A stretch of DNA of 25,253 nt from a virus, in the IMG/VR virus record IMGVR_UViG_3300030104_005368, positions 1-25,253 of that record. One strand, written 5' to 3'. Of this stretch, positions 1 to 25,253 are shown piece by piece. How positions within the stretch are numbered: the stretch's first letter is position 1; the number at the start of each line of letters is the position of its first letter. The translations under genes and the position numbers were made by a program. The notes below the pieces were generated by a model. It saw nothing but the letters and a program-made list of their open reading frames with translations. It ran no database searches and had not been told where the DNA came from.

Positions 1-1978
1 TGTTGAAGAAAGGGATAGGCATGAGGTCACCACACATTTCGACCACGGTGCGCTGCATACGTGAGGCTGATGCCAAGAAGAGGTCGGCAAAGTTCAGGGT
101 CTTGCCGATCTGTCGCCACTTGGATTTGAACTGAGGGTCGGACTGAATGTCTTCGCCAAAGACTGACACCGTTCTGTCGGTGTGCAGGTCGAGACCCTCA
201 GTGAATGATTGGATCAGCTTGTCATCACCTGACAGCAAGGCGGCAACACGAAGCTCGATCTGAGACAAGTCGAAGCCAATGATCGAACCGTTAGTCCAAC
301 GGGACTTCATCGCCTTCTTGATGGGGGGAGGAAAGGTCTGAGCTGATGGACTCTTGCAGGTGATACGGCCTTGTATCGTCCCGCCTTCCGATCCTGTGTC
401 CTTGGGCAGGGATGGAACTATGTACCACGTCGGGTGAGCTAAACCAATCTCCTTCGAGAACGGAATAAGTACCGATGACTTGTCCTGTGGTCTGTTCCTC
501 CTGTGTTTCAGCAGGGGGTACAGGTAGGTCGAGATCAACTTCTGTGCTGAAGCATGGTACTTCACTACCCTGATCGCAGACTGCAGTCGATGATCCTTCG
601 GCAGGTAGGATGAGAGTAGGTTGCGATTGTCCTCGGACCATGAGATCTTTTTCGTCTTGGGTGTAAGGGAAAGCAGGGGGTGACTGAGGATGTCGATGGA
701 GGAGTGACTGTCGATCTCTTCGATGATCTCGTCAATGAACTCCTGCTTTGACTTGGCTGAGCCGGTTCCTTCGAGCACAAGATTGTACTTACTCTTGGAT
801 ACTCGCGCTGCGATCTCACACTTGAAAGTCAGGTTCTTTAGCTGCTTGTTGAGCAGGTCAAAGGACATGGGGATACCCGACTCTGACATGGTGATACATG
901 ACCAGATGGTATCGGAGTAATGCTCGATACTTTGGGGGGAGAGCTTACTCTCTTTCGTCTCGGCTAAACTCTTCATCAAGGTTTTCGGACACAGTGCAAG
1001 CTGCGAGTGCGATGAAGTTGAGAGTGAACTTGCTGATGTCGATGGAGGTGGCAGGCAGCTCGTCGAAGATTGTGTGGTCTCCACCGATGGGCTTGGCCCA
1101 GAGCTGAGGGTGAGCGAAGACTTCCTTGAAGCACTGCTTGAGGTCCTTGGCTCTGAGTCGGAAACTTTCTCCGTTGAAGTTGAGGGAGAAGGTAATGTCT
1201 CTATCGAAGAGATGGACTGGGTGTTGGTCGGGCATGGCTGATCTTTCAAGATTCTTTTGGCAAGCTCAGAGACACACAACATTGTATTGTGAGTGTCTTG
1301 CGCGTTGTAGGAAATAATCTCTGCGTCTTTAGGGCTCTTGAAGCGACCGTCTTTTATTGTTTGCTCGTAGGTGTGGGTGCCAAGAACCGGACCCAGAGAC
1401 TTGAGTGACTTCTCTGGGCGCAGCTCGTTGTGGATGTAGTTGACGACCGAAAGGTCGATGAGAGTTTGTCGGCCATCAAGGACAAACCTGAAGTCTGGAA
1501 GCTGGCGAAGGTACTGAATGTCAAACTGTAGGTTCATCCCAAGGATGGTATTTGAGTGTTGGAGCCACTTCCTCAAGAGGGTCCGGTGGGATTCGACTGA
1601 CATCTGGAAGACCATGCTCGTCGCGGGCGATAATGCCGCTAGTGTAGAGCAGCTCCAAGGGGCTGAGTCCTGTCTCGTTTGCTCTTGACATGAGGAAGTC
1701 TGCGATTTGTTCGAGTCTGTCACTGACTTGGTCTTGGAAGTCGATGTCGAGTTCGTGATCGTAGTCTTCGAATCCGGGAAGGAAGAGTTGCATCGGGGGT
1801 CGTACTCCGGCAGGGTAATTGCGACAGTGAGAACAAGATCATCTCTTGTCACACCATCAGTGTGCATGGATCTCAAGGGATTGAACAGCTTCTGTTCGGG
1901 CAGAAGCTTGCCTTCACTGTTGGCATGGCACGCGCCATACGATTCGATGTCGAGTGAGATTACCCTTGGGCTTGTCAT
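1..1978 (-). CDS. Family A DNA polymerase with 3'-5' exonuclease (C-terminus beyond window)
   Basis: Replicative phage DNA polymerase. The frame stays open from the ATG at 1978 to the left edge (659 codons), so the C-terminal palm and motif C are missing. The exonuclease domain is first: ExoI LDIESYG (D10, E12), ExoII GMNLQFDIQYLR (D153), ExoIII YNAQD (Y224, D228). The polymerase domain follows: motif A GFDLSQIELRVAALLSGD (D570, E575) and motif B beginning R622-x3-K626-x2-N-F630. An SD AGAGGAG sits 6 nt before the ATG, and the gene starts 28 nt after the UDG stop, so they are probably co-transcribed. Two stretches (about residues 62-122 and 250-336) are very rich in Ser, Thr and Pro and interrupt the exonuclease and the exo/pol linker. 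In both, another frame looks like ordinary protein. F630 occupies the position of E. coli Phe762, and the Tyr766 equivalent is Phe. The assignment is firm; the nature of the two inserts is not. Confidence 0.95.
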   Translation of the reverse strand, partial: MTSPRVISLDIESYGACHANSEGKLLPEQKLFNPLRSMHTDGVTRDDLVLTVAITLPEYDPRCNSSFPDSKTTITNSTSTSKTKSVTDSNKSQTSSCQEQTRQDSAPWSCSTLAALSPATSMVFQMSVESHRTLLRKWLQHSNTILGMNLQFDIQYLRQLPDFRFVLDGRQTLIDLSVVNYIHNELRPEKSLKSLGPVLGTHTYEQTIKDGRFKSPKDAEIISYNAQDTHNTMLCVSELAKRILKDQPCPTNTQSISSIETLPSPSTSTEKVSDSEPRTSSSASRKSSLTLSSGPSPSVETTQSSTSCLPPPSTSASSLSTSSHSQLALCPKTLMKSLAETKESKLSPQSIEHYSDTIWSCITMSESGIPMSFDLLNKQLKNLTFKCEIAARVSKSKYNLVLEGTGSAKSKQEFIDEIIEEIDSHSSIDILSHPLLSLTPKTKKISWSEDNRNLLSSYLPKDHRLQSAIRVVKYHASAQKLISTYLYPLLKHRRNRPQDKSSVLIPFSKEIGLAHPTWYIVPSLPKDTGSEGGTIQGRITCKSPSAQTFPPPIKKAMKSRWTNGSIIGFDLSQIELRVAALLSGDDKLIQSFTEGLDLHTDRTVSVFGEDIQSDPQFKSKWRQIGKTLNFADLFLASASRMQRTVVEMCGDLMPIPFFN
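945..1235 (-). CDS. Candidate overprinted ORF inside the polymerase gene (96 aa)
   Basis: No family is recognised. The ORF lies in another frame on the same strand, entirely inside the polymerase gene, over the Ser/Thr/Pro-rich linker between the exonuclease and polymerase domains. It starts at an ATG with GAAAG 7 nt upstream. The product has normal globular composition, with mixed hydrophobic, aromatic and charged residues, for example FSLNFNGESFRLRAKDLKQ and FTLNFIALAACTVSENLDEE. The polymerase frame over the same DNA is low-complexity and resembles the +1 shadow frames of undisputed genes here, such as the UDG and the DUF932-like gene. This suggests that this frame is or was the selected one. 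It could be a nested gene, or the trace of an insertion later captured in the polymerase frame. No homolog is known to me. Confidence 0.35.
   Translation of the reverse strand: MPDQHPVHLFDRDITFSLNFNGESFRLRAKDLKQCFKEVFAHPQLWAKPIGGDHTIFDELPATSIDISKFTLNFIALAACTVSENLDEEFSRDERE
1521..1793 (-). CDS. Candidate overprinted ORF inside the polymerase exonuclease domain (90 aa)
   Basis: No family is recognised. It lies in the same alternate frame as the nested ORF at 945-1235 and covers the Ser/Thr-rich insert between ExoI and ExoII of the polymerase. Its 3' end runs on through the codons for the conserved ExoII motif. A GGAG lies 11 nt before the ATG, a slightly long spacing. The product is acidic with regular hydrophobic spacing (LPGFEDYDHELDIDFQ, VSDRLEQIADFLMSR), which would suit a small helical protein. 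The polymerase frame here reads mostly Ser, Thr and Lys. A stop in this frame near 1830 means it is not simply an N-terminally extended reading. Reality rests on composition alone; a chance shadow remains possible. Confidence 0.35.
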   Translation of the reverse strand: MQLFLPGFEDYDHELDIDFQDQVSDRLEQIADFLMSRANETGLSPLELLYTSGIIARDEHGLPDVSRIPPDPLEEVAPTLKYHPWDEPTV

Positions 1979-2006
1979 CTTCTACTCCTCTTGAGGTAGA
2001 ACGTGC

Positions 2007-2753
2007 TTAGGATTCTGGGGCTCTTGGCGGTACCAAGGTAGGCTTGCTTGGGATTGGGATGGTTCCTTCAAGGTAGGAGTGGAGGAGGGCGAGGTGGTCT
2101 GCGACGGCATGGATGAGGTTAGGATTTCGAAGGACTGCAGCGGGATGGTAGGTGGCAAAGAGATTGCACTGTCTTCCGGCTGCTTCGAGCTGACCCTCAG
2201 CATCACGTCCGACAAGATCAAAAGGCAACGACTGAGCTTTGAAAGATCCTGACAAATTGATTCGGGAGGGCAGTAAGGCTGATGAAAGGGAGTCAACTGC
2301 TGCTGCTCCACAACACAGCCAAGCAACTTTTGCATCTCGTCGAGCACGGACGATGTTGTTTGCGTCCACAATAGTGTGTTCGAAACAAGACTTGAAATGC
2401 TTTCGACGGGGGGGACTTGCACTTGGGGTCCAACATCGAGCAGCGTTTGCAAAGTATACGCAGGCAACTTCATTGAGCTTTGATCCCTTGAGGTAAGGAC
2501 CCTTGAGCAGCTGGCCTGAGGGTCCGATGAATGGTTGGTTTTTCTTGTCCTCTTGATAACCCGGATTCATACCGAGCACGATGAGGATGGGTACATCTTC
2601 GAACGGATCCCTTGACTCGTGCCACCATACGGTAGGCACGCCGGGGTTGGTTGCTTCTTCGTGCAGCTCACACATGGTGCAGTCTGGTCGAGAAGGAAAC
2701 TGATCCAAATGTATGTTGAGTTTGTCTTCGTAAACTCTCTTCATGTACGACAT
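2007..2753 (-). CDS. Uracil-DNA glycosylase superfamily protein (Fe-S type, GMNPG motif)
   Basis: Probable DNA base-excision glycosylase acting on uracil or a related deaminated base in phage or host DNA. Visible signatures: C25-x2-C28 at the N-terminus and C107-x15-C123, the cysteine spacing of family 4/5 Fe-S glycosylases; G61-M-N-P-G65 as motif 1, followed by QED and PFIGPSGQLL; and H203-P-A-A-V-L-R209 as the second active-site motif. Motif 1 lacks the Glu of the usual family 4 GEAPG and instead matches SMUG1-like GMNPG. The length (248 aa) is normal. The ATG has a strong AAGGGAG 5 nt upstream, which settles the start. The polymerase gene follows 28 nt downstream, suggesting a replication/repair unit. 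The last 20 or so residues are Pro-rich. The fold call is firm; the substrate is uncertain. Confidence 0.88.
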   Translation of the reverse strand: MSYMKRVYEDKLNIHLDQFPSRPDCTMCELHEEATNPGVPTVWWHESRDPFEDVPILIVLGMNPGYQEDKKNQPFIGPSGQLLKGPYLKGSKLNEVACVYFANAARCWTPSASPPRRKHFKSCFEHTIVDANNIVRARRDAKVAWLCCGAAAVDSLSSALLPSRINLSGSFKAQSLPFDLVGRDAEGQLEAAGRQCNLFATYHPAAVLRNPNLIHAVADHLALLHSYLEGTIPIPSKPTLVPPRAPES

Positions 2754-2778
2754 GAGATCTCCCTTGTAAGCAGTGCGA

Positions 2779-2802
2779 GAAGCCGCCCACCCCGGCGGCT
2801 TC
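2779..2802 (-). other. Perfect 9-bp hairpin upstream of the UDG gene
   Basis: GAAGCCGCC and GGCGGCTTC flank a 6-nt loop, giving a GC-rich stem in the 58-nt gap before the UDG start. No U-tract follows on either strand. It may slow transcription, mark an mRNA processing site or protect the 3' end of the upstream message. The structure is seen directly; the role is unknown. Confidence 0.6.
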
Positions 2803-2811
2803 GCTGCACGA

Positions 2812-3000
2812 CTACTCGTCTACTTCTCGAAGCAACTCGTCGGCTTCGATCTCATCGGAAGCAAGGCCGCACTCGATGAGGTGTTGAACGATCTGTTCGT
2901 AGTTGTAGCCAAGAACAATGCGGCAGTGTTCTACCTTGGTGGTGATCTCATTCAATCTCTTGCTCTCCTGTGCCATCATGCGAAGTATATCTGATGTCAT
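2812..3000 (-). CDS. Small hypothetical protein (62 aa)
   Basis: Not recognised. The product begins MTSDILRMMAQESKRLNE and ends in an acidic stretch (SDEIEADELLREVDE). The predicted character is helical, and YNYEQIVQHLIECGL looks like an amphipathic helix. The frame stays open to an earlier ATG at 3048, but that one has no SD, while the ATG at 3000 has AGGGAG about 7 nt upstream, so I chose the shorter form. It overlaps the 3' end of the sigma-like gene by 53 nt in another frame, so translation is probably coupled to it. It lies between the sigma-like factor and the UDG, suggesting a small accessory to either transcription or DNA metabolism (inference only). Confidence 0.65.
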   Translation of the reverse strand: MTSDILRMMAQESKRLNEITTKVEHCRIVLGYNYEQIVQHLIECGLASDEIEADELLREVDE

Positions 3001-3499
3001 TCCAGTGCTCCCTGATTCTTTTGATTCGTTTGGTCGTCGCTGATTCATGAACGTTCATGATCCTACTGGCTTGTCTCTGCGTGTAGCCTCTGCTTAGAAG
3101 CAACACAAGATCCCGCATTTTCGGGGTCAACCTGTCCCAAGGGATCGAGCTGGGGGGAGGGGGTTGATTGTTTGGTTTGCCGGGGATGTAACCCAAGTCG
3201 GTGAAGTTGTACTCTCGTTTGTTTGCGGCACGAGTTTTTATTTTCCCCCCCACGTATCTGGTGGTGGTGATGCCGTTGACCTTGCGGTACTTACGGATGA
3301 GGTAATCGTAGAGGCGGGGCTTGAGGTAGGTGATGTAGCTGCCTTTATCTGGATCCCACGAAGGAAGCAACGACATGCAGACTTCATAACCCTCATTGAT
3401 AATCTCATCAAACTCCCAACGTGGGAATGAAAGCAGACGGGGGCGTACCCACCACCTGAGAAATGCAAGAAGATCATCTTGGCTTACCTCCTTGGACAT
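2948..3499 (-). CDS. Sigma-70-like phage transcription factor
   Basis: Likely a phage-encoded sigma-like factor that redirects host RNA polymerase. At 183 aa it is compact. Residues about 25-72 (FDEIINEGYEVCMSLL, then WDPDKGSYITYLKPRL) resemble sigma region 2, with the typical F/W-D-P-x-K-G segment leading into a tyrosine-rich helix. After a Pro-rich linker (about 107-118), residues about 124-168 (LTPKMRDLVLLLSRGYTQ, then SRIMNVHESATTKRI) form a region 4-like helix-turn-helix. The ATG at 3499 has no SD, but a TGATACACT extended -10 ends 6 nt before it, consistent with leaderless translation. A perfect AAGGAGG lies just inside the gene. An upstream terminator separates it from the previous operon. 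An alternative is a non-sigma HTH regulator. No promoter consensus for it could be found in the window. Confidence 0.72.
   Translation of the reverse strand: MSKEVSQDDLLAFLRWWVRPRLLSFPRWEFDEIINEGYEVCMSLLPSWDPDKGSYITYLKPRLYDYLIRKYRKVNGITTTRYVGGKIKTRAANKREYNFTDLGYIPGKPNNQPPPPSSIPWDRLTPKMRDLVLLLSRGYTQRQASRIMNVHESATTKRIKRIREHWNDIRYTSHDGTGEQEIE
3487..3493 (-). promoter_or_regulatory. Perfect Shine-Dalgarno inside the sigma-like gene
   Basis: AAGGAGG occurs at codons 3-5 of the sigma-like gene, while its own ATG lacks an SD. Nine nucleotides further on is an ATG in the +1 frame that opens a 79-codon frame (3238-3477), whose product is hydrophobic at first and then Ser/Thr-rich. No in-frame start codon follows at a usable distance. 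It may be coincidence, a decoy ribosome site or a signal for a short peptide. Confidence 0.35.
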
Positions 3500-3505
3500 G
3501 ACTCA

Positions 3506-3514
3506 AGTGTATCA
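3506..3514 (-). promoter_or_regulatory. Candidate extended -10 promoter for the sigma-like gene
   Basis: TG-A-TACACT matches an extended -10 element (TGn plus a 4/6 match to TATAAT). No good -35 lies 16-18 nt upstream, which extended -10 promoters tolerate. Transcription would begin at or next to the ATG at 3499, giving a leaderless message. Its position just after a terminator supports a need for a new promoter here. Confidence 0.4.
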
Positions 3515-3557
3515 AAGAAAGGCAACGTCCTATTTTTGATTCGACAGTAGGCACAAC

Positions 3558-3593
3558 AAAAAAAGCCCTCACACCCGCGAGGAGCATGAGGGC
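3558..3593 (-). terminator. Rho-independent terminator
   Basis: Reading the minus strand, GCCCTCA and TGAGGGC form a 7-bp stem that is followed immediately by seven T residues. It lies 18 nt after the stop of the 109-aa gene at 3611-3940 and upstream of the sigma-like gene, so it ends the 3.6-8 kb operon and isolates the sigma/UDG/polymerase unit. It is the clearest terminator on the minus strand in this window. Confidence 0.85.
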
Positions 3594-3610
3594 CAGAGGG
3601 ATGAAGATCT

Positions 3611-3940
3611 TTACTTGGAAGCAGGGTCACCATTATGAAGAAGGTTGATGCCGCCTGAAACCACGTTACCCGGAATGTCATTCCCTTCTCGAATGACCTT
3701 GGCGTTGTTGACGACACTGCTCTTCTTGGCCTCCTCTGCTTCTGCCTCATCAATGAGTTCTTGAAGAGCTTCGTGCTTGGCTCGTGTGATGAGATGTTCA
3801 GTGAGTGCTTCGAGGATCGTGTTGATGTGGTGCCCTGTCTTGTGGAGTTCGCTTACAAACTCCATCCCTTCCTTGGTGCTGAGGTCACCTTCGAAGGTCT
3901 CCTTGAACAGGTCAAGGATCTGTTTCCTGATGTGTTCCAT
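3611..3940 (-). CDS. Hypothetical helical protein (109 aa)
   Basis: Not recognised. The product is mainly alpha-helical in character: an amphipathic N-terminus (MEHIRKQILDLFKETFEG), then a long charged helix with an Ala/Glu-rich stretch (LQELIDEAEAEEAKK) that could form a coiled coil, and a Gly/Asn-rich tail. AGAGGAGG 9 nt before the ATG makes the start secure. That SD and the first 29 nt lie inside the 3' end of the upstream gene, implying translational coupling. This is the last gene before the terminator at 3558-3593. No signal peptide or membrane segment is visible. Confidence 0.75.
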   Translation of the reverse strand: MEHIRKQILDLFKETFEGDLSTKEGMEFVSELHKTGHHINTILEALTEHLITRAKHEALQELIDEAEAEEAKKSSVVNNAKVIREGNDIPGNVVSGGINLLHNGDPASK

Positions 3941-4238
3941 TGCGGTATTCCTCCTCTTTCTTTATTGAGAATGGTGTGATTGATCGGGCCTTACTCCAGT
4001 CATCAACCACGTAGCGAGTTCCCCATGCACCAGCAGGTAGTTGGTGGTGGATGAAACTTGCGACGGAGTAGATGGACTCGAGTTCTTCTGTGTTTGCACA
4101 AAGAACTGCAGATACAAAGTCGTTCTTGAGTGCTCGATGCAGGAAGGCTGAAGGCTTGGTCCCAATCTCGAACCAAGCGATCAGCTGTTCCTTGATATGT
4201 GGGGGCATGAGTTTGTCATAGCCTTCGAAGTTCATCAT
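3912..4238 (-). CDS. Conserved phage protein of unknown function (108 aa)
   Basis: The pattern (GTKPSAFLHRALKNDF, then VSAVLCANTEELESI, then HHQLPAGAWGT and a tryptophan) resembles a small protein I know from many phage genomes: a Gly-x-Pro segment, FLxAxLxNDLxxAVxxA, and a closing P-x-x-x-W-G-[ST]. I know no assigned function. The start at 4238 forms an ATGA overlap with the stop of the upstream membrane-peptide gene, so I prefer it to an earlier ATG at 4328 that has no support. The C-terminus (SIKKEEEYRNGTHQETDP) is charged and overlaps the next gene by 29 nt. The central family resemblance is moderate. Confidence 0.72.
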   Translation of the reverse strand: MMNFEGYDKLMPPHIKEQLIAWFEIGTKPSAFLHRALKNDFVSAVLCANTEELESIYSVASFIHHQLPAGAWGTRYVVDDWSKARSITPFSIKKEEEYRNGTHQETDP

Positions 4239-4354
4239 CGGTTGGTAGTCTCCAGCATCATGGCGTAAAGCATTGAGCCAAAGAATACAACCCCGAACAT
4301 CAGAAGTGCAAACTCGATGATGCGACACATCTTTTCGAATGCAGCGCGTGACAT
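4235..4354 (-). CDS. Single-pass membrane micro-protein (39 aa)
   Basis: A very small protein with one strongly hydrophobic helix at about residues 12-33 (IIEFALLMFGVVFFGSML) after a short basic N-terminus, which predicts a cytoplasmic N-terminus. AGGGAG sits in the last codons of the upstream gene, about 9 nt before the ATG at 4354. An ATGA overlap links it to the gene after it. It lies in the DNA-metabolism arm rather than among late genes, so a lysis holin role is doubtful. A membrane-anchored takeover or exclusion role is equally possible. No family is recognised. Confidence 0.65.
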   Translation of the reverse strand: MSRAAFEKMCRIIEFALLMFGVVFFGSMLYAMMLETTNR

Positions 4355-4355
4355 G

Positions 4356-4550
4356 CTATCGCTCTCCCTTTTGCTTGAGCTGAGCCCAGTAGTTGAACAC
4401 TGCCTTTGACTCCTTCTTGTCCACCCAGAACTCACTCATGAGGAAGTCTGGTGCAGCAAGCATGTTGGTCTTGCCTGAAGCTTGAAGGTTGTCGAGGAAG
4501 GTGAGCATCTTGTCGAGCTCCTCCACCTCAGGCTTTGATGTTGCAGTCAT
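4356..4550 (-). CDS. Small hypothetical protein (64 aa)
   Basis: Not recognised. It is charged and probably helical (SKPEVEELDKMLTFLDNLQ at the N-terminus, KAVFNYWAQLKQKGER at the C-terminus). The ATG at 4550 overlaps the stop of the DUF932-like gene as ATGA, and its own stop lies one base before the next ATG. It therefore sits inside a tightly coupled run. No signal peptide, metal motif or membrane segment is visible. Confidence 0.7.
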   Translation of the reverse strand: MTATSKPEVEELDKMLTFLDNLQASGKTNMLAAPDFLMSEFWVDKKESKAVFNYWAQLKQKGER

Positions 4551-5371
4551 GAGAAGTTGCCTCCACTTGTGAGTTGGGGGGTGAGCCCGACATACTGGTC
4601 GAGCAGCTTGGTAAGCCTGCTTGTGCGTGCAGGCTGGACGGCAGGTGATGGTCTGTTCTTTGCAACTTCAGTGAAGCAGTTGAGCAAGGACCAGTAACTG
4701 TTGCCAGACAGTTCAGAGTGACCACCGGGTCCTTCACCTGCGATGGAACGATCCCACTCACGGATGACGTGAGGGATGTGGGTTGCAGTCACTGCCTGAT
4801 ATCTGAGTGCAGTGATAAGGATGTCGTTGAACGCGGTGCTGTCTTTGACTGCGTTGTGCTTGTAGACTCCGTACCGTTCGTTGACTCCCTCCATGTAGTC
4901 ATGGAGCTGGGTGAAGTTGTCGTAGATGACACGGGGCAGGTCACGAATGACGTTGCGAGTGTGTCGTCTGCTGAACTGCATCATGTCACCGTAGAAGGCC
5001 ATGTTGTCACAGACGAAACAACTCTGACCAAAAGCAGCAGAGGCAGGGATCTGACCGTCGTGACCATTCCTGATCCCGAGAGTGAAGTCGTAGATGTTGT
5101 TGCCATCGGAGTCTGTGGGAACTCCACAGTTGTTACTGGGATCCTTGATCTTGAAGTACCCGAAGTACCGCTGCTTCCTCTTCATGAGAGCGTGAGCTTC
5201 TTCGACAACCTGAAGGTTGAAGTCATCCAGAACTTCGAGGACTTGATTCACGAGGGTGGCGTGAGGCACTGGTGTGTATGTGTCACTGGTGATGCTGTCT
5301 TCGACGACGACGCTGCATACGTCGTCCCAAGTTGCGTGGCTTGCACCGCAGTGCAGCATGAGGCCATTCAT
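4547..5371 (-). CDS. DUF932-like phage protein (274 aa)
   Basis: Resembles the DUF932 / phage-plasmid-like family, whose members occur in phages and plasmids; their biochemical role is not settled. Recognisable parts are the central beta-rich FGYFKI segment, DFTLGIRNGHDGQIPASAAF with FGQSCFVCDNMAFYGD, and SRRHTRNVIRDLPRVI. The middle segments match the conserved 'NSHDGS ... VCxNG' core of DUF932. The frame is open to an ATG at 5449, but the ATG at 5371 has GGAG 8 nt upstream and overlaps the preceding stop as ATGA, so I start there. The last 40 residues are Ser/Pro-rich and less conserved in look. It is coupled at both ends by 4-nt overlaps. Confidence 0.75.
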   Translation of the reverse strand: MNGLMLHCGASHATWDDVCSVVVEDSITSDTYTPVPHATLVNQVLEVLDDFNLQVVEEAHALMKRKQRYFGYFKIKDPSNNCGVPTDSDGNNIYDFTLGIRNGHDGQIPASAAFGQSCFVCDNMAFYGDMMQFSRRHTRNVIRDLPRVIYDNFTQLHDYMEGVNERYGVYKHNAVKDSTAFNDILITALRYQAVTATHIPHVIREWDRSIAGEGPGGHSELSGNSYWSLLNCFTEVAKNRPSPAVQPARTSRLTKLLDQYVGLTPQLTSGGNFS

Positions 5372-5631
5372 ATTTCGGACTCCAATGAGGGTACGATGGT
5401 GGCAGTGCAACCATCTGACTTTGTTTGCTTCTGCATGGTCTGCTTCCATGCAGTGTAGATGTTGAGGACTGTGACCTCATTGCCCTGTGCAAGAATCATC
5501 GGTTGTTTGATTGGAAGGCAGGAATCAAAATCATTCCGAATGATATGGGGCATGAGGGGTGAAGCAGGCTCTACCCACATCTCGTAGAGCCTGTTGTTGA
5601 TGTGGAATGCACCCTTGAGGGTAGTGGTCAT
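5368..5631 (-). CDS. Hypothetical protein (87 aa)
   Basis: Not recognised. The N-terminal half has alternating hydrophobic residues suggesting beta structure (TLKGAFHINNRLYEMWVEP), and the middle contains PMILAQGNEVTVLNIYTAW. Its start at 5631 forms an ATGA overlap with the preceding gene, and its stop overlaps the DUF932-like start in the same way. An earlier in-frame ATG at 5676 lacks that coupling and would overlap the upstream gene. Position suggests a partner of the DUF932-like protein (inference). Confidence 0.65.
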   Translation of the reverse strand: MTTTLKGAFHINNRLYEMWVEPASPLMPHIIRNDFDSCLPIKQPMILAQGNEVTVLNIYTAWKQTMQKQTKSDGCTATIVPSLESEI

Positions 5632-6080
5632 GCGACTCTTTCTTTGTGGTAGCGGACACGTACTGATGTGAACCAAGTGTCCTCATCGTGAGGATTGATG
5701 CCGTGATGTCGAACTCTGGTGATGGGCTTACGCTCATTGACAGGGCATCGAACGTCACGGGCTGCGTGGTCAGGATGTTCTCGAAGGCCAAAGCCACGTC
5801 GCCTGATGTTGGTCCGGGAGTACAAGCTGGGAGGAGATGGCAGCTTGTTGGTGGTACCAGTGAGCATTGATGCTGCATTGAGCAGATCTTGCTCTTCAGG
5901 CGATGAGGTTTGAATCTCGAAGTCATCATCGTCAGACCAATACGCATAGTCGCCAAGTGCATCGGGGGACTGCGGATTGGGGTCAGCATGGACATCAAAA
6001 GAATCGGTCTCAGCTACGGGTACGTTGCCGAAGGATCCGAGGTCGGATGCAGCGACAGCGTGTGCTCTTCGTATAGTCAT
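5628..6080 (-). CDS. Hypothetical acidic-to-basic protein (150 aa)
   Basis: Not recognised. The N-terminal half is acidic and probably disordered (SDDDDFEIQTSSPEEQD). The C-terminal half is strongly basic, with Arg/His clusters (NIRRRGFGLREHPDHAARDV, then ERKPITRVRHHGINPHDED) that might bind nucleic acid. Three close ATGs are possible (6095, 6086, 6080). I chose 6080 because AAGG lies 6 nt upstream of it. A GTG at 6134 lies inside the stem of the 15-bp hairpin at 6102-6144 and is unlikely. Its stop overlaps the next start as ATGA. Confidence 0.6.
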   Translation of the reverse strand: MTIRRAHAVAASDLGSFGNVPVAETDSFDVHADPNPQSPDALGDYAYWSDDDDFEIQTSSPEEQDLLNAASMLTGTTNKLPSPPSLYSRTNIRRRGFGLREHPDHAARDVRCPVNERKPITRVRHHGINPHDEDTWFTSVRVRYHKERVA

Positions 6081-6101
6081 GGTCATCCTTGACATGAAAG
6101 T

Positions 6102-6144
6102 GGACAGGTCAGTGAGGTATGTAGGTACGCTCACTGACCTGTCC
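6102..6144 (-). other. Perfect 15-bp intergenic hairpin
   Basis: GGACAGGTCAGTGAG (6102-6116) and its exact complement (6130-6144) flank a 13-nt loop, just upstream of the 150-aa gene. A smaller hairpin, ACAGTCAA-CGC-TTGACTGT (6155-6173), covers the stop codon of the preceding gene, so two stems stand in tandem. Neither has a U-tract. Roles could include an mRNA stability or processing site, or a dyad bound by a protein as DNA. Confidence 0.7.
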
Positions 6145-6158
6145 TTGGCTGTACACAG

Positions 6159-6635
6159 TCAACGCTTGACTGTGAGGTTGGGCTTCTTGGTGGAGTCGTG
6201 AGGTGCGGCGGCCTTGAAGGTCTCACCCTTGGCGAGAGCACGGGGCTTCTCCTTGATGTCCACGTTGCGCCACTCACCGGACTCGATGACGTGGATCCAG
6301 CACTGACCACCGATCAGGCAGCTGAAGTCGAATCCACCCTGACCAAGCATGAACTTGCTGAAGTCAGCGAGCTTGTCACTCTGGTCAGTTGCATTGAGGT
6401 ATGCAACAACCTTCTGCTTGGCAATGTCACGGACTGCGTTCTTGGGATGCTCGAAGTTGAGGCGATCAAGAACCTGCTTGTTGATGCCATCATCAACGAC
6501 ATTGCAGACGATGGTGATGGAGAGGGGTTCACCGGGCTTGGATGCAGTGACGTTGGAGATGTCACAGGCATAGCCACCTGCGGACACGGGAGCGTCCACG
6601 TCGATGAACTGAGTACGATTAAGGATCAAAGTCAT
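6159..6635 (-). CDS. DUF669-like phage protein (158 aa)
   Basis: Tentatively DUF669-like, a family often next to phage recombination or replication genes and suspected of single-strand DNA handling. The pattern seen is a beta-rich N-terminus (TQFIDVDAPVSAGGYACDI), V-D-D-G followed by LDRLNFEHPKNAVRDIA, then AYLNATDQSDKLADFSKFM and a terminal beta section with WIHVIESGEWRNVDIKE. The C-terminal tail (FKAAAPHDSTKKP) is polar and basic. The ATG at 6635 has AGAAAG about 8 nt upstream. Hairpins stand on both sides of the gene. The family call rests on pattern memory and is moderate at best. Confidence 0.5.
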   Translation of the reverse strand: MTLILNRTQFIDVDAPVSAGGYACDISNVTASKPGEPLSITIVCNVVDDGINKQVLDRLNFEHPKNAVRDIAKQKVVAYLNATDQSDKLADFSKFMLGQGGFDFSCLIGGQCWIHVIESGEWRNVDIKEKPRALAKGETFKAAAPHDSTKKPNLTVKR

Positions 6636-6670
6636 GATGTTGTCTTTCTAAAAGAGTAGAAAAGGTGAGA

Positions 6671-6707
6671 GGGGAATACTTCCCCCCGGCCACACGGCGG
6701 GGGGAAG
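6671..6707 (-). other. Overlapping alternative hairpins between genes
   Basis: On the minus strand, CTTCCCCCCG pairs perfectly with CGGGGGGAAG (10 bp, 9-nt loop). The second arm can instead pair with the following TTCCCC, separated by 3 nt. The two structures exclude each other, an arrangement seen in attenuators. They lie about 35 nt before the start of the DUF669-like gene. No T-run follows. Confidence 0.5.
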
Positions 6708-6730
6708 TAGGCCCACAAAGTAGGAAGGGG

Positions 6731-7093
6731 TTAGACCGGGATCTTGTCACCAGCTAGTGTGGTATCAGGAGGGAAGTATCGAGCGTCTTGATCGGACACT
6801 CTCATGTTGCATTCGAGCTTGCGAAGGACGTACCTGAACTCGGGCAGTTCAGTCCAGCCCTTGTGATCGAGCCACTCAAGCTGTGCATTGTCACCATCGT
6901 GCATCATGATCTTGTTGATGAGCCATGCTTCTTTGTTATGGACCATGGCATAGGCAGCAACAAGTGCATCGCCAATGTTGTCGAAGATCGACATTGATGG
7001 CAGTTCTTCGAGGGTCTCCTCTTCATGGTCACGATTCCAGATGACAGTGAAGACCACTGGTTGATAGAAGGTCTTTGATTCACGCAAAGGCAT
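6731..7093 (-). CDS. Hypothetical protein (120 aa)
   Basis: Not recognised. It begins MPLRESKTFYQPVVFTVIW, followed by an acidic loop (NRDHEEETLEELP), a helix with GDALVAAYAMVHNKEAW, and a polar C-terminus. It is probably a small globular alpha/beta protein, with no membrane segment or metal motif. The frame extends to an ATG at 7147, but only the ATG at 7093 has a good SD (GGAG, 7 nt), so the shorter form is used. A 10-bp hairpin precedes it and another follows it. Confidence 0.65.
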   Translation of the reverse strand: MPLRESKTFYQPVVFTVIWNRDHEEETLEELPSMSIFDNIGDALVAAYAMVHNKEAWLINKIMMHDGDNAQLEWLDHKGWTELPEFRYVLRKLECNMRVSDQDARYFPPDTTLAGDKIPV

Positions 7094-7136
7094 GTTGATT
7101 CTCCATTGGACAATTTGATTCCCCGCCTTTGGGGGA

Positions 7137-7166
7137 GGGGAGTCCAAGCGTCAGCCTGGACTCCCC
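7137..7166 (-). other. Perfect 10-bp intergenic hairpin
   Basis: GGGGAGTCCA and TGGACTCCCC flank a 10-nt loop, 7 nt after the stop of the 145-aa gene. A further C-rich/G-rich pairing (7122-7140) follows it on the minus strand. There is no U-tract, so it is not a classical intrinsic terminator. Confidence 0.6.
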
Positions 7167-7172
7167 GTAGAC

Positions 7173-7610
7173 TCAAGGACAGTTAGCGACCTCGACGGAG
7201 GTGCCGTACTTCGGGACGAGTTGCGTGTCGCTCGTCGGCATCAGGTCGCCGATCTGCGTGTTGCGTGCGTTGCGGTTCACTCGGTCGATGACGACTGTGA
7301 TCTCCGGCTGGTCCTCGAACTGGATCTCGAATCGGCTGCTGCCGTCCGGCTGCTGGGTGACTGCGTTCTCGTCAGCTGCGAGGCTGTTTGCTCGATCCAA
7401 GATGGATGCGACCTGTTCGAGGCGCGTGTTGAATGCGCGACGTGCGCCCGCGTGTGATTCGGGGGTGACCCAGCTGAGCAGGGCACCGCGATCGGTACGG
7501 AGTTCGACCACGGTGGTGCCGTCGTGCTGCGCCACAGCCACGGACTGGACGATGCAGGTGGTGGCGTGGTCGGTGGTGTTGTCACGAAGTGAAGTGATGT
7601 CGAAAGTCAT
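7173..7610 (-). CDS. Hypothetical protein, GC-rich (145 aa)
   Basis: Not recognised. The N-terminal third shows alternating hydrophobics (ATTCIVQSVAVAQHD, TTVVELRTDRGALLSWVTP), the middle is helical (ARRAFNTRLEQVASILDRAN), and the C-terminus returns to beta (SRFEIQFEDQPEITVVIDRV). AGGAG 6 nt before the ATG settles the start. Base composition is unusual: two sampled 60-nt lines (7201, 7321) are 65% GC against about 53% in the terminase gene, with many G/C third positions. This may indicate more recent acquisition. Strong hairpins stand on both sides. Confidence 0.7.
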   Translation of the reverse strand: MTFDITSLRDNTTDHATTCIVQSVAVAQHDGTTVVELRTDRGALLSWVTPESHAGARRAFNTRLEQVASILDRANSLAADENAVTQQPDGSSRFEIQFEDQPEITVVIDRVNRNARNTQIGDLMPTSDTQLVPKYGTSVEVANCP

Positions 7611-7656
7611 TGAAAGCTCCTAGAAAGGGGAAATGTGAAAGAAAACAAGAGAGGGA

Positions 7657-7686
7657 GACGACTCCCCCGTGAACACGGGGGTCGTC
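7657..7686 (-). other. GC-rich intergenic hairpin
   Basis: CCCCCGTG and CACGGGGG form an 8-bp stem that extends by five further pairs (GACGA with TCGTC) past a two-base bulge. It lies 10 nt after the stop of the 86-aa gene. The minus strand continues pyrimidine-rich (TCTCCCTCTCTTGTTTTC) but without a clean T-run; weak terminator activity is possible. Confidence 0.55.
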
Positions 7687-7695
7687 GCCCGGAGG

Positions 7696-7956
7696 TCAGG
7701 AAAGTTCGATGAGCTTCGCGTTGGGCGAAGGCATGTCGTAGTCGCCGACAGTGAGGGTGAGTTGGTACTTGATCCACTCACGGATGCTCTTCGCTTGGTC
7801 CTTGTAGAACGCAAGGCAGTCTTCGGCTTGTTCTCTGGTGACGAAGAAGAGAGGAGGCAGAGGGGGATCGCAATCCCACTGAACGTCAATGCGGAACTTG
7901 TGCTCCGGCCTGCGCTCCTCGTACTTCTTGCGAAAGTTAGAATCGTTCCAGTCCAT
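7696..7956 (-). CDS. Hypothetical protein (86 aa)
   Basis: Not recognised. The product begins MDWNDSNFRKKYEERRPEHK, with FRIDVQWDCDPPLPPLFFVT in the middle and a helix REQAEDCLAFYKDQAKSI before an aromatic/acidic C-terminus. The frame is open much further upstream, but the upstream part is a Pro/Ser/His-rich, non-protein-like stretch. GGAG 7 nt before the ATG at 7956 supports the short form. It is the first gene after the long non-coding gap, so its promoter probably lies in that gap. Confidence 0.65.
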   Translation of the reverse strand: MDWNDSNFRKKYEERRPEHKFRIDVQWDCDPPLPPLFFVTREQAEDCLAFYKDQAKSIREWIKYQLTLTVGDYDMPSPNAKLIELS

Positions 7957-8346
7957 GGCGTACTCCAGTGAGTGTGAGAGAAAGGTAGAGGGACTCCCCT
8001 CTGACCAGAGGCAGAGGGGTGACCCGCACGGGGTACGACCGGGTAGTGGTGGTGGACACGGGGTGTGCAGGTGTGTGGTTCCGGGGTACGAACTAGGACG
8101 ATGTGAAGGTAGACTGGGTACCACTGGCTTCTGGTGCGTAGTTGTGCCGAAGATTGTTTGAGTTATGTGTCAACCCCGTCGGCCCCCTGCGCGTGTGTTG
8201 TGTTTGTTGACGTAACACCCCATCTTTCTAGAAATTTTCTATACCGGCAATACCAAGGGGTCCTTCCCTTTATAGAGAGAAAAGATATAAAAGGGATAGG
8301 GACACCGTGGAGCGTCCGGTATCCCCCCACTGGTCAGATTGTTGGG
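7957..8346. other. 390-bp non-coding region with candidate regulatory sites
   Basis: Longest stretch without a convincing gene. It contains an 8-bp hairpin CCCCTCTG/CAGAGGGG (7996-8019), a GT-rich run (8041-8090), a perfect minus-strand TTGACA (8168-8173) with no matching -10 at 16-18 nt, the palindrome TTTCTAGAAA (8225-8234), and an A+T-rich inverted repeat CCCTTTATA / TATAAAAGGG (8266-8295) holding TATAAA on both strands. Together these suggest a promoter/operator block for the minus-strand genes at 3.6-8 kb. An origin cannot be excluded, but no iteron set is visible. Confidence 0.5.
8266..8295. repeat. A+T-rich inverted repeat
   Basis: CCCTTTATA and TATAAAAGGG are inverted with one unpaired A, around an 11-nt purine loop. 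The match continues imperfectly outward (CCT on the left, AGG on the right). A TATAAA occurs on each strand at the arms. It is the most promoter- or operator-like element in the long intergenic region. Confidence 0.45.
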
Positions 8347-8583
8347 TCAGTCCATCTCGCCATGGAAATAGTGGACCAGATACTGCAGAGTCGCTTTCTT
8401 CAAAGCCACTTCCTGCGGATCCAAAGCCTTGGGTGTTTGAGGCAACACCTGTGGGTCATCCGGCCCCGAAATGATGAAGGTGGGCTGCTCCTGATCGCGC
8501 AGATACTCTAGCACCTGCAGGGCAGCCGACACCTTCTGGGTAATGGGGGGAGACACCTTCATGTTAATTTCAGGCTTGTCCAT
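8347..8583 (-). CDS. Small hypothetical protein coupled to the helicase (78 aa)
   Basis: Not recognised. It has a polar N-terminus (MDKPEINMKVSPPITQK), a helix (VSAALQVLEYLRDQEQP), a Pro/Asp-rich middle and a helical end (EVALKKATLQYLVHYFHGE). Its ATG shares one base with the TAA stop of the helicase gene (TAATG), so it is very likely translated by re-initiation after the helicase. It may be a helicase accessory such as a loader or primase-like partner, but no motif supports this. Confidence 0.7.
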   Translation of the reverse strand: MDKPEINMKVSPPITQKVSAALQVLEYLRDQEQPTFIISGPDDPQVLPQTPKALDPQEVALKKATLQYLVHYFHGEMD

Positions 8584-10010
8584 TAATGCTCGTCATCATA
8601 CTCCCTCTTCAAGGTCATGCCAGCAACACCACGGTGATGTCCCTCATTTTGGGACAGCCTTGTCTGCCTCAGATCCCATGAACAGTCCTGAGCAATCCGC
8701 TGGATCAGCATGTTGCGGGGAACGTGCATCTTGACTTTGTTTGCCCGCAGCCAACTTTCCCACTGACTCCTGACAATCTCATTGGCAGTAAACCCACTCT
8801 CGTTCCTGATGAACCGAGCCTCCAAGAAGCTGTCGAAGGGGTTGTTCTGCAGGTGATACAGACGGATCGCGTTCTTGCCCGCCTCAGGAACAGGCCACTT
8901 GTTGTCCCGATCAGACCCCTCAAGCTCAATCGCACCACGAACAGCCCATGCTGCAATGCCGGGGATCTCCTTCTTCAAATCCGCATCCAGCTCAAAATCC
9001 TCACGACCCTCAAAGCTGACATCAAAAGGCAGAACCAACATCTTGCCGGACAATCCACGGCCCTTGTTGGGCAGAACTGGGATCTCGTTGGACTGCATCA
9101 GCGGCGCAGCCCCAACAGTCACGTTTCTGAGCTGCCTTCGGTACTTCACATTCACAGTCATGGGGTCACGGCCCACGATGTTCTTGAGTATCCGACAAAC
9201 CCTTTCCCCTGACTTGCTGTCAATCTCTGAAACCTCGCTGATACTCAGCACCTTGCTCAGTTCCAAACCGTCCAGCCCGAACTCGTTTGCCAGATCCTCC
9301 AACGACGTACTCAGATAAGTGGTCGGGCCGGTCAACTGCTTCAACACACTGCAGATTGTGCCCTTGCCACCACGGATCTTGCCGTACATCAACAGCCACT
9401 TCGCATACTTGCGCGTGCCCATCAAACAATACCCAAACCAACGCTGCAGCAAACGACCCCACTCAGGATCTCCGTTGCCCCATTCGTGCAATGCCTTTTC
9501 CCAACGAGGACACTCAGCATCAGGATCAATCCCACACGGAATAACCGACGTATCAAACCATCGCTGGTCTCTGTCTTTCATTACCCAAGACTCAGAAGTG
9601 CTGTTTTTGATGTCGATGATGTGATCTTGGAACGCAATACAATGTGCTGGATCAATATGTTGTTCCTGTGGTATGATCCAACAAGGAACCTCTTCCTTGT
9701 CTAGCCGACATAGAGCTTCCAAAGCATTGACGACACCCTCGATCTTGTTTTTGTCGGGGGCATAGCGTCTGATGACAGGACCGTTTGCGGTAAATTGTTC
9801 CCAAACCGCATCTTCCAAGATGAGCAGTACCCGCTCACGGATCTTGTCTTCACGAAGAATCTCCCACTGTTGACCGTCCCAGTGCCAAAACTCTCCCCTC
9901 CACCGATACAAACCTTGATGTCCTGACGATCCTGTGAAATAATCACGAAGTACTCGCCTACCAACTTTGATAGGCTCCAGTGATTCCAACGGGTTATTGT
10001 TCCAGTTCAT
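8583..10010 (-). CDS. SF3-type D5/P4-like helicase (primase-associated)
   Basis: Replication helicase of the phage/plasmid P4 C-terminal, D5 type. The N-terminal about 195 residues (RWRGEFWHWDGQQWEILRED, then a Trp/Asp-rich middle) match the D5_N region. The ATPase follows: Walker A G210-KIRGG-K216-G-T, a Walker B-like KVLSISEVSE (253-262), and motif C SNEIPVLPNKG with N308, ending KMLVLPF. No N-terminal primase catalytic motif is visible, so priming would need another protein. The usual Arg before the final strand of the core is replaced by GLSGK (319-323). AAGGGA 5 nt before the ATG supports the start, and 475 aa is a normal length for a helicase-only form. It is the first gene of the minus arm, 23 nt from the divergent plus-strand gene. 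Confidence 0.88.
   Translation of the reverse strand: MNWNNNPLESLEPIKVGRRVLRDYFTGSSGHQGLYRWRGEFWHWDGQQWEILREDKIRERVLLILEDAVWEQFTANGPVIRRYAPDKNKIEGVVNALEALCRLDKEEVPCWIIPQEQHIDPAHCIAFQDHIIDIKNSTSESWVMKDRDQRWFDTSVIPCGIDPDAECPRWEKALHEWGNGDPEWGRLLQRWFGYCLMGTRKYAKWLLMYGKIRGGKGTICSVLKQLTGPTTYLSTSLEDLANEFGLDGLELSKVLSISEVSEIDSKSGERVCRILKNIVGRDPMTVNVKYRRQLRNVTVGAAPLMQSNEIPVLPNKGRGLSGKMLVLPFDVSFEGREDFELDADLKKEIPGIAAWAVRGAIELEGSDRDNKWPVPEAGKNAIRLYHLQNNPFDSFLEARFIRNESGFTANEIVRSQWESWLRANKVKMHVPRNMLIQRIAQDCSWDLRQTRLSQNEGHHRGVAGMTLKREYDDEH
9915..9943 (+). promoter_or_regulatory. Candidate sigma-70 promoter for the plus-strand arm
   Basis: TTGATG and AATAAT are separated by exactly 17 nt (4/6 and 5/6 matches to consensus). 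The site lies inside the helicase coding sequence and would start transcription about 85 nt before the first plus-strand gene. The 23-bp hinge itself has no room for a promoter. Chance matches of this quality are common, so support is modest. Confidence 0.3.
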
Positions 10011-10033
10011 GTGTTTCCCTTGAGGCTAAATAA

Positions 10034-10285
10034 ATGTCGAATCCCATAGATCAGATTATTGCTCTTGCTGCTAAGCGGAAAACAAAAAAGGGCATGAAGC
10101 CGATGGAGCGGTTGTTTACCACGAGTGGCCGCAGAGCAGGCAATACCTTCAACTCATCCAGAAAGCTCGATCTTCGTACTCCCGATAAGCGAGATGCGTT
10201 TCTGACTGCAAACGAAAGAAAAGAAAAGGCCCGTAAGAAGAGGCTTGAAAATCTTCTTAACAGCTTTGGTGCAGGAGCCCGCTGA
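10034..10285 (+). CDS. Small basic hypothetical protein (83 aa)
   Basis: Not recognised. It is strongly basic with a short helical start (SNPIDQIIALAAKRKTKKG) and a Lys/Arg-rich C-terminal helix (FLTANERKEKARKKRLENLL). There are no cysteines and no membrane segment. The composition suggests nucleic-acid or tail-of-protein binding, possibly disordered in part. GAGG lies 8 nt before the ATG. It is the first gene of the plus arm and is divergent from the helicase. Confidence 0.7.
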   Translation: MSNPIDQIIALAAKRKTKKGMKPMERLFTTSGRRAGNTFNSSRKLDLRTPDKRDAFLTANERKEKARKKRLENLLNSFGAGAR

Positions 10286-10320
10286 GGTCGGGACGACGAT
10301 CGTACCAGAAGTTCCAACGC

Positions 10321-10833
10321 ATGGCAACCTCCAGCGACAACTCTCAGGTTTATCTTTCCTTTGGTGGGGGGCTGAAGCTTTTCAGTGAAGACTACTTCAT
10401 CAAAGAGCTTCTTCCCATGGGAATGACACGTCGCGGGTTTCGTTCTTTGTGCAGAGCGTTGAAGGTTCCGCTCGTTCACATTGGAACAACCGCGATGGTG
10501 GACATCACTTCATTCCAACTTGCGATGAAGGCTGTATGTCGAGTGGGTCAGGAAGACTTCTATGTGCCGGGTTGCGATCCGCTCAAAAAGAACTTGAAGC
10601 GCGGCAACAAGGAACTGGACACTGCCTACTTCAACCGCGAATGGAAGAACGTGCTTGCCGAACTGCTTGCGGCTCGACGGATGCACGGCCTTGCAACGCC
10701 TCAAGAGGTTTCCTCGCTTGCGAGGAAAGCTGCTAAACGACTGACCGAGATGGCTCTGCACGTCAGCGCATCTGATCTCCAAGAAGACCACGAAAAGAAG
10801 TCCATGGCTCTGCTAGAAAAAGAGGTTGACTAA
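10321..10833 (+). CDS. Hypothetical protein with possible HTH segment (170 aa)
   Basis: No family is firmly recognised. Residues about 20-65 (LFSEDYFIKELLPMGMTRR, then LCRALKVPLVHIGTTAMVD) resemble the winged or MerR/excisionase-like layout in which a helix pair is followed by a beta hairpin naming a start-like 'I-G-x-x-x-x-V-D' turn, so DNA binding is plausible. The C-terminal 80 residues are helical and charged (LAARRMHGLATPQEVSSLA, KKSMALLEKEVD). The SD before the ATG is weak. The stop overlaps the next ATG as TAATG. It lies just upstream of the packaging genes. Confidence 0.6.
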   Translation: MATSSDNSQVYLSFGGGLKLFSEDYFIKELLPMGMTRRGFRSLCRALKVPLVHIGTTAMVDITSFQLAMKAVCRVGQEDFYVPGCDPLKKNLKRGNKELDTAYFNREWKNVLAELLAARRMHGLATPQEVSSLARKAAKRLTEMALHVSASDLQEDHEKKSMALLEKEVD

Positions 10834-11753
10834 TGAACCCCTTACTTAGTCTTCAAGCTGGTTTTGGCAAGTTCGGCCCTATGCTTCGGCCAGAACAACT
10901 AGCAAAAGTCCTGAAAGCATCTGGGGGGAAAAGGCTTCCTCAGCAATTTGGGAGTAAATCAAGTAAGCGTATCAAAAAGATTCAACAGATTGACCTTGAT
11001 AACTATGCGCGTATTGCAGTGCAAGGAGACCGTCAGGTAAGGAATGAGCTCATAGCAGAGTTACAAGGTCAGTTGCCCGACAAAGAGTTCAAGTTTTTTA
11101 TTGAGCGGGTGCTTGCACTGCAAGGTGATGCTCCCGTAAGCACCATGACCCTCAATAACAAAGTTTTGAACCAGTTAATGAAGCTTAAACCACAAGACGA
11201 TTTTGTTGCCAAGATGGCTAAGCAACGACAAAATCCCAACGTAGATGACGTTCTTGAAAACCTTAAGGACGACAGCGTTGATGCAGTAAGAATGGCTGCA
11301 GTCAAAAAGATTTCAAGCGAAGTTGATAACCCATTACGAACTTTGGTTTACGCTTCAATGACTTCTCCGGTTCAGAAGAGGCCAACAGAACTAGCAACTA
11401 GGCTTTTTGGTCAGCTTAGAGAAGTTGGGGAGGTTCAGGTCGGGTCAAGAAATTACGGCATTGCTGACTTCTCATCTAAGCCAAAGGCTGCAGTAGCTAC
11501 TTTTGGTCGAGCCATGCGACAGAACCCCGACTTCAAAAAGGCAGCAGCTATGAGTCAGGAGTTTCCTGACGACAAGAAGCTTCGTGAGATTCGATTCAGA
11601 GAAGCACTGGACCAGCCAATTGAAACTCCGGTTATGAAGTACGTAAAGTCTGATGATCGTTATCAGATGGGGTCTGCCCAACTGCCTGCGCTTCAGGACT
11701 TGGCTGACATAGACACTCTTAGGAGGATTCTTGGTGCCCCCCGAACCTCATAA
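10833..11753 (+). CDS. Hypothetical protein, AT-rich (306 aa)
   Basis: Not recognised. It is basic to neutral and mostly helical, with a Lys/Arg-rich section at about residues 25-60 (KASGGKRLPQQFGSKSSKRI) and repeated short helices. No catalytic motif, cysteine pair, membrane segment or signal peptide is visible. Composition is unlike its neighbours: two sampled lines (10981, 11161) are 45% and 37% GC, against 53% in the terminase gene, and codons favour A or T in third position. This points to recent acquisition or a different selective history. Its start shares a base with the previous stop (TAATG), and its 3' end carries the AGGAGG that starts the next gene. Confidence 0.65.
   Translation: MNPLLSLQAGFGKFGPMLRPEQLAKVLKASGGKRLPQQFGSKSSKRIKKIQQIDLDNYARIAVQGDRQVRNELIAELQGQLPDKEFKFFIERVLALQGDAPVSTMTLNNKVLNQLMKLKPQDDFVAKMAKQRQNPNVDDVLENLKDDSVDAVRMAAVKKISSEVDNPLRTLVYASMTSPVQKRPTELATRLFGQLREVGEVQVGSRNYGIADFSSKPKAAVATFGRAMRQNPDFKKAAAMSQEFPDDKKLREIRFREALDQPIETPVMKYVKSDDRYQMGSAQLPALQDLADIDTLRRILGAPRTS
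11721..11726 (+). promoter_or_regulatory. Shine-Dalgarno selecting a GTG start
   Basis: AGGAGG lies 7 nt before GTG at 11734 but only 4 nt before an in-frame TTG at 11731. The spacing favours GTG as the start of the 161-aa gene. The site lies inside the coding end of the upstream gene. Confidence 0.6.
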
Positions 11754-12219
11754 AAAGCTGACCAAGAAGAACGCCAACATCGAGAAGGTGCCTAGTGGAG
11801 AGGAAACCGTAAGGTCATTCTTTTCTCTTGAAGGTGCTGCTCTTGCGATCAAAGCAAATCAGTGGGATGTTCAGGAAGAAATGACGCAGTTGATCACCCA
11901 CTCACGCGATGCAGACCCTAAAGTGTCTCTTCGTGCAATGGCGCAGCTTCGTGGTATCCTGAAAGAAGTTGCTTTGGCAAACGGATTGATTGGTCAGCAA
12001 CGAGTTGAGATGACCAAAGAAGAAGAAGGCCACAAGGTCGTGATGACTGGCGTGACCAACAGACTTGTAAACAACCTCAAGGAGATCCCAGATGTCCTCA
12101 CCGACAACGAAAAACCACACTTCGCGGCCCAGTACCTCCCAGCCAAAGAAGCCCGAGAGGCCGAAGCTGGGTCGGAGGGGAGTGCAGGCACTCAACCGGA
12201 TCCTGACTCTGGATCGTGA
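11734..12219 (+). CDS. Possible small terminase subunit (161 aa)
   Basis: Tentative small terminase, which would recognise phage DNA for packaging. The case is mostly positional: it is the second gene before the large terminase. The central part is helical (EGAALAIKANQWDVQEEMTQ, VSLRAMAQLRGILKEVALAN), with a basic N-terminus (PPEPHKKLTKKNANIEK) and a disordered Gly/Ser/Glu-rich C-terminus, all usual for small terminases. No clear HTH is visible. It uses GTG with a perfect SD. The last 128 nt overlap the next gene in another frame. Alternative: an unrelated small head or packaging accessory. Confidence 0.5.
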   Translation: MPPEPHKKLTKKNANIEKVPSGEETVRSFFSLEGAALAIKANQWDVQEEMTQLITHSRDADPKVSLRAMAQLRGILKEVALANGLIGQQRVEMTKEEEGHKVVMTGVTNRLVNNLKEIPDVLTDNEKPHFAAQYLPAKEAREAEAGSEGSAGTQPDPDSGS

Positions 12220-12475
12220 GTCCATCGCCCGTAGTGGGGGGCCTATCCTGCAGGAGCTCGGCATCCGTGATCCAGCACACTGGGCCGGTAGCGCAGGCAA
12301 CCTTGGTGAAAGGATCCGCACTGAGGTTCTGGACGACACTCACTTCAAGGACAGGTATGTCCATGTAGCCAACTTCCTTGCTGAAAACAGCTACATGAGT
12401 GACAACATCGAATATCTGTCTGCATTGATCCTTCGTGCAGCTGCAGTGAATCTGCTTGGAAAGCATCCTTCGTGA
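12092..12475 (+). CDS. Hypothetical protein before the large terminase (127 aa)
   Basis: Not recognised. The first 40 residues are Ser/Thr/Pro/Lys-rich and overprint the end of the previous gene by 128 nt; the remaining part is globular and helical (GVQALNRILTLDRESIARS, RYVHVANFLAENSYMSDNI, SALILRAAAVNLLG). AAGGAGA 6 nt before the ATG at 12092 is one of the best ribosome sites in the window, and there is no good in-frame alternative start further down, so the long overlap appears genuine. It ends in a GTGA overlap with the large terminase. A packaging-related role, possibly the true small terminase, is an alternative. Confidence 0.65.
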   Translation: MSSPTTKNHTSRPSTSQPKKPERPKLGRRGVQALNRILTLDRESIARSGGPILQELGIRDPAHWAGSAGNLGERIRTEVLDDTHFKDRYVHVANFLAENSYMSDNIEYLSALILRAAAVNLLGKHPS

Positions 12476-14415
12476 AGGTTGCACCAGTTCCGATGAAGGA
12501 TCAGGGTAATCCTCTTTACCCTCTTCCTCCCGACTATCTTGAGCTGACACCCGAAGGGCAACGACTGTCTCGGGTGAACGCATGTCGTCAGTGGATGGTG
12601 CAGCACAACGACCCGCAAAGGAAAGCAACGGCCTTTGCGTCAGCTGTGCAGTTCTTCGATACGTACTATCTGTACCCTGACGATGAAGCAGAGTTCTATC
12701 CCATGTTCTATGACGATACTCCACTGGAGCCGCCGCTAGGACACTTTGCCATCTACAGGTTGTGGGCTCTGTCGCGTCGAGCGATCGTGGTTGCTCCCCG
12801 TGGTTTCGCAAAGAGCAACTGCATTCGCAAGTCTGCACTGCTGCAAATGCTTTCGAGGCCGGGGTACTCTTTCATTTACGCAACATCGTCTCATGACAAT
12901 GCAGCCCAGACTGCACAGATACTGAAGACGCAGTTCACGGACAACAGCAGGATCTATGACGACTTTGCTCCCGAATCTCCGGGTGGCCGCATTACGCCCA
13001 AACGTGGTGAAAAGTCATTCGGTATCGAGCTGATGTACCTTGATAATGGATCTTGGTTCAGAAGTCTTTCTGCAGAGTCGAGACAGCGTGGTGGTCGTCC
13101 TCAGTGTTATCTTCTTGATGACCCTGAATACGACGGTAGGGCCGGAACATCTCTCTCGTTGCTTCGTTCTTACATGGAACAGCTTCTCTTCAAGGTGGTC
13201 ATGCCCATGGTGACCCGAAGAGACACCAGCGTTAGGTGGCTGGCTACTTTTGTGTCAAGGAGGCACTATGCGTGGCACGCGATGGATACTGAAGAAACTG
13301 CCTCTGGGCATCGTTCTAGGGACCCTCGTTTTGACGAGTGGAGCCGTCTTGTACTCAAAGCGGAGTATCGAGACGAAGACGGAGATCGTCATTCTTGTTG
13401 GCCTGTTATGTGGCCTCTTACTGACTCCGACAAGGCAAAAGACGATCGACTGAAAGATGCGGTTTCCCTTGAGCAGATCAAGCGACTCATCGGATCTGCA
13501 AACTACGCTGCCGAGTACATGGCCGAACCGGGTCAGGCAGAGGACCAGCACTTCGGAACCCTCGAAGAAACAAAGCATGGTTGGTGGACTGAAGAGCCTG
13601 ACGGTGAAGATCCCATCAACAGCAAGACCCTCATGTGTTGGCATGACAAGGACGGCAACAAGAACTCCGAAAGCCTTGCCAACTTCCTGAGGAATCGAGT
13701 CCGAACCTTCATTACCTGCGACACTTCCTACACTAGCACCAAGGATTCCGACTACAAGGTGGCAACCCTGATGGGGTACGATCTTGTTGAAGCTTCTCTC
13801 TTCGTGTTGGATTGTTGGGCGGGACAGACCCGAGAGTCGGTCTTGATCACCAAAGCATTCCAGATGGCACAGCGGTGGGGGTGCAAGTCCATCCACCCCG
13901 AGGTCGTATCTCAGTCTGTCTCTCTTTACAACACGATGCAATCAATCGTGAAGCAGAGAGCTGTGGAGATGGCCGGTGTTCAGGAGCTTCCGAGGATCGT
14001 GCCCCTTAGGGTGGGCCAGATGGACAAGACTTCCAAGATCAACGCCCTCGGATTCAGGTTTGAGCATGGCTTGATCAAGATGCCCCTTCGAAGACGGTAC
14101 GACAGCCCGTGGTCCATGCTTTTCAACCAGATCGACGAGTTCAACCCAGACGCACCCAGTGGGGGGCTCCAGCACGACGATGTCCTTGACACCGTTTCCA
14201 TGTCGATGTTCATCGTCAAGGGCCGACAGTACGCCACCAAGAAACTTGATGACCCTGTGGATCCTTGGGAGCAGATCCGCAAAGGAATCACAGTCGATCC
14301 CAACTCAGGACTGAACTACGTAGAGTCCTTGGATCCTTCAAAACTGACCCCAGAACAAGTGTCGGAGCTATTCAATGCAAGACAATCAGGAACCGATTCA
14401 GGATCAAAAGTCTGA
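12472..14415 (+). CDS. terL: Terminase large subunit
   Basis: ATP-driven DNA packaging motor and nuclease that fills the procapsid through the portal. ATPase: Walker A-type APRGFAKSN (K114) and Walker B CYLLDDPE (D216, D217, E219). Nuclease: FITCDTSYTSTKDSDYK supplies D417 and a second acidic pair, E477 lies in HPEVV, and GGLQHDDVLD (D569, D570, D573) gives the last metal ligand. The length (647 aa) is normal. The GTG at 12472 overlaps the previous stop as GTGA; an ATG at 12493 is possible but lacks a well-spaced SD. The downstream small gene overlaps its 3' end by 41 nt, followed by the portal, the usual packaging order. Confidence 0.95.
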   Translation: MKVAPVPMKDQGNPLYPLPPDYLELTPEGQRLSRVNACRQWMVQHNDPQRKATAFASAVQFFDTYYLYPDDEAEFYPMFYDDTPLEPPLGHFAIYRLWALSRRAIVVAPRGFAKSNCIRKSALLQMLSRPGYSFIYATSSHDNAAQTAQILKTQFTDNSRIYDDFAPESPGGRITPKRGEKSFGIELMYLDNGSWFRSLSAESRQRGGRPQCYLLDDPEYDGRAGTSLSLLRSYMEQLLFKVVMPMVTRRDTSVRWLATFVSRRHYAWHAMDTEETASGHRSRDPRFDEWSRLVLKAEYRDEDGDRHSCWPVMWPLTDSDKAKDDRLKDAVSLEQIKRLIGSANYAAEYMAEPGQAEDQHFGTLEETKHGWWTEEPDGEDPINSKTLMCWHDKDGNKNSESLANFLRNRVRTFITCDTSYTSTKDSDYKVATLMGYDLVEASLFVLDCWAGQTRESVLITKAFQMAQRWGCKSIHPEVVSQSVSLYNTMQSIVKQRAVEMAGVQELPRIVPLRVGQMDKTSKINALGFRFEHGLIKMPLRRRYDSPWSMLFNQIDEFNPDAPSGGLQHDDVLDTVSMSMFIVKGRQYATKKLDDPVDPWEQIRKGITVDPNSGLNYVESLDPSKLTPEQVSELFNARQSGTDSGSKV

Positions 14416-14629
14416 CCCCCGCTATGTGACGATCCCTTTTGAATACTACAGAACTTTGGTACAACACTTTTATTCTGTGGTGCCTTCGTCTACAGTACAC
14501 GAAGGTCATGAGGCAGTAGACATAGACCCCACCCCGGTAGAGGTGGGTGAATCCATCAACTTACGAGGCATAGACTTATTTGAGGAAATGCCCGAAGGAT
14601 ATAGGAAGCTGAATTCCAATGGCGATTGA
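14375..14629 (+). CDS. Small acidic hypothetical protein (84 aa)
   Basis: Not recognised. It is acidic with a Gln/Asp-rich start (MQDNQEPIQDQKSDPR), a central aromatic helix (TIPFEYYRTLVQHFYSVV) and an acidic C-terminus. GGAG lies 7 nt before the ATG. It overlaps the terminase end by 41 nt and the portal start by 11 nt, so it is squeezed between packaging genes and is presumably translated with them. One sampled line is 45% GC, slightly below the neighbours. It may be a packaging or head accessory (context only). Confidence 0.7.
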   Translation: MQDNQEPIQDQKSDPRYVTIPFEYYRTLVQHFYSVVPSSTVHEGHEAVDIDPTPVEVGESINLRGIDLFEEMPEGYRKLNSNGD

Positions 14630-16616
14630 CACTGTGCAGCTTCCCAAGGACAAGAAGTCCTTGGCTCGAATCATCTCCCTCCACATGGAACGGGAGCAGT
14701 CTCGCCTTTCCTATCGAAGAAGCATGTGGCAGCTTGCTTGGTACTACCTGAATGGGTACCGCCGGTTCGATGCCTTTGATCCTGTCAAGAACCACATCAT
14801 CCCCCACTACCTCGACAAGGACGGAAACCTTGAGTTCCAGTCTCAGGACTTGATCTCAATGATCGACCGGGTAAGTGGGCGACTTTCCGCAATGGACCTC
14901 AGGCCCAAGGCCATGCGACAAGGTAACTCCTTGTCTGGACTTAGAGAAAGAACCAGTGCTCAGCTGATTGCTGATGCCGTGTTCTCCGAGCATCAGGTTG
15001 AAGAAGTAACCAGTCAGTTTGCCAACCTCTTTGTCACTCTTGGTTCTTGCGGCATCACAGGCCACATCAACGAGCATCCCACCATCGGGTTGTCTGCTGA
15101 CCTCGAAGTGATCCATCCCAAGGAACTCTTCCCGTTCCCCAGCCTCAACGTCGATAACACCAAGGTGCGCGGCATGATTCGCCAGCGCATGGTGCCCCTG
15201 AGCTTCCTCAAGAACATCTATGGGGGGAAGATCGAAAGAAACAAGCAGGACATGGATGTGTGGGTCTGGGAACAGGGTCACAACATGGAAGTTCCCGAAG
15301 AAGGGGAACTCAACGATAACTACCCTGACCGGAGTTTCTCCGGCCAGAGCATGCACTACACCTCTGGGAACTATGAAACAGATATGGATGTGGTCAAGAT
15401 CAGGGAGCTGTGGCTTGATGGGCCACGAGGTACCTGCTCTAGATACATCGTTTCTTCCGGTGATTACATCATCGAGGATCAGGACCTTTCCGACCTCGAA
15501 GTGTACTGCCCCGTAGGCTTTGCCCGATTCATGGACTCAGGCACATTCCACGGCATGGGCATGTTTGATCTGATGTTCTCTCTTGTCAGAGAACTCGAAA
15601 GAATGATGAAGTCTCTCTTCAATAATGTGAGAGACATCGACAAGTACGGAGTTGTCCTTCTACCCCACGGCACCATCAACGATCGTGCCGTTCTTCGTGA
15701 TGTGGGCAAGGGCCTTCGGTACATGACGTACTCGAAGGATGCTTTGATGGGCGAGGACTTCAGGCCCATCGTGGTCAACCCCCACAACTCGGGTGATGCT
15801 CCGGGTAAGGTGGCTGGGTTTGCCCGCGATATCATGAAGCAGCTCTCCCCCCTACAGGATCTGATTGCGGAGAAGGGTCGCGTGGATAGCGCGGCAGGTC
15901 TGCAGTTCCTTGATGAGCAGCTCAACCGGGCAATGACTCACCCAAGCTCGGGTCTTCAGCGTGCGTTCGGGCAGATGTACAAGGCCACCGTCTCAAACGC
16001 TACCCGCCACATCGTGGTCAGCAACCCCTCCATCCCAGTCAACAAGCTGACTTTGGATCTGGCTGGTGCAGTGATCGACCCCGACACGAGCACAGTCAAC
16101 TTCAAGCAGAACCCCATCCCCAACATGAGTCAGGTCTCCTTTGCGGTCAGGGAAACAAACCCTCGATCCGAAGTGTCCCGAAAGCAGGAAGCTATCCAGC
16201 TTTTGGACAAGAGGCTTACCGACCCCATGGGAGTCAAGTTGCTGGCTCTCAAGGAGGGCCTCGACTTTGCCATGTGGATGGACGAGGAAAAGGCTGCCTA
16301 CGAAGTTGTAGTCCGTAACATCCTCACCCTTTACGGGTCAGGCGAACAACCACAGCAAATCATCATTACCCCCCACACGTCTCGACCTGACGTGCAACTT
16401 AGGGTACTGTCCGCATTCATGAGTGGTCCTGCCATGGGAGTCGCAGCTCCTGAAGTGCAGGACTCATTCAAGTCATACCGAGAAGCGTTGATCTCCTTTA
16501 TGGGTCAGACACTTCCCTCCATGGTTCCCAACCCGGACGAGCTGGCCGAGATGGGACTTCCTCAACAGCAGCCTCAAGGGCCGCCCCAGCTTCAAGGAAT
16601 GAATAATGCTCAGTGA
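14619..16616 (+). CDS. Portal protein
   Basis: Dodecameric vertex protein through which DNA enters and leaves the head. The call rests on its 665-aa length, its position right after the large terminase and before scaffold-like and capsid genes, and portal-like architecture: an N-terminal helical/wing region (SRLSYRRSMWQLAWYYLNGY), the core with the ELERMMKSLFNNVRDIDKYG helix, and a Gln/Pro-rich C-terminal tail (LPQQQPQGPPQLQGM). The helix HPSSGLQRAFGQMYKATVSN fits a portal stem or crown. AGGAAG lies 10 nt upstream of the ATG. No truncation is visible. It overlaps the scaffold-like gene by 11 nt. Confidence 0.85.
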   Translation: MAIDTVQLPKDKKSLARIISLHMEREQSRLSYRRSMWQLAWYYLNGYRRFDAFDPVKNHIIPHYLDKDGNLEFQSQDLISMIDRVSGRLSAMDLRPKAMRQGNSLSGLRERTSAQLIADAVFSEHQVEEVTSQFANLFVTLGSCGITGHINEHPTIGLSADLEVIHPKELFPFPSLNVDNTKVRGMIRQRMVPLSFLKNIYGGKIERNKQDMDVWVWEQGHNMEVPEEGELNDNYPDRSFSGQSMHYTSGNYETDMDVVKIRELWLDGPRGTCSRYIVSSGDYIIEDQDLSDLEVYCPVGFARFMDSGTFHGMGMFDLMFSLVRELERMMKSLFNNVRDIDKYGVVLLPHGTINDRAVLRDVGKGLRYMTYSKDALMGEDFRPIVVNPHNSGDAPGKVAGFARDIMKQLSPLQDLIAEKGRVDSAAGLQFLDEQLNRAMTHPSSGLQRAFGQMYKATVSNATRHIVVSNPSIPVNKLTLDLAGAVIDPDTSTVNFKQNPIPNMSQVSFAVRETNPRSEVSRKQEAIQLLDKRLTDPMGVKLLALKEGLDFAMWMDEEKAAYEVVVRNILTLYGSGEQPQQIIITPHTSRPDVQLRVLSAFMSGPAMGVAAPEVQDSFKSYREALISFMGQTLPSMVPNPDELAEMGLPQQQPQGPPQLQGMNNAQ

Positions 16617-17523
16617 TTCAAACGAAACTCCTCAGGTTGAAAACGATGGCATCGAAGAAATCTCCATGGATACGGAGATCGAAATCGACGGCACCACATT
16701 CACCATTCAAGACCTTCTTGCAGCCCAGCAGCGTTCTTCCGAACTTGAACAGCAGGTTGGTCAGCTCAACGACTTCAAGTCCAGCACCATGCAGCTGATG
16801 AGCAACGAGGTCAGTGATGAAGGCCGTATGCGTGCGGCCCGCGTCGTGCTTTCCGAGTCAGGCTACAGCCCCCAGCAGATCGAGGAGTACATGTCTCAGT
16901 ACTCGGACGCGGTCAATGGGGGGAGCGAAGAGCCCGAAGAATCACCAGAAGAACCCGATTTTACCGAGGGAGAAACCCCGATGAACTACCAAGACGAAGA
17001 GGCCCGCAGACAAGCTGAGGCAACCTCAGAAGAGCTTCGTCAGTACCGACTTTCAATGCTTCAACGCGAAATGCGTCAGGGTGTAAACAATGCTCTTGAC
17101 ACAAACAAAGATGTTGATGTATTGTTGGGTCGCCTGAAGTCAGGCGACAATTCAGAAGCGTTCGATAAGGCACGATCCAGCTTTGAGGAGCAGGTTCACG
17201 AGCAAACGGTAAAGATGCTCCAAGACAGAAAGTCTCGGGAAGGCAACTTTAGCGAAGCTTGGGTAGGACCCACCGCTCAAGAAGCAACTGAGAAAGTGCT
17301 GAGCACATACCGGACGGTAATCGGTGACATCGACTCAATCGGTCGAGCACCGGAAACAGTCTCCGGGGAATCGACTTTTGCTTCCAAGCCTCCCGTGCCA
17401 GAACCAGAATTCAAGGCTGGTATGACTCGGGGGGACGTGGATACATCCGTCCAGAATTGGAATACGGATGTACTTAGTAGGCTTGCAGAGGACTCCTCTG
17501 CAAGTGACGAGTCAAAAGCCTAA
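16606..17523 (+). CDS. Scaffold-like head-assembly protein
   Basis: Probable internal scaffold guiding capsid assembly. It is acidic (VENDGIEEISMDTEIEIDG; SEEPEESPEEPDFTEGE), rich in Gln/Glu, and predicted helical with coiled-coil-like heptads at about residues 40-60 (RSSELEQQVGQLNDFKSS) and 125-170. The position between portal and major capsid protein is the standard one. No protease catalytic motif is visible. AAGGA lies 7 nt before the ATG. The middle acidic linker and C-terminus are disordered in character, typical of scaffolds. There is no direct sequence homology that I can claim. Confidence 0.75.
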   Translation: MLSDSNETPQVENDGIEEISMDTEIEIDGTTFTIQDLLAAQQRSSELEQQVGQLNDFKSSTMQLMSNEVSDEGRMRAARVVLSESGYSPQQIEEYMSQYSDAVNGGSEEPEESPEEPDFTEGETPMNYQDEEARRQAEATSEELRQYRLSMLQREMRQGVNNALDTNKDVDVLLGRLKSGDNSEAFDKARSSFEEQVHEQTVKMLQDRKSREGNFSEAWVGPTAQEATEKVLSTYRTVIGDIDSIGRAPETVSGESTFASKPPVPEPEFKAGMTRGDVDTSVQNWNTDVLSRLAEDSSASDESKA

Positions 17524-17551
17524 CGGCTAATTTCCCAAGGACTATTTCAAC

Positions 17552-19114
17552 ATGGCTTATACAGTTACAGCCGACTCCCTTTTTAACACCCACAGCGGGC
17601 GTATTGAGGAAGTCATCAACAAGAACATCGGCGTGATCCTCCCGTCGATGGACCCCGCGTGGCGGGACACTATCGTTTCTCAGCAGGGCGTTGGCCCCGC
17701 ATCGGCAATTGGCCGTGACATGCTTGTTACCAAGGTGTTCATGGGCTCCATGGCCGGTGTCGTTCAGATGAGCAACAAGGCAGAGACCGGCGACTTCACC
17801 CTTTTTGGTGACACGGATACTGCTCTTGGTTCAAAGACGCACCTGCAGAATCTCTCGCAGACCTTCCCTGACGCGACTCTGGGCACGAACGCTACGCCGT
17901 ATCGTCTTCAGGTTCCCATGCGTGCAATCCACACCAACCTGATGATGACCCTCGGAGAGCTTCAGGCCGAAGCAACCCCGGCGTTCATCGGAAGCGTGAT
18001 TGCTCCGAAGATGGAAGGTTTTGCTCGTAACGTGGCTCAGACCGTCTGCAACACTTGGTACACCACCGAGAACGACAACTACGTTCTTGGTACCGTTGCA
18101 GGCAAGGCGCAGACGGGAACTGCTGATGGGCACCCGACTAACTCTGTCAAGGTTACCTTGAACGAGAAGGCTTACCATCGCTTTGCGGTTGGTATGCGCG
18201 TTGACGTTCAGGATGAAACTGAATCTACTGGCAACGCTGATGACCTTGAAGCAACCATGATCGGGCTTTACGTTGTTGCAGTTGATGAAGTAAAGGGCGA
18301 AATTGTTCTTGGTTCTTCTTCTGGTTCTGCTGACGCACTCCACGGTGCTCTTACGGTCGGTGCAGCCGGTACTGGTGACCGAATTGTTCTTCCCGGTTTC
18401 CGTAAGTCTGGAGATACCGATAAGACAGCTGATGGTGCGATTGCTGGTGTGAACTCGTGGCTCAAGTCTACGGGTGACCTCCTCGGTAACGATGCCATCA
18501 GTGGCAACAGCATCGACGTTGGTACTCATCCTGAACACAAGTCCTACATGAAGAGCAGCGTTGGTGCTCTGACTGAGCACAAGCTTCGTCAGTACCTGCG
18601 TGGGTTCCACCGTGCCAAGGACCGTTACGGGATGTACATCGACTGCCTGATTGCATCTGATGGTGTGTGGCTCAACTACGAGTCGCAGAAGATCGGACAG
18701 TACATGGTTGATCGTACTGGCCGTCCTTCGTCCCTCAGCTCTGAAGGTTCTGCGGACGGCTTCAGCTTCACCATGGACGGGCGTACCTACAAGGGTTACA
18801 CCTCGAACTATGTTGAAGATGGCGCAGTTTACGGCATCCGCAAGGGTGGTCAGAACTGGAAGCGTTACGTTCCGCCGTCACCCGCTGGCACCCAGCGTGC
18901 AAGTGAAGTCGAGTCCTTCCTCCCGTTTGAGTTCGTTGCTCCGGCACTCGGTTACTCGGGCATCAAGGCTCCGATTTCGAAGAGCGTCAGCAACTTCAGT
19001 CAGGTGACTGAGGGTGTGCAGCTCCCCGGTATGCTCCGAATGCAGCTGATTCCTGATCAGCCTTGCGGAATGAAGCTCACCGGCTGCAGCACTGACACTG
19101 AGTACGGCGAGTGA
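17552..19114 (+). CDS. Major capsid protein (HK97-type fold, with insertion domain)
   Basis: Shell subunit. The call rests on its position after portal and scaffold, 520-aa length, and HK97-like content: an N-arm (residues 1-60), a helical spine around IGSVIAPKMEGFARNVAQTV and a C-terminal A-domain ending in the beta-rich GMLRMQLIPDQPCGMKLTG. Residues about 195-275 (NSVKVTLNEKAYHRFAVG through SGSADALHGALTVGAAGTG) form a beta-rich extra domain inserted in the shell fold, as in several phage capsids. Codons favour T-ending Gly, Val and Arg triplets, suggesting high expression. AAGGA lies 10 nt before the ATG, and a terminator follows closely, which would keep capsid message abundant. Confidence 0.85.
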   Translation: MAYTVTADSLFNTHSGRIEEVINKNIGVILPSMDPAWRDTIVSQQGVGPASAIGRDMLVTKVFMGSMAGVVQMSNKAETGDFTLFGDTDTALGSKTHLQNLSQTFPDATLGTNATPYRLQVPMRAIHTNLMMTLGELQAEATPAFIGSVIAPKMEGFARNVAQTVCNTWYTTENDNYVLGTVAGKAQTGTADGHPTNSVKVTLNEKAYHRFAVGMRVDVQDETESTGNADDLEATMIGLYVVAVDEVKGEIVLGSSSGSADALHGALTVGAAGTGDRIVLPGFRKSGDTDKTADGAIAGVNSWLKSTGDLLGNDAISGNSIDVGTHPEHKSYMKSSVGALTEHKLRQYLRGFHRAKDRYGMYIDCLIASDGVWLNYESQKIGQYMVDRTGRPSSLSSEGSADGFSFTMDGRTYKGYTSNYVEDGAVYGIRKGGQNWKRYVPPSPAGTQRASEVESFLPFEFVAPALGYSGIKAPISKSVSNFSQVTEGVQLPGMLRMQLIPDQPCGMKLTGCSTDTEYGE

Positions 19115-19130
19115 TCTAGATTTCTCCCTT

Positions 19131-19180
19131 GAGGCGGGGGGAGGGGTGATTCGTTGCCCTTCCCCCTACCCTCATTTTTT
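19131..19180 (+). terminator. Rho-independent terminator after the capsid gene
   Basis: A G-rich arm (GAGG..GGGGGAGGG) pairs with CCCTTCCCCC..CCTC through a loop around GTGATTCGTTG, with a one-base bulge, and ends in ATTTTTT. It lies 17 nt after the capsid stop. Partial read-through would set a high capsid to tail ratio. The next ATG is only 13 nt after the T-run. Confidence 0.75.
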
Positions 19181-19192
19181 ACGGGATTACAA

Positions 19193-19927
19193 ATGGCTAC
19201 CAGCTATGAGTGGACCATCAATCAGGGGCAGGATGAAACTCTTGACATTACGTTCAAGGATTCAAGTGGTAGTCCCATCACGCTGCACGGGCTGAGCCCA
19301 GCAGTGACTGCTGAAATGCAGCTTCGAGAAGCGTTTACTTCATCGTCATCCAGCGCAAAGGTTTTGAGTGCTGCTACAGCCGCAACGGCAACCGTGACTT
19401 TTACGGGCGCAAACAACGTAGCTGATAAGACCTTGACGATTACGGACACAGCAGGGACGGGAAAGACCTTCAAGGTTTCCAGTTCCTCAACCGGCACCCA
19501 GCTGACTGCAGCTTCCACTGGCGTGCTTCAGATTCTTTCTGTTGAAGACAAGGCCAATGCTTCTGACGCAGCTAACGCTTTGGCGGCAGGAATCAACGCT
19601 GCCTCCATCAACATCACAGCATCTGCTTCTGGAGAAGTGGTTACCCTCACTCAGGATGTAGCGGGTACGGCAGGAAACACGACGATTACTTCGTCTTATC
19701 CGAACGCAACCGCAATCAACTTCACTGGGGGGCTTGATGCTGACATTACCGTCAGCAGCTCTACCACCGGGCTTGTGACTGTCTTGCTGCCTAACGCCAC
19801 AACCGCAGCTTTGTCTGCCCCCGAAACTTATATGTATGACATTGAGCTTACCAACTACCCCTCAGATGGTAGAAAGTTCCGTCTTCTTGAGGGTACGATC
19901 AAGGTCCGACCTGAAGTTACGAGGTAA
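19193..19927 (+). CDS. Tail/baseplate BppU-like protein with inserted domain (244 aa)
   Basis: Structural protein. The ends resemble the BppU N-terminal domain of tail or neck proteins: SYEWTINQGQDETLDITFKD, then G-x-P-I-x-L-H-G and EMQLRE at the start, and YMYDIELTNYPSDGRKFRLL, EGTIKVRPEVTR at the end. Between them (about residues 64-182) a Thr/Ala-rich beta domain is inserted, with TLTITDTAGTGKTFKVSSSS, a helix ANASDAANALAAGINAA and AGNTTITSSYPNATAINFTG; I associate this GNTTIT..NFTGG pattern with marine or environmental phage tail proteins. The ATG at 19193 is preceded by a weak GGGA, and an earlier ATG inside the terminator is rejected. Composition is repetitive. Confidence 0.7.
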   Translation: MATSYEWTINQGQDETLDITFKDSSGSPITLHGLSPAVTAEMQLREAFTSSSSSAKVLSAATAATATVTFTGANNVADKTLTITDTAGTGKTFKVSSSSTGTQLTAASTGVLQILSVEDKANASDAANALAAGINAASINITASASGEVVTLTQDVAGTAGNTTITSSYPNATAINFTGGLDADITVSSSTTGLVTVLLPNATTAALSAPETYMYDIELTNYPSDGRKFRLLEGTIKVRPEVTR

Positions 19928-19930
19928 GCC

Positions 19931-20080
19931 GTGCCCAACACAGTAGTAGTCAGTTCTACTGATCCCCCCACAGTAACTGTTACTCCGGCAGACTCTCTTA
20001 CTGTTTCGGTTACACAAGAGGCGGGCCCCACGGTTGCGGTCAGCAAGACCGATCCCCCCACGGTCACGGTGAGTGCGACT
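19931..20080 (+). repeat. Five 30-nt (decapeptide) tandem repeats
   Basis: The first 50 codons split exactly into five units: MPNTVVVSST, DPPTVTVTPA, DSLTVSVTQE, AGPTVAVSKT, DPPTVTVSAT. Positions 4 (Thr), 5 (Val), 7 (Val) and 8 (Ser/Thr) are constant. Units 2 and 5 share DPPTVTV, with a common GATCCCCCCAC in DNA. The beta-strand/turn periodicity suits a fibre shaft. Confidence 0.85.
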
Positions 20081-20743
20081 GCTCCGGGATTCAGCGCGGC
20101 GAATGCGCGGGACTCCGTGTCAGCTACCAGCCCTCTTTCGTACAACAGCAGCACGGGTGTCTTCTCTTACACCGAAGCAACTCACGTATTGAATGACCTG
20201 ACCAACGTGTCAGTGTCTTCTCCCGGTATCCACGAATACCTCAAGTGGAATGGGGTAAGTGCTTGGGTTCCAGATGCTATTGAGATTGCCCACGTCACCA
20301 GCCTCCAATCGACGTTGGATGGTAAGGCTGCTTCTAGCCACACCCACAGCATCTCAAACGTCACCGACCTCCAAACCACTCTTGACTCCAAGAAAAACAA
20401 GGAAGTCATCGGAATCACGGTGGACGGCGGAGGCACGGTTCTGACTGCTGGGGTAAAGGGGCACAGGAGAATTCCATACGCCTGCACAGTGAAGCAGATC
20501 AACCTAATCTGTGATCAAAGCGGCAGCGTATCCTTCACGATCAGAACCCGAGCAAGCGGGGCAATCACTGGAACCTCTGCCACGACTGACGTGGTTGCAG
20601 TGTCCAGTGCTCAGACCGCAGAGATTACATCCGGGTTTGATGACGCAACGATTGCTGCTGATGACATGTTCGAGTTTGAGATTACAGGAACCCCGGCTAC
20701 AGTCACACGAGCTACTGTGATGGTTGAACTAGAAGAAAGTTGA
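19931..20743 (+). CDS. Tail fibre-like protein with decapeptide repeats (270 aa)
   Basis: Probable fibre or tip protein that contacts the host surface. It begins with GTG, with GAGG 6 nt before it and 3 nt between it and the previous stop. The first 50 residues are five ten-residue repeats. The middle holds two fibre-type motifs, HVTSLQSTLDGKAASSHTHS and NVTDLQTTLDSKK, of the 'L-x-x-x-L-D-x-K' type seen in trimeric fibres. The C-terminal about 110 residues (GITVDGGGTVLTAGVKGHRR, then SGSVSFTIRTRASGAITGT) are beta-rich and may be the head domain. Receptor specificity cannot be read from sequence. It is linked to the beta-helix gene by 3 nt. Confidence 0.75.
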   Translation: MPNTVVVSSTDPPTVTVTPADSLTVSVTQEAGPTVAVSKTDPPTVTVSATAPGFSAANARDSVSATSPLSYNSSTGVFSYTEATHVLNDLTNVSVSSPGIHEYLKWNGVSAWVPDAIEIAHVTSLQSTLDGKAASSHTHSISNVTDLQTTLDSKKNKEVIGITVDGGGTVLTAGVKGHRRIPYACTVKQINLICDQSGSVSFTIRTRASGAITGTSATTDVVAVSSAQTAEITSGFDDATIAADDMFEFEITGTPATVTRATVMVELEES

Positions 20744-20746
20744 TGA

Positions 20747-21859
20747 ATGGCTTTCACCGAAAGATATCTCAACTACGACCTCAGTAGTGGAAGCAACGAT
20801 GGCACGTCTGAAGCAAACGCTTGGCAGGATTTTGCAGCCTGTTTGAGCGGAGTAGCTGCGGGCGACAGAGTGAACGTCAAGCGCACTTCCTCACGGGCCA
20901 GCACAGGAAACATCACGTGGGGCGTAAGTGGAACCGCTACTGCCCCGATTCATATCAGAGGTTACACGTCTACCATCGGTGATGGTGGCATGTTTGAGAT
21001 GACCCAGCGGTTCATTGTGAATGGTGAGCATGTCATTGTTGAGGGCTTGGATATTGAAAATGGAGGTTGGACTCTTGGTCTATGGCTGTCTGGTGATTAC
21101 ACAATTGCTTACCGTTGCAAGGTAACAAGCACCAGCACTTCTGGGTCTATCGCCCGTTGCCATGACGGGGCCTTTATCAACGTCCATGTTGCTGCCCCCA
21201 TCAACTCCAACTTTATCGTTGAAGCTTTGCGGGCAACTCTAGTCGGTTGTTACTTCCACGCAAATGGGGGGACGACCACATCAGGAGCTAGGATTCTCAG
21301 CCTGAATGCCAGCCACATCACCAACAACGTGATTGACTGTGTGTTCAAAGGCAACGGAGACAGCGATCTTATTGGCATTGAAATGACAGGCGACAACAAC
21401 AAGATTGGTGGAGCCATCATGAACAATACCATCGAGAACTGTGGAATCGGCTTCCAGCTCAAAGAAGGTCAGGATGCCGCAGGCGTGGGCATCACGGTCA
21501 TCCAAGACAACATCGTTTACAACGGAGCAAAGGGATTCGAAAACCTACAGGGCACAAACACGTCAACCGCAGGGTTGTTCCTCAACAACAATGCAACCGG
21601 ATCCCTCTCAGGCGCAGCCTACACAAACATGGGCGACGTGAACTACAATGCAATAACGTTGTCTGCAAGTCCATTTGTAGATACCACAGACTACGAGCTA
21701 AACTCAACGTCTGGTGGCGGAGCCTTGCTTCGTCAGCGCGGGGCACTCAAAAGCCTCTCCGACCCGAGTGTTGTTTCCCCTACTTCTTCCTCAAGAAAAA
21801 CATTCCCCGACGTTGGTCCTATGGTGCGACCTACACCGGAAACCTCCCACGTCTTTTAG
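20747..21859 (+). CDS. Right-handed beta-helix protein (370 aa), tailspike-like
   Basis: Likely a surface-exposed structural or carbohydrate-acting protein. Residues about 65-300 show repeated short strands with Asn, Gly and Ile/Val ladder positions (FIVNGEHVIVEGLDIENGG, SHITNNVIDCVFKGNGDSD, IMNNTIENCGIGFQLKEGQ, VIQDNIVYNGAKGFENLQG), the hallmark of pectate lyase-type parallel beta-helices. The N-terminus (ERYLNYDLSSGSNDGTSEAN) looks like the usual opening of such proteins, with G-S-N-D-G-T and a following W. No catalytic residue set can be identified with confidence, so activity may be absent. GAAAG lies 7 nt before the ATG. It follows the fibre gene, fitting a tail-tip cluster. Confidence 0.8.
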   Translation: MAFTERYLNYDLSSGSNDGTSEANAWQDFAACLSGVAAGDRVNVKRTSSRASTGNITWGVSGTATAPIHIRGYTSTIGDGGMFEMTQRFIVNGEHVIVEGLDIENGGWTLGLWLSGDYTIAYRCKVTSTSTSGSIARCHDGAFINVHVAAPINSNFIVEALRATLVGCYFHANGGTTTSGARILSLNASHITNNVIDCVFKGNGDSDLIGIEMTGDNNKIGGAIMNNTIENCGIGFQLKEGQDAAGVGITVIQDNIVYNGAKGFENLQGTNTSTAGLFLNNNATGSLSGAAYTNMGDVNYNAITLSASPFVDTTDYELNSTSGGGALLRQRGALKSLSDPSVVSPTSSSRKTFPDVGPMVRPTPETSHVF

Positions 21860-21868
21860 GTAATCAAA

Positions 21869-22192
21869 ATGGCAGACATTACAGACCAAGAAGCTATTGC
21901 GTTCGCAAACAACTACATCCGGCCAATGTGCGAAACCCTCAGGTACGTCACGGTTCGGGGTGAGGATTGGGCCAAGAAGTGGAGCACTGTTAGCTCTCTC
22001 TTTCCCAATGACACAAGTGAGCTTCAAGATGGCCGCGATGCTGAGGGCATCTCCAAGCTGACAGGCCAAGACATCAACAATGTCGCTGTTGTGTTCAATG
22101 CCCTTCTCAATCTTATGGACGAGTCCGCCAAGACTGCAGTAGCAAAGCCTTGCGTTCGTCCCCTCCTTGCCTCCAACATCCCTAGCTCCTAA
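21869..22192 (+). CDS. Hypothetical virion-arm protein (107 aa)
   Basis: Not recognised. It is helical (DQEAIAFANNYIRPMCETLR; NNVAVVFNALLNLMDESAK) with two cysteines and no membrane segment. AGG lies 8 nt before the ATG. It sits between the beta-helix protein and the basic micro-gene cassette. A structural or assembly role is inferred from position only. Confidence 0.7.
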   Translation: MADITDQEAIAFANNYIRPMCETLRYVTVRGEDWAKKWSTVSSLFPNDTSELQDGRDAEGISKLTGQDINNVAVVFNALLNLMDESAKTAVAKPCVRPLLASNIPSS

Positions 22193-22202
22193 GGATTAGA
22201 CC

Positions 22203-22322
22203 ATGAAGTACACAGTCAAGACTGGCGCAATGCCCAAGAAGAAGAAGAAGATGAAGGTGAAGTCGGGAAAAGCGACTGCGGCTGCAAGCACTAAGCCGCC
22301 AAGGATGATGGGTGGGTATTGA
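22203..22322 (+). CDS. Lysine-rich micro-protein (39 aa)
   Basis: Not recognised. The product is MKYTVKTGAMPKKKKKM followed by a Lys/Ala/Thr-rich middle and RMMGGY. AAGGA lies 7 nt before the ATG, a convincing ribosome site for so small a gene. The stop shares bases with the next ATG (TGATG). Its charge suggests binding to DNA or to acidic capsid surfaces. It is the first member of a five-gene coupled run of basic proteins. Confidence 0.65.
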   Translation: MKYTVKTGAMPKKKKKMKVKSGKATAAASTKPPRMMGGY

Positions 22323-22471
22323 TGGCTAAGGATGCTTGCTATCACAAAGTCAAAGCTCGATACCGCGTGTTTCCCTCGGCCTATGCTTCCGGTGCTCTTG
22401 TAAAGTGCCGCAAAGCAGGGGCAGCTAACTGGGGCAACAAAAGTAAGAAGAAGCTCAAGGTCAAGAAGTAA
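22322..22471 (+). CDS. Basic micro-protein with KCRKAGAANWGNK motif (49 aa)
   Basis: The short pattern FPSAYASGALVKCRKAGAAN followed by WGNKSKKK is one I know from small proteins of marine or environmental phages and some larger viruses; I know no function. Two cysteines (C6, C29) are present, and the C-terminus is Lys-rich. It overlaps the previous stop (TGATG) and the next start (TAATG), so all depend on coupling. Length is short compared with the longer proteins in which I have seen the motif, where it sits near the C-terminus. Confidence 0.7.
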   Translation: MAKDACYHKVKARYRVFPSAYASGALVKCRKAGAANWGNKSKKKLKVKK

Positions 22472-22725
22472 TGGCTACCAAGTTCAAGCTTGAAAAGTCA
22501 AAAGGTCTTCGTGGTTGGTTTGCTCGTAACAAGGGCAAGGGTTGGATTGATTGCAAAACGGGCAAGCCCTGTGGTCGGAAGTCTGCCACTGGGGGGAGCT
22601 CAAGACCCTACCCTGCGTGCAGACCAACCAAGGCCATGTGTACAACTGCGGCTAAAAAGAAGACAGGTCCTGCCAAGATCTCTTGGAAAAAGAAGACCAA
22701 AAAGAAGTACAAGGTGGTTAAGTAA
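22471..22725 (+). CDS. Basic small protein with PCGRK..YPACRPT motif (84 aa)
   Basis: Contains WIDCKTGKPCGRKSATGG and RPYPACRPTKAMC, a Cys/Gly/Pro-rich pattern found in small viral proteins (DUF5872-like by memory, not checked). Five cysteines (CKTGKPC, CRPTKAMC region) could bind a metal or form disulfides. The C-terminus is a Lys-rich tail (AKKKTGPAKISWKKKTKKK). It is coupled by TAATG at both ends. Function is unknown; position in the late arm suggests a virion or DNA-condensing component (inference). Confidence 0.7.
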   Translation: MATKFKLEKSKGLRGWFARNKGKGWIDCKTGKPCGRKSATGGSSRPYPACRPTKAMCTTAAKKKTGPAKISWKKKTKKKYKVVK

Positions 22726-23015
22726 TGGCTGATAAGACTCAAATTTTGCTACGTCTTCTTTCTCGCCTTAAACCACGACGTAAAGATACATCGGAGTTTA
22801 TGGACTTTAGCACGCGGACTGGACCTCCAGTAGAGCACTCTCCGATCCGTATTGACCGAAATGCTTTTACAAGCAAGCCGACTCGTCCAGACTTACTTTT
22901 TCTTGAGACCCCAGCTACAAAAAAGAAAATTCAAAAGCTTCTCGAAGCCCCTTATCCAAGCAAGAAGTTTGACAAGCTTTACGCTGAACTTATGAAAAAG
23001 ACAAAGAAGAAGTAA
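22725..23015 (+). CDS. Basic hypothetical protein, AT-rich (96 aa)
   Basis: Not recognised. The N-terminus is an amphipathic basic helix (TQILLRLLSRLKPRRKDTSE), the middle is Pro-rich (STRTGPPVEHSPIRIDRN; KPTRPDLLFLETPATKK), and the end is Lys-rich (YAELMKKTKKK). Two sampled lines (22741, 22921) are 38% and 37% GC, well below the neighbours, so it may be a later insertion into the coupled run. It nevertheless keeps TAATG junctions at both ends. Confidence 0.7.
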   Translation: MADKTQILLRLLSRLKPRRKDTSEFMDFSTRTGPPVEHSPIRIDRNAFTSKPTRPDLLFLETPATKKKIQKLLEAPYPSKKFDKLYAELMKKTKKK

Positions 23016-23260
23016 TGGCTGCAAAGATCAACAAGAAGACCATGCCGTGCAACAAGCCACGGAACCAACGAACCAAGACCAAGAAGTTCGTGGTGAAGGC
23101 TTGCCAGAACGGTCAGGAAAAGATCATCCGCTACGGCGATGCTAATATGACCATCAAGAAGAACCGGCCTGCTCGACGCAAGTCATTCCGGGCCAGACAC
23201 AATTGTGCTACGGCCACCAACAAGCTGAGTGCTCGTTACTGGTCCTGCAAGAAGTGGTAA
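23015..23260 (+). CDS. Basic small protein with RHNC..ARYWSCKKW ending (81 aa)
   Basis: The C-terminal pattern IRYGDANMTIKKNRPARRKS, then FRARHNCATATNKLSARYWS and CKKW, is one I know from small proteins in varied phages and viruses, with conserved Cys, Arg/His and Trp; I know no function. Four cysteines in all (MPCNKPR, KACQNG, HNC, WSCKKW) suggest a metal-binding or disulfide core. It begins in a TAATG overlap and ends the basic cassette; the next gene has its own strong SD. Confidence 0.75.
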   Translation: MAAKINKKTMPCNKPRNQRTKTKKFVVKACQNGQEKIIRYGDANMTIKKNRPARRKSFRARHNCATATNKLSARYWSCKKW

Positions 23261-23278
23261 GTTTCCAAGGGAGAAACC

Positions 23279-23845
23279 ATGAATATCGAGATCCTTTACG
23301 ATCCAAAGCAAGAAGCCGCCGAGAACTATCTTTCAATGGACGAGCGGCATGAGCTACTCCCGGACGGGGAGTGGATTCGTGCTGTCCGAAGGGCTACCAA
23401 GAGAGACCGGCTCTTTGTCTACCACCACAGTGGCACCGGCAACTTCGTCCTAGCCGAATGGGTGTATGACGATTCAGATGGCATTCGGGTCTGCATTGAA
23501 CTTGAGACCATGCCCTACCCCCCAGACCTGTATCGTGAGGGTCGGCCCACCCTTGACCACTTGAGGTGGCGATGTTGCATGGCTGAGGACATGATCGAGA
23601 ACATGCACCAGAAAATGAGGGGCCTCAGAAACAGGGAGCTTGCTGATCGTGAAGAGGGCAAGCTTGAGAAGTCTGATGCCATAAATCGCTTGAACCACAT
23701 GGGTATGTTCGAAGCGGCCCACCGAATGGAGATCGGTCAGGACCGCTACATCCCCGAGTCAATGGGGGGAGAATCCTTCCAAGCCGCAAAAGATGAGTTA
23801 CAATCAATGGCACAATCTTCATCCCGCATAATCACCCACGGATAA
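23279..23845 (+). CDS. Hypothetical protein (188 aa)
   Basis: Not recognised. The N-terminal half is mixed alpha/beta (MNIEILYDPKQEAAENYLSM; DRLFVYHHSGTGNFVLAEWV), the second half helical and charged (AEDMIENMHQKMRGLRNREL), with a Gly/Ser-rich tail. Two cysteines are adjacent (RCCMAE). AAGGGAG before the ATG is strong and marks a fresh translation start after the cassette. Position before adaptor-like genes suggests a head or tail joining role, without direct evidence. Confidence 0.75.
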   Translation: MNIEILYDPKQEAAENYLSMDERHELLPDGEWIRAVRRATKRDRLFVYHHSGTGNFVLAEWVYDDSDGIRVCIELETMPYPPDLYREGRPTLDHLRWRCCMAEDMIENMHQKMRGLRNRELADREEGKLEKSDAINRLNHMGMFEAAHRMEIGQDRYIPESMGGESFQAAKDELQSMAQSSSRIITHG

Positions 23846-23849
23846 CCCC

Positions 23850-24128
23850 ATGAGTAACCTCGTCAGAATGCTGAAGCTGGCCCGAGGCTTCAAGCCCGAA
23901 CTTTCTACCCGAGAGGTTCGGAAGCTCCTCGAAGCTACCAAGAAGGAAGGCCAAGCTATGCGAATTGGCGACTATGACGAGGCTGATATGTACAGCATGA
24001 AGGTGGCCCCACTGCTGAACAAGCTCTTCATGGAAGGTACGGACAAGGTCACTAGACGGCAGAACATGGGGATCCGAGAGAACCTCGACGACATCCTTGA
24101 CATGTTTATCAGAGGCGAAGGTAGATAA
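23850..24128 (+). CDS. Hypothetical helical protein (92 aa)
   Basis: Not recognised. It is almost entirely helical and charged (SNLVRMLKLARGFKPELST, REVRKLLEATKKEGQAMR, APLLNKLFMEGTDKVTRR). It begins 4 nt after the previous stop and ends in a TAATG overlap with the adaptor-like gene, so it probably acts with that product. No metal, membrane or catalytic motif is visible. Confidence 0.72.
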   Translation: MSNLVRMLKLARGFKPELSTREVRKLLEATKKEGQAMRIGDYDEADMYSMKVAPLLNKLFMEGTDKVTRRQNMGIRENLDDILDMFIRGEGR

Positions 24129-25069
24129 TGCACGCAACCAACTCATTTCTGTACACGGTCATTGAGCGGATCCGAGGTTACTTGGATGACCCGGATCTGG
24201 ATGCCAAGTACTCTGACGACTTCATGATTAGGCATGTCATCATGCCTTCAATGACGAGTGTGGTGTCGCGGGTAAACAACAGCTTGTCGAATCCTGTGGT
24301 GTGCAGGCTTCGTGTTTCGCTGGCTGCAGATCAGCAGTACTACCAGTTGCCCCCCACTGTGGGTGAGGTCTGGTCGGTATGTACCTATAACGCAGACACG
24401 GGGCGTGTTGAAAGAGATACGACTCCTCGGTCGTTTTACTCTCCTAGTGGTCCGAACTGGTCGCTTGAGGGTAACCAGCTCTCCGTGCGTCCGATCCCCA
24501 AAGAGACTCAGGACATCGACATTTTCTATACCCACTCAGGTGACATAATGCTTCACTATGGTGAGGCAGGAAAGCTGACTTCTGATTCGGACAGAAATGC
24601 AAACACTTTGGAGTTGGGAACCGCTACGCTTGGGGCTCACGATTTGAGGCCAAATGCTTACGCAGGTTCAATGCTTCGCATCTTTAGTAGTGGAGCAAGC
24701 CCGAATACTGTTTCTGTTGTTGAAGAACGACTCATTGAAAGCAGCACAATTAGTGCTGCCAAAGGCAATACCAACCTGACGTTGACGACTCGACTGCCAT
24801 TCGACTTTCACTCGGACTCTTCTGCAGTCAAGTACGAGATCGCACCGTTTGGGTTGCAGGCCATGTATGAGGCGGTCGCTGCAGCGGGATCACTGAAGCT
24901 GGCTGCCTACAAGAAGGTCAGCGGCACTCACTACCAGATGATCCAGATGCAGTACAAGGATGCGATGAAGACTGTTTGCGATCACTACGCCAACATGCAA
25001 ATGCGTCTGCCCAAGCACTGGGACAAGGACACTTGGGACAACCACGATAATCTGCAGGTGCTTCCCTAA
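24128..25069 (+). CDS. Head-tail adaptor-like protein (313 aa)
   Basis: Likely connector or adaptor between portal and tail, similar in layout to T7 gp11-like adaptors: an N-terminal helical bundle (FLYTVIERIRGYLDDPDLD, FMIRHVIMPSMTSVVSRVN), a central beta domain (CRLRVSLAADQQYYQLPPTV; NQLSVRPIPKETQDIDIFY) and a closing helical part (LQAMYEAVAAAGSLKLAAYK, YKDAMKTVCDHYANMQMR). The order after the tail-tip cluster and before another tail gene is compatible. The call is structural pattern only. It starts in a TAATG overlap and ends the same way with the next gene. Confidence 0.55.
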   Translation: MHATNSFLYTVIERIRGYLDDPDLDAKYSDDFMIRHVIMPSMTSVVSRVNNSLSNPVVCRLRVSLAADQQYYQLPPTVGEVWSVCTYNADTGRVERDTTPRSFYSPSGPNWSLEGNQLSVRPIPKETQDIDIFYTHSGDIMLHYGEAGKLTSDSDRNANTLELGTATLGAHDLRPNAYAGSMLRIFSSGASPNTVSVVEERLIESSTISAAKGNTNLTLTTRLPFDFHSDSSAVKYEIAPFGLQAMYEAVAAAGSLKLAAYKKVSGTHYQMIQMQYKDAMKTVCDHYANMQMRLPKHWDKDTWDNHDNLQVLP

Positions 25070-25253
25070 TGTACGACGGTGCTCTGTTTCCAACTCCAGT
25101 AAGTTCCTCTCAGGAACCTCCTTGGAATCAGTCAGGCTTGAGCCCTACTCTTGGTGGTAGGCTCTCTGACTTTTGGGGGCAGAAGATCAGGTTTCCGGGC
25201 AGGTTTCCTGACAACGCACCGGGCATCTACAACGGTCCTGTTTCAATGGCGGG
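25069..25253 (+). CDS. Truncated virion-arm protein (61 codons visible)
   Basis: It begins in a TAATG overlap with the adaptor-like gene and runs off the right edge. Visible residues are MYDGALFPTPVSSSQEPPWN, then a Gly/Leu-rich part (SPTLGGRLSDFWGQKIRFPG) and RFPDNAPGIYNGPVSMAG. It is Pro/Gly/Trp-rich, with no recognised family in this fragment. It probably encodes a further tail or stabilisation component. Confidence 0.75.
   Translation, partial: MYDGALFPTPVSSSQEPPWNQSGLSPTLGGRLSDFWGQKIRFPGRFPDNAPGIYNGPVSMA

Follow-up and report, generated by a model that had tools for sequence, protein, structure and literature searches.

Small out-of-frame genes nested in inserts of phage family A DNA polymerase genes: a proposed case of gene insertion with read-through

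The window, a stretch of 25,253 nucleotides of viral DNA (IMG/VR record IMGVR_UViG_3300030104_005368), opens with a gene on the minus strand (positions 2..1978) for a family A DNA polymerase with a 3'-5' exonuclease, identified by a Pfam match and by motif residues. The open reading frame (ORF) runs from 1978 to 2 with no stop before the contig end, so it is cut by the contig edge; the polymerases of the two nearest contigs, L057 and L058, measure 826 aa each. The match to PF00476 (DNA_pol_A) has an E of 2.8e-18 and 66.5 bits (curated cut-off 34.3), and the same profile also matches the Taq and Klenow polymerase chains. Residues D10/E12, D153 and Y224/D228 are invariant around the inserts described below in an alignment of ten sequences. 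We take these residues to be the motifs ExoI, ExoII and ExoIII, and DLSQIELR is presumably motif A. Judged from sequence, the exonuclease motifs (ExoI DxE, ExoII D and ExoIII YxxxD) appear intact despite the inserts; there are no activity data. A general Pfam scan at E 0.001, without an intein-specific search, found only DNA_pol_A in the window polymerase. For introns, no Rfam match reached the gathering score in the window, L124 or L120.

Two small ORFs lie within this gene on the same strand, both in the -1 frame relative to the polymerase. Nested gene 1 (n1; 1521..1793, minus strand) codes for 90 aa. The earlier note had described it as an ORF with its own ATG, a GGAG 11 nt upstream and its own stop, to which the polymerase frame stands in a +1 relation, and all of this is borne out. 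The GGAG, which resembles a Shine–Dalgarno (SD) motif, is at 1805..1808 (minus strand) within the polymerase codons for LPEYDPR, and its TGA stop falls within TTT-GAC, which encodes the ExoII Phe-Asp. The polymerase does carry an insert over n1, as that note held, but the size of about 60 residues given there was too high; the excess beyond the alignment core is 43 residues (site 1; 1655..1783, minus strand), Ser/Thr-rich in the polymerase frame and lying over the 5' half of n1. The final ~134 nt of n1 (1521..1654, minus strand) overlie conserved polymerase sequence. A second, equivalent case had gone unmentioned. Nested gene 2 (n2; 945..1235, minus strand) codes for 96 aa and has almost exactly the same extent as a 93-residue insert (site 2; 956..1234, minus strand) that directly follows ExoIII and is Ser/Thr/Pro-rich in the polymerase frame. 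L059 and L060 contain nested ORFs homologous to it.

That n1 is more than a chance open frame is supported in two ways. The +1 shadow frames of 14 ordinary genes of the window contain 0.034 stops per codon, so that about 4% of 90-codon stretches are expected to be stop-free. Separately, the homologues of n1 retain the start, the frame and the protein. Compensating indels in the assembly, raised earlier as a possible refutation, can be ruled out: L057 and L058 carry both n1 and n2 and, like the homologues, agree with the window, and errors in a single assembly do not explain the same two ORFs in three contigs. A corrected scan of the window alone returned n1, n2 and two offset-1 rows, with no further offset-2 row. 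In a crude scan for other host genes across the window plus 19 loci, adjacent stretches were fused and n1 and n2 of the window went undetected; the scan returned the nested ORFs of L022, L120, L139 and L141, and its remaining rows were taken for shadows of ordinary genes.

We aligned 79 polymerases, namely that of the window and those of 78 of 80 loci. Three more (L137 and L138, the polymerases of named MAG contigs, and L151) were read but stand outside the alignment and the counts. One or two nested ORFs are present in 20 of the 79, at four sites in total and always in the -1 relative frame; many of the ORF-bearing polymerases are near-copies of one another. The inserted stretches measure 33–127 residues, with one or two per polymerase, and the polymerase frame is stop-free across all ORF-bearing inserts. 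The Ser/Thr-rich stretches under n1 and n2 are missing from most relatives. Proteins of the n1 type range from 57 to 107 aa, and one nested peptide of 39 aa has a single hydrophobic segment. Homology between guests reaches E 3e-21 (n2, window and L059) and E 1e-7 (n4, L124 and L125). On a quick tree of 69 rows, presence and absence at site 1 require three changes, and each guest type is confined to one part of the tree. A further ORF, in L086/L088 (= L023/L025; 83 aa, 75% identical), was left out of the counts. The polymerase sequence beneath it shows no insert of 15 aa or more in the alignment, so its similarity may only mirror that of the polymerase.

To see which frame is constrained, we used the near-identical set formed by the window, L057 and L058; the test has just 12 variable columns, from three related sequences, to draw on. 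Nine of these columns fall at position 2 of the polymerase codons and three at position 3. Outside the inserts, the counts at positions 1, 2 and 3 are 6, 6 and 49 (a separate count for the rest of the gene puts 48 of 60 variable columns at position 3), and the comparison of positions 2 and 3 between inserts and outside gives a Fisher p of 1.9e-5. Read in the ORF frame, 10 of the 12 changes are synonymous and two are nonsynonymous (p 2e-5 versus 23% expected); read in the polymerase frame, three are synonymous and nine are not (28% expected). The insert part of n1 (1655–1793) holds six variable columns, five at polymerase position 2, which is ORF position 3, and one at position 3. Five are synonymous and one is not in the ORF frame, and the polymerase frame gives one and five. 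The earlier proposal, which placed the constraint on the ORF and not on the polymerase, is supported for 1655–1793, where five of six changes are ORF-synonymous. It needs qualifying for 1521–1654, where the polymerase is clearly conserved and the ORF is at most co-conserved.

More distant genomes point the same way in most pairs. For 32 of 34 of them, the shuffle z on insert DNA is greater when the ORF frame is read than when the polymerase frame is, with values of 31.2 versus 9.1 (n2, window and L059), 9.2 versus 0.4 (n2, window and L060) and 12.9 versus 0.4 (L124 and L125). The mean z in a site-1 group of eleven is 11.5 for the ORF, 5.0 for the polymerase and 4.5 for the third frame; the polymerase frame of related pairs also exceeds the shuffles, to about the same degree as the third frame. 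The insert of the pair L081–L120 gives no significant z (0.5 for the ORF and 0.8 for the polymerase), and L095–L112 favours the polymerase frame (9.5 versus 11.1). For n1 alone, the evidence from distant genomes is modest, with z 3.8 versus 1.4 for the insert between the window and L059 and 1 of 300 shuffles equally high. Taken over the inserts, comparison of the sequences shows that what evolution has kept is the protein read from the ORF, not the residues of the polymerase frame. The host-frame residues are not preferentially kept, and they are absent wherever the ORF is absent.

These patterns bear on the possibility that the ORFs are not genes at all but passive shadows, left free of stops by the codon bias of a real Ser/Thr-rich polymerase linker. 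Codon bias does open both frames together, as the +1 shadows of the 14 window genes contain 32% Ser/Thr/Pro versus 20% in frame. Such shadows would, however, require a conserved polymerase frame, and the contrary is observed in the inserts. Relatives in which the polymerase frame is conserved and the ORF is broken, named beforehand as the refuting case, were not seen in the alignment of 79 polymerases. Moreover, eight polymerases (L087, L089, L096, L097, L099, L101, L104 and L129) have inserts of another kind at site 4, 45–51 aa long and mutually similar in the polymerase frame, that contain no such ORF; a nested ORF is thus not an automatic product of a polymerase insert. The SD and start at site 1 are also kept only with the ORF, with one exception. 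On frame conservation, the variable-column pattern and this retention, we rejected the passive explanation, which we regard as scarcely tenable.

A more serious alternative is classic overprinting, in which a Ser/Thr-rich low-complexity loop came first and the small proteins arose later, de novo, in the -1 frame. It accords with the orphan status of the nested proteins, which have only weak Pfam, PHROG and phage-record matches, and with the extension of n1 into conserved polymerase sequence, as an overprinted ORF would do. An older conserved host frame does lie under the 3' part of n1, but not under the ORFs in the inserts. Ser/Thr/Gln-rich inserts of at least 25 aa occur at four core positions and every one carries a -1-frame ORF, so that no ORF-less Ser/Thr-rich insert of this size was found among the 79 polymerases, as judged by eye. 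The ORF ends are also the insert ends at sites 2 and 4, where starts lie -1 to -13 nt and stops -7 to +8 nt from them; at site 1 the stop lies 62–149 nt past the 3' insert end. Finally, in 18 of 19 cases the synonymous codons agree better with the remainder of that polymerase gene when the stretch is read as the ORF than when it is read as polymerase, and host-like usage of this sort is an argument for the ORF frame having come first (PMC3744397, as far as the accessible part of that paper goes). We consider overprinting unlikely for the inserts, without dismissing it.

Dual coding in the 3' part of n1 is only suggestive. Between the window and L059, this part has fewer synonymous differences than elsewhere (5/22 versus 110/236, p 0.04), and the three near sequences show 1 variable column in 134 versus 60 in 1425 (p 0.057). 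No synonymous drop is seen for L081–L120 (15/23 versus 141/262). A synonymous redraw gives z 4.5 for window–L059 and 0.4 in the comparison with L060, which lacks n1; in the control, however, conserved polymerase core in which no gene is nested gives up to 4.9 in the former pair and 6.0 in L059–L060.

The start sites were compared across the alignment. At site 1, the start codon occupies a single alignment position with an SD in all 17 cases, and the combined SD and start motif is found in 17/17 ORF-bearing polymerases versus 1/60 others. The lone exception has no insert and looks like a relic. At site 2, the motif is present in 2/5 bearers and also in 2/72 others. Overall, 14 of 19 nested starts have an SD 3–12 nt upstream; none was found within that distance for n2 of the window, n3 of L081 and L120, and n4 of L124 and L125. 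In L124 and L125, Gly-Asp replaces Ser-Ser in the polymerase, giving AAGGGAG and AAAGGAG before n4. Because every guest is in the -1 frame, -1 ribosomal frameshifting could instead produce a truncated exonuclease fused to the guest, with no internal initiation. Retention of the site 1 start codon and SD in 17/17 cases, with GTG replacing ATG as the start in L106 and L112, speaks against this, and no slippery heptamer was seen at the few starts inspected by eye (no scanning tool was used). We think frameshifting highly improbable.

The guests match no known family in sequence searches, and their functions are untested. No significant family, nucleases included, was found for ten nested proteins in Pfam, nor for 15 in PHROGs (one of them the doubtful L023 ORF), where the best E was 0.025. 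With tblastn against a phage collection, two of three nested proteins had no match and one had a match at E 0.07. Among 209 loci, 344 matches to nested proteins were recorded and one lay outside a polymerase; this L025 match, 29 aa long with E 0.008 and lying antisense to an ORF of 413 aa, was taken as chance. No stand-alone relatives were found (n3 was left out of the viral-contig scan), and the source of the inserted genes is therefore not shown. Structure prediction added little. The n1 model has low confidence (mean pLDDT 62), the best match of an n2 profile to PDB sequences has E 0.75, and fold searches with the n2 model gave no E of 0.001 or less and no Z of 5. A ZapA-like fold for n2 is a weak lead only, suggested by 4p1m_B in Foldseek (E 0.84, TM 0.32) and by ZapA chains in VIA (Z 2.5–3.8 over 58–62 residues, rmsd 3.9–6.8), which were tied with unrelated folds.

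These searches also weigh on the idea of a homing element of the ShiLan type, with the ORF as its mobility enzyme. The architecture is the same, in that the inserted DNA reads without stops in both frames and its ORF is out of register with the host gene (PMC11855218, in the portion available). There are also two weak, sub-threshold PHROG matches, one between n2 and an RNase H family (E 0.025), the other between L124 n4 and a DNA invertase family (E 0.082). But no significant nuclease family emerged from either set of proteins searched, and at 57–107 aa for the n1 proteins and 39 aa for one peptide, these guests are short for mobility enzymes. A homing element remains very doubtful.

We favour, with a probability of roughly three in four, the reading that complete small genes have entered the polymerase gene out of frame, at tolerant positions, that internal initiation leads to their translation and that polymerase translation passes straight through them; there are no translation data. 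Ribosomes are inferred to begin at the start codon of the small gene, within the polymerase mRNA and in most cases with an SD formed by polymerase codons, and the small protein would thereby be made along with the polymerase. Ribosomes in the polymerase frame would read the guest as a flexible linker, inferred to lie in the exonuclease, at the exonuclease–polymerase junction or before the palm. Read-through may be eased because the +1 shadow of ordinary genes here is stop-poor and rich in Ser, Thr and Pro. In the inserts, the polymerase frame would thus be the more recent, overprinted reading, and the small gene would predate it. From their position, we guess that n1 and n2 are most likely small accessory proteins produced in step with the polymerase.

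A broader picture, which we neither press nor discount, is that the polymerase gene is a recurrent nesting ground for several small-gene families, at four tolerant positions and with at most two per gene. The polymerase would be overprinted on its guests, with new linkers as by-products of guest codons and its own codons bent to supply ribosome-binding sites and stops (the Gly-Asp of L124/L125; TTT-GAC at ExoII), making an expression device that ties small proteins to polymerase synthesis. Our reading implies that overlapping genes can arise by the reverse of textbook overprinting, with a finished gene inserted out of frame and its shadow taken up by the host protein as a linker. It also suggests that one or two foreign stretches of 33–127 residues, at four positions, can be accommodated in a phage DNA polymerase. 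The present, absent and apparently lost nested genes form a natural set for ideas on dual coding, and in phages such genes will escape any gene caller that does not allow large overlaps.

A literature search of titles and abstract openings, with thin coverage of subscription papers and preprints, turned up no earlier description of a phage DNA polymerase with nested genes. One comparable case is the polymerase spacer of hepatitis B virus (PMC9093120, of which a part was available). The surface gene overlaps this spacer, and there too a variable, unstructured polymerase segment shares its DNA with a protein in another frame, but the enzyme and virus are unrelated and the overlap is a single fixed one in a very compact genome, whereas the phages here show presence/absence insertions at several sites and have longest contigs of ~50 kb. 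De novo overprinted viral genes, in which a new frame is laid on an old gene (PMC8227390 and PMC3744397, both available in part), share with our case the coding of one stretch in both frames; they differ in that, in the inserts, the small ORF looks older and the polymerase reading newer.

The nearest published case, as far as the accessible part of the source shows, is the out-of-frame HNH insertion, with no detectable ribosome-binding site, in a dispensable phage methylase ("ShiLan"; PMC11855218). In both, the insertion into a phage gene brings no stop in the host frame, where it is read as a poorly structured loop in ShiLan, and a real protein is encoded in the other frame, starting near the beginning of the insertion and stopping at its end. 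The 3' end meets this description at sites 2 and 4, not at site 1. The guest in ShiLan is an HNH protein, and here there are several orphan small proteins with no HNH match; the host here is a DNA polymerase, with four sites, up to two guests per gene and an SD at 14 of 19 starts.

The polymerase ORF of the window is read on the minus strand from position 1978 to the contig end, at the left end of the window. It matches family A DNA polymerases and retains the exonuclease residues D10/E12, D153 and Y224/D228. The small ORF that the earlier note had claimed within it is indeed present (n1; 1521–1793, minus strand, 90 aa), with an ATG start, GGAG 11 nt upstream and a TGA stop. A further ORF like it (n2; 945–1235, minus strand, 96 aa), absent from that note, overlies another Ser/Thr-rich stretch of the polymerase, longer than the one under n1. 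Elsewhere in the window, a primase-like protein (8583–10010, minus strand; phrog_6088, E 6e-55), the large terminase (12472–14415, plus strand; phrog_38, E 4e-37) and, by a weak match, a sigma-factor-like protein (2948–3499, minus strand; E 9e-4) make an ordinary tailed-phage setting.

Viral contigs were searched by a protein scan (50 loci), a profile scan (best 80 of 82 loci) and a second profile scan (67 loci), and the loci lie mostly on the same contigs. The window polymerase was aligned with 78 of the best 80 loci from the first profile scan; L070 and L117, without the N-terminal part, were excluded. Inserts of at least 25 aa relative to the alignment core occupy four positions in these 79 polymerases. 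Site 1, between the exonuclease motifs ExoI and ExoII, is filled in 17 of the 79: the window, L057, L058, L059, L081, L120 and a group of eleven (L095, L105–L112, L118 and L128). Site 2 lies immediately after ExoIII and is filled in five (the window and L057–L060). Site 3, at core position 288, is filled in L081 and L120. Site 4 precedes the GRITC motif, at core position 372, and holds Ser/Thr-rich inserts in L124 (120 aa) and L125 (127 aa). At least one nested ORF is found in 20 of the 79 polymerases, many of them near-copies. Eight polymerases (L087, L089, L096, L097, L099, L101, L104 and L129) have 45–51 aa at site 4 that are alike in the polymerase frame (TPADRVDAA-like). No comparable nested ORF was found over these eight inserts, which are a useful negative control at the same place as the nested genes, or guests, of L124 and L125.

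Every Ser/Thr/Gln-rich insert bears an ORF, always in the −1 frame, offset two bases from the start of the polymerase codon. The start codon is ATG, replaced at the identical position by GTG in L106 and L112. ORF ends approximate insert ends at sites 2 and 4. At site 1, the ORF starts just ahead of the insert, and its last 62–149 nt, past the insert, overlie conserved polymerase sequence. The open frame at site 3 has its first ATG within the insert in L120 but 112 nt upstream in L081; the L081 start was taken as the internal ATG by likeness to L120. These site-3 ORFs (n3; L081 3984–4187, L120 4059–4178) have no Shine–Dalgarno (SD) sequence nearby and encode short peptides (MSYNRT... and MYNRF..., which appear related by eye only), each containing a single hydrophobic segment that looks membrane-like. 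The site-4 ORFs (n4; L124 4086–4460, 124 aa; L125 4086–4475, 129 aa) encode the largest guests seen and are 24% identical. Separately, L086 and L088 carry an 83-aa ORF in the −1 frame at 3945–4193, over polymerase core without a long insert. Its two versions are 75% identical and preceded by AGGAA; it may be passive or else a wholly overprinted gene.

An SD of at least four bases within 3–12 nt precedes 14 of 19 nested starts (15 genomes, near-copies omitted), versus 8.5% of 1060 other out-of-frame ATGs. The five starts without one are n2 of the window and both n3 and both n4 ORFs. The site-1 motif of SD plus ATG/GTG, which was defined after the bearers had been inspected, was scored in 77 polymerases (truncated L123 and L131 were dropped). 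It is present in 17 of 17 ORF-bearing polymerases, which are not independent, and in 1 of the 60 ORF-less ones. The exception, a sister of the window's group, is L060, which has no insert and keeps AAGGAAGAGACATG (L060 3163–3191), with a stop after five codons. On its sequence, this suggests a relic of a guest lost from the n1 site by in-frame deletion. At site 2, the corresponding motif is found in two of the five bearers and in 2 of 72 other polymerases; at site 4, both bearers have it, versus 0 of 75 others. Both site-4 bearers have Gly-Asp, where seven others compared have Ser-Ser (six) or Gly-Ser (L075). The Gly-Asp codons yield AAGGGAG or AAAGGAG, but 13 nt from the start. In all six sequences with n1 ending in ExoII (three are near-copies), TTT precedes GAC and creates the TGA of the ORF; TTC is used in 47 of 58 polymerases with Phe at that position and no site-1 ORF.

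The earlier note had also proposed that the ORF is the constrained frame, pointing to Ser-rich +1 shadows of undisputed genes. The shadow argument was right, since the +1 shadows of 14 ordinary window genes contain 32% Ser/Thr/Pro versus 20% in frame. They also have 0.034 stops per codon versus 0.054 in the other shadow. A guest so phased is the likelier one for read-through, which would give a hydrophilic stretch, and this bias may explain the one constant phase. From composition alone, without a polymerase model, we infer that the polymerase-frame stretch is a loose linker. The constraint itself is supported by close relatives. When the window is compared with L057 and L058, variable columns within the two inserts number nine at polymerase codon position 2 and three at position 3; outside the inserts, position 1 has 6, position 2 has 6 and position 3 has 49 (Fisher p 1.9e-5, position 2 versus 3). 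Read in the ORF frame, the 12 insert columns divide into 10 synonymous and 2 nonsynonymous (23% synonymous expected, p 2e-5); read in the polymerase frame, they divide into 3 and 9 (28% expected). Taken alone against the core, n1 has five columns at position 2 and one at position 3 (p 3e-4), and n2 four and two (p 4e-3). In 18 of 19 cases, synonymous codon choice read in the ORF frame resembles the remainder of that polymerase gene more closely than it does when read in the polymerase frame.

For longer time scales, the insert DNA only was translated in each frame, aligned and scored against its own residues in shuffled order. Of 34 pairs, 32 scored higher in the ORF frame than in the polymerase frame: 27 of 28 within the group of eleven (8 of 11 members, near-copies left out) and 5 of 6 others. 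In that group, z averaged 11.5 (ORF frame), 5.0 (polymerase frame) and 4.5 (third frame). Because the latter two are similar, the polymerase-frame likeness is about what relatedness leaves in an unused frame. The n2 pairs (31.2 versus 9.1, 9.2 versus 0.4 and 10.0 versus 1.5) and n4 (12.9 versus 0.4) are strong, the n1 pair L081–L120 is weak (0.5 versus 0.8), and L095–L112 is reversed (9.5 versus 11.1). The homology evidence is stronger for the window's n2 than for its n1, yet this n2 lacks an SD. Since the distant n1 pairs are weak (3.8 versus 1.4 for the window and L059), the case for the window's n1 rests more on polymorphism among close relatives, on its start site and on the pattern that the nested ORFs have in common.

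No known family was identified for any nested protein tested in Pfam and PHROG scans. The viral-contig scans found no copy of n1, n2, n4 or two n1 relatives outside this polymerase. Of 344 nested-protein matches in 209 loci, one lies outside a polymerase; we took it as chance and did not count it as a stand-alone relative. The n2 model, from four sequences, has a β-hairpin, a helix and a long C-terminal helix (mean pLDDT 75); its top solved look-alikes are ZapA chains, with scores at chance level. The n1 model is helical, with low confidence.

On a quick tree of 69 rows, the window clade including L060 is well supported (99), and the n4 pair adjoins twelve polymerases without nested ORFs (100). 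Site-1 presence requires three changes. With a very long root branch and no placement for L081/L120, the tree does not distinguish separate gains from one gain with losses. A single old n1 family is possible, because n1 of L059 matches n1 of L081 at E 0.004. A polymerase loop could have been overprinted de novo, but Ser/Thr-rich inserts were never seen without an ORF in the 79 polymerases, the boundaries of insert and ORF agree at two sites, and codon usage identifies the ordinary frame as that of the ORF. These observations favor insertion of a whole gene. A complete small gene would have entered the polymerase gene, and the same DNA would then have been used in both frames; neither translation nor function nor a source has been shown for the guests. 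The nearest precedent is a phage methylase gene with an out-of-frame HNH insertion (PMC11855218). Its architecture is that of the polymerase inserts, but its guest is of another type.

Follow-up and report, generated by a model that had tools for sequence, protein, structure and literature searches.

Small late proteins such as IPI-III of phage T4 and gp6.7 and gp7.3 of phage T7 are thought to be held inside the phage head. Tlr6f, which is the same family as DUF5754 (PMC12220804), is conserved across almost the whole range of polinton-like viruses, in several virophages, in many giant viruses and in some phages, and for ten years it has been listed as a small protein of no known function that is common to very different DNA viruses (PMC4642659). 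DUF5872 has been reported in giant viruses, and CpV-BQ1 has proteins of both the DUF5754 and the DUF5872 type (PMC12085832). In the literature on DUF5872, DUF5754, DUF6321 and Tlr6f, we found nothing that gave a function or linked these families.

In this study, we analyzed a 25,253-base virus record from IMG/VR, here called the window, in which an early arm (2007-10010) lies on the minus strand and a late module occupies the plus strand from about 10 kb onwards. Its features are listed below.

2007-2753, minus strand, uracil-DNA glycosylase, early arm
2948-3499, minus strand, sigma-factor-like protein (weak), early arm
4547-5449, minus strand, DUF932, early arm
8583-10010, minus strand, D5-type primase/helicase, early arm
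12472-14415, plus strand, terminase large subunit (phrog_38, 3.7e-37), marking the late packaging and structural module
19931-20743, plus strand, with a phage tail repeat (family match), among the fibre-like genes after the putative capsid gene
22203-22322, plus strand, g1, 39 aa, lysine-rich orphan, first of the coupled genes (K+R 31%, pI 10.7)
22322-22471, plus strand, g2, 49 aa, module SAYAS, corresponding to the N-terminal half of DUF5872 (K+R 31%, pI 10.4)
22471-22725, plus strand, g3, 84 aa, module PCGR, corresponding to the C-terminal half of DUF5872 (K+R 32%, pI 10.7)
22725-23015, plus strand, g4, 96 aa, basic orphan (K+R 25%, pI 10.3)
23015-23260, plus strand, g5, 81 aa, module YWSC, probably related to Tlr6f/DUF5754 (K+R 30%, pI 11.2)
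24128-25069, plus strand, head-tail adaptor-like protein downstream of the small genes (PF24175 SU10_adaptor, 9e-5, 23.4 bits, below the cut-off of 27)

The terminase gene is followed by genes for proteins of 665 aa, 305 aa (acidic) and 520 aa, which we took, from their size and order only, as putative portal, scaffold and major capsid proteins; then come the fibre-like genes, the five small genes and the adaptor-like gene. A search of 50,697 phage records gave no relative of the putative capsid gene and only distant ones of the terminase. Thus, the window appears to represent a lineage without an isolate in these records. A sixth very basic small gene (10034-10285; 83 aa, pI 11.4) lies ahead of the terminase as the first gene of the late module and had no family match in Pfam or PHROGs.

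The five small genes follow each other by one-base stop/start overlaps (TGATG between g1 and g2, TAATG between g2 and g3, g3 and g4, and g4 and g5). The first-pass annotation of this DNA had proposed five coupled genes of 39, 49, 84, 96 and 81 aa, and their coordinates and sizes proved exact. Its description of the products as strongly basic agreed with the values across g1-g5 (K+R 25-32%, pI 10.3-11.2), and the three cysteine-containing motifs that it quoted were found in g2, g3 and g5. It also suggested that the five genes form one assembly, which was supported for g2, g3 and g5, whereas the unity of all five was not supported. g1 had no family match in Pfam or PHROGs and g4 had none in Pfam, PHROGs or phages, and relatives of both orphans were confined to the near-identical contig IMGVR_UViG_3300030372_003879; thus, the conserved unit is g2+g3+g5 rather than five genes, and these three are old genes.

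The pattern of the SAYAS module (g2) is DACYxKVKxRYxxxPSAYASGALVKCRKxGAxNWGNK. g2 matched phrog_727 (1.2e-20) and also phrog_38880 and phrog_3477, and its relatives were present in 365 phage records, nearly all of them cyanomyoviruses in which the module lies within a longer ORF. The PCGR module (g3) has the pattern LxxWFxxNxGxGWxDCKTGKPCGR..YPACRPTxxxC, and g3 itself had no direct match in Pfam or PHROGs. The YWSC module (g5) is characterized by CNKP..KAC..RFGD..RRKSFRARHxC..ARYWSCKxW; g5 matched phrog_7595 (2.5e-18) and had relatives in 56 phage records. Judged by their hundreds of relatives in viral contigs (at least 587-596 confirmed for each of g2, g3 and g5), these motifs are more than chance.

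DUF5872 (PF19197) is a fusion of SAYAS (profile positions 1-47) and PCGR (55-112), the same two modules in the same order as g2 and g3. In the window, however, the halves are separate genes with a one-base overlap, and each stays below the Pfam cut-off of 27.5 bits: g2 matched positions 12-47 with 18.2 bits and g3 gave no match. The g3 homologue in Prochlorococcus phage P-SCSP2 matched positions 55-112 with 53.3 bits, and 32 of 93 SAYAS/PCGR relatives matched DUF5872 at E <= 0.01. While the window has the DUF5872 order, cyanomyovirus polyproteins have it reversed within one chain. A natural g2+g3 fusion (L151) gave a poor structure model (pLDDT 61). Proteins similar to phrog_27331 (KRKFKVYPSAYANAYAVKVCK; L248:5588-5755 and L171:6405-6581) form a variant of the g2 module, poor in cysteine or shifted, and iterative profiles merge them with it. 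Homology among the g2-, g3- and g5-type modules was rejected (hhalign <=0.3%), and the highest value for any pair outside g5/DUF6321 and the g2 variant was 11% (g3 type versus CWKGY).

We then asked how the three modules are distributed relative to each other. Eighty viral contigs were fetched with g3 alone, and modules were scored by profiles built from viral-contig relatives; the loci counted are among the matches listed in similarity scans, include near-duplicates, and several are cut at contig ends. Among the matches listed, a g2 relative was present in 77 of the 80 contigs, nearly always just upstream, and 65 of the 80 also had either a g5 relative (31) or DUF6321 (34), with none carrying both, although about 13 would be expected to do so if the two were independent (by-hand estimate). 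SAYAS preceded PCGR in all plus-strand viral loci having both as separate genes, including the window, and the reverse was never seen. Where an ATG could be assigned, the exact one-base overlap of g2 and g3 recurred in 78 of about 116 standalone pairs. An independent replicate came from a g3 scan of 84,980 prokaryote species, a collection absent from profile building: its 11 loci comprised 10 real matches and one chance match, and all 10 real matches had SAYAS upstream together with exactly one of YWSC (five) or FCARM, the DUF6321 module (five). A cellular origin of the kit was rejected, because 10 of these 11 loci were short phage-like contigs of marine MAGs or SAGs with the same kit. The motif families are therefore viral and belong together, as the first-pass annotation had supposed. 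For g3, the finding was the opposite of motifs lying mostly alone and scattered, the outcome named beforehand as speaking against a common system; the association was weaker for g5, with 22 of 80 loci showing g5 only among the matches listed (many loci cut short at contig ends).

Among recognized families, terminase, adaptor, major head and structural proteins predominated as neighbours of the kit. Separate small kit genes lie between the portal and major head genes in Roseobacter phage CRP-902 and between the scaffold and capsid genes in the Prochlorococcus podovirus P-SCSP2, and in cyanomyoviruses one polypeptide (PCGR-SAYAS-CWKGY-FCARM) is encoded between the genes for the small and large terminase subunits. 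Thus, many unrelated aquatic phages keep g2, g3 and a g5-type protein (or DUF6321) linked, either as coupled genes or as one polypeptide. The first-pass annotation had singled out these genes as its best candidate for an undescribed system; the families are already in Pfam (DUF5872, DUF5754/Tlr6f), but no paper was found that links them. Although the families are known as DUFs, we found nothing in the literature that describes the kit or the protease fusion presented below; new here are this fusion of the g5 module and its place within a portal-MuF protein.

DUF6321 (PF19846, FCARM) replaces g5 beside g2 and g3 in about half of the kits and never occurs alongside it. Its last ~35 residues align with the g5 type (hhalign 75%, P 2.5e-5), whereas its N-terminal half is distinct and the family is not in the window; g5 gave no match to the DUF6321 profile, the alignable part being these last ~35 residues only. 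Both modules are usually C-terminal (FCARM in 86 of 87 cases, YWSC in 117 of 132), and natural intermediates between them exist, for example in loci L151, L113 and L120 (RKKSYCARSGG..ANYWxRKxWxC). At least 17 swaps between YWSC and FCARM were counted on the PCGR tree, although the shortness of the sequences makes this tree noisy.

The link of g5 to Tlr6f/DUF5754 (PF19058) runs through intermediates such as the standalone protein of phage NCTB_177, which scored 43.8 bits with DUF5754 (above the cut-off of 27.4) and 33 bits with the g5 (YWSC) profile; 9 of 31 g5-type proteins matched DUF5754 at E <= 0.01. On the other hand, g5 itself scored 11.7 bits, below the cut-off, and the conserved C-terminal RHxC..YWSC part extends beyond the 49-position model. 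Membership of g5 in this family is therefore likely but not proven. AlphaFold2 predicted a beta hairpin and two helices for g5 (pLDDT 83.2, pTM 0.65). This model had no match in the PDB (best Foldseek E 3.1; none with Z >= 2 by VIA-align), and its structural relatives were viral predicted models only, including proteins named XkdF and ICP1 ORF125.

The latter protein, gp125 of Vibrio phage ICP1, consists of an XkdF-family prohead protease (Peptidase_S78_2, residues 36-160, 39.5 bits) followed by a YWSC module (residues 191-259, 37.2 bits; best of 2000 shuffles 10.2). ICP1 records list this protein as the capsid protease, and its gene adjoins those for coat gp122, decoration gp123 and scaffold gp124, the last of which has been confirmed experimentally (PMC10945586). 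Protease and YWSC occur in the opposite order in Aeromonas phage PhAER-4 and Enterovibrio phage 1.101.O. A 1393-aa protein of Aphanizomenon phage CL131 joins portal, YWSC, InPase and MuF in that order. By profile matches, the g5 module is thus shown to be fused on either side of the XkdF-family protease and, in one phage, to portal-MuF. The two domain orders and the third context suggest a mobile module that works at the prohead interior. The protease-fused YWSC modules were hardly basic (net charge per 100 aa -3 to +10, against +25 for standalone YWSC), suggesting that the fold does not bring DNA binding with it and that the shared property is the fold rather than charge. Unlike the ICP1 protein, which bears a g5-type module, g5 of the window is standalone, basic and without such a protease: a profile search found no S78_2 domain of the XkdF prohead protease (PF14550) in the window record. 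The idea that the kit is an obligate companion of XkdF was rejected, since the protease was present in none of 20 separate-kit and none of 15 longer-fusion records.

Based on these data, we propose, with a probability of about 0.45, that g2, g3 and g5 are a portable kit that is made late together with the head and packaging genes and works inside the assembling head, a role that the XkdF protease and portal-MuF fusions appear to support indirectly. The g5 module would serve as a docking module that places its partner in the prohead interior, since the prohead interior is where prohead protease, portal and MuF are active. In the window, its partners would be the non-covalent, co-translated g2 and g3. 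The Lys/Arg-rich parts would contact packaged DNA, so that the products would stay as minor internal head proteins, and disulfides, suggested by the paired turnover of cysteines, might lock the small domains when the particle comes into oxidising water. Several observations argue against a place in the head interior: the 20 separate-kit phages and the window lack a detectable XkdF protease, kit proteins are off the virion table of S-SZBM1, the protease-fused YWSC is hardly basic, and kit relatives also occur in giant viruses, which lack a tailed-phage head.

The same fusion to a protease that acts in the prohead would also be consistent with the kit proteins being assembly factors, making chaperone- or scaffold-like contacts for head building or maturation and being absent from the finished particle. 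The virion table of S-SZBM1 (PMC9146016) lacks the DUF6321 (FCARM) protein 192 and its basic neighbour 194. Phage P-SCSP1u also encodes an FCARM protein, and its cryo-EM structure showed no decoration protein and modelled capsid, portal, adaptor, nozzle and fibre only (PMC10575957), so that any internal kit protein there should be unordered or absent. In contrast, S-CREM2 gp137, a DUF6321-type protein ending in an FCARM-type module, was detected in purified virions (4 unique peptides, 4.1% coverage; the part seen was not stated) (PMC10665884), and the strong positive charge of the standalone forms would suit a lasting contact with DNA; tryptic digestion tests such proteins poorly. We regard a pure assembly role as rather unlikely. 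Less likely still is that the products bind nucleic acids in the infected cell (nucleoid remodelling, late regulation or host takeover), being made late or injected. Their Lys/Arg-rich sequences would fit, as would the presence of Tlr6f/DUF5754 in viruses that lack a tailed-phage head, namely polinton-like and giant viruses (PMC4642659, PMC12220804, PMC12085832), and jumbo-phage fusions such as that of an HD domain with YWSC, but most genomes with recognizable neighbours have the kit in the midst of head and packaging genes, and fusions join the g5 module to prohead protease and portal. This HD fusion is a 514-aa protein (locus L074:2371-3915) with an HD phosphohydrolase domain and a C-terminal g5-type module.

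Zinc-binding minor virion proteins, a metal-binding option that the first-pass annotation had offered, appear quite improbable. g3 and g5 have four cysteines each, and small basic domains are often stabilized by zinc, but the ligands of a four-ligand site should vary together, whereas the cysteines were gained and lost as independent pairs rather than as sets of four. Counting sequences with both, a single or neither cysteine, the two pairs of YWSC gave 75/1/29 and 92/0/13 (in 10 sequences the second pair gives way to an alternative one), those of FCARM 13/1/71 and 12/0/73, the SAYAS pair 172/2/11 and the outer PCGR pair 98/0/81, the inner PCGR pair being invariant. Over eight varying pairs, the phi values were 0.91-1.00. 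This pairing argues for disulfides rather than one four-cysteine zinc site per domain, and a four-cysteine zinc domain is disfavoured, as its ligands do not seem to be conserved together. The counterevidence is weakened by the small number of gain/loss events on the trees (1-6 per pair, yet in four families) and by the fact that a zinc ion bridging two chains would produce the same paired pattern.

In principle, the proposed head-interior kit resembles the internal head proteins of T4 and T7, in that these are also small late proteins, but the window kit shows no T4-type capsid-targeting sequence, no enrichment of prohead-protease sites and no detected sequence relation to them. No core resembling a capsid-targeting sequence was seen by inspection of the window kit genes. 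We rejected T4-like capsid targeting of the cyanomyovirus polyprotein and its cutting into single modules by the prohead protease, as cores resembling the capsid-targeting sequence were no more frequent than by chance in the linkers of 47 fused proteins (8 observed, 7.65 expected). The starts MKSFKSFLSES and MKTFKQYITEA, which we take to resemble the T4 capsid-targeting sequence, were seen in a gene beside the cyanomyovirus fusion (phrog_1742) and in SSZBM1_192, the latter an isolated case (L251, which is S-SZBM1, genes 191 and 192; L245 gene 101).

If g5-type modules act in prohead docking, ICP1 gp125 makes the role of Tlr6f/DUF5754 testable at once, since genetics and a procapsid assembly system are already at hand for this phage; the fusion to a capsid-maturing protease offers a first testable hint at the role of the g5 type. 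More broadly, we tentatively consider it possible, though doubtful, that docking or assembly at the capsid interior is a general viral role of the g5 module (Tlr6f/DUF5754 superfamily), in tailed phages as well as in polinton-like viruses, virophages and giant viruses, and that in aquatic phages it is part of a portable three-protein kit with the DUF5872 halves, with DUF6321 as an interchangeable substitute. Such a kit would account for a set of 'hypothetical proteins' that abound in marine cyanophages and pelagiphages. It also shows how one function may be encoded either as coupled micro-genes or as a single polypeptide.

Finally, the kit proteins of one phage group (loci L092, L113, L115, L120-L125 and L147-L150) share a C-terminal tag, GG..RGQGxVMxNRLR or GGFIAKGCGxVMxxRRKxT, which looks like a sorting or docking tag. 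Over 252 loci, the tag pattern was present in 58 ORFs, comprising 21 of the g3 type, 20 of the g2 type and 17 others, the last being in the listed cases mostly one neighbouring protein of 68-73 aa. A loop resembling an EF hand (ADLNKDGKINSYEE, IDANKDGKISREDF) was observed in the tagged third small protein and in a 41-aa gene of P-SCSP2 (L120:1440-1646, L092:5001-5411 and L248:5761-5886), suggesting that a calcium-binding member may belong to some kits.
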